From Cordylochernes scorpioides (taxonomy: Eukaryota; Arthropoda; Arachnida; Pseudoscorpiones; Chernetidae), in the NCBI GenBank assembly GCA_030710605.1, contig CP092863.1, positions 115,510,680 through 115,574,679 on the forward strand: 64,000 nt of DNA, in the 5' to 3' direction. The notes under the pieces are model-generated. The model did no database searches, was not told the origin of the DNA, and saw only the letters and a program-made list of their open reading frames with translations. Both the position numbers and the translations under genes were made by a program. Within the stretch, counting starts at the first letter, position 1; each line of letters opens with the position of its first letter. Below, in pieces: positions 1 to 64,000 of the stretch.

Positions 1-251
1 ATCAATGAGAAATGTAGGTAATTTAAATACATATATATATATATATATATATATGTCTGTATATATGTATTAAATTTTAAATTTAAAATAATAACACTGT
101 TATTATAGTTTACATATCTATTCTTTAAGTTAGAGTCAATAGTTTAAGATCATACCCTCCTAATAAAATGTACGCTGTTCCTATTTGCTACCACCCCCCA
201 TATTTTGTATGATATGCTATATCTTTATTAATATAATCTGTTTCATCTTTT
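1..251. other. AT-rich sequence with an AT dinucleotide run
   Basis: AT-rich DNA with an alternating AT tract at about 32-55. No gene, RNA or recognisable repeat was found here. Confidence 0.6.
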
Positions 252-689
252 TTGTATTCAAACTCAAATGATGAGGTAAAAATAAAAACAGCAAAACAGG
301 GGGGTCTGGAGACAGCTACGAGGCAAAGATTCAAAGGACATAGCCGATGCCCAGGAAGGGGCCCCTTCCGAGGTTTTACAGGCGACCGCGCCCGAGGTCA
401 ACACAGCAGTGTCCGCTCAGAGAGTGATAGCGTGTGTTCATCAACGCAGGCTGTTTCTGGCTCTCTCTCCTTGTCTCGGTGTTAGGCATCCAGGTTTGTG
501 TCATGGCCTCCACCTCTGTCCCGTGGGCTGTCTCCAACCCTCTCGGTGCTAACATCTAGCCCTGCCTCTGCTTCTTGCTGTCCACGTGTGGGAAGAACCT
601 TTCCATTTTCGCGACTGCTAGTTTATTCACATTTACTCTGGGTTACAACATATATGTTGTGTATATACTTTAAAGCTCCAGGAATCTGA
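252..689 (+). other. GC-richer stretch, unassigned
   Basis: Base composition rises clearly here against AT-rich surroundings. Two consecutive short open frames (252-485 and 498-689) are serine-rich, with no motif I recognise and no convincing splice sites joining them. It could be an exon remnant, a CpG-type promoter fragment or a decayed transposon. The 690-900 stretch after it shows a short match to the 39-kb repeat family (gatggcgctctgcc on the opposite strand near 790-806) and nothing else. Confidence 0.25.
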
Positions 690-927
690 TTTTTTCTATT
701 TAGTTATCTAAAAATCTGTCTTTTTCTGATCATTTAATAGTTTTAAAAGAGAGATTCTTATTGGAGAGCGAAAGTTTACTGTTTACTGATGGCAGAGCGC
801 CATCTAGTGGAACAAAAATAAACTAAATATTGTTTATAAATGATTAGTTGATGATATTAATTCCAATAGATTGTGCAAACCATCAGCAACTTTCAGTTGT
901 AGAATCAGGAGATATCTTTTTTTTTAA

Positions 928-1286
928 ATGATAAGGCAAAATTCGGATTATAGATTAAAAACAAAAGGTAATAAGACCAAATAAATATTTAAAAAAAAAA
1001 TAGTATGTGACATTTTTGTAACAACAGTGTTACCGAAACGTCACTATTTATTTATTTGGATTTGGTCTTATTACCTTGTGTTTCTTAGTCTATAATGTTC
1101 TTTTTCTTAAATTTTAATAACACAATGTAATAAGACCAAATCCAAATAAATAATTAGTATTTCAGTACTTTTGTCTGAAGATGGTAACAACGTTGTTACT
1201 GAAACGTCACACACTAATTATATATTTTATTTTGGTCTTATTACCTTGTGTTCATAATCTATAATCTAAATTGTGCTTTATCATTT
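928..1286. repeat. Palindromic MITE, GGTAATAAGACC family
   Basis: The outer ends are inverted copies of a segment reading roughly gataaggcacaatttggat, followed inward by ggtaataagaccaaat. Two internal hairpins contain ggtaacaa...ttgttacc followed by gaaacgtcac. The same family recurs at 8112-8232, 12315-12535, 17618-17845, 18380-18470, 20245-20357 (and its two duplicates), 52308-52610 and 54935-55115. No coding potential; this is a non-autonomous foldback element of unknown superfamily. Confidence 0.7.
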
Positions 1287-1323
1287 TACTTTATTGAGGA
1301 ATATTACCAAAATACTCAGCATA

Positions 1324-1545
1324 GTGGGGAGGTGACCAGGACAGTATGTCTGGAGTCTTGTACCCCTTGGTACCATAGACATGAAGGATGCTGTCCTACT
1401 AAGCCCAGCTAAATGTAGAGCACTCCCCAAGTCCTGTTAACTGCCTCAACATGGCGGGGAGGTGACCAGGACAGTATGTCTAGAGTCTTGTACCCCTTGG
1501 TACCATAGACATGAAGGATGCTATCCTACTAAGCCCAGATAAATG
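1324..1545. repeat. Direct duplication of a ~90-bp block
   Basis: Two nearly identical blocks begin at about 1324 and 1454 (offset about 130 bp), each with gtgaccaggacagtatgtct and ending taagcccag. They differ by a few substitutions. Function unknown; no reading frame of note. 1546-1830 downstream holds nothing recognised. Confidence 0.75.
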
Positions 1546-1830
1546 TTAATAGTTGTATTCCTACCTTTGTGTGATGTTCCCATCAAACAGGAAATGTACC
1601 CAATTACTCTGTATGATAAGAAGCACTACTACCAAAATATTGATCCCTGTTATCTTTGAATACGTTTGCTGGACATGTGATATGCAGATCAGCAGGAGAG
1701 ACATTGCTGAAAGTGTTGGAGGGAAAGCTCAGGGGGAAGTGATCGAGGGGAAGGAGATGACAGGGATACACTGATTATCTAAAACAATGGACTGGATGAC
1801 ACATATACGAGGAGATGGCGGAGGAAGTAT

Positions 1831-2970
1831 GGAGAGACCATGTGGCCCACCCTCAGTAGAGGAAGGAACTGAAGAAGGTAGATATGGAGAGACCATGTGG
1901 CCCACCCTCAGTAGAGGAAGGCACTGAAGGAGGGAGATATGGAGAGACCATGTGGCCTACCCTCAGTAGAGGAAGGCACTGAAGGAGGGAGATATGGAGA
2001 TACTGTGTGGCCCACCCTCAATGCCTTCTTCTACTGAGGTTGGGCCACACGGTCTCTCCATATCTCCTACTTTAGTGCTTTCCTTTACTGAGGGTGGGCC
2101 ACATGGTCTCTCCATATCTCCCTCCTTCAGTGCCTTCTTCTACTGAGGGTGGGCCACATGGTCTCTCCATATCTCCCTCCTTCAGTACCTTCTTTCCACT
2201 GAGGTCGGGCCACATGATCTCTCCATATCTCCCTCCTTCAGTGCCTTCCTCTACTGAGGGTGGGCCACATGGTCTCTCCATATCTCCCTCCTTCAGTGCC
2301 TTCCTCTACTGAGGGTGGGCCACATGGTCTCTCCATATCTCTCTCCTTCAGTATTTTCTTCTAGTGAGGTTGGGCCAGATGGTCTCTCCATATCTCCCTC
2401 CTTCAGCGCCTTCCTCTACTGAGGGTGGGCCACATGGTCTCTGCATATCTCCCTCCTTCAGTGCCTTCCTCTACTGAGGGTGGGCTACATGGTCTCTCCA
2501 TATCTCCCTCCTTCAGTACCTTCTTCTACTGAGGTTGGGCCACATGGTCTCTCGATATCTCCCTCCTTCAGTGCCTTCCTCTACTGAGGGTGGGCTACAT
2601 GGTCTCTCCATATCTCCCTCCTTCAGTACCTTCTTCTACTGAGGTTGGGCCACATGGTCTCTCCATATCTCCCTCCTTCAGTACCTTCTTCTACTGAGGT
2701 TGGGCCACATGGTCTCTCGATATCTCCCTCCTTCAGTGCCTTCCTCTACTGAGGGTGGGTCACATGGTCTCTCCATATCTCCCTCCTTCAGTGCCTTCCT
2801 TTACTGAGGTTGGGATACATGGTCTCTCCATATCTACCTCCTTCAGTGCCTTCCTCTACTGAGGGTGGGCCACATGGTCTCTCCATATCTCCCTCCTTCA
2901 GTGCTTTCTTCTACTGAGGTTGGGCCACATGGTCCCTCAGTAGAGGAAGGCATTAAAGGAGGAGGAAGAA
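1831..2970. repeat. 55-bp minisatellite with an orientation switch
   Basis: The unit includes ggtctctccatatctccctc and ctactgagggtgggcc and recurs at 55-bp spacing, for example at 2105 and 2160. About three units at 1831-2020 are in reverse orientation, then about sixteen units run forward to about 2935, and a partial reverse unit closes the block at 2930-2970. Frames open inside the array simply follow the repeat and are not genes. The 2971-3164 stretch after it shows nothing recognised. Confidence 0.9.
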
Positions 2971-3164
2971 AACTTTTTAAATAATAATTTTAAAAATTAT
3001 TTAAAACCTGAATGTTACTTTTACAAATAAAATAAACTTCCTAGTGTCTTTACTATGATGAAAATATTGGGAGAGGGTTTGTCTCATCGTGGTGTATTGA
3101 AGGATTCTGCCTATATTTGTAACAATGAAGGATGTAATCTTAGTTATTTTAGAAAATTATATAT

Positions 3165-3417
3165 TGTCGCGGAGATAAATAAAGCAAGGGAAAATTTGGG
3201 AATAATTAATTTATTATAAGGGGTATTTATAGGGAGAGAAAGAAAGTACAACTTACCCCAAGTTAAAGATAATCCTAATGAACGGCGTCAGCCACCGTCC
3301 CGTTTTCCTTATTTACAGATCAGCTTCCGAGAACCCCTCACACCTGTGGTCCCCCCCCCCCCCCCTGGAGTCCAGGGATGATTGACAGGTGTCCCATCTG
3401 GATGGAGTTTCTTGACA
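3165..3417 (-). repeat. 3' LTR of gypsy A
   Basis: 253 bp. It matches the other LTR except that it keeps a roughly 41-bp segment near 3261-3302 that the partner lacks. It contains a long C run (3352-3365, plus strand). Confidence 0.9.
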
Positions 3418-3428
3418 TTACTCCCTCT

Positions 3429-4268
3429 TTAGAGAAAACAGCTTGTCTCAGCCCTTGTTCTGGAAGGAAATCTATCACGGCCTGTGTTCCCTAGCAGAAT
3501 GGAAGGTTGTTCTTCAGGGTCCAGGTAGGGCTTCATCCGAATGACATGGACGATATCCTGGCTTTCCGTGATCGGGGAGATGGGTCCACGGGCTCGGGCT
3601 CTACTTCATACGTAACTTCTGAAAGCTTCTTGGTCACCTTGTAGGGACCGAAGTATCTCTTCAGAAGCTTTTCTGAGAGCCCTACTTTTCAGATGGAAGT
3701 AAAAACCCACACAAGATCATCCTTCTGGTAATAGACTGGAGTATGTTCCTGGTCGTAAAGTATACAGTCTTTCGCCTGTGATTGCAGAAGGCGTGATCGG
3801 GAGAGTTGACGCGCTTCCTCAGCTCTGGTCACAAGTTCTCCAACGTAGTCGTCAGAGATCTCATCTGGTAGGTAAGGTAGTACAGCATCGATATAGGTCT
3901 CGGCCTCGCGGGCGTGGACAAGAAAGAACGGAGTGTAGCTGGAGTGTCGCCTCCTGTTTAGCAGTGTTGTAAGCAAAAGTTACATAGGGTAAAACTTGGT
4001 CCCAGTCCTTCTGCTCAACACCTGTGTACATGGACAACATATCTCCCAGAGTTTTGTTGAACCTTTCAGTCAGGCCGTTGGTCTGGGGATGGTAGGCCGT
4101 TGTAAATCTGTGTACAATTCCGCACAGAGCATTGATCTCTTTTATTACTTGAGAAATGATATTTCTTCCGCGATCTGTTATCATTTCTCTAGGAGCTCCA
4201 TGCTTCAAGATAACATCTTCAACCAGGAGCTGTTTTAAGGACTTCAAACGCTTTCTCTTGAGCTGCAT
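3429..4268 (-). pseudogene. Integrase C-terminal half of gypsy A
   Basis: The remaining part of the integrase, which would join cDNA to the chromosome. Visible are the second catalytic region (ITDRGRN), the glutamate region (YHPQTNGLTERFNKTL) and, in another frame downstream, a GPY-type C-terminal domain (LLKRYFGPYKVTKKL); the frame ends with a stop at 3429-3431. The zinc-binding H2C2 domain and the first catalytic aspartate are absent, because the sequence runs straight from the start of the RNase H region into the core at about 4225-4240. At least one further frame shift separates 3861-4268 from 3689-3976. Not functional. Confidence 0.85.
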
Positions 4269-4381
4269 CCCAATAGAATTGTTTTTCAGTCTTCAGTAGG
4301 TCATGCAAAGATCTAGCTTTGTCGGCAAAGTTTTCAATAAATATTCGGTAATAGGAACATAATCCAAGAAAGCTCCTCAGT

Positions 4382-5860
4382 TCAGAGATATTCTTTGGCC
4401 TCGGAAACTTTATCTGGATGAATTCCATTGGCGTCAACAAGGTGTCCTAAAATCTTTATCCTCCTTGATCCAAAAAGACACTTTTTGTGGTTCAAGCTTA
4501 GTCCAGCTTTCTGGATGCACCTTAATACAAGTTGTAGACGACGTAGATGTTCCTCAAAGGTAGGTGCGTAAACTACGATGTCGCCCAAGTAGCAAAGGCA
4601 CATGTTCCATTTAAGACTGCCCAGAACACTATCTATCATTCTTTCAAACGTTGCTGGAGCGTTGCATAGACCGAAAGGCATTACTGGAGTGTCCCATCTG
4701 GAGTGATGAAGGCAGTTTTCTCCCTGTCTTTTTCGTCCACTTCAATCTGCCAATATCCGGACCGAAGATCCATCGTGGAGAAGTAACTAGAGCCAGCTAA
4801 ACTGTCCAAGGCATCGTCAATGCGTGGCAGCGGGTAAACATCTTTTTTGTTATCTTATTTAATCGACGATAATCTACGCAGAATCTCCAGGTCCCATCTT
4901 TCTTTCGAACTAGAATAACAGGAGATGACCAAGGACTTTCAGAGGGCTTCACGATGTGATTTTCAATCATCTTGTTCACTTCATTTTGAATTAGTCGTCG
5001 TTCACTTGGTGCTACTCTATAGGGCCGCTGTTTGATAGGAGAGTGGTCTCCTGTGTTTATCTTGTGCTTCACAGTACTGGTGGGCTTAATAGGAGTTCCC
5101 CCAAAGTCAAATATGTCAATAAACTCGTCAAGGCATGAAACAAGCTGTAACCTTTGAATTTCAGACAGCCCTGGATCTAGAGTAAGGTTTATCTTCTGCG
5201 ACCATTCACGTGACTTTAGCTGCGTTTCTTGTAACTTATCGCTGGATTCGATAAGACTGCAGATATTTCCATTCTCATAACTTTCCATGGTGCACATATT
5301 CATTCCTGATGGAATCAGTTGCGGCCAAGACGCTCCATTCGCAACCCAAATGCTACCTCGGCCGTGTCGAAATGTAACCAATGAGTTTGGTATAGGAACT
5401 TCTTTTCTTAATAATAAGTCCTTAGAAGCTGAGACTAAAACATCTCTAACACCGCATATTTCTTCGTTTATCACACTGATCTTCTTTATTGATTTAGGCG
5501 GGATGACAAAGTCGTCTGAAGCAAAAAATCTCTGGTTTTCCTCCTCTCGAGATTCCAGGACGGAGGTTTCCCCGAGATGAAGTTCATTTCTGCCACAATC
5601 AATGACAGCTTTGGTGGCTTTGAAGAAGTCCCATCCGAATATGATGTCATGGCTGCATTCCACCATAACAACGAATTCAAAGGATATCTTCATACCATTA
5701 ACTTCTATGTTCAGGACACATTTTCCTAGGGTCTCTATTAAATTTTTATTTGCGGCTTTAAGATGGGACCTGGTTCTTTGAAGAGAGATGTCTTTAGTTC
5801 GCGTCGAAATTTGTCTGAAATAACAGAAAAGTCTGCTCCTGAATCCACCAATGCTTTAAT
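4382..5860 (-). pseudogene. Protease and reverse transcriptase of gypsy A
   Basis: The protease shows the aspartic active site ([12 protein letters not shown]) near 5830, followed by a one-base frame break near 5755. The frame then continues through the protease C-terminus ([10 protein letters not shown]) into the reverse transcriptase, with [20 protein letters not shown] and [10 protein letters not shown] near 4860-4930. The frame breaks again in an A run near 4840 and near 4683. The next segment has MPFGLCNAPATFERM and the active-site box, which reads YLGD instead of YLDD, so one metal-binding aspartate is replaced by glycine (about 4580-4591). The thumb region and only the first residues of RNase H follow (4219-4440). 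Confidence 0.88.
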
Positions 5861-5897
5861 TTTGCGTCCATTTTTGGGTTGGGTTAGTCGGTCGATA

Positions 5898-6815
5898 TTA
5901 TAGGGCGTGCGTTGGTTGTTGTTTTACCACGTTGATTTGTGCTCTGGTAGGTTGGAGAACACGGCTAACTTCTTCCCTCACAGTCTGTTCCAGAGCGTTC
6001 ACCTCTCGGAGAGGATTGACTACTTCAGGTGGTGAGAAGACCTTTTGTATTTCTTCTCTAACGATGCGGCGAATTAAGCCGGCCAAGTCGTCAACTCATG
6101 AAATGGGCATTACGTTTGACAACCTGGCGAATTTCGTACGGCCGATCCTGCGCTGCTTGACGGTTGTCAGATGACGGCAAAACTTCAGGATTTCATCTAC
6201 TGTCTGTATGTCCTTCGCCACCAATACCTGGTATGTGTCCTCCGAAATTCCCTTTATAATGTGAACAACTATCTCACCTTCTTCCATGCGAGGGTTCACC
6301 TGGTGGCAGAGACTAAGAATCTCCTGGATATTTGACTAGCTGGATTCCTCGGCCTTCTGTGCTCTTGACTTCAGAACTTCCTCGGCGCGTCGAGCAGAAT
6401 CCTCCTGCAGTCCGAACACACTGCGAAATGCGTCTTCAAAGCTTCTCCACGAGTTGAATGATTCTTCGTTATTATTAAATCACCTTCCAGCAGTTCCGTT
6501 CAAGTAAAAGACGACGTTGGCAAGCTTCATGGTGTCGTCCCATCTGTTGTACTTCGGCACTCTCTCGTACTCCTTCAACCACTGTCTAGGGTTTATATTT
6601 CCATCTCCAGAAAAGGTTGATGGATCTCGTTGGCGCTGACAAGGGAGGTAGGATCCGCTAACAGTAGGGTTGTGGTCGTCTTCCATTTTTATTTGTTGTG
6701 GCAAAAGTTCAATAATTGGTTCACGTCCCTGTAGACGTCGACTTCTTCGAAGTTCCGTCACGTTACCCAGCGTCTCCGCCAAAATATGTCGCGGAGATAA
6801 ATAAAGCAAGGACAA
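5898..6815 (-). pseudogene. Gag of gypsy A, interrupted
   Basis: The likely start is the ATG at 6686-6684 (MEDDHNPTVSG); the frame is open upstream into the LTR border. The N-terminal part has the capsid-like stretch PSTFSGDGNINPRQWLKEY typical of arthropod gypsy Gag. A frame break lies near 6478 and an in-frame TAG near 6339, then the capsid C-terminal part (6096-6299) and a Leu/Val/Arg-rich segment (5898-6086) lie in separate frames. I see no intact CCHC knuckle before the protease. Confidence 0.75.
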
Positions 6816-6998
6816 GTTTGGGGATAATTAATTTATTATGAGGGGTATTTATAGGGAGAGATAGTTTTGTACAACTTACCCCATTATCCTTATTTACAGA
6901 TCAGCTTCCGAGAACCCCTCACACCTGTGGTCCCCCCCCCCCCCCCTGGGATCCAGGGATGATTGACAGGTGTCCCATCTGGATGGAGTTTCTTGACA
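6787..6998 (-). repeat. 5' LTR of gypsy A
   Basis: 212 bp, otherwise close to the 3165-3417 LTR but lacking about 41 bp. It carries the same C run (about 6933-6946, plus strand). Confidence 0.9.
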
Positions 6999-7004
6999 AT
7001 ATAA

Positions 7005-7430
7005 TCATGGACAAAACTTAAGGAAGTGGAAAGTCTTTGATATCGCTGGTCATATATTTTTTAAGGAGAAAGAGGCTGTTCACATTTGATTATCTCCTGT
7101 GTCTTCAATAAAGGTCACTGCAATATCTTTCAGAGTTATTGTCTCAATCCCAATATACATGCTAAAGGGTACAACTTCCTTAAGTTTTGTCCATGAGTGT
7201 ATCTTTCAGATTTATTGTCTGAATCCCGATATACATGCTAAAAGGTACAACTTCCTTAAGTTTTGTCCATGAGTGTATCTTTCAGAGTTATTATTTCAAT
7301 CCCAATATACATGCTAAAAGGTACAACTTCCTTAAGTTTTGTCCATGAGTGTATCTTTCAGATTTATTGTCTGAATCCCGATATACATGCTAAAAGGTAC
7401 AACTTCCTTAAGTTTTGTCCATGAGTGCAC
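7005..7430. repeat. MITE of the CACTCATGGACAAAACTT family with tandem right ends
   Basis: A roughly 195-bp element runs from tcatggacaaaacttaagg (7005) to the inverted end cttaagttttgtccatgagt (about 7200). Its right-end segment is then repeated about three more times at about 78-bp spacing to 7430. The family recurs at 7780-8697, 13567-13783, 20478-21150 and 51957-52090. The terminal inverted repeats suggest a Tc1/mariner-like non-autonomous element; no transposase is present. Confidence 0.75.
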
Positions 7431-7458
7431 ATAAGCTTTTAGGAGAGTATATTTACAT

Positions 7459-7531
7459 ACAGGGTGACCCATAAGTTCCAAACCCTTTTAATTTTTAATA
7501 AAAAAATTTGGGAATTATGGGCCACCTTGTA
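7459..7531. mobile_element. Tiny mariner-like MITE
   Basis: About 73 bp with imperfect terminal inverted repeats, acagggtgacccataagtt on the left and aattatgggccaccttgt on the right, flanked by TA. The ends resemble mariner-type termini; the superfamily call is an inference. 7532-7779 holds AT-rich sequence with nothing recognised. Confidence 0.55.
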
Positions 7532-7779
7532 TAAATACTTGCATTAAGCAATGCTCTTCCGCAAACAATGAAGACAAGGTCAGTTAACCTTGATCATTCA
7601 AGATCCTTAAATGCATATCTACAAAACCATATTTTGTCTAAAACAGAATTGCCTTATATCCTTAAATTTGATGGAAAACATATTTTGCACTTTTCAAAGT
7701 TTCAAATAATTCTTATATACATTAAATATTATTTCAATAACTTGCTATAGTGAAATCTCTCTGTAAAGGACAACATCTA

Positions 7780-8697
7780 CACTCATGGACAAGACTTAAG
7801 GAAGTTGTACCTTTCAGCATGTATATCGGGATTGAGACAATAACTCTGAAAGATATTACAGTGACCTTTATTGAAGACACGCAAAATAAACAAGTGTGAA
7901 AAAAAATTACCTTTTTTTCTCCTTCAAAAAAATAGAAGACCAACAACATCAAAGTTTTGTCCAATAGTAAACAATAGATCTTCAACAACATATGTTTTGG
8001 CAGAATGGTTAGCACAGCAAAAGAGAGAGAAATAAAAGGAAAAATATACTTTATTAGTAATAGACGACCAACGACATCAAAGATTTGTCCAATAGTAAAC
8101 AATAGACCTTCACACAAGGTAATAAGACCAAATCCAAATAAATAAAAGTGTGTGACGTTTCGGTAACAACACTGTTACTGAAACATCATACACTATTTAT
8201 TTATTTGGATTTGGTCTTATTACCTTGTGTGATGGTCTATTGTTTACTATTGGACAAATCTTTGATGTCGTTGGGATTCTATTTTTTTTTTAAGGAGACA
8301 GAGGTAACTTTGTGAAAAAATAGTACAAATGTAATATTGTACTGGGATAAGGTGCATAAATTAAGAAAAAGGCTTCTTCTTATCGAGCAACTGGAAGTTG
8401 CTCGATAAGATCAACGAGAATAGTTGATATTTATTCCGATAGATGGCGCAAGCCATCAGCAACTTCCAGTTGCTCGATAAGAATCAACGAGAATAGTTGA
8501 TATTTATTCCGATAGATGGCGCAAGCCATCAGCAACTTCCAGTTGCTCGATAAGAAGAAGAGGTAACTTTGTTCACACTTTTTTATCTCATGTGTCTTCA
8601 ATAAAGGTCACTGTAATATCTTTCAGAGTTATTGTCTCAATCCCAATATACATGGTAAAAGGTACAACTTCCTTAAGTTTTCACTCCATGAGTGTAA
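7780..8697. mobile_element. Foldback element with CACTCATGGACAA ends and nested inserts
   Basis: Inverted arms of about 125 bp lie at 7780-7905 and 8570-8697, each carrying the ttattgaagacac/cataaacc-type internal blocks of the CACTCATGG family. The interior includes a GGTAATAAGACC-family palindrome (8112-8232) and the hairpin repeat at 8379-8555, suggesting later insertions. The only long frame (7734-8117, minus) crosses the arm and has no domain. Confidence 0.65.
8379..8555. repeat. Hairpin plus two 73-bp direct repeats
   Basis: A near-perfect palindrome (ttatcgagcaac...gttgctcgataag) at 8379-8409 is followed by two copies of a 73-bp unit with ttgatatttattccgatag and gatggcgcaagccatcagc. 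The same unit body occurs downstream of the hammerhead-like motif at 36897-36938. 8698-9007 contains a short fragment of the GGTAATAAG family ends and no gene. Confidence 0.7.
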
Positions 8698-9007
8698 CCT
8701 TGTGTTTATAATTTATAATCCAAATTGTGCTATATCAATAGACCTTCACCAACATATGCTTTGTAAAATAGTTAGCATAACAAATGAGAGAGAATTAAAA
8801 GGAAAAATAAACTTTATTATTTCAACACACTCTCATCTGTGGTGTGAAGACAAATTTACACGATGGCAACTAGCAGTGGATTTAGAACTTCCATCTTCAT
8901 TTCGTAGAGAAGGCTTTCTCTCTGAGTTGGGTCTCAATCCTGGCTCTGATTGACTTTTCCAAAGCCTGCCACACAGAGGAGAGATTTAACACATGTTCTT
9001 ATCTCCA

Positions 9008-9790
9008 CTCAATCATATTAGCGTGTCAAGCTTGTAAAAACTTCTCTTCGATCTGCCATTGTTCCAGAGAGTGTTTCAACCATAATAAATAAGGTAATAA
9101 CTCCGCCTTTGCCGGTCCCAAGCCCGGATGAAAAAGGAGGAGTGGGGAGCAGTAACAAGCTCACTAAAAAACCTGGGTTCAGCTGGCCCAGCTGATAGTA
9201 CCCTGTAAGGGCTCCTAATCCAGGGATACAGGATGAGCAACGTTTGTATTCCATGTTAGGAGCGGCTGCACATGGCGTCTGTTCCTCATGTCAGAGGCAG
9301 CCATTTATTTTGGAGCTAGGTCGGCCTGCCACTGAGTAGTGTTCCCAGTCTTAATGACAAAGGCAGCCGCATTCTACTTCACCCAGTGTGGAGATAAGAA
9401 GAAGGCACATGTGTGTTCTTCTTCTTTCTTATCTCCACTCAATCATATTAGGGTGTCAAGCTTGTAAAGCTTGAGACTTTTGAAAAAGATATTTGACAGC
9501 CATCATGATTGGGTGAAGTAGAATGTCTTTGCCTTTGTCATTAAGACTGGGAACACTACTCAGTGGCAGGCCGACTTAGCTCCAAAAGAAAAAGCCGCCT
9601 CTGACATGAGTAAAAGATGTCATGTGCAGCCGTTCCTAACATGGAGTACAAACGCTGCTCATCCTGTATCCCTGGAGCCCTTACAGGGTACTATCAGCCG
9701 GGCCAGCTGAGCCCAGGTTTTTTAGTGAGCTTTTTACTGCTCCTCCTTCTCCTTTTTCATCCGGGCTTGGGACTGGCAAAGACGGTGTGT
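9008..9790. repeat. Inverted pair of a ~370-bp interspersed repeat
   Basis: The left arm (about 9008-9390) and right arm (about 9415-9790) are inverted copies containing gtcattaagactgggaacac and tcctaacatgga. Related single copies are at 17460-17580 and 18530-18840. Every copy abuts ttatctccactcaatcatat, the same tail as the LINE remnants at 12818-13075 and 18055-18262, so it may be LINE-associated 3' sequence. The frames inside are short and not convincing. Confidence 0.65.
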
Positions 9791-9847
9791 TAAATGTGGA
9801 TAGTTAAAAAAGTCAATACTAATTATATTTTACACCATAAACAAATA

Positions 9848-10010
9848 CAGTAGAACCTCCATGAGAGGACACCTCTCTATAAAGGACAGTTTTCATTTGC
9901 AAAAATTACCATTTTTACCTATTTGCAACTCTCCGGTAAGAGGACACCTCTTTCAAAAGGACACTTTGGCTTTACAATTAGGTGTTGTCCTTTACAGGGA
10001 GGTTCTACTG
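9848..10010. mobile_element. pogo/Tigger-like MITE
   Basis: 163 bp flanked by TA (9846-9847 and 10011-10012). Its terminal inverted repeats begin CAGTAGAACCTCC and end GGAGGTTCTACTG. These ends match the CAGTAGAACC termini known from pogo/Tigger elements. There is no transposase. Full relatives lie at 20067-20244 (and duplicates) and 57689-57844. Confidence 0.8.
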
Positions 10011-10167
10011 TACTCTGAGATATGTAAATAATTTATAAGATACAAATAGTAGTTTAAAAAAAAAATTGAGATTCATTTCATTTGTATGGTCCTGTTGAAA
10101 GGTTTTACAGTACCTGAAATCAGAGTAAGAAAATGTTTAATAAAGTAAGAAGCTTATATTCTTGACT

Positions 10168-10373
10168 TAGATTCTTGCAAAAGTCCAACCCCACCAGCGA
10201 GTGCAAGTAACCAAACGGGTCTCTGGCACATTTATAAATGCAATAGTCAAACTGCTTTTCACATGTGTAGACATGTGGTGCACTTACAGTAAAAAAGCAG
10301 TCGCTTACTTCTACTCACCATGATTATCATGGTCTGTACCACGTGTACTCGGGATAAGCAAAAAAAAAAAAGG
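10168..10373 (+). mobile_element. tRNA-derived SINE, 5' truncated
   Basis: Begins in the SINE body (ttcttgcaaaagtccaaccc) and ends ggtctgtaccacgtgtact followed by an A run at about 10360-10372. It lacks the tRNA-like head. The conserved 3' domain carries the palindromes cacatgtgtagacatgtg and ccatgattatcatgg-like sequence. Confidence 0.8.
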
Positions 10374-10644
10374 AAACTTATATTCGGAGGCGGTGTTTTA
10401 TCGTAACATATGTAGTTTATTTTTTACTATGGTGTAGAGTAGAAGCTCTCTGTAAAGGGACACCTAGTTGCATATTTTGATGACAATGGATGACCTTGTG
10501 TCATATTTGTCAAAGCGAAACTCACACGGGGAGTCACCAAAACAGGAAATGTTTGAGATAAAAGGAAACTAGCTACTGGTTTGTGATCTCTGAGGCACTT
10601 TCTTTTTATAACAAAGGTTTGTTGTGAGAGAAGTTTTTTTTTTT

Positions 10645-10944
10645 TGCTTATCCCTAGTACACATGGTACAGGCTATGATAATCATGGTGGGTAGTTAGCG
10701 ACTGCTTTTACTGTAAGCGCACCACATGTCTACACATGTGAAAATCAGTTCGACTTTGCACTTACAAATGTGCCAGAGCCCCGTTTGGATACTTGTACTC
10801 GCTGGTGGGGTTGAACTTTTGCAAGAATCAGGGGCCATTGGAGAATTTTTTTTTTTAACAGAAAAAAGTGTCCAATGCGGAAATCGAACCCGGGTCGTAG
10901 TGGTCGAAAACCAAACGGTTTAACCAGCCTTCCACGGACCCCCG
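10645..10944 (-). mobile_element. tRNA-derived SINE, full length
   Basis: About 300 bp on the minus strand. The head (10870-10944) is tRNA-like with a good Pol III B box (GGGTTCGATTCC). The body has the gtccaaccccacc block, and the 3' end reads ctagggataagc plus an A run. Other copies: 19075-19372, 22575-22872, 26072-26369, 29597-29893, 48065-50700 (split), 51005-51303 and 63255-63548. Confidence 0.85.
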
Positions 10945-10999
10945 AGAGAAGAAGTATCAAGGACAAATCTAAATTAAAAAAATCTCTATGAGATACAGT

Positions 11000-11745
11000 A
11001 GGTAGAACCAAGAGAGGATACTCCAGCTAGAGGACACTTCTCTACAATGGACAGTTTGCTATTCAGCAACTCTCCGGTAAGAGGACACCTCTCCCTAAAG
11101 GACACTTTGGCTCTGCAATTAAGTGTTGTCCTTTACAGGGAGGTAGACCAGGAAAGGATTGGTTTGATGCTTCCAAAGAATGGTCAGGAATTATAAGACG
11201 GGAAGAGAATTTGAGCAGAACAGGGTGAAATGATTTTCCATGTACAGTAAAACCTCCATGAGAGGACACTGACACTCCTGCTAGAGGATACCTCTCTCCC
11301 TAAAGGACACTTTGGCTCTGCAATTAGGTGTTGTTTTTTTACCGGGAGGTAGAACAAGAAAGAATTGGTTTTATGCTCCCAAAAAATGGTCTGCAATTAT
11401 AAAACGGGAAGAAAATTTGAGCAGAACAGGGTGAAATGATTTTCCATGTACAGTAGAACCTCCATGAGAGGACACCTCTCCCTAAAGGACACTTTTGCTT
11501 TGCATAATTAGGTGTTGTCCTTTACAGGAAGGTAGACCAAGAAAGGATTGGTTTGATGCTTCCAAAGAATGGTCTGGAATTATAAGATGGGAAGAGAATT
11601 TGAGCAGAACAGGAGGAAATGACGTTCAGTAGAACCTCCATGAGAGGATACTCCCACTAGAGGACATCTCTCTCCCTAAAGAACACTTTGGCTTTGCACA
11701 ATTAGGTGTTGTCCTTTACATGGATGTTGTTCTACTGTATCAGTA
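11000..11745. repeat. Tandem pogo-MITE-derived units
   Basis: About four units of 180-205 bp. Each has a pogo/Tigger-like end (agaacctccatgagaggaca), an inner gtgttgtcctttacaggga block and then a shared segment with ttggtttgatgcttccaaag. Units begin near 11003, 11246, 11451 and 11628. It looks like a MITE or its flank amplified in tandem, an earlier parallel to the satellite at 53359-54712. The short frames track the repeat. Confidence 0.7.
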
Positions 11746-11879
11746 AATGGCTGTCCTATATGATAATGATGATAACAATTAAAGAAAAGAAAAAGAAAAA
11801 CTTACTTTGCTAATTTTCTGGCTTTCAGTTACCACCTTGCATTTCTTGGGTCTTTTATCTGAAACAAGAACGTTTAGAA

Positions 11880-12535
11880 CTTTGATAAGGCACAATTTGG
11901 ATTATTCTATATACAGTTACGAGCGTCATGCGTCATGTCTTCATCTCTGTCACTGTTTGCTTTTTTTTTTGGAATGGCGCTCTCCTATTGGTTGGCTACA
12001 ATCACGCCACCACTATGCGAGACACTTTGTTTTTGACTTTGCCCCCCACTCGCTTTTTGGTTTTTGTAACTATTGTGTTGGAGCAGGTCGCTCCTTAAAT
12101 AAATGCATATATTAGTTAATAACTAAATGGAATCCTCTCTTTCTTTTTCCCAGTAAGAGACGCCTACGGTACATAGACAGATAAAGCACATAGGCTATAG
12201 TTATTAACTAATATATGCATTTATTTAAGGCGCCAATTTATAATTGTAACAAATAGTATTTGAATCAAAACATTCAATCGGGTAAAACACGGGCGTTGCC
12301 CGGGTCATTCGGCTAGTAGATTATAAACACAAGGTAATAAGTCCAAATCCAAATAAATAAATTGTGTGTGACGTTTCGGTAACAGCGTTGTTACCATCTT
12401 CAGACAAAAGTACTAAATGACTTACTTCAGACATGAATGACATTCAGTACTTTTGTCTGAAGATGGTAACAACGCTGTTACCGAAACGTCACACACTATT
12501 TATTTATTTGGTTTTATTACCTTGTGTTTAGAACC
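11880..12535. repeat. Composite of two MITE families
   Basis: 11880-12315 is the family with gggcgttgcccgggtcattc, with an internal palindrome around atatatgcatttattt. It sits inside the end of a GGTAATAAGACC palindrome that continues to 12535, with the same junction as at 52308-53065. The palindrome half holds the hairpin ggtaacaacgctgttacc (12465-12482). No coding potential. Confidence 0.65.
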
Positions 12536-12817
12536 TTGAAAAATCTCTGAGTGTTCTACAAAACAATAGACTCATTCTAGAATCTACAATCTCCAAAGAC
12601 AACAGAAGATCAACAGTTCCAGCATATTCAACACAGATATAATGTCCACCCCCATTGTCCCCCTAACCCTCTACAACTCGGAAACTATTTTTATATTTGA
12701 TTTTTTTTTCATTTGTATTTCTGTGAATCCCTATTATATGTATGTTGCACGACTTTTTGCGGAGCCAGTGGCCTGATGAAGCGCGACTGAGTGAAAGCTT
12801 GTCCCCCAAAATTTCTC

Positions 12818-13075
12818 TTCTTCTTATTTCTTATCTCCACTCAATCACACTATGGTATCAAGCTTGTAAAGCTTGAGACTTTTGATGGTGTCTGCCGGGG
12901 AAGAGTAGAGCTCATCAATGGATGAGTCAATACAGTCAATAATGTGTTTTGGGGTTGCAGGTTGACACTTAGTACATAGTGGGAAAACCTTGCAACCATT
13001 CTGTCATTGTCCGTAGATGACCAGACTTAAGTCTGGAAATCAAAGACTGTTGGGAGGACAGAACCTCCCAATTTC
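12818..13075 (-). pseudogene. LINE ORF2 3' end fragment
   Basis: On the minus strand the frame reads a Cys/His segment (CKVFPLCTKCQPATPKH) then HIIDCIDSSIDELYSSPAD, ending at a stop and the tail gattgagtggagataagaaa. Such a CCHC-like C-terminus is usual for ORF2 of jockey/I-type non-LTR retrotransposons. It is severely 5' truncated, with a stop in the upstream part. A second copy is at 18055-18262. Confidence 0.65.
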
Positions 13076-13199
13076 TGAATAAAATAAACTCGGCAAATAT
13101 TTTTAAATTTATTTAATTCAATTACAAAACAAAAGAAGAAAAACATAAGAAATAAGATACATTTTAACATCCCCCAAAATACTAGGTAAAGAAAATAGA

Positions 13200-13427
13200 T
13201 CAATTTAGATTAGTCTCTCCAGGATGGGGGGGGGGGACTCTCATTGGAGATTCTTTCGGTTGAAAAGACTCCTCATGATTGGAGAAAGATATGAGATGAT
13301 AAACCGTTTGGTTTTCTTGTTGACCTTGCTGGGTTTGTTGTTGGGCAGTCTTGACATGTATGAGTATCTCAATTTTATTGAGAATTTCTAAAAATTTGAC
13401 CAAATCTGAATTAAACCTATCATGCAA
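13200..13427 (-). other. Candidate short exon, unassigned
   Basis: An open frame with no similarity to the surrounding repeats. It starts HDRFNSDLVKFLEILNKIE, continues with a glutamine-rich stretch (TAQQQTQQGQQ) and ends at a stop near 13200. A possible acceptor (catgatag) lies just upstream on the minus strand. I do not recognise a family and it may be chance. 13076-13199 and 13428-13566 hold nothing else seen. Confidence 0.25.
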
Positions 13428-13566
13428 ATTTGACCGAATTGTATTGTTTGTTTACAATCGCACCCTCTAATAGAGACAATGTTTTGAATATGGCCAAATA
13501 TTTCAGTATCTCCCCAATATTATGGATGTGGTGTTGAAAAGTTTAACTTTTGGAAAAATGGAAATT

Positions 13567-13783
13567 ACACTCAAATGGACAAAACTAAAGAAAGTTATAC
13601 CTTTCAGCATGTATATCGGGATTCAGAAAATAACTCTGAAATATATTAGTGACCTTTATTGAAGACGCATGAGATAACCAAGTGTGAACAAAGTTTCCCT
13701 CTGGTGTCTTAAAGAAGAAAAAAAAAAAAAACAGGTCTGGTGACATCAAAGACTTTCCAATCCCTTAAGTTTAGTCCATGAGT
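13567..13783. mobile_element. MITE with CACTCA...TGAGTG ends
   Basis: 217 bp with terminal inverted repeats cactcaaatggacaaaact and agtttagtccatgagtg. The interior matches the CACTCATGGACAAAACTT family (ttattgaagacgcatgagat), and an A run lies near 13719-13731. This is one of the more compact, complete copies. Confidence 0.75.
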
Positions 13784-15606
13784 GAGGTTGGTTATTTTTA
13801 AAATGGAACTATTTCCGTTTACCGCGATTAGTGAGGGCTAGTAGTTGAGGAATAATACAATCGCAGACGGTTTTCACTGCCAGCATAAATAATTATCTAA
13901 CCCTGATAATGTATTTGGTTTAAAATTTCTATTTTGATGTACACACATATGTGAATAAAAAATTGATTTATATGTGTGTATTATTATAATTATATACTAT
14001 ATGATTGTATAATCTAAAGAATATTTTATATTCAAAGTATAGACCATGTGGGCAAAAGTTAATACCTTTAGTAATGCGATTTGTCTTTTTCTTTTGAATT
14101 TTAATTGGGGCTTTTGTTTTAACTTTGAGCTTTCCTTGAGCCATTTAAAAATATATAAATAAAAGGACAATAATAAGTGTTTAAAATTAAAATTGACGTA
14201 TGGCCTTTGCAAAAATAAATAAACACAATAAATGATGATATGGAAAAAAAATAGAATCACAGAAAAAATATTTTTTTTTTATTATTATTTTTTTTAAATA
14301 TAATTTTAAAACATTCACATTTTGCATTTGGTAAAAAAAAAAAAGTGAAACTGATCTTATCCAAATAATTAAATACTAGAACATCGGGCTAAAAAATAAT
14401 TAATTCTGGTTAGCAGCCCGTAAATAAAGATATTTCCTACTAGAACATTAGTACGACAGCCAGTTCTAAGCCCCTAAATTAAGTTTTTTCTTAATTTAAA
14501 TGATAAAGTATAGAACTTGAACATATTGCACAAGCAAAGTGAAATTCTAAGAATAAATAAACCTGAAATTTTGTCAAGGTACAATATCCTAATTTCGCGC
14601 CACTAAAATTTTACATTTCATAATCAGGAGATCAGCGCTATATGCCTATATAATGCCCAAAAAAAATTAATAATAAATAATTTATAAATAATACTGAAAT
14701 TCTCTGCAGGTCTTTGATATTCTGTCTCAAAATTAATTCGTAATCTTTGGATCTCTAATATTTTCTGCAAACTTGCTTTGTTTCCCTTTCATTTTATGGA
14801 CTTAATCTTTTATGGGACAATCTTTAAAATCTTTCTTTTAACTTATTTTTCTTTTGTTCGCTTCTCTCTCCATTTAACTGCATCAACATATTTTCTTACT
14901 CTTCACTTTTTTATTTTTTGGGATTTTCTCTCGTTTTATATTTATTTGAAATCATATTTTTATACATATAAAAAATGAGAGAATACCAATATCAGAGAAT
15001 TAAAATTTTATTAAATTAATTTAAAAAAATAAATAATATTTTCAAATATATAAAAATGGCCCCCATTCAACAAACATGTCTACAACACAGTCAGTTCTAA
15101 GTATTATTAAAGTTTTGGCGTAATAAATCTAAAGAATATATCTGAGAAGAAAGGCTTTATGTTTCAATAATAAATTTAGAGAGCTCTCTAACCAATATAA
15201 TTTATCTTTAAATGATAATCAAGACATTTTATTTCTTTTAATTCTTTTTTTTTTTTTATTAATATATTTTATGAGACCTACTACCCTACACCCTCAATTT
15301 TATTTAGGCTACATAAAAGAGTTTAATATTAAATGTAGCGATTTATCAGAATTTATTCCAGTTTGCTCATTGAAAGAAATCTATTTCGAAAAATGACAAA
15401 AAATAAAAATATAATATTATATGAAATTTTTTTAAAATCAAATTCATAGACCATAAATACCTTTAAAAATAATTATCTGGCACTATTAGTTTCGCAATAA
15501 CATTCGTGTTTATTTCTTATTTTGTGAGGTTTTCCTTTTCTTGTGTGAGTATTAGTTCAAAAATATTATTTTATATATGTATTCTAGATAATTGGAGATT
15601 GAGATA
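13784..15606. other. AT-rich upstream region of the TBC1D20-like gene
   Basis: Very AT-rich, with homopolymer runs and no repeat family of this window. No coding exon was recognised; the frames at 13997-14260 and 14778-14978 are low-complexity. A polypyrimidine-like stretch and attctag at 15581-15587 could be a 5' UTR splice acceptor. The promoter should lie in this region but no motif is decisive. Confidence 0.5.
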
Positions 15607-16752
15607 ATGACCGATGCATTATCAAATAACTTGGAAGGCATAGATCAGTTGGATGAAGAAATTCGAGATGGGAAATTTGAGATAGATGAAGAAACGAAAG
15701 CATTTTTTAAAGATCCTGTTTATAAACCTAAGTTGTTGAAAATAATTTCTGCACTAAGGAAACAAGATGAGAAGTCTTTGAAGCAGTTAGCAATAGAAGA
15801 ACATGGACTTCTCTCAGATCATTTGCGAAGAAAAATATGGCCGATTCTTTTGAACCTTAATTATTATGAAACTTCACCAAGACCTACAAATGAAGAAATT
15901 GAGAATCATCCAAATTATGCTTTGGTTGTTATGGATGTACAAAGATCCCTCAAAAGATTTCCACCCAGCATAGATGAAAGCAAAAAGACAGGTATGTTAG
16001 ATGAATTAGTTCGTCTGATAATGAGAATTTTGATTAAAAATCCAAAACTTCATTATTATCAAGGTTTTCATGATATTTGTATAACATTTCTTCTTGTTTT
16101 GGGTGAAGAACATGCATTTATTGCAATAGAAAAACTTTCAAAAACCCATTTTAAAATTTTTCTTGAAGATACAATGGAAAAAACAGTTGAAATGCTTAGC
16201 AATATTTATCTAATTATACAAAAAGAACAGAAAGAACTTTATAATTATCTTTTAGAATCAGAAGTTGGTGTTTTATTTGGATTAAGTTGGTTAATAACTT
16301 GGTATGGCCATGTTTTAACAAATTATGAAGATGTTGTTCGTCTGTTTGATTTATTCATAGTAAGTCATCATACTTTTCCATTATATATTATTGCATCAAG
16401 TGTTTTGGAAAATGCACCTATTGTATTGCAAGAAGAATGTAATATGGCTTGTGTACATGCAGTACTTAGTAACATTCCATATAAAATTAATATTGAAGAA
16501 CATATTAATAAAGCAAAAGAACTTTTTAATACTTATTCACCAGATTATCTTAAAAAGATACAAAATAATATTTATAAAGAAACTGGAAGTAAATTTTCAC
16601 ATCATTGGTATTCACCACGTAAAGTACAAGTAAGCAGACGATCTAAAATTATGACACATTTGACCAAATTCCTCCCAACATCACAATGGACTATAACCAT
16701 TTCTATATCCATTGCAATAGCAGCAGTTGCATATATGTATCATGCAAATTAA
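15607..16752 (+). CDS. TBC1D20: TBC1D20-like Rab GTPase-activating protein
   Basis: A TBC-domain GAP predicted to speed GTP hydrolysis on small Rab GTPases at the ER; vertebrate TBC1D20 acts on RAB1 and supports RAB18 function. The start is the ATG at 15607 (MTDALSNN), because the open frame reaches back only to a TTG at 15592 and an in-frame TAA precedes it. The 381-residue product has LSDHLRRKIWPILL with the arginine-finger region (R74/R75, W78), then YYQGFHDI (residues 150-157), which holds the glutamine finger. It ends with a hydrophobic tail (about 361-378) expected to anchor it in the ER membrane. Human TBC1D20 is about 403 residues, so this is full length. The whole CDS is one exon and very AT-rich, unlike MED13 in this window; intron loss or a retrogene are both possible. 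Confidence 0.92.
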   Translation: MTDALSNNLEGIDQLDEEIRDGKFEIDEETKAFFKDPVYKPKLLKIISALRKQDEKSLKQLAIEEHGLLSDHLRRKIWPILLNLNYYETSPRPTNEEIENHPNYALVVMDVQRSLKRFPPSIDESKKTGMLDELVRLIMRILIKNPKLHYYQGFHDICITFLLVLGEEHAFIAIEKLSKTHFKIFLEDTMEKTVEMLSNIYLIIQKEQKELYNYLLESEVGVLFGLSWLITWYGHVLTNYEDVVRLFDLFIVSHHTFPLYIIASSVLENAPIVLQEECNMACVHAVLSNIPYKINIEEHINKAKELFNTYSPDYLKKIQNNIYKETGSKFSHHWYSPRKVQVSRRSKIMTHLTKFLPTSQWTITISISIAIAAVAYMYHAN

Positions 16753-17200
16753 ATTTCTCATATGTTGTTTTTAAAAATTATTATAAAACCTTTTTTTTTT
16801 TCTTTTTTTTTTTTAAATGTTATAAAAAAAGGTTTTTATATATAGATTTTTGTAAAAGTGTTTATAATATTTTTTAAAAAATAGTTTAAAAAAAAAGAAA
16901 CAAAATGAAAGTTTTTTTTATTGTTTATTATATTACATTTCATTTTATATAAATAAATATATATATATTTTTTCTTTTTCAAAATAGCATATCTCCAAGT
17001 ATAAAAAAATATATTTTACATATTATATGTTTATAGATATAAGAAATCTTTGTTATCGTTTAAAATAGCGAGAGAAAAAAAAATCATGAATTATCTATGT
17101 TTTTCTGTGTTGTTTAATTATTTGATCATCTTTGACAATAAAATAAAAAATGTTTTTAAATGTGATTACTGATAAATAACAAATGTGATACATACTGATA
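16753..17200 (+). other. Probable 3' UTR of the TBC1D20-like gene
   Basis: AT-rich with T runs at about 16790-16815 and candidate AATAAA poly(A) signals near 16951 and 17140. No repeat of the local families until about 17205. The extent of the UTR is an inference. Confidence 0.45.
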
Positions 17201-17204
17201 TAAC

Positions 17205-17850
17205 ACAATTTGAATTATAGATTAGAAATACAAGGTAAATAAAACCAAATACAAATAAATAGTGTGTGGCATTTCGGTAACAGTGTTCTTCTTCTTCTTT
17301 CTTATCTCCACTCAATCATATTAGGGTTTCAAGACTTTGTAAGTGCAAAGTGGAACTGCTTTTCACATGTGTAGACATGTGGTGCGCTTACAGTAAATGC
17401 AGTCGCTAACTACCCACCATGATTATCATGGCTTTGAGATAAGAAAGAAGAAGAAGGGTTTCAAGTTGTGACCCTTGATGGTGTCTGTTTGACAACCATC
17501 ATGACTGGGTGAAGTAGAATGTGTCTGCCTTTGTCATTAAGACTGGGAGCACTACTCAGTAGCAGGCCGACTTAGGGTAACAGTGTTGTTACCATTATCA
17601 GACAAAAGTACTGAATCACAAAGTAATGAAACCAAATCCAAATAAATAAATAGTGTGTGACATTTTAGCAAGAGCGTTGTTACCATTGTCAGACAAAAGA
17701 CTTAAATGAGAAAAATTATCACATGTTCTTAAATAATGCTCAAAAATGTTGCGATATTTTTTCTTATTCAGTTCTTTTGTCTGAAGATGGTAACAACACT
17801 GTTACCGAAATGTCACACACTATTTGAATTTAGTCTTATTACCCTGATAA
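17205..17850. repeat. Mosaic of repeat fragments
   Basis: In order: an end of the GGTAATAAG palindrome (17205-17285), a LINE-type tail (ttatctccactcaatcatat, 17303), a short SINE 3' fragment (17340-17435) and the gtcattaagactgggagcac repeat (17455-17580). A second GGTAATAAG palindrome with the hairpin ggtaacaacactgttacc follows at 17618-17845. No gene. Confidence 0.6.
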
Positions 17851-18054
17851 AGCACAATTTGGATTAGAGATTATAGCTACAAGAAAATAATAATACATAA
17901 TGGATTAGGTCTTCTTGTATCTATCATCTATAATCCAAATTGTACCTTATCATTTTTGATGGACTTCAATGGACCTAAGAAGTTATTGTTCCTATGAGCT
18001 GAATAAAATGAATTCCAAATGTTGATGCCATCACTTGAAGATTTCAACAGTATT

Positions 18055-18262
18055 TGATTTCCAGACTTAAGTCTGGTCATCTACGGACAATGACAGAATG
18101 GTTGCAAGGTTTTCTCACTTTCTCAACCTGCAACAACCCCAAACCACATCATTGACTGTATTGACTCATTCATTGATGAGCTCTACTCATCCCCAGGTAC
18201 AGACACCATCAACAAGCTCTATGACCTTAATACCCTAATATGATTGAGTGGAGATAAGAAAG
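18055..18262 (+). pseudogene. LINE ORF2 3' end fragment
   Basis: The plus-strand counterpart of 12818-13075. It shows the same HIIDCIDSFIDELYSSPG segment and tail gattgagtggagataagaaa, with small deletions that disturb the Cys/His region. The region 17851-18054 before it shows only a repeat end (ctataatccaaattgtacct). Confidence 0.6.
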
Positions 18263-18379
18263 AAGACTAGATTATGAGAAAGAGGTAAATTTGTGTGCCA
18301 AAAAACATTAAAAGTATCTGAATTGTAAGTTTTTAATAACATTACAAGGGTATTATAAGCTGCAATTTTTAATTATAGA

Positions 18380-18890
18380 ATATAAACACACTGGAATAAG
18401 ACCAAATCCAAATAAATAAATAGTGTGTGATGTTTCGGTAACAGTGTTGTTACCTTCTTCAGACAAAGATACTGAAAGGGGATTGGTCTTCTGCTTCTTT
18501 CTTATCTTCACTCAATCATATTAGGGTATCAAGTTGTGACCCTTGATGGTGTCTGTTTGACAACCATCATGACTGGGTGAAGTTGAATGTGTCTGCCTTT
18601 GTCATTAAGACTGGGAGCACTACTCAGTGGCCGGCCGACTTAGCTCCAAAAGAAATGGTCGCCTCTGACATGAGGAACAGATGCCATGTGCAGCCGCTCC
18701 TAACATGGAGTACAAACGCTGCTCATCCTGGAGCCCTTACAAGGGTACTATCAGCCGGGCCAGCTGAGCCCAGGTTTTTTAGTGAGCTTGTCACTGCTCC
18801 CCCTCCTCCTTTTTCACTAGGGCTTGGGACTGGCAAAGGCAGAGTTTCTGTAATAGCGTTGTTACCATCTTCAGACAAAGGTACTGAAAG
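18380..18890. repeat. Half palindrome plus LINE-associated repeat
   Basis: 18380-18470 is one arm of the GGTAATAAGACC family. 18490-18840 is a copy of the gtcattaagactgggagcac repeat seen at 9008-9790, and 18848-18880 returns to the arm (accatcttcagacaaaggta), suggesting the repeat inserted into the palindrome. 18890-19074 holds nothing recognised. Confidence 0.6.
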
Positions 18891-19074
18891 GTGATTGGTG
18901 AATAAGTGATATAAACTGGGGTTTTCTGAGAGCCACAACAAAGGATCCAACTATGATTATAATGGCTATAGTAAACCACAGTTCCATTGGGGTTTGCCAT
19001 AGATGTGTTTTAGTGTAGTTTTAAAATTGTTTTTATTTATTTTATTTAGGTGTTTGGTGTACAAGAGTTTATTA

Positions 19075-19372
19075 CAAGAGTCGGTGGTCTGTGGAAGGAT
19101 GGTCTAAACCATTGGTTCAATCTACGATCTGGGATCGAATCCTGCATTGGGAACTTTTTTCTTATTAAAAAAAAATTGCTCCAATGGCACCTGATTCTTG
19201 CAAAAGTCCAACCCCACCAGCAAGTGCAAGTAACCAAACAGGTCTCTGGCACATTTGTAAGTGTAAAAGTCAAACTGCTTTTCACATGTGTAGACATGTG
19301 GTGCACTTACAGTAAAAAGCAGTTGCCAACCACTACCCACCATGATTATCATGGCCTGTACCACGTGTACTA
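19075..19372 (+). mobile_element. tRNA-derived SINE at the left border of the triplication
   Basis: The head ggtctgtggaaggatggtct and a degenerate B box (gggatcgaatcc) at 19081-19150 are followed by the body and the 3' end ccacgtgtactagaagagat. Its 3' end is identical to those of the SINEs at the two internal unit borders, while its head differs from theirs. Confidence 0.85.
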
Positions 19373-20066
19373 GAAGAGATAATACTATATATACATATAA
19401 AATGAAAGGATTTAAAAGTCTGAATGTTTCTTTTGTACGCAATACAAACTTCTATGTCCTTACTGCGATGAAAAAATATATTGGGAGGGCTTGGCTCATT
19501 AGTGGAGTTTTGAGGGAGTCAATAATTATATACAGTAGATGTTTTCATTGTCCGCCACAAGAAGGATCTTCCTTGACACAGTCTTCCTTGTTAATCCACA
19601 CAGTCACATACCTGGAGACAACTTGCTTCTGTCATGACTGATGTGCCTAAAACTGTCTGTTCACTTCCACACTGGAATACTGTCATGGCGCCTGTTCCTC
19701 TCACATATGTGACATCCCCCCTTAGCTAAAGTCCTTCCATCTTTACCCAACTTCACCCTGGGATCTTGGTTAGCTTGTCATACAGAAAGGAGGGGATTAT
19801 CCCTATTACAGTATGTTATACATGTGATAGAAATATATTGCCACGTGGAAAATTAGAGAAGACAAACTTCAGGATGAGACAATTTATTTCAGGCAAGAAC
19901 AAACTAAGAATGATAAACAAAAGATAAGCAAAGAGGGAAGTTTACAGAGTAGCAAAGTATAAACATCAAAAATGATACTCTGTTAATAAAATAATAAATA
20001 CTTTGCGACAATATAAAAGAGATGTGTTATGATAAGGCACACAATTTGGATTATAGATTATACATA

Positions 20067-20244
20067 CAGTAGAACCTCCCTGTAAAGGACAACACCTAAT
20101 TGCAAAGCTAATGTGTCCTTTAGGGAGAGGTGACCTTTTACCAGAGAGTTACTAAATAGCAAAAGTGACAATTTTGCAAATGAAAACTGTCCTTTATAGA
20201 GAGGTGTCCTTTAGTGTGAGTGTCCTCTCATGGAGGTTCTACTG
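20067..20244. mobile_element. pogo/Tigger-like MITE
   Basis: 178 bp flanked by TA (20065-20066, 20245-20246), ends CAGTAGAACCTCC and GGAGGTTCTACTG. It inserted between two arms of the gataaggcacacaatttgg palindrome. Copies at 23565 and 27061 belong to units 2 and 3. Confidence 0.82.
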
Positions 20245-20552
20245 TACAAGGTAATAAGACCAAATCTAAATAAATAGTGTGTGACGTTTCGGTCACAGCA
20301 TTGTTACTGTCACACTATTTATTTATTTATTTGGATTTGGTCTTATTACCTTGTAAAATATGTGTTAGTTATAATGATGTCCCCACCTGGAAGCCAACGC
20401 GACTACTGCTTGTGGAATGGCATGATCAAGAAATGGACTGGTCTCACTGTTCACCAGAATCATTCACTGTAACCTACACACATGGACAAAAGGAAAGTAT
20501 TTGATGTCGCTGGTCGTTTATTTTTTGAAGGAGACAGAGGCCCTTCACACAT

Positions 20553-21150
20553 GGTTATCTCGTGTGTCTTCAATAAAGGTCACTGTAATATCTTTCAGAG
20601 TTATTGTCTGAATCCCAATATACATGTTGAAAGGTACAACTTCCTTAAGTTTTGTTCATGAGTGTATATTGGTTATCTCGTGTGTCTTCAATAAAGGTCA
20701 CTGTAATATCTTTCAGAGTTATTGTCTGAATCCCAATATACATGTTGAAAGGTACAGCTTACTTAAGTTTTGTCCATGAGTGTATATTGGTTATCTCGTG
20801 TGACTTCAATAAAGGTCACTGTAATATCTTTCAGAGTTATTGTCTGAATCCCAATATACATGTTGAAAGGTACAACTTCCTTAAGTTTTGTTCATGAGTG
20901 TATATTGGTTATCTCGTGTGTCTTCAATAAAGGTCACTGTAATATCTTTCAGAGTTATTGTCTGAATCCCAATATACATGTTGAAAGGTACAGCTTACTT
21001 AAGTTTTGTCCATGAGTGTATAGTATTGGTTATCTCGTGTGACTTCAATAAAGGTCACTGTAATATCTTTCAGAGTTATTGTCTGAATCCCAATATACAT
21101 GTTGAAAGGTATACAACTTCCTTAAGTTTAGTTCATGAGTGTATAAAGTA
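20553..21150. repeat. 118-bp tandem array, five units
   Basis: Units starting ggttatctcgtgtg at 20553, 20671, 20789, 20907 and 21028 (spacing 118, 118, 118, 121). Each contains aaaggtcactgtaatatctt and ends catgagtgta, so the array is an amplified right half of the CACTCATGGACAAAACTT MITE. It is present in all three 3.5-kb units; unit 3 has a 27-bp insertion. Confidence 0.88.
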
Positions 21151-21867
21151 GAAAGGCTTTATATACAAGGAATGTGATCTTTCAATTTAAAACAATCCCG
21201 ATCTTTCCCTCTAGTTTTAAATCTATTTTAACCTTTTAATATTTTTAAAATAAAACCTAATGGAGACAATGTGCATATATTTGATGGGAAAAATATGTTT
21301 ATACAGATGTGTGAAAACCATTTAACCACTTGATAAAAAACTTATAATGATATACATGTTAAAATGTACAACTTCTTTAAGTTTTGTCTATGAGTGTATA
21401 TGGTATAACTATATACCAGAGGAAGTAGACAGAAATTGAATGAACTCTTTCTAGATGACAAGTGTAATATAGAATTAATCTGCATACAAGAAACCAATTT
21501 TAATCCAGACACCAAGTTTTTCCCTTAAAAAACTACCTCAATCATCAAAATAGACCTAATAACAAAAATATTTTATAAAAGTATTTATTTTATGTACAGG
21601 TTATTAAGGCAAAACTTGACAGAATCATGTTAGATCCTTGTCAGTATCTACAATGTTTGCCGGTTGTGGGTCACAGCTCCCATAGGGAAGGAGCTATGTA
21701 GCAAAGTATTTATTTGAATGAGTTTATATTTGGAATGTCCTAAAGAGACAGCTATCACATTTCCACATGGTTCTTTTTTTAAAATTATTATTATCCCTAG
21801 TACATGTGGTACAGGCCATGATAATCATGGTGAGTAGTTAGCGACTGCTTTTTATTATATTTTACTA

Positions 21868-22290
21868 GCCGAATGACCCGGGCAACGCCCATGTTTTACC
21901 CAATTGAATGTTTTGATTCAAATACTATTTGTTACAATTATAAATTGACGCCTTAAATAAATGCATATATTAGTTAATAACTATAGCCTATGTGCTTTAT
22001 CTGTCTATGTACTGTTGGCTTCCGTAGGCGTCTCTTACTGGGAAAAAGAAAGAGAGGATTCCATTTAGTTATTAACTAATATATGCATTTATTTAAGGAG
22101 TGACCCGCTCCAACACAATAGTTACAAAAAACAAAAAGCGAGTGGGGGGGGGCAAAGTCAAAAACAAAGTGTCTCGCGTGTAGTGGCGGCGCCATCGTAG
22201 CCACGTGATCGTAGCCAACCAATAGGAGAGCGCCATTCCAAAAAAAAGCAAACGGTGACAGAGATTATGACGCTCGTAACTGTATATAGA
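21868..22290. repeat. GCCGAATGACCCGGGC-family element
   Basis: Starts actagccgaatgacccgggc with a GC-rich hairpin (cccgggcaacgcccatg). It contains a long inverted repeat around gcatatattagttaataact, then a GC-rich section with gccatcgtagccacgtgatc. The family recurs in units 2 and 3, at 11880-12315 and at 52615-53065. Superfamily unknown. Confidence 0.65.
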
Positions 22291-22574
22291 ATATGTACAG
22301 AGATTATTAAATTTCAATATTTATATTTTTTATATTTTGTTACTCTCTCTCTCTCTGAAAACTTCACTTGTTGCTTATCTTGTATCTTATAAATGTTGAT
22401 TTGTGACTTAAGTAAATTGCTGTGTCATCCTGAAGTTTGTCTTTTTTAACTTTCTATTTAATTGTGTATTTGGTTGAGTATCAAATATAGATTGTCAAAT
22501 TATTGTGGAGACAGAGAGCGAGGTCAACTAAGCTAAAAAAAATCAATTTGGAACACAGAAACTTCTAGGGGTCG

Positions 22575-22872
22575 GTGGAAGGGTGATCTAAACCGTTTTT
22601 TTTTTTCGACTGCTACAACCTGGGTTCGAATCCCAGATTGGACTTTTTTTTTTCTAATAATATATTTTTTTAAATGCTCCAATGGCCCCCGATTCTTGCA
22701 AAAGTCCAACCCCACCAGTGAGTGCAAGTAACCAAACAGGGCTATAGCACATTTGTAAGTGCAAAAATCGAACTGCTTTTCACATGTGTAGACATGTGGT
22801 GCACTTACAGTAAAAAGCAGTTGCCAACCACTACCCACCATGATTATCATGGCCTGTACCACGTGTACTAGA
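22575..22872 (+). mobile_element. Hybrid SINE at the unit 1/2 border
   Basis: The tRNA-like head with B box gggttcgaatccc matches the SINE at 29597-29893. Its 3' end from taaaaagcagttgcc onward matches the SINE at 19075-19372. The switch falls within aactgcttttcacatgtgta...cagtaaaa (about 22771-22815). Confidence 0.88.
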
Positions 22873-25800
22873 AGAGATAATACTATATATACATATAAAA
22901 TGAAAGGATTTAAAAGTCTGAATGTTTCTTTTGTACGCAATACAAACTTCTATGTCCTTACTGCGATGAAAAAATATATTGGGAGGGCTTGGCTCATTAG
23001 TGGAGTTTTGAGGGAGTCAATAATTATATACAGTAGATGTTTTCATTGTCCGCCACAAGAAGGATCTTCCTTGACACAGTCTTCCTTGTTAATCCACACA
23101 GTCACATACCTGGAGACAACTTGCTTCTGTCATGACTGATGTGCCTAAAACTGTCTGTTCACTTCCACACTGGAATACTGTCATGGCGCCTGTTCCTCTC
23201 ACATATGTGACATCCCCCCTTAGCTAAAGTCCTTCCATCTTTACCCAACTTCACCCTGGGATCTTGGTTAGCTTGTCATACAGAAAGGAGGGGATTATCC
23301 CTATTACAGTATGTTATACATGTGATAGAAATATATTGCCACGTGGAAAATTAGAGAAGACAAACTTCAGGATGAGACAATTTATTTCAGGCAAGAACAA
23401 ACTAAGAATGATAAACAAAAGATAAGCAAAGAGGGAAGTTTACAGAGTAGCAAAGTATAAACATCAAAAATGATACTCTGTTAATAAAATAATAAATACT
23501 TTGCGACAATATAAAAGAGATGTGTTATGATAAGGCACACAATTTGGATTATAGATTATACATACAGTAGAACCTCCCTGTAAAGGACAACACCTAATTG
23601 CAAAGCTAATGTGTCCTTTAGGGAGAGGTGACCTTTTACCAGAGAGTTACTAAATAGCAAAAGTGACAATTTTGCAAATGAAAACTGTCCTTTATAGAGA
23701 GGTGTCCTTTAGTGTGAGTGTCCTCTCATGGAGGTTCTACTGTACAAGGTAATAAGACCAAATCTAAATAAATAGTGTGTGACGTTTCGGTCACAGCATT
23801 GTTACTGTCACACTATTTATTTATTTATTTGGATTTGGTCTTATTACCTTGTAAAATATGTGTTAGTTATAATGATGTCCCCACCTGGAAGCCAACGCGA
23901 CTACTGCTTGTGGAATGGCATGATCAAGAAATGGACTGGTCTCACTGTTCACCAGAATCATTCACTGTAACCTACACACATGGACAAAAGGAAAGTATTT
24001 GATGTCGCTGGTCGTTTATTTTTTGAAGGAGACAGAGGCCCTTCACACATGGTTATCTCGTGTGTCTTCAATAAAGGTCACTGTAATATCTTTCAGAGTT
24101 ATTGTCTGAATCCCAATATACATGTTGAAAGGTACAACTTCCTTAAGTTTTGTTCATGAGTGTATATTGGTTATCTCGTGTGTCTTCAATAAAGGTCACT
24201 GTAATATCTTTCAGAGTTATTGTCTGAATCCCAATATACATGTTGAAAGGTACAGCTTACTTAAGTTTTGTCCATGAGTGTATATTGGTTATCTCGTGTG
24301 ACTTCAATAAAGGTCACTGTAATATCTTTCAGAGTTATTGTCTGAATCCCAATATACATGTTGAAAGGTACAACTTCCTTAAGTTTTGTTCATGAGTGTA
24401 TATTGGTTATCTCGTGTGTCTTCAATAAAGGTCACTGTAATATCTTTCAGAGTTATTGTCTGAATCCCAATATACATGTTGAAAGGTACAGCTTACTTAA
24501 GTTTTGTCCATGAGTGTATAGTATTGGTTATCTCGTGTGACTTCAATAAAGGTCACTGTAATATCTTTCAGAGTTATTGTCTGAATCCCAATATACATGT
24601 TGAAAGGTATACAACTTCCTTAAGTTTAGTTCATGAGTGTATAAAGTAGAAAGGCTTTATATACAAGGAATGTGATCTTTCAATTTAAAACAATCCCGAT
24701 CTTTCCCTCTAGTTTTAAATCTATTTTAACCTTTTAATATTTTTAAAATAAAACCTAATGGAGACAATGTGCATATATTTGATGGGAAAAATATGTTTAT
24801 ACAGATGTGTGAAAACCATTTAACCACTTGATAAAAAACTTATAATGATATACATGTTAAAATGTACAACTTCTTTAAGTTTTGTCTATGAGTGTATATG
24901 GTATAACTATATACCAGAGGAAGTAGACAGAAATTGAATGAACTCTTTCTAGATGACAAGTGTAATATAGAATTAATCTGCATACAAGAAACCAATTTTA
25001 ATCCAGACACCAAGTTTTTCCCTTAAAAACTACCTCAATCATCAAAATAGACCTAATAACAAAAATATTTTATAAAAGTATTTATTTTATGTACAGGTTA
25101 TTAAGGCAAAACTTGACAGAATCATGTTAGATCCTTGTCAGTATCTACAATGTTTGCCGGTTGTGGGTCACAGCTCCCATAGGGAAGGAGCTATGTAGCA
25201 AAGTATTTATTTGAATGAGTTTATATTTGGAATGTCCTAAAGAGACAGCTATCACATTTCCACATGGTTCTTTTTTTAAAATTATTATTATCCCTAGTAC
25301 ATGTGGTACAGGCCATGATAATCATGGTGAGTAGTTAGCGACTGCTTTTTATTATATTTTACTAGCCGAATGACCCGGGCAACGCCCATGTTTTACCCAA
25401 TTGAATGTTTTGATTCAAATACTATTTGTTACAATTATAAATTGACGCCTTAAATAAATGCATATATTAGTTAATAACTATAGCCTATGTGCTTTATCTG
25501 TCTATGTACTGTTGGCTTCCGTAGGCGTCTCTTACTGGGAAAAAGAAAGAGAGGATTCCATTTAGTTATTAACTAATATATGCATTTATTTAAGGAGTGA
25601 CCCGCTCCAACACAATAGTTACAAAAAACAAAAAGCGAGTGGGGGGGGGCAAAGTCAAAAACAAAGTGTCTCGCGTGTAGTGGCGGCGCCATCGTAGCCA
25701 CGTGATCGTAGCCAACCAATAGGAGAGCGCCATTCCAAAAAAAAGCAAACGGTGACAGAGATTATGACGCTCGTAACTGTATATAGAATATGTACAGAGA

Positions 25801-26289
25801 TTATTAAATTTCAATATTTATATTTTTTATATTTTGTTACTCTCTCTCTCTCTGAAAACTTCACTTGTTGCTTATCTTGTATCTTATAAATGTTGATTTG
25901 TGACTTAAGTAAATTGCTGTGTCATCCTGAAGTTTGTCTTTTTTAACTTTCTATTTAATTGTGTATTTGGTTGAGTATCAAATATAGATTGTCAAATTAT
26001 TGTGGAGACAGAGAGCGAGGTCAACTAAGCTAAAAAAAATCAATTTGGAACACAGAAACTTCTAGGGGTCGGTGGAAGGGTGATCTAAACCGTTTTTTTT
26101 TTTCGACTGCTACAACCTGGGTTCGAATCCCAGATTGGACTTTTTTTTTTCTAATAATATATTTTTTTAAATGCTCCAATGGCCCCCGATTCTTGCAAAA
26201 GTCCAACCCCACCAGTGAGTGCAAGTAACCAAACAGGGCTATAGCACATTTGTAAGTGCAAAAATCGAACTGCTTTTCACATGTGTAGA
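22793..26289. repeat. 3.5-kb unit 2 of three
   Basis: About 3497 bp and almost identical to unit 1; for example one fewer A after cccttaa near 25025. Same internal elements in the same order. Confidence 0.9.
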
Positions 26290-26369
26290 CATGTGGTGCA
26301 CTTACAGTAAAAAGCAGTTGCCAACCACTACCCACCATGATTATCATGGCCTGTACCACGTGTACTAGA
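26072..26369 (+). mobile_element. Hybrid SINE at the unit 2/3 border
   Basis: Same hybrid structure as 22575-22872: head of the right-hand SINE and tail of the left-hand SINE. Confidence 0.88.
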
Positions 26370-29300
26370 AGAGATAATACTATATATACATATAAAATGA
26401 AAGGATTTAAAAGTCTGAATGTTTCTTTTGTACGCAATACAAACTTCTATGTCCTTACTGCGATGAAAAATATATTGGGAGGGCTTGGCTCATTAGTGGA
26501 GTTTTGAGGGAGTCAATAATTATATACAGTAGATGTTTTCATTGTCCGCCACAAGAAGGATCTTCCTTGACACAGTCTTCCTTGTTAATCCACACAGTCA
26601 CATACCTGGAGACAACTTGCTTCTGTCATGACTGATGTGCCTAAAACTGTCTGTTCACTTCCACACTGGAATACTGTCATGGCGCCTGTTCCTCTCACAT
26701 ATGTGACATCCCCCCTTAGCTAAAGTCCTTCCATCTTTACCCAACTTCACCCTGGGATCTTGGTTAGCTTGTCATACAGAAAGGAGGGGATTATCCCTAT
26801 TACAGTATGTTATACATGTGATAGAAATATATTGCCACGTGGAAAATTAGAGAAGACAAACTTCAGGATGAGACAATTTATTTCAGGCAAGAACAAACTA
26901 AGAATGATAAACAAAAGATAAGCAAAGAGGGAAGTTTACAGAGTAGCAAAGTATAAACATCAAAAATGATACTCTGTTAATAAAATAATAAATACTTTGC
27001 GACAATATAAAAGAGATGTGTTATGATAAGGCACACAATTTGGATTATAGATTATACATACAGTAGAACCTCCCTGTAAAGGACAACACCTAATTGCAAA
27101 GCTAATGTGTCCTTTAGGGAGAGGTGACCTTTTACCAGAGAGTTACTAAATAGCAAAAGTGACAATTTTGCAAATGAAAACTGTCCTTTATAGAGAGGTG
27201 TCCTTTAGTGTGAGTGTCCTCTCATGGAGGTTCTACTGTACAAGGTAATAAGACCAAATCTAAATAAATAGTGTGTGACGTTTCGGTCACAGCATTGTTA
27301 CTGTCACACTATTTATTTATTTATTTGGATTTGGTCTTATTACCTTGTAAAATATGTGTTAGTTATAATGATGTCCCCACCTGGAAGCCAACGCGACTAC
27401 TGCTTGTGGAATGGCATGATCAAGAAATGGACTGGTCTCACTGTTCACCAGAATCATTCACTGTAACCTACACACATGGACAAAAGGAAAGTATTTGATG
27501 TCGCTGGTCGTTTATTTTTTGAAGGAGACAGAGGCCCTTCACACATGGTTATCTCGTGTGTCTTCAATAAAGGTCACTGTAATATCTTTCAGAGTTATTG
27601 TCTGAATCCCAATATACATGTTGAAAGGTACAACTTCCTTAAGTTTTGTTCATGAGTGTATATTGGTTATCTCGTGTGTCTTCAATAAAGGTCACTGTAA
27701 TATCTTTCAGAGTTATTGTCTGAATCCCAATATACATGTTGAAAGGTACAGCTTACTTAAGTTTTGTCCATGAGTGTATATTGGTTATCTCGTGTGACTT
27801 CAATAAAGGTCACTGTAATATCTTTCAGAGTTATTGTCTGAATCCCAATATACATGTTGAAAGGTACAACTTCCTTAAGTTTTGTTCATGAGTGTATATT
27901 GGTTATCTCGTGTGTCTTCAATAAAGGTCACTGTAATATCTTTCAGAGTTATTGTCTGAATCCCAATATACATGTTGAAAGGTACAGCTTACTTAATACG
28001 CATAGAATCAAAAAGTTACTTAAGTTTTGTCCATGAGTGTATAGTATTGGTTATCTCGTGTGACTTCAATAAAGGTCACTGTAATATCTTTCAGAGTTAT
28101 TGTCTGAATCCCAATATACATGTTGAAAGGTATACAACTTCCTTAAGTTTAGTTCATGAGTGTATAAAGTAGAAAGGCTTTATATACAAGGAATGTGATC
28201 TTTCAATTTAAAACAATCCCGATCTTTCCCTCTAGTTTTAAATCTATTTTAACCTTTTAATATTTTTAAAATAAAACCTAATGGAGACAATGTGCATATA
28301 TTTGATGGGAAAAATATGTTTATACAGATGTGTGAAAACCATTTAACCACTTGATAAAAAACTTATAATGATATACATGTTAAAATGTACAACTTCTTTA
28401 AGTTTTGTCTATGAGTGTATATGGTATAACTATATACCAGAGGAAGTAGACAGAAATTGAATGAACTCTTTCTAGATGACAAGTGTAATATAGAATTAAT
28501 CTGCATACAAGAAACCAATTTTAATCCAGACACCAAGTTTTTCCCTTAAAAACTACCTCAATCATCAAAATAGACCTAATAACAAAAATATTTTATAAAA
28601 GTATTTATTTTATGTACAGGTTATTAAGGCAAAACTTGACAGAATCATGTTAGATCCTTGTCAGTATCTACAATGTTTGCCGGTTGTGGGTCACAGCTCC
28701 CATAGGGAAGGAGCTATGTAGCAAAGTATTTATTTGAATGAGTTTATATTTGGAATGTCCTAAAGAGACAGCTATCACATTTCCACATGGTTCTTTTTTA
28801 AAAATTATTATTATCCCTAGTACATGTGGTACAGGCCATGATAATCATGGTGAGTAGTTAGCGACTGCTTTTTATTATATTTTACTAGCCGAATGACCCG
28901 GGCAACGCCCATGTTTTACCCAATTGAATGTTTTGATTCAAATACTATTTGTTACAATTATAAATTGACGCCTTAAATAAATGCATATATTAGTTAATAA
29001 CTATAGCCTATGTGCTTTATCTGTCTATGTACTGTTGGCTTCCGTAGGCGTCTCTTACTGGGAAAAAGAAAGAGAGGATTCCATTTAGTTATTAACTAAT
29101 ATATGCATTTATTTAAGGAGTGACCCGCTCCAACACAATAGTTACAAAAACCAAAAAGCGAGTGGGGGGGGGCAAAGTCAAAAACAAAGTGTCTCGCGTG
29201 TAGTGGCGGCGCCATCGTAGCCACGTGATCGTAGCCAACCAATAGGAGAGCGCCATTCCAAAAAAAAGCAAACGGTGACAGAGATTATGACGCTCGTAAC

Positions 29301-29813
29301 TGTATATAGAATATGTACAGAGATTATTAAATTTCAATATTTATATTTTTTATATTTTGTTACTCTCTCTCTCTCTGAAAACTTCACTTGTTGCTTATCT
29401 TGTATCTTATAAATGTTGATTTGTGACTTAAGTAAATTGCTGTGTCATCCTGAAGTTTGTCTTTTTTAACTTTCTATTTAATTGTGTATTTGGTTGAGTA
29501 TCAAATATAGATTGTCAAATTATTGTGGAGACAGAGAGCGAGGTCAACTAAGCTAAAAAAAATCAATTTGGAACACAGAAACTTCTAGGGGTCGGTGGAA
29601 GGGTGATCTAAACCGTTTTTTTTTTTCGACTGCTACAACCTGGGTTCGAATCCCAGATTGGACTTTTTTTTTTCTAATAATATATTTTTTTAAATGCTCC
29701 AATGGCCCCCGATTCTTGCAAAAGTCCAACCCCACCAGTGAGTGCAAGTAACCAAACAGGGCTATAGCACATTTGTAAGTGCAAAAATCGAACTGCTTTT
29801 CACATGTGTAGAC
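26290..29813. repeat. 3.5-kb unit 3 of three
   Basis: About 3523 bp. It differs from the other units by a 27-bp insertion at about 27996-28022 in the 118-bp array and a few single-base changes, for example one fewer A near 26468. Confidence 0.9.
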
Positions 29814-29893
29814 ATGTGGTGCACTTACAGTAAAAGCAGTCGCTAACTACTCACCATGATTATCATGGCCTGTGCCACATGTACTAGGAATAA
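29597..29893 (+). mobile_element. tRNA-derived SINE at the right border of the triplication
   Basis: The head is identical to the hybrid SINEs, but the 3' end reads taaaagcagtcgctaactac and cacatgtactaggaataat, unlike the internal borders. It is the parental right-hand SINE. 29894-30439 beyond it has weak similarity to sequence at 21640-21770 and no gene. Confidence 0.88.
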
Positions 29894-30439
29894 TAATTTT
29901 AAAAAACCAGAACTTTCTGTAGGACTGAGATACCCATCTCTTTGGGACATTCCAAATATAAACTCTGATACAGTTTGATGGGACAGTAGGGCAAGATGTA
30001 GCCGCTATGTCACTCAGAGCTGTGAGCCCACTTCAGCTGTAACTATATGAATGCCTGACCATCCATCTCTATCTCTCTTTTGTGTTCCACTACCGCTCAA
30101 CTCAACACTTCTCTCATCACAATTTCATCATATTTATAGAGTAATTAGAACAATCAGGAGCACCATCTTTCCATCCCCTACGGAAACAGCTCCAAAACTT
30201 GCCAACAGCTAAAACGAACTGCTAGACAGGATCCCTAGATTCCTCTTTAATGAGCCCGAACATATCGGGCTGGAGAAATCATAGAGGCTTTTGTCTCCTT
30301 CCTGGCATACAGAACTTCCTCAAGTAAATGGGAAATGGCCAAAATCTCGGGATTTATAAGGTGGCCTCTGGAAATGCTCGAGCGCCAACCCAGACAGCAC
30401 TCTACAAGGATCTCGTGGCCATCCGCGCTCAGACCACGT

Positions 30440-30991
30440 GTTGCCAAGGATTTTCACCCTAGCATCCATCAACGTCCGCGTGCTCGCCGCTCGCGAGAGG
30501 AGCATCGAGCTCTGCCACTTCCTGCGCCAACATGGCGTGGACGTTGCCTTTGTACAGGAGACCAACGCCTCCTCGATGGGCGATTGTGCGAGATCTCTGC
30601 CTAGGTTACAGCGCTGTCGTCATGCCTCCTACAGCTAGTAGGAATTCGGGCCTCGCCAGCGTCTTCAAACCGGGCGTCGCTTTCCTGCGACAAGGTTTCC
30701 TAAGGCCGGGTCACATCGTCTCCATCGACGTCCACGGCCAGGAACGAGCGGCACCAACAGCTGAAGATAAACGCAGTCGCTGCGGTCCAGGATGACGCGT
30801 GGGTGTTGGGCGACCTCAACATCAACGAGGAATGTACGAACGACACAGTCTTCAGCTCGGTGAAGGCCCTCTCTGAGCTGAAGGATCAAACAGCCCATGT
30901 CGACATAGCCACCTTCTTCGGCGCCGTTAACATTCCAACCAGAGTGGCCAGCTATGGGAGCAGGGTTGACGCCTCTCGGCTGGATAGGGTC
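30440..30991 (+). pseudogene. LINE apurinic endonuclease, N-terminal part
   Basis: AP-endonuclease-like motifs appear in separate frames: LASINVRVLAARERS at the domain start, GVDVAFVQETNASS with the metal-binding glutamate near 30555, and WVLGDLNINEEC near 30803. The frame runs to SRLDRV and is cut by gypsy B. At least two frame breaks are needed to read it. In a LINE this domain nicks the target for reverse transcription. Confidence 0.72.
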
Positions 30992-31177
30992 TGTTGTGTT
31001 GTTTATCTTTTATAAACTACAACTTATATATTTATTATTTAATTATAATTATTTATTTATCACACACATTTAAATTTAGTAAAGATTAATTATATGTTTA
31101 CAAAACACCGTCAGTCTATTGTTCTTAATTCCATTTTCTTATATTCACATCACTTATATATTTCACACTATTCTACA
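30992..31177 (-). repeat. 3' LTR of gypsy B
   Basis: 186 bp, ends TGTTG...CTACA on the plus strand; identical to 33701-33886 by eye. Confidence 0.93.
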
Positions 31178-31195
31178 TATTCCTCCCTTGTTTAG

Positions 31196-33375
31196 TTAGT
31201 ATCTAATCATGTCCTTAAATCTAGAAGGAACATGTATTTGTCTTCCACTTCTAGTGATGACAGTCTTGTTTTCATTCTCATTAGGTGATTCATTTGGGTA
31301 TAAACAGTCCGTATCAGATATAGCAATCTGCTCTTCTGGTACAATATCTTCTAAGGTTGGTTCTTGTTCTGGTAGATACCTTGAAGTACTAGGAAGTTCC
31401 ATTCTAATTTCTGGAGTCTTAATCAAAGTGGTATTCAAATCAATTCCTTTGTTAAAATCTTGTAAGACATTGGCATGTCTTAAATGCTTTGCATTCCTAA
31501 TGATAAAGCTACCTGTCTCAGTATTGACTAACTTGAATGAATTTGGAGATATAGTCTCTAGAATGATAAATCTTTGGTTGTCATAATTTGGTGTCAACTT
31601 GCTTTTCATTTCAGTGTTTACGACATAAACAATATTACCTTTCTTGAAGTCATGAGGCAAGGCCTTATTCTTGCTATCAGCATATTTCTTCATTCTTTCT
31701 TTATAGGCTTGATTATGCTCCATCACTTCTTTATCCATAAGAGAATCATTGTCATTTATATCATTGAGCTTATTTCTAATTTCCCTGGAAAAAAAGCAAT
31801 AATGCTGGTGTTTTCCCAGTAGAAGGGTGTGGAGTCGACCTGTATGCCATTAGAACACATTGAAGTTCTTCTTTCCAATCCTTTCCTTGCAATTTTACTG
31901 AAATAAGTTGCTTTTTTAAATATCTGTGGAAACGTTCAATTTTTCCATTGCTTTTAGGATAATATGGTGACACTCTTATATATTTTATACCTGATTTCAT
32001 AAAAAATTTCTTAGTATCTTTGCTTACAAATTGAAGACCATTATCTGAAACTATTTCAATGGGAAATCCATATCTTGCAAAAATTTCTTTTAATTTTGAA
32101 ATTATAGTTTTCGAAGAAATATCATGTATTATAATCGCTTCCGGGAACGATGAATAATAATCAATAAGTGTCAAAATATATTTTGAATCAATTGGTCCAA
32201 CTAAGTCTACTCCTACTTTATACCATGGTCTAGGAGGTATTGGTATGGTTGTTAAAGGTTGGTCATGCCTTAAAGGTTGATTGACTTCACAAATGTAACA
32301 ATTCTTTATACGTCTTTCTATATCTTTGTCCATATTGGGCCAATAGTATTTTTCTCTTAAAATTTGTTTAGTTCTAGCAATCCCTTGATAAGTTTCATGA
32401 GCTAAGTCTAAAATATTTCTTCTAAGATCTGTTGGTATAACAATTCTCTTTCCTTTTAAAATGAGATTATCATAAACTGAAAGTTCTTCCTTAAATTTGT
32501 GCAAACTTTTAAGTTCATCATCATCAATTTGATATGGCCAATTTCCAGTTTGAATTATTTTAGTTAGAAATTTGAAAAATGGATCTGCTTCACTTTGCTT
32601 CTTGATATCATTGAGGGAAATTGCCTTCATTTCTTCTGAAAATATGGAAAGTACTTTTTCCACATAATCATCAACAATATTTTCACATGAAATATTTGTT
32701 AAAGGTTTTCTTGAAAATATATCTGCAATATTTTGTTTTCCCTTAAGATACTCTATTTCATAATCATAAGGTTGAAGTCTCCAACTAAGTCTTTCAATTC
32801 TTGGTGGCAAGACTGTTGCCTTCTTGGGATTAAGCATATAAATCAATGGTTTATGATCTGTCTTAAGTACAAATTTATTTCCCCATAAATAGTCATTGAA
32901 ATGCTCAACAGCCCACACACACCCAAGAGCTTCTTTCTCTATTTGTGAGTATCTTCTCTCAACATTAGTCAATGATCTACTTGCATAGGCCACTGGCTTT
33001 TTGCTTCCATCATTTTGTCTTTGTAGTAAAACAGCTCCTAAACCTACAGGACTAGCATCAGCAATTACTTCGGTAGGTGCATTCATGTTAAAATAGGCTA
33101 AACATGGATTTTTTGTAAGAGCTTCTTTCAATTTTCTGAATGAGTCCTCTTCTTTCTTGCTCCACTTCCATTTTATGTCCTTTCTTGTCAAATTATTAAG
33201 TGGTTCGGCTAACTTTGAAAAGTCTGGAATGAATTTTCTTAAAAATCCGCATGTACCTAAAAATGATTTTAGAGAATCTACATTTTCAGGTTTTGAAAAA
33301 CTTAGAACACTTTCTATTTTCTTTGGATCAGGTCTAATTCCATCTTTACTAACAATATGGCCTAATATTTCCAAT
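31196..33375 (-). pseudogene. Pol of gypsy B: RT end, RNase H, integrase
   Basis: The frame enters at the end of the reverse transcriptase (EILGHIVSKDGIRPDP). RNase H follows with VIADASPVGLGAVLLQ and TDHKPLIYML. The integrase then has its H2C2 zinc domain (HETYQGIARTKQ...CYICEVNQ), core motifs (VGVDLVGP, IVSDNGLQF, NGKIERFH) and a C-terminal region in 31196-31738. A frame break sits in the A run at 31788-31794, separating core from C-terminus. The integrase and RNase H look well kept, consistent with a young insertion, but without reverse transcriptase it depends on other copies. Confidence 0.9.
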
Positions 33376-33399
33376 TCATTTAGAGCAAATTTACATTTA

Positions 33400-33647
33400 C
33401 TTTTGTTTTTTCATACGTATCTTTTTCTTCTGGCAAATTAAAGAAAATTCTTTGGACCTGTGGTCCAAGGCAATGCAAAAGTGTTGCCCTTTTAACGTCA
33501 TCTTTCTTTGTTGAAACACCGCTTGCTAATTCATAAATTAAATATGAATTCATCCAATGTTTGTACTCGGAATACAAATCTGTAGCATTAAAAAAAAAAA
33601 AAAAAAAAAAGGTTAAACGGTAATGGAGACGTCAAATTATTTGCCAT
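33400..33647 (-). pseudogene. Gag remnant of gypsy B
   Basis: The ATG at 33647-33645 (MANNLTSPLPFN) is followed by a homopolymer run at about 33590-33611 that breaks the frame, then YSEYKHWMNSYLIYE and FFNLPEEKDTYEKTK. It then switches straight to the reverse transcriptase end near 33400-33410. Only the first part of capsid remains. Confidence 0.8.
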
Positions 33648-33700
33648 CTTCTTTTACGCTTATTTAATTATTATTATTTTTTAATCCTCGTCGCCAAATA

Positions 33701-33886
33701 TGTTGTGTTGTTTATCTTTTATAAACTACAACTTATATATTTATTATTTAATTATAATTATTTATTTATCACACACATTTAAATTTAGTAAAGATTAATT
33801 ATATGTTTACAAAACACCGTCAGTCTATTGTTCTTAATTCCATTTTCTTATATTCACATCACTTATATATTTCACACTATTCTACA
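33701..33886 (-). repeat. 5' LTR of gypsy B
   Basis: 186 bp; see the 3' LTR. No differences seen between the two. Confidence 0.93.
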
Positions 33887-33891
33887 GGGTC

Positions 33892-36340
33892 CTTCTCGCT
33901 TCCCGGATCGTATCGCCAAGTACACCGGTGGATAGTGGGCTGCCTAGACCGAAGTATGTACGACAATACTATGCTTCCAACCTGGCTCATGAGCCAAGGG
34001 AAATAACGCCCATGTTAGGAAAATGTTTTAACCCGACACGTTCGGTTTCGATTTCTAACCCTCACAGTAGATAATATCGTCCAGTACAGTCCCATCCGAT
34101 ACAGGCTTTGATCATTGAGTTATATTTCACCAGCTGGGCGTGTCTCCTTCACGTCGCCAACCCTGCGTGGCCGCCATGCTACGCTCGGAGCCCATTGTCG
34201 AACATCTGGAACGATCATAGAAACAACCTCTTCAGCTATCATAGATATGATCGAGGAAGATCTGTGGAGCAGCTGGTCTTCAATCAAGGCTGAGCTGCTG
34301 GCGGAGGTGAGATCCCTCAACGTCCCTCACGTCGCTGACGACGGCCACATCGCGCGGGCCAGGCGGTTCCTGCAGGCCAGGCTGCGTCGACGGAAGCGGA
34401 CTATCCATCACTGCCCAACCTTGGGCGCGCGCTTCGTGTGTGCCGGCCTGCAAGGACGAACATCCGCGATGAAGAAGGCAACATCATCGAGGGTACGGAG
34501 CTACAATACAGGGTCTACTCTACCCTCCAGCTCCGCTTCGCCAGCCAGTCGTGCGAATCCAACGCCGCTACAGAATTCATCCGGGGGACGACGACCCCCC
34601 TCATCCTCGAAGAGGACGATCCCCTGCTCCGCCCCGCGATCTTCGCGACAGAGATCGACACCGCCATCCGCCGCTCGGAAGGGCCCCCGGATGAGATGAC
34701 TTGTCCTGCGAGTTCTACATGGCTTTCGAGGACTTCTTCGTCGACGCTCTCAAGCGCGTTTACGTGGCTTCCCAACTCCGCAGGGCTTTGCTTACATCGA
34801 CGCGGCACAGCACCATCTGCCTGGTCCCCAAATATCACGGCGGCCCTGGGCTCCACGGCTACAGGCCTATCTCGCTCCCCACGGCGGACTACCGGGTTCT
34901 GGGCAACATCCTCCTCCGGCGTCTGCAGCCCGATCTTGCTGTTCTGGTACCTCAGTGCCAGACATACGCCGTTCCCGGTAGGTCCCCTTCTTGGAACAAG
35001 GCGCGCGTGTGCGACGAGGTCGACGCTGGCCGTCATTTCCACCGACCTCGAGTCTGCCTTCGACACCCTAGACCGCGGCTTCTTGGTGTCCCCGATGGTC
35101 TCGCTGCGGCTGCCACAGGTCTTCATCGGGTGGTTTCTCCTCCTCTATGCCGGAGCGGACGCAACAGTCCGAGCCGGAGGCCTCCACACCAAACCCTTCC
35201 AGCTTCTGAACGGTGTGAGACAGGGCTGCGCCATCAGCGCCGCAATGTTCAGCCTCGCCACAAGCCCTCTCCTACGTCGCCTTGAGCAAGCGCTCGGCCC
35301 CGGTAATGTCCTCGCCTACGCCGACGACATCGTCCTGCTAATTCACAGTGAGGATCAGTTCAGCGTAGCGGACTCCGATAACTTCCGGATCGCTTCCGGC
35401 ATAAAGGGAAATTCACCAAGAGCAAAGGTCTATGGTGCGACGCCTGGCGTACCCGCAACGACGCTCCACTGGGCATCTCCTGGTCGTCGGTTGAGCTAAA
35501 GGTGTTAGGCTGCAATGTAACGCCAGGAAATCAAAACTCATCTCAAGAACGACATATCCTGGTCCTGCTCGAAGCTGCTATAACGAGGTGGTCCCCCTAC
35601 ACCCGCGGCCTCTCTCTCGGTGGTCCATCACATCCACGGCTACCTGCCTACCGACCGTACTACCCACAAGATCCAGGCACGTCTTGCGCGGTTCATCTGG
35701 GGGCCGGAGCGCACCGCCTGGTTTCCTGGTAGCGTCCTGGCGAGACCTGTCTCTCTTGGAGGATTCGGCCTCATCGACATCGAGACCCAGCTGCGGCTGT
35801 CGTGCTTCAAGGGCGTGCAGACCGCACTGCGTGGAAGCCGTAATGCCTACTCTTGGCTGGTCGAGAGCGATGCGTAGCTATATCCACCTCCATCTGGGTC
35901 CTGGCTCTCGCCACGGCGTCTCCGGCTTCTTAAAATCTGGGAGGCGGTCGCTGACATCTTCACGCTAGACCACTCTGTGCTTACACCACATCAACTCCTG
36001 AACCTCCCCATCATAGGTGGCTGCCGCCTTCTCGCTCCTACCCGGTGGGTCAATGCCTGCATTGGGGACTTCGCTGGCCCTGCCCCTCCCCTCACTCGGC
36101 CTACGCGCTGCGCCCTGGCTGACGCCGCGTCGCTGATCAGTTTCTGCCGTCGTCTTAACGACGAAAATCTGTGCGGGACCTACCGAGTAAACACCATCGC
36201 GGAGGTCGTAGTGTTGCTAGGTCGGCCACGCCGTTCTCGCAAGTCATCCCCGTCACTGCCCGCCGCATGCTAGAGCGCCCGGCTACCCTGCCCATTAACC
36301 AGTTCCCTAGAAGGTGGGAGGATTATCTAAACGCGGGTGG
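33892..36340 (+). pseudogene. LINE reverse transcriptase region
   Basis: Continuation of the LINE after gypsy B, broken over several frames. Motifs in order: GLHGYRPISLPTADYRVLGN (34850-34910), an FDTLDRGFL segment near 35060, LNGVRQGCAISAAMFSLATS near 35206-35265, and VLAYADDIVLL near 35309-35341 with both catalytic aspartates intact. A C-terminal part follows to about 36335 (NQFPRRWEDYLNAGG). Frame breaks near 34700, 35000 and 35380 and several stops make it inactive. Long frames on the opposite strand (34515-35126) are its shadow. Confidence 0.8.
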
Positions 36341-36480
36341 GCTTTCTAATGATGAGCCAGGCCTTTCCATTATTTTATCATTGCAGTGAGGGTAGTAAAT
36401 AATAATTTTATTTCAAAATTAAACACTACACGTCAAAAATAGTTCAATTTTTTTATAACAGATGGCGTGCCTGTGCATCA
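36341..36480. repeat. Divergent fragment of the GATGAGCCAGGCC family
   Basis: Contains gatgagccaggcctttccat, tcattgcagtgagggtagta and an end like aacagatggcgtgc. It is related to the foldback family at 46446-47500. 36481-36884 contains a weak copy of the gatggcgcaagcc hairpin repeat and an otherwise unassigned AT-rich stretch. Confidence 0.5.
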
Positions 36481-36884
36481 AATTGATATTGTGTTGTTTT
36501 ATAGAGATATTTATAACGAAGGTTCCTGGAGGGAAGAATGCTGGATATGACAGCAGGTGATGAGATCCAACTGGTACTATCTATCAGCAACTCTGGAGTT
36601 ATCTCAACTTATCAAGAAAGATAAGCGTTGAAATATTTATAGACAATCTCCCCACTTTATCACTGAATTACATCAAATCATCTTCTTTTAATGTAATCAC
36701 TGGACACATTGTTCAAAACACGAGAAAACTTAACAATAACATGTTTTTTTAAAACACAATTTAAAACAGAAAATTTGTACTATTTTTAATCATTGTTTAG
36801 CGTTCTCATACAATTCTAGCCTTAACTACCCATTTCATCATTTTTCAGGATACCTGAATGATCTTTTTTTTTTTTTGTCGTTGA

Positions 36885-37440
36885 GGTACAGCTTGCATCA
36901 CGCTGACGAAGGCCAACAACCCGAAACGCGTACGTGGTTAGCTTTTCTTGATTAATCAAGGATGGGTAATTGGCCAATTCTGGATAATTTAAAAATCAAC
37001 GAATAGTTGATATTTATTCCGATAGATGGCGCAAGCCATCAGCAACTTTCAGTTGCACGATAAGGAGATGTTTTCTTTTTTTTTTTTCTTTATTTATTTA
37101 TTTATAATACGATGATGTATATTAGCGCGCCATCTGTTATAAGAAAGTGAAACTATTTTAGACGCGTTTGGTTCTTTTTTAAATAAAACAAATTTCTACT
37201 GTCTTTACTGCAATAGATGGGAGAACCATAGAAATGTGTTTAATTTTAAAAAGAACCAAACGTGTCTAAAATAAGAAAAAGGCATCTCCTTATCGTGCAA
37301 CTGAGAGTTGCTGATGGCTTACGCCATCTATCGGAATAAATATCAACTATTCTCGTTGATTTTTAATTATTCCAGAATTGGCCAAATACCCATTCTTGAT
37401 TAATTAAGAAAAGCTAACCACGGACGCGTGGTTTTTTCAC
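36885..37440. repeat. Foldback element with a hammerhead-like motif
   Basis: Large inverted arms at about 36933-37078 and 37280-37425 share cgtggttagcttttcttgat, ttggccaattctgg and the gatggcgcaagccatcagc repeat. The loop contains a second, nested inverted repeat at 37110-37272 (agcgcgccatctgttat and ctattttagacgcgtttggt). The hammerhead-like motif lies at the outer edge of the left arm. Confidence 0.75.
36897..36938 (+). ncRNA. Hammerhead-ribozyme-like motif, partly decayed
   Basis: Type I hammerhead layout: stem I atcacg (36897-36902) with cgtggt (36933-36938), core CTGACGA (36903-36909) and core GAA (36923-36925). A short stem III AC/GT follows with a GC loop (36926-36931), and A36932 is at the cleavage position. 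Stem II (36910-36922) is weak: an A-C mismatch then two GC pairs. Stem I pairs fully if one U-G wobble is allowed. Activity is doubtful because of stem II. The copy at 39164-39205 shares the downstream sequence. Confidence 0.5.
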
Positions 37441-38146
37441 ATTGTGTCTAAAATTTATATTTATGATATGTATGGGATTATTTTACTCAGCATGCCTTTG
37501 GCATATAAAAAGTCAAATGTTTCAATTTTAAATGAAATTAATTCTGTTAGATCCTTACAATCCCAAATATGTGATTAAAGCTTGATCTATGAAAAAGGCA
37601 CAATTTGGATTATAGATTAGAACTACAAGATATTAAGACCAAATCCAACGGATGTTCCTACCTGCTTCTGTAGATAAGAAGACTCAATATATTTATTGAT
37701 AGAATGTCCATTCTTTCACAGCTACAGAAGTAATCATTTTTAACCCATTGAAGAAATGTGCGAATTTGTATATAACAAAGACACCTATGTAAAATTCAAG
37801 AATTTTTGTAAATATATTCATTTTAGATTTTCTTTTTTGTTTGAGAAAACCAACGTTTCAGTTTTAATTTTGTTTTTAGTCTTGTTTATTGAATTGTATA
37901 TAAGCTGATAAAATGTATTTAGGTGCAAGTATTCCAAGCTGGGATATCGCGTCCTATATGTTAAATAAATAAAAATCCAAATAAATGAATAAATTTACAG
38001 ATATGCAAAAGAGGGTTTTCTCATTTCTAATTTTAAGAAAAAAAATTTTTTTTTCTTGGAAAACGATTTTTTTCTTATCTGCTATCTTGTTTACACACTT
38101 AATAACAGTACTATTTAAGAACTTGCTGTGATACAATTTATATTAA
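37441..38146. other. AT-rich spacer before the tRNA
   Basis: A fragment of the gcacaatttggattatagat / aagaccaaatcc family lies at 37588-37650. The rest is AT-rich single-copy-looking DNA without a gene; the frame at 37954-38136 is low-complexity. Confidence 0.5.
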
Positions 38147-38230
38147 GTCAGGATGGCCGAGCGGTCTAAGGCGCTGCGTTCAGGTCGCAGTCTACTCTTG
38201 TAGGCGTGGGTTCGAATCCCACTTCTGACA
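38147..38230 (+). tRNA. tRNA-Leu (CAG)
   Basis: 84 nt that fold as a class II tRNA. The acceptor stem GTCAGGA pairs with TTCTGAC (one G-T pair). The D arm contains GGCCGAGCGGTC, the anticodon stem CTGCG/CGCAG encloses TTCAGGT (anticodon CAG), a long variable arm follows (TCTAC...GTAGG), and the T arm is GTGGG TTCGAAT CCCAC. The A and B boxes are intact, and a run of T follows directly, as a Pol III terminator. The downstream sequence is a SINE-type 3' domain, so this could be the head of a young SINE and not a housekeeping gene. Confidence 0.8.
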
Positions 38231-38516
38231 TTTTTTTTTTTTTTAATCCCAATTTCCAACGACACGGAACAAACGTTTAGTTAGGAGCTCATCACCCAAT
38301 AGCTGCAAGGTCTGGGGAGGTACCACCTTTACTCGGCCAACTCGGCATTTGTAGTAGCAGAGTACAAGTAACCAAACAGGGTTCAGGCACATTTGTAAGT
38401 GCAAAGTCAAACTGCTTTTCACATGTGTAGACATGTCATGCACTTACACTAAAAGCAGTTGCCAACTTCTTCCCACCATGATTATCATGGCCTGTACCAC
38501 ATGTACTAGGGATAAT
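38231..38516 (+). mobile_element. SINE-type body directly after the tRNA-Leu
   Basis: After the T run comes about 120 bp not shared with the common SINE (from cccaatttccaacgacacgg). From agtacaagtaaccaaacagg onward it is the common SINE 3' domain, ending ccacatgtactagggataat and an A run at about 38523. Read with the tRNA it forms a complete tRNA-Leu-headed SINE with a shared tail. Confidence 0.65.
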
Positions 38517-38599
38517 AAAATTGAAAAAAAAAATAGCTAGGACAAGGTGATTCTAATGTAACACCTGTAAACTGAGCATAATAATAATAAAAAAATTCT

Positions 38600-38935
38600 C
38601 ATTCTTTTGATTATGGTAACAACACTGTTACCGAAAGGTCACAAACTAATTATTTATTTGGTCTTATTACCTTATAGTTCTAAAGCCTGAACTACATTCG
38701 GACATATAATGAGAGGAAATGGTATAGAAAAGACTATTATCAAAATTCAAAACTATTATAGACGCATAAGATTCTTTTTGAATATAAACATTTCTAATGT
38801 CCTTACTACAATGGAAAAATCAATGGGAGGGCCTGGCTCATCAGTGGTGAACCCTCCCAGGGGTTTCACCAGTTTAATCTACCATACCACTGTTATATTG
38901 CATTTTTGGAACTTCCTTTTATAGTGATACTGATG
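38600..38935. repeat. Palindrome arm and GATGAGCCAGGCC-family end
   Basis: 38605-38685 is a half palindrome (ggtaacaacactgttaccga, ggtcttattacct). 38730-38930 is a copy of the foldback family (gagggcctggctcatcagtg, cagtttaatctaccatacca). Confidence 0.6.
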
Positions 38936-39017
38936 CTAGACTCTTGGAATGGGTATTTTAGATGAACTATGGACATAAGCTTTGAGGACAGTAGAATTAC
39001 ATACATTTATAAATATA

Positions 39018-39490
39018 TTAAAAATGGCATATCCTGACCAGGAGCACATGTGCTTTACAGAAGGCAGAGCGACATCTGGTGGAACAGAAATCAACTAAAC
39101 ATTGATTTAGCCTGTTCCCTGATATTTGGCCAACCCAATTTCTTGATTTATCAAGAAAAGCCATCCACGAACGTGTTTCGCGCTTTTGGCGCTCGTCAGT
39201 GTGGAGTAGGCTGTACCACTGGACCAAAAAAGATTTTTTGGTGAAAAAACGAAAGAAAAAAAAAAGATAAAAAGATCAGGTGTTGAAATCAATATTAAAA
39301 ATGGCATATCCTGACCAGGAGCACATGTGCTTTACAGAAGGCAGAGCGCCATCTGGTGAAACAGAAATCAACTAAACATTGATTTAGCCTGTTCCCTGTA
39401 TTTGGCGTTCGTCGATGGCTTTTCTTGATTTATCAAGAAATTGGATTGGCCAAATATCAGGGAACAGGCTAAATCAATGTACTAGAGCGC
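39018..39490. repeat. Repeat with direct copies flanking a hammerhead motif
   Basis: A block starting attaaaaatggcatatcctg and running to gcctgttccctg is present at 39018-39130 and again at 39293-39404, a 275-bp offset. The hammerhead-like motif lies between them. After the second copy the sequence turns back on itself (39405-39480 is inverted relative to 39090-39165). Relatives are at 780-830, 47500-47600 and 48200-48470. Confidence 0.75.
39164..39205 (-). ncRNA. Hammerhead-ribozyme-like motif
   Basis: On the minus strand every conserved part of a type I hammerhead is present. Stem I 5' side is UCCACA (39205-39200) and the first core is CUGACGA (39199-39193). Stem II is GCGC-CAAAA-GCGC (39192-39180) and the second core is GAA (39179-39177). 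Stem III is AC-AC-GU (39176-39171), with U39170 at the cleavage position, and the stem I 3' side is CGUGGA (39169-39164). Stem I has five pairs with one A-C mismatch next to the core. Short stem III is typical of hammerheads in Penelope-like elements and retrozymes. Activity is an inference. Confidence 0.72.
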
Positions 39491-40288
39491 CATCTGTTAT
39501 CAAATTATAAAACTATTTTAGAGGCGTAATATTCTTTTTAAAATAAAATAATTTCTACTGTCCTTACTGCGATGGAAAAATTAAAGGGAGGGCCTGGCTC
39601 ATCAGTGGTGAACCCTCCCAGCGGTTTCGCCAGTTTAATCTACCATACCGCTGTTATATTGCATTTTTGTACTATTATTGTGCCTTCTACAAGCTTCGGT
39701 AAGCTTTTTAAGGCATAACTCATAGTTAGGTGTCTCCGAGCAACCCGCCGCGGAGGAGGGCCAAGGAGAGGGCTGGAGAGGCGACGGCGAGGCCGTGGGC
39801 GCCCCGGGGGAGAAGAGGGCGAGCACGCGGCTAAAGAGGGAACCAAGGAAGTACCAAGCACAGCGCCAGACTCCAAGTAAGTCTGGTAGATAACAAATTT
39901 ACCCTTTTTTTTTTTTTCAATAGGAGTAAACACAAAAGTACAAAGCAAAGGTAGGTAACAGGGGGATGGAAATACAAACAAGGGAGCAGGGAGCACGGGC
40001 AAGCATCAAACACGAAGACAAGGGCGAAAAAGCAAAGGAAAGGGGTATGTACAGAAAGATCAACGAAGCAAACAAGGGATATTGCATTTTAATATTGCAT
40101 TTTTGGTATCAATTATTCCGCCTTCTACAAGCTTTCAGGTAAGCTTTTTAAGGCACATAAAAAGACACAGGACAACATCTAGACTACACAAGTGCAAACA
40201 GCCCGCCGAATCTGGTACAGCGCGCCGCCTGCGAAGGAACCAAGGACGCACCAAGCACACCTAGAGCCCGAAGCCCCAAGGCGGCAAA
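39481..40288. other. Repeat fragments and a GC-rich spacer
   Basis: 39481-39670 is a GATGAGCCAGGCC-family copy. A block with gccttctacaagctt and taagctttttaaggca occurs at 39690-39715 and again near 40120-40155, bracketing a GC-rich stretch (39730-39880). Both GC-rich pieces contain gaaccaagga and accaagcac. No coding domain was recognised in the open frames. Confidence 0.45.
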
Positions 40289-40293
40289 AATAG

Positions 40294-40668
40294 TGTTGGA
40301 AAAGAAGACGTCCGAAGCAGCCAATGGGAGGCCGGCGGAAGCGGCTACGGGGATGCAGCGGCAAAAATGAGAAAACAATAACAGAAGAACTTGTAAACAA
40401 CTTTCGAACGCTAGAATTTACCCTGATCTCCGATTCTTTTAGTGTAAATATTTAAATATATAATTAATTAAATAATACTTTACTTATTTTCTTAAATTGT
40501 AATAAATATAATTTTCCCTCCTGTTTTCGTCGTATATTTTAAAAGTGTTATAAACAACGACGCCTTAACTTTGAACCTTCAACCCCGCCGACCAAGAATA
40601 GAGGTGAGTGACTACCTCTATAGAATTTAGATCGTCGTCACAACACAGAGTGGCGGTGAAATCGCAAT
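40294..40668 (+). repeat. 5' LTR of the BEL/Pao element
   Basis: 375 bp, from TGTTGGAAAAG to ATCGCAAT. The exact 3' edge is set by the AATAG duplication. Confidence 0.9.
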
Positions 40669-40783
40669 ATTTTTGGCATCCCAGCCGGGACTGTTGAAGG
40701 TAAATTCTAGAAAAAAAAGAAGCATTTTATGCTGGCCATTTTGGAACTCGCTTGCTAACCCTACTTGCTGCTTTGTTTACAAG

Positions 40784-41829
40784 ATGGCGGAAGAATTAAT
40801 TCTACGTTTAAAAAGAAGCGTGCTATTAACAGATCATATTTAACGAAAACATGCAATAAGATTGAAAGTGGACTTGACACGCTAATTAGAATTGATCTTG
40901 AAGAATTATTAGAACAATTGAATGAATCATTTAACGAACTTAAATTAGTGGATCACGAAATAGAAACGCTTCTTGAAACTGACGATTTAGAGAAGGAATT
41001 ACAGGGCGTAGAGGAATATCGAGAGAAATATATTACTTGGAGATTTAGGGCAAATAAAAAGATTCGCCAATCAGATTTTCATGGCGAAAATATACCGAAT
41101 TCGAACTCACGAATAGATGAAAATGAAATGAGACATTATGTACCTTCCTGCACGACTGTGAAACTTCCGAAATTGATGATATCGAAATTTTATGGAAACT
41201 TTAGTGAATGGCTGACGTTCTGGAATTCTTTTGATGCAGCTATACACCAGAACAACTCACTGAACCCGATCGATAAATTTAACTATCTGAAGTCACATCT
41301 CGGCGGAACTGCACTAAACACAGTCGAAGGTTTCGCTTTATCTGCGGACAATTATGAGAAAGCTATAAAATTGCTTAAAGACAGATTTGGGCGAGAAGAT
41401 ATTTTGATTAGCCGACATATGAACAATTTGTTGTCAATGAGACCACTCAAAACGTCAAGCGACGTAAGAACCTTCCGCGAACTTTTTGACAACCTTTCTG
41501 TTCATATAAGAAGTCTCGAGTCACTAAACGTGTCCATTGATGTTTACGGACAACTGTTGTGCCCGATAATAATAAAGCTTCTACCTGCAGACCTTAATTT
41601 GGAATTGAACAAAGAACTCCCGACAGGTTACGTAATTAATGACTTGATCACCTTTCTAGAAAGACAATTAACTGCACGGGAGAGGAGTTTTAGAAACGAA
41701 ATCGGTACCGGGAATGAATCAACTTCTAAACCTAATTTAGTAAACAAACATCCAAAGACAAGATTCTACAATGAAAAAGCCAATTGCGACAGCTTCAGAA
41801 CTTTTGAATTCAGTTCACAAATCGAATGA
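40784..41829 (+). pseudogene. BEL/Pao Gag
   Basis: The natural start is probably the ATG at 40784 (MAEELILRLKR). The main frame, however, is offset by one base and begins without an ATG, so a frame break lies between about 40800 and 40840. The main frame has a helical N-terminus and the DUF1759 region typical of BEL/Pao Gag (PKLMISKFYGNFSEWLTFWN, then FNYLKSHLGGTALNTVEGF). It ends in a different frame from the Cys/His knuckles that follow, with a 59-bp overlap with Pol. A programmed shift is possible, but simple decay is likelier. Confidence 0.85.
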
Positions 41830-44800
41830 ATGTGTATTTTGTGGTAAAGACAACCATGGAAGCCCTAAGTGTGACTTTGCAGCTAATATGAGTTTAAACG
41901 AAAAGAGATCACTCATTAGGAAAAAAGGCGTTTGTTATAAATGTCTTCGTCCTTCTCATTTAAGTAAATTTTGCAGAAATGTAGTCCGGTGTTCGATCTG
42001 CAACATGTTTTCCCACCTGGATGTCATGTGCACAAAACGGATTTTAGATCGAGGTGGATCTTCTAAGTCTCCAACGGTGCAAGATGAAACTCTCGCCAAC
42101 TTATCAACCTCCCCAGACGTCTTGTTACCTACTTTGAGAGTGACCCTCAAAGGGAACAGAACGGAGAAGACGGCACGGGCTATAATAGACACCGGATCCC
42201 AAAGATCATATATTTTACATAGCACAGCAATGGAAATGGAATACGAACAATCTAGGAGAGAGTTCTTCCGGCATTCCTTGTTTGGAGGATCGAGTACCGA
42301 CGTAGTTGAACATGAGGTGTATACCATTCATTTATCGGACATCAATAATTCCTATCGCTGCGAGTTTGAAGCACTAGGTCAACCCCTTATCTGTGGAAGC
42401 ATACCTCCGGTGTGTCCAAGATCATTTTTAGAAGGGAGTGAAGAACTCGACGTGTCTGATTTGATGAGAGACCGTATAGAAGTCCTTATAGGGGCGGACA
42501 TCGCCGGCAGATTGCTAACTGATGATCAGAGAAGAATCTCATCTGGACTGGTGGCAATCCGTACCAAACTAGGATGGACTGTGATGGGAAAGATTCCTCC
42601 AACGGAGGTGAGAGATGACACCAGCTCCCTTTGCTTGACCACACTTCTATCTTTGGATCTAGAAAACTTGTGGAAATTAGATGCAATTGGAGTCTCTGAC
42701 GCGGAGGTTGAGAAGAAGACTCAGTCATTACAAGCTGAAATGGAGGAACATTTCGCCCACACCACGACGCGAGATATTGAGGGGCGCTATGAGGTAGCTC
42801 TACCCTGGGTGCAAGACAAGGAAAGGATTCCTTCGAATAAAGACCTAGCCGAAAACCAACTAAGTTCTGTAAGAAGAAAACTTGAAGAAGTTGGAGACAT
42901 GAATGAGTATGGACAAATCTTTGAAGAATGGATGAAACAGGGGATAATCGAGTATGCCAGAGAGGATAAACTAGATGGTGTACACTACCTGCTACATCGA
43001 CCAGTGTATAAAAGGAACAGTCACACTTCTAGAATACGGCCAGTATTCAATGCGTCGGCCCGGAAGAGAGGTAAACTTTCCCTGAATGACTGTCTGGATA
43101 AGGGACCCAATTTGATAGAAATTATACCAAGACTTTTAAATAAATTCCGGAAATATGAAGTTGGTGTCTCTTCCGATATTGAGAAAGCATTTTTACAAAT
43201 TGGAATAAAAGAAGAAGACCGAGATTATTTACGATTCCTGTGGCACACAGAAGACGGAAGATTAATCACGTATCGACATAAAAGGGTTGTTTTTGGAATT
43301 ACCACTAGTCCGTATCTTTTAAAGGCTACCTTATCTCTCCACTTAGATAAGGCTCCTGAACATTTAAAAACCACAGCTGAACAGTTGAAATCATCCTTTT
43401 ATGTTGACAATTGTTTATCCAGTTTTCAGAATGTTGAAGAAACAGAGAAATTCGGGAAACAATCTACTGAGCTGCTCTCTACAGCTTGTTTCAATCTCCG
43501 AGATTGGGTGAGTAACGTTACAGACTTTTCTCTTATGAACCCACTGAATAAAGAAGTGAACATTTTAGGAATAACATGGAATACTGATAGAGACACACTG
43601 ACAATTGGTTTGGAAGATTTTGAATTAATTGGACCAACCACCAAGAGAAAAGTACTTTCAATAGCGAGCAAGATATTTGATCCATTAGGAGTTGCTTGTC
43701 CTGTGACTTTAATTCCCAAGCTGATATTACAGGAAACTTGGATACAAAAGTTGACATGGGACGAAGTCCTACCTGGATGTTTAGTACAAAGATTTTGGAA
43801 GTGGTTTAGCAAACTGAAACACTTGCCTAACATAGAAATTCCTAGATGGCTTTGTTTTAAGGACTCCTATGTAGAGAAAACCACTCTCCACATCTTTTGC
43901 GACGCCAGTCAGTTTGCCTATGCAACCTGTATTTTCCTCCGCATTGAAAAGGAAGATAGAGTAGACATCCAATTGATACAGGCTCGAACACGAGTAGCTC
44001 CACTGAAGAAACTCACCATCCCAAGATTGGAGCTTTTGGCTTGTCTGATTGGAGCTCGTTTGACAGCTAACGTCATACAAGATCTGGAATTTGAGGAAAT
44101 TCCAAGATTTTATTGGACCGATTCGACCAATGCTCTCTGTTGGATCCAAAGGGAAGACAACTGGGCAGCCTTTGTGATGAACCGTGTTAAGGAAATTCAT
44201 AATCTTAGCCCCCCCGAATCTTGGCGCCACATACCAGGCCGATTAAACCCGGCAGACCTCCCATCTCGGGGATGTTCAGCAGAATCACTTAAGGAGACAA
44301 GATGGTGGGAGGGACCTGCATGGTTAAAGGTATCCCAAGAAGAGTGGCCCAAATCAACCATTATCCCTGATTTGGAGATTGTTTATTCTGAAAGGCGCAA
44401 GACCATCCTGAACACCTTGTGTACGACAAGAGAAAATGAAAATTTATTTGGACGTTATTCCCATTTTTTGAGAATAGTACGAATCACCGCCTGGATATAC
44501 AGATTCTTCAACAACGCCAAGATTGATAGAAGAAAGATAATTTCAGAAGATCTCAGTACAGAGGAAATCACTAAGTCAGAAATAATACTGATAAGACTTA
44601 TCCAGAGAGAATCGTTTTCAGGGCATGAAGATAAGAAACTACAAGGCTTTAAGTTGCTAGTAGACTCTTCAGGGATTTTGAGAATAAAAACTAAAATTTG
44701 CAGAAGAGAAGATTTCGCTAATTTTAGAATGCCCATTTTATTGCCCTCAGATCACTTTTTGGTTTCTTTGCTCATCAGGTGGAACCATGAAACCCACGGG

Positions 44801-44974
44801 CACGCCGGTCTACAAACTCTCCTCGGTATTCTGAGAGAAAACTATTGGATACTAAGATCCAGGAAAACCGTCAAGAAGATCATCAATCAATGCATTCGCT
44901 GTAAACGATTCACCGTGACACCAGCTACCGTCGAGTCAACATCATTACCAGAAGACAAGAAACGAGACGCCTGA
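41771..44974 (+). pseudogene. BEL/Pao Pol polyprotein, truncated in integrase
   Basis: 1067 codons without a stop. Cys/His knuckles come first (CVFCGKDNHGSPKC, then CYKCLRPSHLSKFC), then the aspartic protease (AIIDTGSQRSY, Asp about 140). The reverse transcriptase has YVDN at about 544-547 in place of YVDD; Asn at this position is, from memory, common in BEL/Pao lineages. RNase H follows (LHIFCDASQFAYATC, about 706; LTIPRLELLACLIGARL), then the integrase zinc domain (HGHAGLQTLLGILRENYW...CIRCKRF). The frame stops just after LPEDK, where the integrase core should begin. A C-terminal DUF5641-like piece follows in another frame (GDMVLIGQESLKRLHWPLAR, 44996-45060), so the core was deleted. Confidence 0.92.
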
Positions 44975-45102
44975 AGACTACCATACCACTCAAGGTGGGA
45001 GACATGGTACTCATTGGACAAGAGAGTTTAAAGAGACTACACTGGCCGTTAGCCAGAATAATCCAACTCTATCCAGGAAAAGACGGACTTGTGAGGGTTG
45101 CG
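44975..45102 (+). pseudogene. DUF5641-like C-terminus of BEL/Pao Pol, first part
   Basis: Read one frame away from Pol: IPLKVGDMVLIGQESLKRLH, WPLARIIQLYPGKDGLVRVA. Broken by the hAT insertion at 45103 and resumed at 45771 (VKTSSGDKIRPI), then a stop; a later segment (45965-46010) keeps SYGRPIKRPNRLDLL. Confidence 0.8.
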
Positions 45103-45762
45103 CAGTGTTGGGCAAATATTAATTAAAATGATTTATTAAAGATTAACAATTGATTAATTGTTAATTGTAATTTTCACAATTAACAATTAATCAATTGTTA
45201 ATTGTATTTTTACAATTAACAATTAATTAATTGTTAATTGTATTCATACAATTAACAATTAATTAATTGTTAATTGCACTTTTCTAATTAACAATTAATT
45301 AATTGTTAATTGCACTTCAATTTAATTGAAAAATAATTTTTTAATGCCCAACACTGCATTTCAGTACCACTCTTTTCTCGAACATGCTGTCCAACAATTT
45401 GTGACTCTTTGGCAGATTTGTCATTGTCGCAAAAGAAAAAAGGCGTTCAACTGCAGCTGACGATGGTAAAGGTGTGTTGTATTTAATAAAAACACTTTTT
45501 ATCTCAGGCAGTGTTGGGCAAATATTAATTAAAATGATTTATTAAAGATTAACAATTGATTAATTGTTAATTGTAATTTTCACAATTAACAATTAATCAA
45601 TTGTTAATTGTATTTTTACAATTAACAATTAATTAATTATTAATTGTATTCATACAATTAACAATTAATTAATTGTTAATTGCACTTTTCTAATTAACAA
45701 TTAATTAATTGTTAATTGCACTTCAATTTAATTGAAAAATAATTTTTTAATGCCCAACACTG
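45103..45762. mobile_element. Composite hAT element: two MITEs around a transposase tail
   Basis: 660 bp bounded by CAGTGTTGGGCA and TGCCCAACACTG, with a perfect 8-bp duplication GGGTTGCG (45095-45102, 45763-45770), the hAT signature. It consists of two 254-bp direct copies (45103-45356, 45509-45762), each with both terminal repeats and about five hairpins built on caattaacaattaattaatt. They flank 152 bp of coding remnant. The outer duplication shows that the whole composite inserted as one unit. Confidence 0.92.
45357..45508 (-). pseudogene. hAT transposase C-terminal dimerisation fragment
   Basis: On the minus strand one open frame of about 50 codons covers the whole inter-MITE segment. 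It contains YNTPLPSSAAVERLFS and SHKLLDSMFEKRVVL, the conserved end of the hAT dimerisation domain. In the family this region helps transposase dimers form. No catalytic part is present. Confidence 0.88.
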
Positions 45763-46064
45763 GGGTTGCGAAAGTGAAAACTTCATCAGGTGATAAAATA
45801 CGACCTATTCAAAACTCTACAATTTAGAGATAACGCCTGAGATAAGATGTCGAGACCCTCTAACGGAGCGATCTCCCACACAAGAAGTTCGATTGACAAC
45901 TGAAGAGGACCCTTTGACTTCACAACAAGAGCAACATCACATTAATACCCCGAATGTTGTGTCAAGTTACGGACGGCCCATCAAGAGACCCAACCGATTG
46001 GATCTACTGAACTTTTCCTTCCCATGTTTGAGTCGTCGAGACGCCAACTCAAAGGTGGGAGAAA

Positions 46065-46440
46065 TGTTGGAAAAGAAGACGTCCGAAGCAGCCAATGGGA
46101 GGCCGGCGGAAGCGGCTACGGGGATGCAGCGGCAAAAATGAGAAAAACAATAACAGAAGAACTTGTAAACAACTTTCGAACGCTAGAATTTACCCTGATC
46201 TCCGATTCTTTTAGTGTAAATATTTAAATATATAATTAATTAAATAATACTTTACTTATTTTCTTAAATTGTAATAAATATAATTTTCCCTCCTGTTTTC
46301 GTCGTATATTTAAAAAGTGTTATAAACAGCGACACCTAAATTTTGAACCTTCAACCCCGCCGACCAAGAATAGAGGTGAGTGACTACCTCTATAGAACTT
46401 AGATCGTCGTCACAACACAGAGTGGCGGTGAAATCGCAAT
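46065..46440 (+). repeat. 3' LTR of the BEL/Pao element
   Basis: 376 bp; differs from the 5' LTR at a handful of positions, mainly in the 46310-46350 stretch. Confidence 0.9.
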
Positions 46441-46445
46441 AATAG

Positions 46446-47500
46446 TGACCACGAGGATCGAAACTTCATCTAGGAGTGATATTGCATTTTTGGAACTTCC
46501 TTTTATAGGTGACTGTTGTAAGACTCTTGGAATAGGTATTTTAGAAGAACTATGGACATAAGCTTTTAGGACAGCAGAATTAAATATAATTATAAATATA
46601 TAATATGCTTCGAGCAATCGCTCTTCCGCAAATATCAAATTGTGTCTTTTATTAGAACAATAATGTTACGATGTACTAGAGCGCCATCTGTTATCAAATT
46701 ATAAAACTATTTTAGAGGCGTAATATTCTTTTTAAAATAAAATAATTTCTACTGTCCTTACTGCGATGGAAAAATTAAAGCTCTAGTACATCGTAACATT
46801 ATTGTTCTAATAAAAGACACAATTTGATATTTGCGGAAGAGCGATTGCTCGAAGCATATTATATATTTATAATTATATTTAATTCTGCTGTCCTAAAAGC
46901 TTATGTCCATAGTTCTTCTAAAATACCCATTCCAAGAGTCTTACAACAGTCACCTATAAAGGAAGTTCCAAAAATGCAATATAACAGCGGTATGGTAGAT
47001 TAAACTGGCGAAACCGCTGGGAGGGTTCACCACTGATGAGCCAGGCCCTCCCTTTAATTTTTCCATCGCAGTAAGGACAGTAGAAATTATTTTATTTTAA
47101 AAAGAATATTACGCCTCTAAAATAGTTTTATAATTTGATAACAGATGGCGCTCTAGTACATCGTAACATTATTGTTCTAATAAAAGACACAATTTGATAT
47201 TTGCGGAAGAGCGATTGCTCGAAGCATATTATATATTTATAATTATATTTAATTCTGCTGTCCTAAAAGCTTATGTCCATAGTTCTTCTAAAATACCCAT
47301 TCCAAGAGTCTTACAACAGTCACCTATAAAAGGAAGTTCCAAAAATGCAATATAACAGCGGTATGGTAGATTAAACTGGCGAAACCGCTGGGAGGGTTCA
47401 CCACTGATGAGCCAGGCCCTCCCTTTAATTTTTCCATCGCAGTAAGGACAGTATAAATTATTTTATTTTAAAAAGAATATTACGCCTCTAAAATAGGCTA
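46446..47500. repeat. Foldback family array, GATGAGCCAGGCC
   Basis: One reverse unit (about 46480-46785) is followed by two forward units (about 46786-47156 and 47157-47500, 375 bp each). Each has agcgattgctcgaagcatat, cttatgtccatagttcttct, ggcgaaaccgctgggagggt and ctgatgagccaggccctccc, ending aacagatggcgctctagtac. Single copies are at 38730-38930, 39481-39670, 57919-58345, 61740-61895 and 62310-62570. Non-coding. Confidence 0.8.
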
Positions 47501-47719
47501 AATCAATGTTTAGTTGATTTCTGTTTCACCAGATGGCGCTCTGCCTTCTGTAAAGCACATGTGCTCCTGGTCAGGATATGCCATTTTTAATATTGATTTC
47601 AACACCTGATCTTTTTATCTTTTTTTTTTTTCGTTTTCTCATTTATAAATATATAATATGCTTCGAGCAATCGCTTTTCCGCAAATAACCAATTGTATCT
47701 TTTATTTTAGCAATTATAT
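47501..47719. repeat. Fragment of the 39-kb hammerhead-associated repeat
   Basis: 47500-47635 is the inverse of 39018-39100 plus the ttcaacacctgatctttt block; it lacks the ribozyme motif. The rest resembles the foldback family edge (atgcttcgagcaatcgct). Confidence 0.6.
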
Positions 47720-47866
47720 TATGATGCATTAGCGCGCCATCTGTTATCATACATAATTTCCATTGTAGTAAGGGCAGTATAAATTGTTTATTTTTAAAAA
47801 GAATCATACGCGTCTATAATAGTTTCGAATTTTGATAACAGATGGCGCGCTAATGCATCATAAAGA
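47720..47866. mobile_element. Small MITE with AGCGCGCCATCTGTTAT ends
   Basis: About 147 bp with long terminal inverted repeats (atgatgcattagcgcgccat / atggcgcgctaatgcatcat) and an inner segment gtaagggcagtataaattgt. It is an internally deleted relative of the foldback family. 47867-48064 shows nothing recognised. Confidence 0.7.
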
Positions 47867-48189
47867 AAATACAATGTTGGGAAAATTGAAGAGAAGACGA
47901 CCTCCAATGAGCTGGTTAGAAGGGATCAAGAAAACTAGCAAAGGTCACTAGATGAGCTGAGTGATGGTCACTAACAGATCAAATTGGATAATTTTTGTCC
48001 ATATAGTCATGTATTGACAGATATGGAATGAGACATACATCCTTTTTATTATTAAATTGATAAGTGGGGGTCGATGGAAGGATGGTCTAAAATATTGGTT
48101 TTTGACCGCTACAACCCAGATTCGAATCCCGCATTGGGCACTTTTTTCTAATTAAAAAAATATATGTGAAAAAATAATAGAAAAAAAAA

Positions 48190-48475
48190 ATAAAAGGTCA
48201 GGTGTTGGTATTAAAAATAAAGAAGGCATATCCTGATCAGGAGCACATATGCTTTTTAGATGACAGAGCGCCATCTAGTGGAACAGAAATCAACTAAACA
48301 TTGATTTAGCTTGTTCCCTGATATTTGGCCAACCCATTTTCTCATTCAATTTTAGGGAACAGGCTGAATCAATGTTTAGTTGATTTCTGTTCCAATAGAT
48401 GGCGCTCTGCTATCTAAAAAGCTCATGTGCTCCTGATCAGAATATACTTTTTTTATTTAGAAAAAAAAAAATATA
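48190..48475. repeat. Foldback copy of the GGCATATCCTGACCAGG family
   Basis: Inverted arms at 48215-48335 and 48350-48455 share aggagcacatatgc / gctcatgtgctcctgatcag and gatggcgctctgc. A relative of 39018-39490 lacking the ribozyme motif. Confidence 0.65.
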
Positions 48476-48485
48476 TATACGTATA

Positions 48486-50505
48486 TGTCATAATATATGC
48501 TCTTCCAGGAATAATAAAGTAAATCTACAGTCGACCAGAGAGAGAGAGAGACTTAGAGAGAGAACGCAGCTAAGTTACGGCCATATTGAACCACTGGCCA
48601 CATGCCCGAGGGGGCTTTTCTTGGAACCCTCAGACCTATTTTTGGACAGTCGGGGGGTGGTGGCGACACGAACGGTCGTTCAGCGGTGACATCCCCTCGC
48701 GCTACCTCTCTCTCGCTTGTTGCCTGAAATTCCTCTACCTATTTGTGGCGTGATTATTTCCCTTTCCCCACCACAATATTATCACTATATTGCCACATTG
48801 AAAGTCGACAGGATCATCACAGAAGAGTCGACAGGATCATATCACATAAAGAGTCGACAGGATCATATCAAATAGATTTGAAGACAGGGTCCATGTGGCG
48901 AACGTGTGGCGCGAGAAGAAGAAGCGAACTGTGCCGCTCGATGCAGATTGTTCAAGTGAGAACAAAAGGGAGTTGATAAATATCTAGCAGTTAGTCAATC
49001 TGCATCCTGTGACGAACACACCATTGGCTAGATGGTGTGGGTCGGTGGATATGCTAGAGATGAACTACGAAATATATTATCATAAATGAAGGGCGAAGAT
49101 TAGGATTTTGAAATGACAATATAGAAGTTCGATAATTGATTAATCAATAATTCTCTATAAAAGGTCCTGAGCTGGTAGAAGGTTAACAAAGTTGTAAGAA
49201 TGAGAGGGGCATTCAGGGGAGAATAGATAAGAGTCACCAAGGGTTGGTTGTAAGCAAGGCTCACGTGGTGGTTGGAATTCTTCGACGCCTGAATTACAGG
49301 GTGAATTTTGAGTCGTTTAGGGAAAGGAATTATTTTTCGTGAGCCGTGCTTACAAGTAGGAGAGGTCATATACAAATAGGTATACAAAAGTTTAGGTGCT
49401 GGAGGCATATTTTTATAGATAAATCGATTATGAAAAATCTATTGTTAATAGTAAAAATCGTAAAGCATTAATAGGTAGAATTCCCTTTTTTTTAAGTTAC
49501 GTTAAAATGGAGATTATTTAATTAAAATGACGATTGTTAAATTCTACTGGTAAGGTAACTAATTAAATGAGTTACAAATAACTAGATAAATAATATGGAG
49601 AATAAAATCATTGTTAATAGGCGTGGAGAGAATAAATGGAGCTAATTATGTAAATATTGGGACAATTTACAAGGAATGACTTATTTAAAGAATGAATGGT
49701 AGGAGTTAAAACAATTACACTCACGAGTTATGTTGGTTTAGGGCGCAGGTAAGTTCATTGAGCTTCGGGAGAGTTCTGTCTGTGACACTGTGCGTACCAG
49801 TGTTGTACATCACAGTAGCGGCAGGGATATGGCGGAGTCTTGTCCATGATGGAGGAAGGTGTCTTGCCCTGGCACGGTGGTCGTTCTTGGGCAGATCTAG
49901 TGCTGGAAGAAGTGCGTGGCAGCTCCATCTCCGTCGTAGGTGAATACTTCTTCGGGATCACGGTTCAAAGGTTGGCGAAGAAGGGGTTGAGGGCTCGAAG
50001 AGGAGTGGTTACAGTTGAGTTGGGTTTGGCCGATCATCGTGGCTTGGCTTCTTGTTTCTTCATACTCCGGTATATGAGGGATTTGCTTCCCGGCCAGGTC
50101 TTATCCTGTCGACTCTTTATGTGATATGATCCTGTCGACTCTTTATGTGATATGATCCTGTCAACTCTTCTGTGATGATCCTGTCGACTTTCAATGTGGC
50201 AATATAGTGATAATAATGTGGTGGGGAAAGGGAAATAATCACGCCACAAATAGGTAGAGGAATTTCAGGCAACAGGCGAGAGAGAGGTAGCGCGAGGGGA
50301 TGTCACCGCTGAACGACCGTTCGTGTCGCCACCACCCCCCCGACTGTCTAAAAATAGGTCTGAGGGTTCCAAGAAAAGCCCCCTCCGGCATGTGGCCAGT
50401 GGTTCAATATGGCCGTAACTTAGCTGCGTTCTCTCTCTACGTCTCTCTCTCTCTGGTCGACTGTAGATTTACTTTATTATTCCTGGAAGAGCATATATTA
50501 TGACA
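48486..50505. mobile_element. 2-kb element with ~390-bp inverted repeats
   Basis: Both ends begin TGTCATAATATATGC and run inward for 378 bp (to 48863) and 403 bp (from 50103). They carry an aataataaagtaaatctaca block, GA/CT runs and, at the inner edge, two to three copies of gtcgacaggatcatat. The arms look like LTRs (TG start, AATAAA-like signal) but lie in opposite orientation. The interior holds a Gag-type zinc knuckle on the minus strand. It is either an LTR element rearranged by inversion or a foldback transposon. Confidence 0.7.
49740..49961 (-). pseudogene. Gag-like zinc-knuckle fragment
   Basis: The minus-strand frame ends with PPYPCRYCDVQHWYAQCHRQ, a Cys-x2-Cys-x3-His-x4-Cys knuckle like those at the end of some arthropod retrotransposon Gag proteins. 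A proline/serine-rich stretch precedes it. No protease or polymerase follows within the element. 48864-49739 shows no other domain. Confidence 0.5.
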
Positions 50506-50700
50506 TATATATATATATATACTCCAATGGGACCCCCAATTCTTGCAAAAGTCCAACCCCACCAGCGAGTACAAGTAACCAAACAGGGCTCTGGCATATT
50601 TGTAAGTGCAAAAGTTGAACTGATTTTCACATGTGTAGACATGGGGTGCGCTTACAGTAAAAGCAGTCGCTAACTACCCAGCATGATTATCATGGCCTGT

Positions 50701-51004
50701 ACCTGTATATGTGTAGAAATAAAGTTATAATATTTAAACTTTATAAATTATTTATTTTTACAAATTGATTCTCTCTCCCAATATTTTTTTTTATTTTTGT
50801 TGACTTTGCTTAGAATTATTAATGAAACTGATTCCAAGAATATTAATTAAACATTATATTTATTGATTTACAAGAGAGAGAACAAAATATAAAAGGGAAA
50901 CTAATATTGAAACAAAGGAACTTATTTCTGTTTCGGGTAGCGCCTATTTACCTGTTAGCTTTCACACACTCTGTGGTAACAATTAATTAATATATATACA
51001 ACAA
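50701..51004. other. AT-rich spacer
   Basis: AT-rich, with no repeat of the local families and no gene seen. Confidence 0.5.
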
Positions 51005-51303
51005 TTTTTTGCTTATCCCTAGAACACGTGGTACAGGCCATGATAATCATGGTGGGTAGTTAGCGACTGCTTTTACTGTAAGCGCACCACATGTCTACAC
51101 ACGTGAAAAGCAGTTCAACTTTGCACTTACAAATGTGCCAGAGCCCCGTTTGGTTACTTGCACTCGCTGGTGGGGTTGGACTTTTGCGGGGGCCATTGGA
51201 GCATTTTTTTTTTAAAACAGAAAAAAGTGTCCAATACGGGAATCGAACCCGGGTCCTAGTGGTCGAAAACCAAACGGTTTAACCAGCCTTCCACCGACCC
51301 CAC
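51005..51303 (-). mobile_element. tRNA-derived SINE, full length
   Basis: Minus strand: head near 51235-51303 with B box GGGTTCGATTCC, and 3' end ctagggataagc at 51010-51021. Very similar to 10645-10944. 51304-51654 contains only a SINE 3' scrap (51515-51565, minus) and no gene. Confidence 0.85.
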
Positions 51304-51654
51304 CAATAATAATATTTTTTATAAATAATCTTATTGAGATCTTATAAAAAGGTAAATACTACCTTACAATAAATTAATTATTTTCAAATATGAACATCAT
51401 TTATTTCCATGACAAAATAGTCATCAAAATTCAACTTGATGGACACCAACACAACAACAAACATGGAACTTGAACAAAATTATTTATTTTCTACTACCCT
51501 TAAAATGGATTTATTTTTATTCCTAGTACACGTGTTACAGGCCATGATAATCATGGTGGGTAGTTTTTTTTATTTATTTAAAGCGCTATGTCCCCCTAGG
51601 GACACTTGCGCTGTCATACATGTATGCCTTTACATTTGTCTAAACATATATATA

Positions 51655-51815
51655 CAATTAAACCTGTCTATAGCGCTCCCTCTAAATAGCATCTTCCTCT
51701 CTATAGCGCCCAATTTTAAACATTAAAATGTAAACATTTTACATTAAAAGTGACCTGTCTATAGCACCCTATTTTAGTGAGTCCCAAGAGGGGACGCTAT
51801 AGACAGGCCTAACTG
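51655..51815. mobile_element. pogo/Tigger-like MITE, second family
   Basis: 161 bp with ends CAATTAAACCTGTCTATAGCG and its inverted partner CGCTATAGACAGGCCTAACTG, flanked by TA. Different family from the CAGTAGAACC MITEs. Confidence 0.75.
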
Positions 51816-52307
51816 TATATATATATAGATGGAAATTTTGCCGGGGGAGGATATTCATCTATAAAAGTCACCTCTCCCGTCAAAATAGATGGTCAATAGA
51901 TGGCGTCTAGTTTTGAAGTATATTTTGATGGGAGAGAGAGGTGACGTATATACACACACTCATGGATAAAACTTAAGGAAGAAAGAAGACTTTGATGTCA
52001 CCTGTCATCTATTTTTTTAAGGAGACAGAGGCTGTTCACGCTTGGTTATCTCGAGTGTCTTCAATAAAGGTTGTAGGCCGTGAATAGAATAGTCATAACA
52101 ATAAGAAAGAGAGAGGTGGGTAGTAGTTAGTGACTTCTTTTACTGTAAGTATACCACATGTATGAAGCAGTTGGACTTTTGCTCTTATAAATGTGCCAGA
52201 GCCTCGTTTTGCCGGGCATTTTGTTTATACACAGATAACATTCCTGACCTTCTTTTATGAAAAACCAATATTCTGGGAAAATTCAAGTTAAACCACCTAG
52301 AGAGGAC
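51816..52307. repeat. Repeat fragments
   Basis: 51840-51950 has an imperfect inverted repeat around cacctctcccgtcaaaatag. 51957-52070 is the left part of the CACTCATGG MITE. 52105-52210 is a SINE 3' fragment on the minus strand. No gene. Confidence 0.55.
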
Positions 52308-53065
52308 ACAAGGTAATAAAACCAAATCCAAATAAATAAATAGTGTGTGACGTTTCAGTAACAGTATTGTTACCATCTTCAGACAAAAGTGGCCTATGGC
52401 CATACCACATTGAAAACACGGATTCTCGTTCGATCACCCAAGTTAAGCAACGTTTGGGCACGGTCAGTACTTGGTAGGGTGACCACCTGGGAACACCAGG
52501 AGCTGTAGGCTATTACATTCAGTACTTTTGTCTGAAGATGGTAACAAAGCTGTTACCGAAAACTAAACACACTATTTATTTGGATTTGGTCTTATTACCT
52601 TGTGTTTATAATCTACTAGCCGAATGACCCGGGCAACGCCCGTGTTTTACCCGATTGAATGTTTTGATTCAAATACTATTTGTTACAATTATAAATTGGC
52701 GCCTTAAATAAATGCATATTTTAGTTAATAACTATAGCCTATGTGCTTTATCTATGTACTGTTGGCTTCCGTAGGCGTCTCTTACTGGGAAAAAGAAAGA
52801 GAGGATTCCATTTGGTTATTAACTAATATATGCATTTATTTAAGGAGTGACCCGCTCCAACACAATAGTTACAAAAACGAAAAAGCGAGTGGGGGGGAGG
52901 ACATGATGGGGGGGGGGGGCAAAGGTGGCGTGTTCGTACCCAACCAATAGGAGAGCGCCATTCCAAAAAAAAAAGCAAACGGTGACAGACATGAAAAATG
53001 AATGACGGATTAAGAACGCATGACGCTTGTAACTGTATATAGAATAATCCAAATTGTGCCTTATC
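52308..53065. repeat. Composite MITE carrying a 5S rRNA gene
   Basis: 52308-52610 is a GGTAATAAGACC palindrome whose loop holds the 5S copy. At 52615 the gccgaatgacccgggc family begins and runs to about 53040, and the palindrome's outer end resumes (aatccaaattgtgccttatc). The junctions are as at 11880-12535, where no 5S gene is present. 53066-53358 holds a decayed palindrome (53160-53310). Confidence 0.75.
52392..52510 (+). rRNA. 5S ribosomal RNA
   Basis: 119 nt from GCCTATGGCC to GCTGTAGGC. The ends pair as helix I (GCCTAT with GTAGGC, one wobble). Conserved eukaryotic 5S blocks are present: CATACCAC, TCGATCACCCAAGTTAAGCA (internal promoter box A region), GGTCAGTACTTGG and GGGTGACCACCTGGGAACAC (box C region). 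The sequence after the gene (tattacattcagtac) has no strong T run; only tttt occurs near 52521. A few substitutions from the animal consensus suggest either a divergent functional copy or a pseudogene. Confidence 0.88.
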
Positions 53066-53358
53066 ACCAAGAGAGAAGAAATTTATTTAAAGAAAACCTA
53101 TCGGAGAGACTTAGAAAGTAAGAAATCATTCTGATTTGATAATCATATATTTAAATTATATATTAGAAACACAAGGTAATAAGATCAAATAAATAATGTG
53201 TTACCATATTCAGAAATATAGAGCAAAAGTTCATAACTTTTATCTGATAATAGTAATATTATTACCAATAGATAACATACTATTTATTTATTATATAATT
53301 TGGTCTTACTTTAAAAAAAAGACAGTTTTAAGCATTAAAGTGGAAATTTTTAATAAGT

Positions 53359-54712
53359 AGCAACTCTCCAGTAAGAGGACACCTCTCTGTAAAGGATAGT
53401 TTGGGTTTGTAACTAGGTGTTGTCCTTTACAGAGAGGGAGTTCTACTGTAGCAACTCTCCAGTAAGAGGACACCTCTCTGTAAAGGATAGTTTGGCTCTG
53501 TAACTAGGAGTTGTCCTTTACAGAGATGTAGTTCTACTGTAGCAACTCTCCAGTAAGAGGAAACCTCTCTGTAAAGGATAGTTTGGCTCTGTAACTAGGT
53601 GTTGTCCTTTACAGAGAGGTAGTTCTACTGTAGCAACTCTCCAGTAAGAGGACACCTCTCTGTAAAGGATAGTTTGGCTCTGTAACTAGGTGTTGTCCTT
53701 TACAAAGATGTAGTTCTACTGTAGCAACTCTCCAGTAAGAGGAAACCTCTCTGTAAAGGATAGTTTGGGTTTGTAACTAGGTGTTGTCCTTTACAAAGAT
53801 GTAGTTCTACTGTAGCAACTCTCCAGTAAGAGGACACCTCTCTGTGAAGGATAGTTTGGCTCTGTAACTAGGTGTTGTCCTTTACAGAGATGTAGTTCTA
53901 CTGTAGCAACTCTCCAGTAAGAGGAAACCTCTCTGTAAAGGATAGTTTGGCTCTGTAACTAGGTGTTGTCCTTTACAAAGATGTAGTTCTACTGTAGCAA
54001 CTCTCCAGTAAGAGGACACCTCTCTGTAAAGGATAGTTTGGGTTTGTAACTAGGTGTTGTCCTTTACAAAGATGTAGTTCTACTGTAGCAACTCTCCAGT
54101 AAGAGGACACCTCTCTGTAAAGGATAGTTTGGCTCTGTAACTAGGTGTCCTTTACAGAGATGTAGTTCTACTGTAGCAACTCTCCAGTACGAGGACACCT
54201 CTCTGTAAAGGATAGTTTGGCTTTGTAACTAGGTGTTGTCCTTTACAGAGATGTAGTTCTACTGTAGCAACTCTCCAGTAAGAGGACACCTCTCTGTAAA
54301 GGATAGTTTGGCTCTGTAACTAGGTGTTGTCCTTTACAAAGATGTAGTTCTACTGTAGCAACTCTCCAGTAAGAGGACACCTCTCTGTAAAGGATAGTTT
54401 GGCTCTGTAACTAGGTGTTGTCCTTTACAAAGATGTAGTTCTACTGTAGCAACTCTCCAGTAAGAGGACACCTCTCTGTAAAGGATAGTTTGGCTCTGTA
54501 ACTAGGTGTCCTTTACAGAGATGTAGTTCTACTGTAGCAACTCTCCAGTACGAGGACACCTCTCTGTAAAGGATAGTTTGGCTTTGTAACTAGGTGTTGT
54601 CCTTTACAGAGAGGGAGTTCTACTGTAGCAACTCTCCAGTAAGAGGACACCTCTCTGTAAAGGATAGTTTGGCTTTGTAACTAGGTGTTGTCCTTTACAA
54701 AGAGGTTCTATA
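53359..54712. repeat. Satellite of ~91-bp units from a pogo-like MITE
   Basis: Fifteen units, each starting gcaactctccagtaagagga (53360, 53452, 53541 and so on to 54626), at 87-92 bp spacing. Each unit contains taaaggatagtttggct and gtgttgtcctttacagag and ends tagttctactgta. The unit is the inner and right-terminal part of the CAGTAGAACC MITE. Two alternating subtypes (acagagatgtag and acaaagatgtag) suggest higher-order amplification. Confidence 0.92.
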
Positions 54713-54934
54713 CAATTACAATATTCCTGGAAAATTAAAGGGAAAAAATACCCCAAAAAAAATTGGTATAAGGTTTACCTATTTTTATGAATTTATCCAA
54801 GCTGGTTTTTTATTCTATAATCCATACTTTCTATACAGAGATTAACCAAATCATTTGATTCAATTTTAAACAGGGAAATTTGCCTATTTACATATCTCCC
54901 TATCCAACATGTTGTTATTAAGGTACATCAAACA

Positions 54935-55115
54935 CAAGGTAATAAGACCAAAAATCCAAATAAATAAATAGTATGTGAGGTTTCGGTAACAACGTTGTTA
55001 CCATCTTTAGACAAAAGTACCGAATCGACAAAAGTTTTTTTTGTCTGATGATGGTAAAAAACACTGTTATTGGAACCTCATACATTTATTTAGATTTAGT
55101 CTTATTACCTTGTGT
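54935..55115. repeat. GGTAATAAGACC palindrome
   Basis: Arms ggtaataagacc (54940) and ggatttagtcttattacctt-like sequence (55110), with hairpins ggtaacaacgttgttacc and a decayed partner. Non-coding. Confidence 0.7.
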
Positions 55116-55129
55116 TTCTCACCGTAAGA

Positions 55130-57453
55130 ATACAAGGCGATCAATCTTTTTCTTGCAAACTTCACAAAGACTATACATACACACATACAAATAAATAAAA
55201 AACAATAAACACAAATAAAAAAAATGAAGTAAAAGTTATTTTATTGTTTACACATTGTGTTGAGAAGGATTTTTCCCAACTTTTTTTTTTTCATTTTCAC
55301 AATTTCTAAAACAAATGTTTTAAAAAAAAAAAAAAAAAATTCGAGGAAATTGTATTCTTTGTTGTGGTGTATTTGTATTATGTGTGTATGTTGTGTAAAA
55401 TAATGATTGTGGTGTGATATAAAAAAAAAATCAATAATAATAATATGGTTTGAAATAGTACAGGAGTAAAAAAAAAAAAAAAAGGAGGAGATGGGGAGGG
55501 TGGGAAGTTGTAGTGGTGAGTCGTGGCCGCAAAAAAAAAAAAAAATTATATATAAACAAACAAAAAAAAAAACACCTTTCAGTATTTTTTCACTCTCTCT
55601 GATATAAATATATTAAATTATATTTATATATATATAACAAATATATATTTTATATTATTATTATTATTTCACATTCTCTTTTAAATAATCTTTTTTTTTT
55701 CAATTTTTTTTTTTTTGTTTTGCAAAAAAAAAAATTTTAATAATAATAAACAGCAAAGGAGATCAATCTCATTTATAAAATTGAAAGAATAATAAAAAAA
55801 AGTTGGTTGGGAATCGGGGGAAAAAAAAAAACATGATAATAATAATTTGAGGAAGTGTGTGAAAAAAATTACAAAAAAAAAAAATACTTCCTCTATTATA
55901 TATATATTTTTCTTAAATTAATAATAATAATAATATTAAAAAAAGAAATATTTCATACTCTCTATATACTTTTTATGAATTAAAAGAATTTTTTTTAAAA
56001 TATCTTTTTTTTTTTTACTTGGTAAAAGGTAGAAAGAAAAAAAAAAGATTCGTAATGAATTTAAAGATTAAAAAAAAAGCAAAAAAAAAATTTTTTTAAA
56101 GGGAAATATGGTAAAAAAAAAGGAAAAATTATGATAATTTCATCTGTGAATATTAAAAAAAAAAAAAAAAACAATGAAATGATGGGCAAGTGAACAAAAT
56201 GGAAGAAAAGGGGGGAGATGATGATCAAGAAACAAAACAAAAAAATTCTAAAAAAAAAAAAAAGATAAAATACATTTTTAAAATATAATACAAAAAAAAA
56301 TCTTTTTACATGTTATAAAAATTATATATTAATAAAAACAGTATATATATATATATATGTGATAATATAGATAAGAAGAGATGTATATATAAGAGGCAAT
56401 CAGGTGTGTTTAAGAAAAAGGGGAAAAGGTAAAAAGGGGGGCACTTTGTAGAGAATTCAAATATTCCTGGTCAAATTTTAATTTACTTTATTTTCAATGA
56501 ATATTCCAAAAAAAAAAAAAAATTATGGAAAAAAAAATTAGAAAAAAAATCTGGAAGCTATATATATATATTTATAAAATGTACAATTATGTAATATGAT
56601 TTTATTTTTTTTCATTTCAATGTTTTGACATTTCTTTTAAAATATCAATATATATATATAAATTTTTTTGAAAGATTTTTCATGTAAGTAGTCATGTATA
56701 TATATATATATATAATAATAATATTTAACAGCTTTTTATTATTATTCTCTCTCTCTCTTCCCGTATTTCTAAATTACATACATTTGTGATGGCGAAGATA
56801 TTGAGAGAGGAGAGGGAGGGGGGGAAGAGAAAAAAAAAATTAGAAAAAAAACAAACAATATTTACGGCCATTATGGAGAAGAAGTGTAAAATATATATAA
56901 ATAATAATTATTACAACGCTACTGAGTCATAATTTTTTTGGTTTATAAATTTTTGTCCCGCTTTTTTTTACATGTTAAAAAGAAAAAAAAGAAGGATTGT
57001 ATGTATGAATTTCTTAATTATTTTCCTTCTTTGTTTTAAATCCTTTTTTTCAGTTTTTTTAAATATATTCTTCCCCCCTCCTCCATTTTTTTTTTAATAT
57101 GAAGAGCTACGAAGAAGGAGATTGATTTTTTTTTAAAGGAAGTATCTTACAGCTGTGAGAAATGGTGAGAGGTAAGTGTGACGTGAAGATATAAGGGCGG
57201 GCGGGTAGCGAGACAAGACAGTCTCGGCATGGAGGAGGAAGAAGAAAAAATTCTTCTTCAAGAAGGAAGAAGAGGGAGAGAATTTTGGGGGGTTTGTGTG
57301 GAGGAAGGGGAGAAGCCAAAAATGTACAATATTTGTTATATCCTTTAAAAAAAAAAAAGGGGGGGGGGGGGGAGGGTGGAAAAAAACCACAAAAACAAAG
57401 AGGAAGGTCTGTTATGTACAAGATCTATACAATATATATCTAGAGAAGATATG
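55130..57453 (-). other. Homopolymer-rich AT DNA, likely MED13 3' UTR and flank
   Basis: Directly downstream of the MED13 stop on the minus strand. It is packed with A and T runs, TA dinucleotide runs (about 56341-56357, 56698-56714) and a G run (57359-57372). Several AATAAA-type signals occur on the minus strand. It is free of the local transposon families, unlike the rest of the window. The frames at 57107-57421 are low-complexity. How much is transcribed cannot be judged from sequence. Confidence 0.4.
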
Positions 57454-57586
57454 TTACACAAGGGCTTCCAGCCCGTAGTAAAGCTGCATCAACACCTGCA
57501 TATGGATGGGTAGACAGGACCGTCTGTCGTATGTATGAGGGTCCAGGGCGAGCCACGACAGAGCGTTGAAACCTTCCAACACGTAC
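57454..57586 (-). CDS. MED13: MED13 last coding exon
   Basis: Acceptor tggtggcag then [16 protein letters not shown] and [20 protein letters not shown] to the TAA at 57456-57454. It completes the codon split after exon DVLR. Matches the conserved MED13 C-terminus. Confidence 0.92.
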
Positions 57587-60500
57587 CTGCCACCAGCCAA
57601 GTGTGTGAACAAACTGTTGCAATATTGTTGTTTGCATCATGGCTAATGCATATAATTTGTTTCAATTTGTAATATTATTTTTCATACACAGTAGAACCTC
57701 CCTGTTAAGGACAACACCTAATTGCAGAGCCAAAGTGTCCTTTTACCAAAGTTGGCAAATAGTAAAAATAATTTTGCAAATGAAAACTGTCCTTTATAGA
57801 GAGGTGTTGTCTAGCCTGAGTGTCCTCTCATGGCGGTTCTACTGTATTTTAAAATCAAATTGTAGAAATTTTATATTTATTTCTTTTAATAAACAGAATA
57901 TTATAAACACATTATGTACTATGATGCATTAGCGCACCATCTGTTATCAAAATTCAAAACTATTTTAAAGGCGTAAGATTCTTTTTGATATTAAACAATT
58001 TCTACTGCCCTTACTGCAATGGAAAAATTAATGAGAGGGCCTGGCTCATCAGTGGTGAACCCTCTCAGCGGTTTCGCCAGTTTAATCTACCATACCGTTG
58101 TTATAAAGCTTATGTCCATAGTTCTTCTAAAATACCCATTCAAAGAGTCTACCAACAGTATCACTATAAAAGGAAGTTCCAAAAATGCAATATAACAGCG
58201 GTATGGTAGATTAAACTGGCGAAAACCGCTGAGAGGGTTCACCACTGATGAGCCAGGCCCTCTCATTAATTTTTCCATTGCAGTAAGGGCAGTAGAAATT
58301 GTTTAATATCAAAAAGAATCTTATGCCTTTAAAATAGTTTTGAATTTAGATTATGTACTATAAAAAATCACCATTTGTATTTTGGTACACAACTCTTGAT
58401 GTGGGAGATGAATAAATTATTCTAGAAGCTACTTGAAACAAGAGTAATCTCATTATTCAACCTTGTAGGAAGGTTGTAACATATTCTGGAAAGATACAAG
58501 ACAACAAAAACCTTTAAGACACTATTGTCTTACCAGGGGATTCCCCATAGAAAGATACAAGACATGTCTGCCAGACCTGGTGTAGCAATATATAGGAAAT
58601 GAAAGGGCCAATATTTCAAATAAAGCTTTCTACTTGTCTGTAACTTATGATTAAATAATATATTGGGAGGGGGGTTTAGCTCATCAGAGGAGAAACCATC
58701 ACACAGCTTTTTAAATGTCTAGTACTGTATTTCCTTAATAGTGCTTCCTCAGCGTGGCACTGAGAGTTCAAAAAGACCTTGTCTGGAGTAGAACTCTCTC
58801 AAGATGGAGGAGCTTGCCTTGCTGAAGAAATTTGTACAACTGTTTATTATATAATAATTTTTTCTGTAACAATTGATTAGAAGTCAATAGTCTAATACTG
58901 TATTTCACTTATATATGTGAGACTGGCAGGTAGGATCTGAGCACAGAAGCTTTAAAGACAATTGAATTACAGATAAAAATTGAGCCAAATAACACCACCT
59001 ATGGTACAACAATCAGTAACTCACCTGAGGACATCAGAGGTGAGGCTGGAATCCAGGGGGTGGTTGTTGCGGACGGGGGCCGAGGCATGCAGGAGCTCGT
59101 CAGAGTTCTGTTGCACCTGGGGGGAGTGCACCAGCAGGGAGCACCGCAGGAAGACGGGGCAGGAGTGCTGGAGGTGGGGGCAGCTGGCCCAGAACCACCG
59201 GGGGAGGGGACCCGTGGGAGCGGTGGAGACATAGTACCCCAGAGCCAGGGGCTGCTGGTGGAGCGTGAGCCGCTCGTCAGTGGCCCTCGGCCCCGCCACG
59301 TACCGTACCGCCGCCCATCCCGCCCCCGGGACTCCCCGGCTGGCTGCGGTGAGGGCTGCCAGTGGGGCTCTGTCCGAGTCCATCAGTCCAGCCTAGCAAG
59401 TCATTGATGTCCTGCCCCACTGTGGTGATGTCCTCTTCATTCAGGTCCTGGAAGAAATCCTCGTCCACCAGCGACGTGGACAGGGCGTCGATGTGTTCCT
59501 GCTGGCTGCTGGGCTTGCTCGGCTACATCACACTCACAGCTATCAGTAACACACTCCAAGTAGAGGGTACAGCCCCTCTCAGGATCCAATCACACAATGG
59601 CCACTTGTTGTTTCAATGGACCCAACCTCTCCTTATTCAAGCAGAAACTCAACCCCACCAGTGAATGCAACTAACCAAACAGGGCTCTGGTACAATTGTA
59701 AGTGAAAAAAGAGTCTAACTGCTTTCAAATGTGTAGGAAAAGCAATCGCCAACTACCCACCATGATTATCATGGACTCTGCCACATTTCTTATCCAATGC
59801 ATTTAGATGGGGTCTTGTGTTTGTAGTAGTCTTCATGGTAGAAAGTCACAACAAGAGCAGGACTTACCCTGGCCGTGGCAGAGGTGGGGAAGACCAGGAT
59901 GTGGGTGCAGGAAGCGTCGTGTGGGGTGGAGAGGTCGCAGTTGTTGCAGGAGGAGGAGAAGCGGTCGTCCGGTGTGAACTGGTCGGCCATGATGCGGAGG
60001 TTGGTGTCTGGCTCCAGGGCGACCAGACAGGCAGAGAGGATGGCCGGGGTGTCCTGGGCCCCCAGCACAGAGCACTGCTGGCACATCTCCCTCAGCTGGT
60101 TGCTGTAGAAGAGCAGGGACTTGCGGCCCAGCAGGCTGCCCCACTCCCTCAGCTCTCCCTGACCTATGCGGCCCATCCGTGCCACCACCACCCGCCACGG
60201 GCAGGTGGACTGGCTCATCACACCCATCAGGAACATGAACAGCTTCTGCAGCCCAATCTTGCGGGAGGAGGCCCTCCTCCTCCGTGCCCGGAAGGGAATA
60301 TCGATGTTGATGGTAATGGCTTCGAGGAGGTCGCCGCGGTCATTGGTGCAGGTGGCCAGCAACCAGCGCTGGTCCTCTGTGAGGCAGTACGAGCACACCA
60401 GCACGTTGGAGCGCTCCTTGCGGTCCCCAAACATCTCCCCCAGCTCAGTCTGCTTGTTCTTCTGCGGAGCCAGGAAGTAGGGCAGGCTACCCAGTCTGTG

Positions 60501-62979
60501 GGGCGAGGTGATGGAGCCTTTGTTAGTCCTCAAGAACAGGTCCTGGGAGGCTGCCGGCCCGAAGCCTGTGAGGGACTTGATGGGGGGCTGCGGGGAGCTG
60601 GTAGGGCGGCACTGCGAGTAGACAGAGAAGGCCAGGGTCTTGAGCTGGTCCTTGCGCCGGCTGCGCGGGCCGTCACCCAGAGACAGGATGGAGTCCAAGG
60701 ACACCATCTGAAGCTGTAGGCTCTGCTGTAGGTGAGGAGGCAGGCCGCGCACCAGCTGGGTGTAGCAGCGCAGCAGGCCCAGCACAGCCAGGCGGTACAG
60801 GTCAGGGTCCATGCTGGCCAGGGTGAAGGGCTCCACCAAGTACACCACAATGGTGGGCTGGGCTTGCTCTCCGTCCTCTCCCTCCCCAGAGGCCGCACTG
60901 GCACCAGCAGGGGCATGGCCGCCCTCCGCTGCTCCCGGGGGCTCCGCGTGGCCTCCTAACTCTGTCACCCACCACAACATTCTCACAACCTTCCCTAAAC
61001 CAACACAATGTGGTCATCAACAGCTGGGATTGAAACCTGCATTTGTTCCTCTACTCAATAGAATACTCCCTTGTAACAATATTGAGGTGTAATCATCAGG
61101 TTTCAAGGAAAATTTAACCTCTAGCTTCGGGCATGAAATCCCTTCTACAGGAGAAAATACAATTGGACAAAAGTTTATTAAGTTTATTTCAAACAAAAAA
61201 ATTGCCTCAATGGACCCTAATTCTTGCCAAACCCCACCAGTGAGAGTAAGTAATTTGTCTTTAGATCTCTAGCTTTCGGATACAATAGCCTTTCTACAGG
61301 AGAAAATACAATGTATTAATCTTCAAATGGACAAAAGTTAAAGTTTATCTCAAACAAAAAAACTGCCTCAATGGACCCTCAATTCTTGGCTAACCCCACC
61401 AGTGAGAGTAAGTAATTTGTCCATAGAGTCAAACAAGCTACACTCCGTGAGATCCTCCTACCTGAGGAGTCAATGATGACAGGCTTGAGTTCCTCCGGGG
61501 GTTTGTTGTCAGTGGGGGGAGGAGGGTTCATGGCGGTGGAGGAGGCACTTTCCAGGAGTGTCTTGCTGTCCAGCTGTTGCATAGCTAGGTGTGGGGCTGC
61601 AACAACAACAACAACGTCACAAACTCTTGCTAACACAAAAATATGCTATATATTGTTGCACCGTCCTGAAAGGGATCTTCATGTCAATATTCAATCGGTC
61701 CATTACCGGGCAGACCATAACGAGTAATCATAAAACAAATATCCAAATTCAAAACTATTTTAAAGGCGTAAGATTCTTTTTGATATTAAACAATTTCTAC
61801 TGCCCTTACTGCAATTGAAAAATTAATGAGAGGGCCTGGCTCATCAGTGGTGAACCCTCTCAGCGGTTTCGCCAGTTGAATCTACCATAGTGCATCATAA
61901 AACAAATATATTTTAACAAGGAAAATTATTTACAAATGTTAGCCAGATATGGCCGAGAGAGATATATAAGAGAGCATCACGATGACAGAGTAGGACACCA
62001 CAGAGTGACAATAAATATAGCAGCCATCACTAGAATCTGTATTGGGTCATGTTGGATTTTAGCATATCACACAGGGCCAAACATGTAGCTAACAGACTTC
62101 AATGTCATTCCTTGTGTATAGTATTAAGCCAAAATTTCATCAAGGAAGAGAGGTGCATCTTAAATACACAATTTTTATTATCTCTAAACTCATGGATAAA
62201 ACTAAAGACAGTAGTTAATGTTGCCATCTATAAACAAAAGTACACAGTACATTTTACAAATTAAAACATTATGACGTTGAATGCTTCTTTCACAAATAAA
62301 CCCAAGTTTATATTATGATGCACTAGCGCGCCATCTATTATGAAAATTAGAAACTATTATAGACGCGTAAGATTATTTTTTTAAATTAAACAATTTCTAC
62401 TGCCCTTAGTGCAATGAAAAAACTGGCAAAACCGCTGGGAGGGTTCACCACTGATGAGCCAGGCCCTCCCTTTAATTTTTTTTTCATTGCAGTAAGGGTA
62501 GTAGAAATTGTTTAATAAAAAAATAAAAAAAAGAATCTTATGTGCCTAAAATAGTTTCAAATTTTCTTAAAAATCCAACTTTGTCTGAAATTTTACAGAA
62601 ATGTCACTTGGTCACATTAGGTCTGCCCCAGGATAAGAAACAGTGAGGAAGGCTGTACTCACCCAGCTGTAGACGGCAGGCCTGGGCATAGAGGCGGAGG
62701 TGAGACGCCACAGGTCCGTCCCCGATGATATTGAACCAGTCGTCCAAGGGGGCGGAGGAGTCCCGCCTCAGCCTTGATGCCGGACACAGAGAGGATGCCG
62801 TCCCTCAGCAGCGAGCCGCCAGGTAGCGGACAATGGCGGCCCAGCCGGTGGGCCTCGTAGGTCCCACTAAGTTCCCGGAAGTAGGCCCCTACCCTGGGAG
62901 TGAGGAACTGGTTGTCTGGGGCCACGACCACGTAGGCTACATCCCGGCCTGAGGAGGATGGCTCCAGACTCAAGTAATC
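57454..62979 (-). CDS. MED13: Mediator complex subunit 13, C-terminal exons (partial)
   Basis: MED13 links the CDK8 kinase module to core Mediator and acts in the nucleus in RNA polymerase II regulation. Five exons are seen: 62979-62663, 61596-61462, 60955-59868, 59522-59025 and 57586-57454, all with AG/GT borders and compatible phases. They cover the MID/PIWI-like C-terminal part: [116 protein letters not shown] and [14 protein letters not shown]. The stop is at 57456-57454. The exons are GC-rich. A one-base frame break appears near 62750-62770 and another near 59295-59310; these may be assembly errors or disabling mutations. Upstream exons lie beyond 64000. Confidence 0.93.
57689..57844. 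mobile_element. pogo/Tigger-like MITE
   Basis: 156 bp with CAGTAGAACCTCC and GCGGTTCTACTG ends and TA on the right. The interior matches 20067-20244 with a short deletion. Confidence 0.8.
57919..58345. mobile_element. Foldback element, GATGAGCCAGGCC family
   Basis: Two inverted arms of about 175 bp (57919-58105 and 58180-58345) share agagggcctggctcatcagt and its inverse. The outer left end is tgcattagcgcaccatctgt. Non-coding. Confidence 0.8.
59025..59522 (-). CDS. MED13: MED13 exon with [13 protein letters not shown] end
   Basis: Acceptor gtgatgtag at 59530-59523 and donor GTGAGT at 59024. Starts [20 protein letters not shown], with the acidic [12 protein letters not shown], then a Gly/Pro/Ser linker. 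A frame change near 59295-59310 leads into [26 protein letters not shown] and [10 protein letters not shown]. Confidence 0.9.
59640..59790 (+). repeat. SINE 3' fragment in a MED13 intron
   Basis: Begins aactcaaccccaccagtgaa and ends accatgattatcatggactc; diverged from the young copies. Confidence 0.7.
59868..60955 (-). CDS. MED13: MED13 largest exon in the window
   Basis: About 363 codons without interruption. Acceptor gacagagttag, donor GGTAAGTCC. It holds the core of the conserved C-terminal domain, including [59 protein letters not shown] and the block ending FPTSATAR. Long frames on the other strand (59817-60719) are shadows of its GC-rich codons. Confidence 0.95.
61118..61425. repeat. 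Intronic tandem duplication with SINE scraps
   Basis: Two copies of about 150 bp share ttctacaggagaaaatacaa, tgcctcaatggaccct and aaccccaccagtgagagtaa. The last block is an old SINE body. Confidence 0.7.
61462..61596 (-). CDS. MED13: MED13 exon [14 protein letters not shown]
   Basis: Acceptor gttgttgcag at 61597-61606 and donor GTAGGAGG. Encodes [18 protein letters not shown] and ends VIIDSSG, a proline-rich linker region. Confidence 0.9.
61740..61895. repeat. Foldback-family fragment in a MED13 intron
   Basis: Matches one arm of 57919-58345 (ttaatgagagggcctggctc), one copy only. The intron stretch 61896-62309 shows no other feature. Confidence 0.7.
62310..62570. mobile_element. Foldback element in a MED13 intron
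   Basis: Inverted arms around actattatagacgcgtaaga and tgcagtaagggtagtagaaa. Contains gctgggagggttcaccactg and the left end tgcactagcgcgccatctat. Confidence 0.72.
62663..62979 (-). CDS. MED13: MED13 exon GRDVAYVVV, with a frame break
   Basis: Acceptor gtgtgttcag at 62989-62980 and donor GTGAGTAC at 62662. The first part reads [20 protein letters not shown] and [16 protein letters not shown]. The second part, one frame over, reads [20 protein letters not shown] then AQACRLQL. The frames join near 62750-62770 in a GC-rich run. Confidence 0.88.
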
Positions 62980-63254
62980 CTGAACACACCCAGCCACTGT
63001 ATTAGCCCAGAATATAGGAATCCAAACCTCTTTAATTCAATACCTCCAAGGTGCTTCCTGTTGAATTAAAGTGTAGATGTTGAATTATACAGTTTGTTAA
63101 AATAATTACCAATTCATTGCAAGATTCACTCCTAGTTGGCTTTTTGTTATCAACACAAGGGGGTGTGGAATTAAAGATGGAAATTTGAAAGAGTTAAAAT
63201 CATTGTTGGTTGAGTTAAGAAAGTTTACACATTTCTAGCAATGCGAGTCATATG
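62980..63254. other. MED13 intron, no feature seen
   Basis: Upstream of the first visible MED13 exon. No exon or local repeat recognised. Confidence 0.5.
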
Positions 63255-63548
63255 TTTTTTTTTTTTTTTTGCTTATCCCTAGTACACGTGGTACAGGCCA
63301 TGATTACCATGGTGGGTAGAAGTAGGCGACTGCTTTTACTCTAAGTGCACCATGTCTACACATGTGAAAAGCAGTTTGACTTTGCACTTACAAATGTGCC
63401 AGAGCCCCTTTTGGTTACTTGCACTCGCTGATGGGGTTGGACTTTTGCAATAATCGGGGCCATTGGAGCATTTTTTTTTTGCGGGAATCGAACTTGGATT
63501 GTAGCGGTCGAAAACCAACGGTTTAGACCATCCTTCCACCAACCCCTT
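63255..63548 (-). mobile_element. tRNA-derived SINE, full length
   Basis: Minus strand: head ggttggtggaaggatggtct at the right, B box partly decayed (aagttcgattcccgc), 3' end ctagggataagc with an A run at 63257-63271. Confidence 0.82.
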
Positions 63549-64000
63549 CGTGAGTCTTATAAGACCCATAGTTGTGTTTTGTCAATCCCCTGAAAATATG
63601 TCACAGAAAGAGGAGAACAACTACCAACTACAGCCACTAGCAAGAAATCATGGTTTTGTTGGATACATCCTGCTGGTGTGTATATATGGCTACTCAAATT
63701 AATTCATACTTTATACATACTACACAAGATTGGGGTTCTCAGAAGCAGGAGATGAAATCAATTAATGAAATCCTTCTGAAATATAAAATTCTGTAAAACC
63801 AACTAAACTATCCAGCTGTAGGAACAAACTTGCATAATTGACCTCAGCCTATTTTCATCTAACCTTTGGGTAAAGATTATACAAATTCCACGAGCTCATG
63901 CTCCTCGAGCTCTGATCTCATGGAATGGGGTGTATGGGTGCAGCTTTCTTTGATCATGGCACCATGATCCAGGCACACTTTGGTTAAAAGTCTGACTGTA
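63549..64000. other. Right edge, presumed MED13 intron
   Basis: No exon, RNA or repeat recognised. The minus-strand frame near 63860-63990 is short and has no known motif. Confidence 0.45.

What the first reader, a model, noticed from the sequence alone, without database searches (positions are those of the whole stretch)
39164..39205. Hammerhead-ribozyme motif inside a short interspersed repeat
On the minus strand both conserved cores (CUGACGA and GAA) are present. Stem II is a perfect GCGC/GCGC, stem III is two pairs with a two-base loop, and stem I has five pairs with one mismatch beside the core. Short stem III is the hallmark of hammerheads in Penelope-like elements and retrozymes. The motif sits between 275-bp direct copies of the repeat, the arrangement expected of tandem ribozyme-bearing retroelements. 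No reverse transcriptase of that class is in the window, so this would be a non-autonomous family.
Basis: partly seen in the sequence, partly recalled or inferred. Interest (0 to 1): 0.8.

Follow-up and report, generated by a model that had tools for sequence, protein, structure and literature searches.

The report
Hammerhead retrozymes copied by Penelope machinery
The motif is a real hammerhead-ribozyme motif in a very common animal 'jumping RNA' whose insertions carry the scars of Penelope-type copying, and a neighbouring jumping family carries what looks like a rearranged form of the same ribozyme.

Summary
Minus 39159-39212 is a type I hammerhead motif with one A.C mismatch beside the core. 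A strict pattern finds 38,882 copies in the host's 2.62-Gb genome, reversed control 0; in 68 aligned copies 96% of pair cells form, with 46 double changes. It belongs to a 351-bp retrozyme family (A); a 338-bp sister (B) is also in the window. This copy is deleted and probably weak or dead.

New: many insertions are 5'-to-5' inverted composites with target duplications. Of 32 events with both outer ends classified, 29 end near unit position 155 on one arm and near 205 on the other; 0 of 200,000 shuffles reach that. This matches the Penelope 'tail' signature; the resident GIY-YIG Penelope family shows it in 6 of 6 classifiable pairs, and A, B and this Penelope share a hairpin at that place. Penelope mobilisation of retrozymes had been proposed, not shown.

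Family C, inserted into this very locus, has a permuted 'type-SGC' hammerhead layout, 36,381 pattern copies; the paper describing that type reports none in genomes of known organisms. Covariation for C is partial. No cleavage was tested.

The parts
39159..39212 (-). Type I hammerhead motif of the finding, with outer stem I helix; predicted cleavage between 39170 and 39169
   Evidence: Rfam HH9 22.6 bits, below gathering; covariation over 68 family copies
39015..39406 (-). First arm of the family A retrozyme insertion: unit A40-205, A279-351, A1-155; its 3' outer end (39015) is the short site
39410..39480 (+). Second arm of the same insertion, first piece (A1-71), 5'-to-5' with the first arm
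47492..47642 (+). Second arm continued beyond the insert (from A54), ending at the long site; the uninterrupted state is kept in the duplicate locus L002
47569..47611 (+). Tail hairpin GGTCAGG (47569-47575) / CCTGATC (47605-47611) with the short site in its loop
   Evidence: covariation over 50 family copies
39481..47491 (.). 8,011-bp insert splitting the second arm, with a 15-bp target duplication (AGGCTAAATCAATGT); family C repeats at both ends and a nested BEL/Pao element
36773..37077 (+). Family B retrozyme copy with a degraded hammerhead (36877-36954, stem II partly mismatched)
46780..47491 (+). Family C 370-bp unit in tandem (about two copies)
46985..47052 (+). Family C motif with type-SGC hammerhead layout: IIIb 46985-46991, H17 46992, Ib 46993-46996, IIb 47005-47009, GAA 47010-47012, IIIa 47013-47019, Ia 47029-47032, CUGAUGA 47033-47039, IIa 47040-47044, bridging helix 47020-47025/47046-47051
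39567..39665 (-). Second sequence-identical copy of the family C motif, beside the finding

Best explanation
The segment is one copy of a metazoan non-LTR retrozyme: a non-coding RNA of about 350 nt whose type I hammerhead would cut multimeric transcripts into units (inferred). The RNA is reverse-transcribed in trans by the RT/GIY-YIG protein of Penelope-like elements (PLEs) in the same genome (inferred from scars). The protein cuts both strands of an AT-rich target, and each free 3' end primes cDNA synthesis at one of two internal RNA sites: one in the loop of a conserved 7-bp hairpin, one about 30 nt beyond it. The two cDNAs run towards the RNA 5' side, sometimes over several units, and join in the middle. 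This leaves a 5'-to-5' inverted composite with one short and one long outer end, flanked by a target duplication. Shown from sequence: ribozyme layout and covariation, recurrent 3' ends, inverted geometry, one-short-one-long rule, target duplications, hairpin, the same scars in a resident PLE. Inferred: self-cleavage, a circular template in some events, and that PLE protein does the work.
For: 38,882 strict-pattern hammerheads, control 0; covariation; units of 338-351 bp in tandem with the cleavage site at the junctions, no ORF above 50 aa; 3' ends piled at about 155 and 205 while 5' ends scatter; 29 of 32 classified inverted events are one short and one long, shuffle mean 16.1, 0 of 200,000 shuffles as high; direct repeats at the flanks, median 12 bp against 5 bp for mismatched flanks, 31 events; flanks 85% AT against 65%; hairpin 96.3% paired in 50 copies and also folded in 2 of 3 PLE copies; PLE with RT fragment and GIY-YIG in the genome whose 6 classifiable inverted pairs are all divergent and all one short, one long. 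Published PLE properties: tail on one of the inverted repeats, both strands cut and extended, two internal start sites (PMC3846280 passages; PMC11167929 parts 1-2 of 4).
Against: No RNA or protein experiment. This copy has an A.C mismatch at the core and a 73-nt deletion. No copy tested reached an Rfam gathering score, and the RF00163 search of the genome found nothing, with no positive control. 3 of 32 events are short-short, 7 of 39 have an unclassified end; in 20 of 29 events the partner arm is not strictly the best match. Neighbouring units can differ by 14% (L020), against a single circular template there. The PLE pairs were found with a tail-bearing query, so short-short PLE pairs could not show. 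In the anole PLE no difference in start site between the two strands was seen, and hammerhead cleavage was not needed for insertion in vitro.
Confidence: 0.82

Rival explanations
1. The retrozymes are copied by a LINE, and the inversions are LINE twin-priming products.
For: The window has a LINE-like RT frame (RVT_1), and reviews name LINEs as possible partners.
Against: Recalled: twin priming inverts the 5' part and leaves only one outer 3' end. Here both outer ends are 3' ends at fixed internal sites, and a resident PLE has the same scar.
Confidence: 0.06
2. Families A and B are not independent retrozymes but deletion derivatives of a PLE's terminal repeats, copied with it.
For: Same scars, similar hairpin position, hammerhead in both.
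Against: Unit A and B matches in the 30 PLE loci look like separate nested or neighbouring insertions, and no unit-to-PLE-1 sequence similarity beyond short low-scoring stretches was seen. Units form tandem arrays of their own. Only one PLE family was examined closely, so another PLE with A-like ends is not excluded.
Confidence: 0.08
3. The repeats spread as DNA (satellite or foldback element) and the hammerhead is incidental.
For: Tandem arrays and long inverted arms; the locus has a 98% duplicate 94 kb away.
Against: RNA pairs are kept by double changes in ribozyme and hairpin; dispersed insertions with target duplications, scattered 5' ends and fixed 3' ends fit an RNA template.
Confidence: 0.03

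Closest known systems
Metazoan non-LTR retrozymes with type I hammerheads (Cervera and de la Pena 2020, PMC7229834; Results parts 1-2 of 3 and Discussion read)
   Same: 150-450 bp tandem units, type I hammerhead, non-coding, GC below 50%, target duplications longer than 4 bp, co-existing PLEs
   Different: Here the insertions show 5'-to-5' inverted composites with one short and one long end; the sections I read describe tandem copies and leave the copying enzyme open
Penelope-like elements with inverted terminal repeats and tail (PMC3846280 passages; PMC11167929 parts 1-2 of 4)
   Same: Head-to-head inverted ends, tail on one arm, 8-10 bp target duplications, AT-rich targets, internal start sites in a stem-loop
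   Different: Retrozymes have no RT or nuclease; the interval between the two sites is about 53 nt in family A, about 36 nt in PLE-1 (published 30-40)
Type-SGC permuted hammerhead ribozymes (Eckert et al. 2023, PMC10085705; sections 13, 15, Discussion part 1 and passages)
   Same: Family C: block order S-G-C, CUGANGA, GAAA, H17 not G in 16 of 18 aligned copies, helix bridging stems I and II, stem III directly abutting it
   Different: Linker between Ib and IIb 8 nt (typically 3 there); [quoted passage not shown]
Rfam Hammerhead_HH9 (RF02275)
   Same: Best Rfam match of this copy; same layout with internal loop in stem I
   Different: 22.6 bits against gathering 52

Membership tests
Type I hammerhead ribozyme | Core CUGANGA / GAAA / UH and three stems in order C-G-S | tested here: met
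Type I hammerhead ribozyme | Stems kept by covariation | tested here: met
   96.0% of 883 cells paired, 46 double changes against 16.7 in shuffles; slid controls 22.8-41.1%. Inner stem I has no double change; counts are cells, not independent events
Type I hammerhead ribozyme | Rfam gathering score (a library threshold, not a definition) | tested here: not met
Type I hammerhead ribozyme | Self-cleavage at the predicted site | not testable with these tools
   needs transcription in vitro
Metazoan non-LTR retrozyme | Non-coding unit of 150-450 bp in tandem with a hammerhead at each junction | tested here: met
   units of 338-351 bp, longest ORF 50 aa
Metazoan non-LTR retrozyme | Target duplications longer than 4 bp | tested here: met
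   median 12 bp against 5 in control, 31 events; AT-rich targets inflate both
Metazoan non-LTR retrozyme | Linear and circular unit RNA in tissue | not testable with these tools
   no RNA data
PLE-type integration | Inverted head-to-head copies with a tail on one arm | tested here: met
   35 divergent against 4 convergent neighbours outside the picked loci; 29 of 32 one short, one long
PLE-type integration | Start sites in or beside a stem-loop | tested here: met
   short site in the loop of a 7-bp hairpin, 96.3% of 349 cells paired
Autonomous PLE | RT and GIY-YIG in the element | tested here: not met
   no such frame in the units or, with four short queries, in the window
Type-SGC hammerhead (family C) | Block order S-G-C with all core nucleotides | tested here: met
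   36,381 pattern places, control 0
Type-SGC hammerhead (family C) | Covariation in stems I, II, III and the bridging helix | tested here: inconclusive
   stem II 94.4% paired with 6 double changes and the bridging helix 3 pairs with double changes; stem III only 72.2%; whole structure 82.9% against 81.4% in shuffles, 14 double changes against 7.7. Stem I genome-wide 26 doubles against 12.0 expected, which copy-age differences could also cause
Type-SGC hammerhead (family C) | Self-cleavage after H17 | not testable with these tools
   needs transcription in vitro

The most novel reading that the evidence does not exclude
One Penelope-type machinery in this animal mobilises three hammerhead retrozyme families, two with classical type I ribozymes (A, B) and one (C, 36,381 pattern copies) with a type-SGC permuted, pseudoknotted hammerhead, which would be the first reported genomic home of that permuted form. 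Integration follows a rule: the two cut target strands prime at two different internal RNA sites, one each, so a complete insertion is a short/long inverted pair.
Probability: 0.58. Interest if true: 0.9.

Novelty: new variant of a known kind. Interest (0 to 1): 0.79.

Why it matters
Which enzyme copies animal retrozymes has been open, with PLEs and LINEs as untested candidates. A readable PLE scar on their insertions makes the question testable now, in this and other genomes. The one-short-one-long rule constrains how PLEs integrate. Internal priming is what a circular RNA template would need. Family C would give the permuted type-SGC hammerhead an animal host and a role in a mobile element.

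Tried and rejected
MicroRNA matches in Rfam (mir-4662, MIR5048) are far below gathering and reflect the long inverted repeat: rejected. The RF00163 search of the genome gave nothing, and its control genomes gave nothing either: uninformative. The host was not identified; the insect odorant-receptor family gave 0 matches of 26 scored candidates, with no positive control. A guess at a cockroach from recalled karyotypes steered the wording and is dropped. LINE twin priming and a DNA foldback origin were considered and rejected as told above. PDB search with the PLE RT fragment: 0.

Rows dropped: L001, L023-L025, L039, L047 as overlapping, and L061-L090 (fetched as PLE loci) from the A/B block counts; blocks under 60 bp; the window pairs at 39015 and 48172 as the same events as in L002. 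L096, a short-short event, has the same flank on both sides and looks like an inverted duplication: kept in the 32, left out. A1 holds 67 of the 82 copies plus the window copy; A2 holds 50 of 52 distinct copies; A3 holds 18 of the 35 places, chosen by eye for coverage. The two end classes (145-162, 188-213) were set after seeing the ends. L091-L096 were picked for opposite strands, so they are left out where I give 35 against 4.

Full report
What is there. The minus strand at 39159-39212 forms a type I hammerhead motif with the layout given in the observation check. Rfam's closest family is Hammerhead_HH9, 22.6 bits against a gathering score of 52; at gathering level the window shows only a 5S rRNA and a tRNA match. 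There is also an outer stem I helix (AGCC/GGCU) across an internal loop.

Copies. The window lies in an unnamed 2.62-Gb genome of 24 contigs. A pattern for the core, short stem III and part of stem I, with stem II left free, matches 38,882 places; the reversed control matches none. A 146-bp query from this locus gives its 40 scored candidates on many contigs. Two families stand out: A (351 bp, stem II GCGC/GCGC) and B (338 bp, stem II GGGC/GCCC). In 68 copies (59 distinct) 96.0% of 883 pair cells are standard pairs, against 22.8-41.1% when the partner is slid by 1-3 columns, and 46 cells carry a change on both sides, against 16.7 in shuffles. The double changes lie in stem II, outer stem I and one in stem III. 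The inner stem I, part of which the pattern fixed for L031-L060, has none. These are cells, not independent events, and much of the signal is the A/B split.

What kind of element. The units have no ORF above 50 aa and 40% GC, and they lie in tandem with the cleavage site at each junction. These are stated features of animal non-LTR retrozymes (PMC7229834, Results parts 1-2 of 3 and Discussion). The window copy is damaged: about positions 206-278 of unit A are missing, and the pair beside the core is mismatched, as in 8 of 59 distinct rows.

How insertions are built. I mapped units A and B on non-redundant loci: L002-L030 (best matches of this locus), L031-L060 (the first 30 pattern places on contig 1), L091-L096 (six picked because the pattern list showed opposite strands close by) and the window. 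The 5' ends scatter over the unit. The 3' ends pile up at about 146-159 and about 191-210, with the sharpest peaks at 155 (21 of 85) and 208 (20 of 85) in A. Opposite-strand neighbours within 60 bp are 5'-to-5' in 41 cases and 3'-to-3' in 5; without the six picked loci 35 and 4. In L031-L060, 12 of 28 pattern sites have such an inverted partner.

One short, one long. After removing repeated events 39 inverted events remain, 32 of them with both ends in the two classes: 29 have one short and one long end, 3 are short-short, none long-long. Random pairing of the same ends gives 16.1 on average and never reached 29 in 200,000 shuffles. Family A gives 17 of 20, B 12 of 12, the contig-1 sample alone 9 of 9. 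Flank comparison gives a direct repeat of median 12 bp against 5 bp in 930 mismatched flank pairs, for 31 events, although AT-rich targets inflate both. Clear cases are AGTTATAGATACTAT (L043) and TTACTTATGTGT (L050). Flanks outside 122 classified ends are 85% AT against 65% in the loci. In young events the two arms are 99-100% alike (L005, L092, L091); in 9 of 29 events the partner is strictly the best match, in 20 it is not. Units of one array can be identical (L022, 3 of 3) or only 86% alike (L020), so a single circular template fits some arrays and not others.

Penelope. [quoted passage not shown] The same paper saw no difference in start site between the two strands and found hammerhead cleavage not needed for insertion in vitro; the first is a caution for a one-site-per-strand rule. 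The host has GIY-YIG elements: 150 scored matches, among which I read 11 divergent and no convergent neighbours within 5 kb. One family, PLE-1, has an RT fragment with a YIDD motif (RVT_1 E 0.0012, below cut-off), a GIY-YIG domain above cut-off and a small hammerhead-like motif. With a 156-nt query from that motif to the tail, seven inverted partners lie beside the 40 scored places; one covers only 47-83 and cannot be classified. The other six pairs are all 5'-to-5', with one arm ending at 113-120 and the other at 150-156. Because the query held the tail, short-short pairs could not appear. By eye 4 of these 6 show direct repeats of 8-15 bp, one of 5 bp, one none.

A shared hairpin. Around the short site families A and B form a 7-bp hairpin, GGTCAGG/CCTGATC and GATAAGG/CCTTATC, with the short site in the loop and the long site about 30 nt beyond. 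In 50 copies 96.3% of 349 cells pair, with 14 double-change cells (shuffle mean 4.1); slid versions pair 16.6-53.6%. PLE-1 has CTGGCCG/CGGCCAG in the same place relative to its two ends; 2 of 3 folded copies form it. This is the link that makes me assign the retrozymes to PLE machinery; it is an analogy of structure, not of sequence.

The locus itself. An inverted duplicate 94 kb away (L002, 98.2-98.5% alike) shows the uninterrupted state. In the window the second arm runs 39410-39480, then an 8,011-bp insert with a 15-bp target duplication, then 47492-47642 to the long site. So this locus is itself a short (39015) / long (47642) event. The insert has family C repeats at both ends and a nested BEL/Pao element.

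Family C. Its 370-bp unit lies in tandem (46780-47491) and, in the loci held, in 11 divergent and 0 convergent pairs, one event counted twice (L002 and the window). I read six events as one end at about 131-144 and the other at about 163-184, including the insert in this locus; that is my reading without a statistic, and several other C pairs (such as L002, L011, L082, L092) do not fit or are cut by locus ends. The unit holds CAGCGGU-A-UGGU-agauuaaa-CUGGC-GAA-ACCGCUG-ggaggguuc-ACCA-CUGAUGA-GCCAG, with GGGAGGG/CCCUCCC around the last block. All three hammerhead stems and the core nucleotides are present, but in the order cleavage site, GAA, CUGANGA. I drew this before finding that the same order with the same bridging helix was described in 2023 as type SGC, and shown to cleave (PMC10085705). 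[quoted passage not shown] Here a pattern for it matches 36,381 places, control 0. H17 is A or C in 16 of 18 aligned copies. Stem II covaries (C-G 11, U-A 5, A-U 1, U-G 1); among 30 distinct strings from elsewhere the outer stem II pair is C-G 13 and U-A 9, though all five pairs together were matched by 469 of 20,000 shuffles. Over 18 mostly old copies the whole structure pairs in 82.9% of cells, barely above shuffles (81.4%, 18 of 500 as high), with 14 double changes against 7.7 (5 of 500). At one stem I pair the double change is seen 26 times against 12.0 expected (470 x 930 / 36,381), and the A.C single change is half as common as the G.U one (470 against 930); mixed copy ages could cause the excess. 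Rfam has no hammerhead match there. I rate C as probable, not shown.

Novelty. The PLE scar on retrozymes and the permuted hammerhead in family C go further, hence 'new variant'. Behind 'not in print' stand the searches, in the held open-access library only. A 2020 review and a 2024 review still give PLEs, or LINEs and PLEs, as candidates (passages).

Noticed in passing
window 46973-47071 (+), 47344-47442 (+), 39567-39665 (-), 38806-38904 (-), with decayed copies at 58014, 58184, 61809, 62391: Family C copies of a type-SGC permuted hammerhead layout, in a 370-bp tandem repeat with 5'-to-5' inverted copies.
   Followed up: partly
window, 15 places incl. 8441, 37024, 37127, 39346, 39487, 47531, 48397, 62328: The 9-mer AGATGGCGC occurs 15 times against 0.13 expected and once in each of units A, B and C. 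It resembles CTCF/YY1 sites as I recall them; no binding was tested.
   Followed up: partly
L002 (94 kb away) against window 37895-48703: Inverted segmental duplicate, 98.2-98.5% alike, lacking the 8-kb insert: a natural empty site.
   Followed up: yes
window 40294-46441: BEL/Pao element (Peptidase_A17, RVT_1, integrase zinc-binding domain) between 377-bp direct repeats, 98.1% alike, nested in the family C insert.
   Followed up: partly
L061-L090: Several GIY-YIG element families; one group carries a small hammerhead-like motif CTGACGAGGACAAAAG...GTCGAAACGTCGAGGTA after the nuclease region.
   Followed up: partly
window 15592-16752 and 59790-61013: Host gene pieces: a RabGAP-TBC protein in one long open frame and a Mediator subunit 13 C-terminal stretch.
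   Followed up: no
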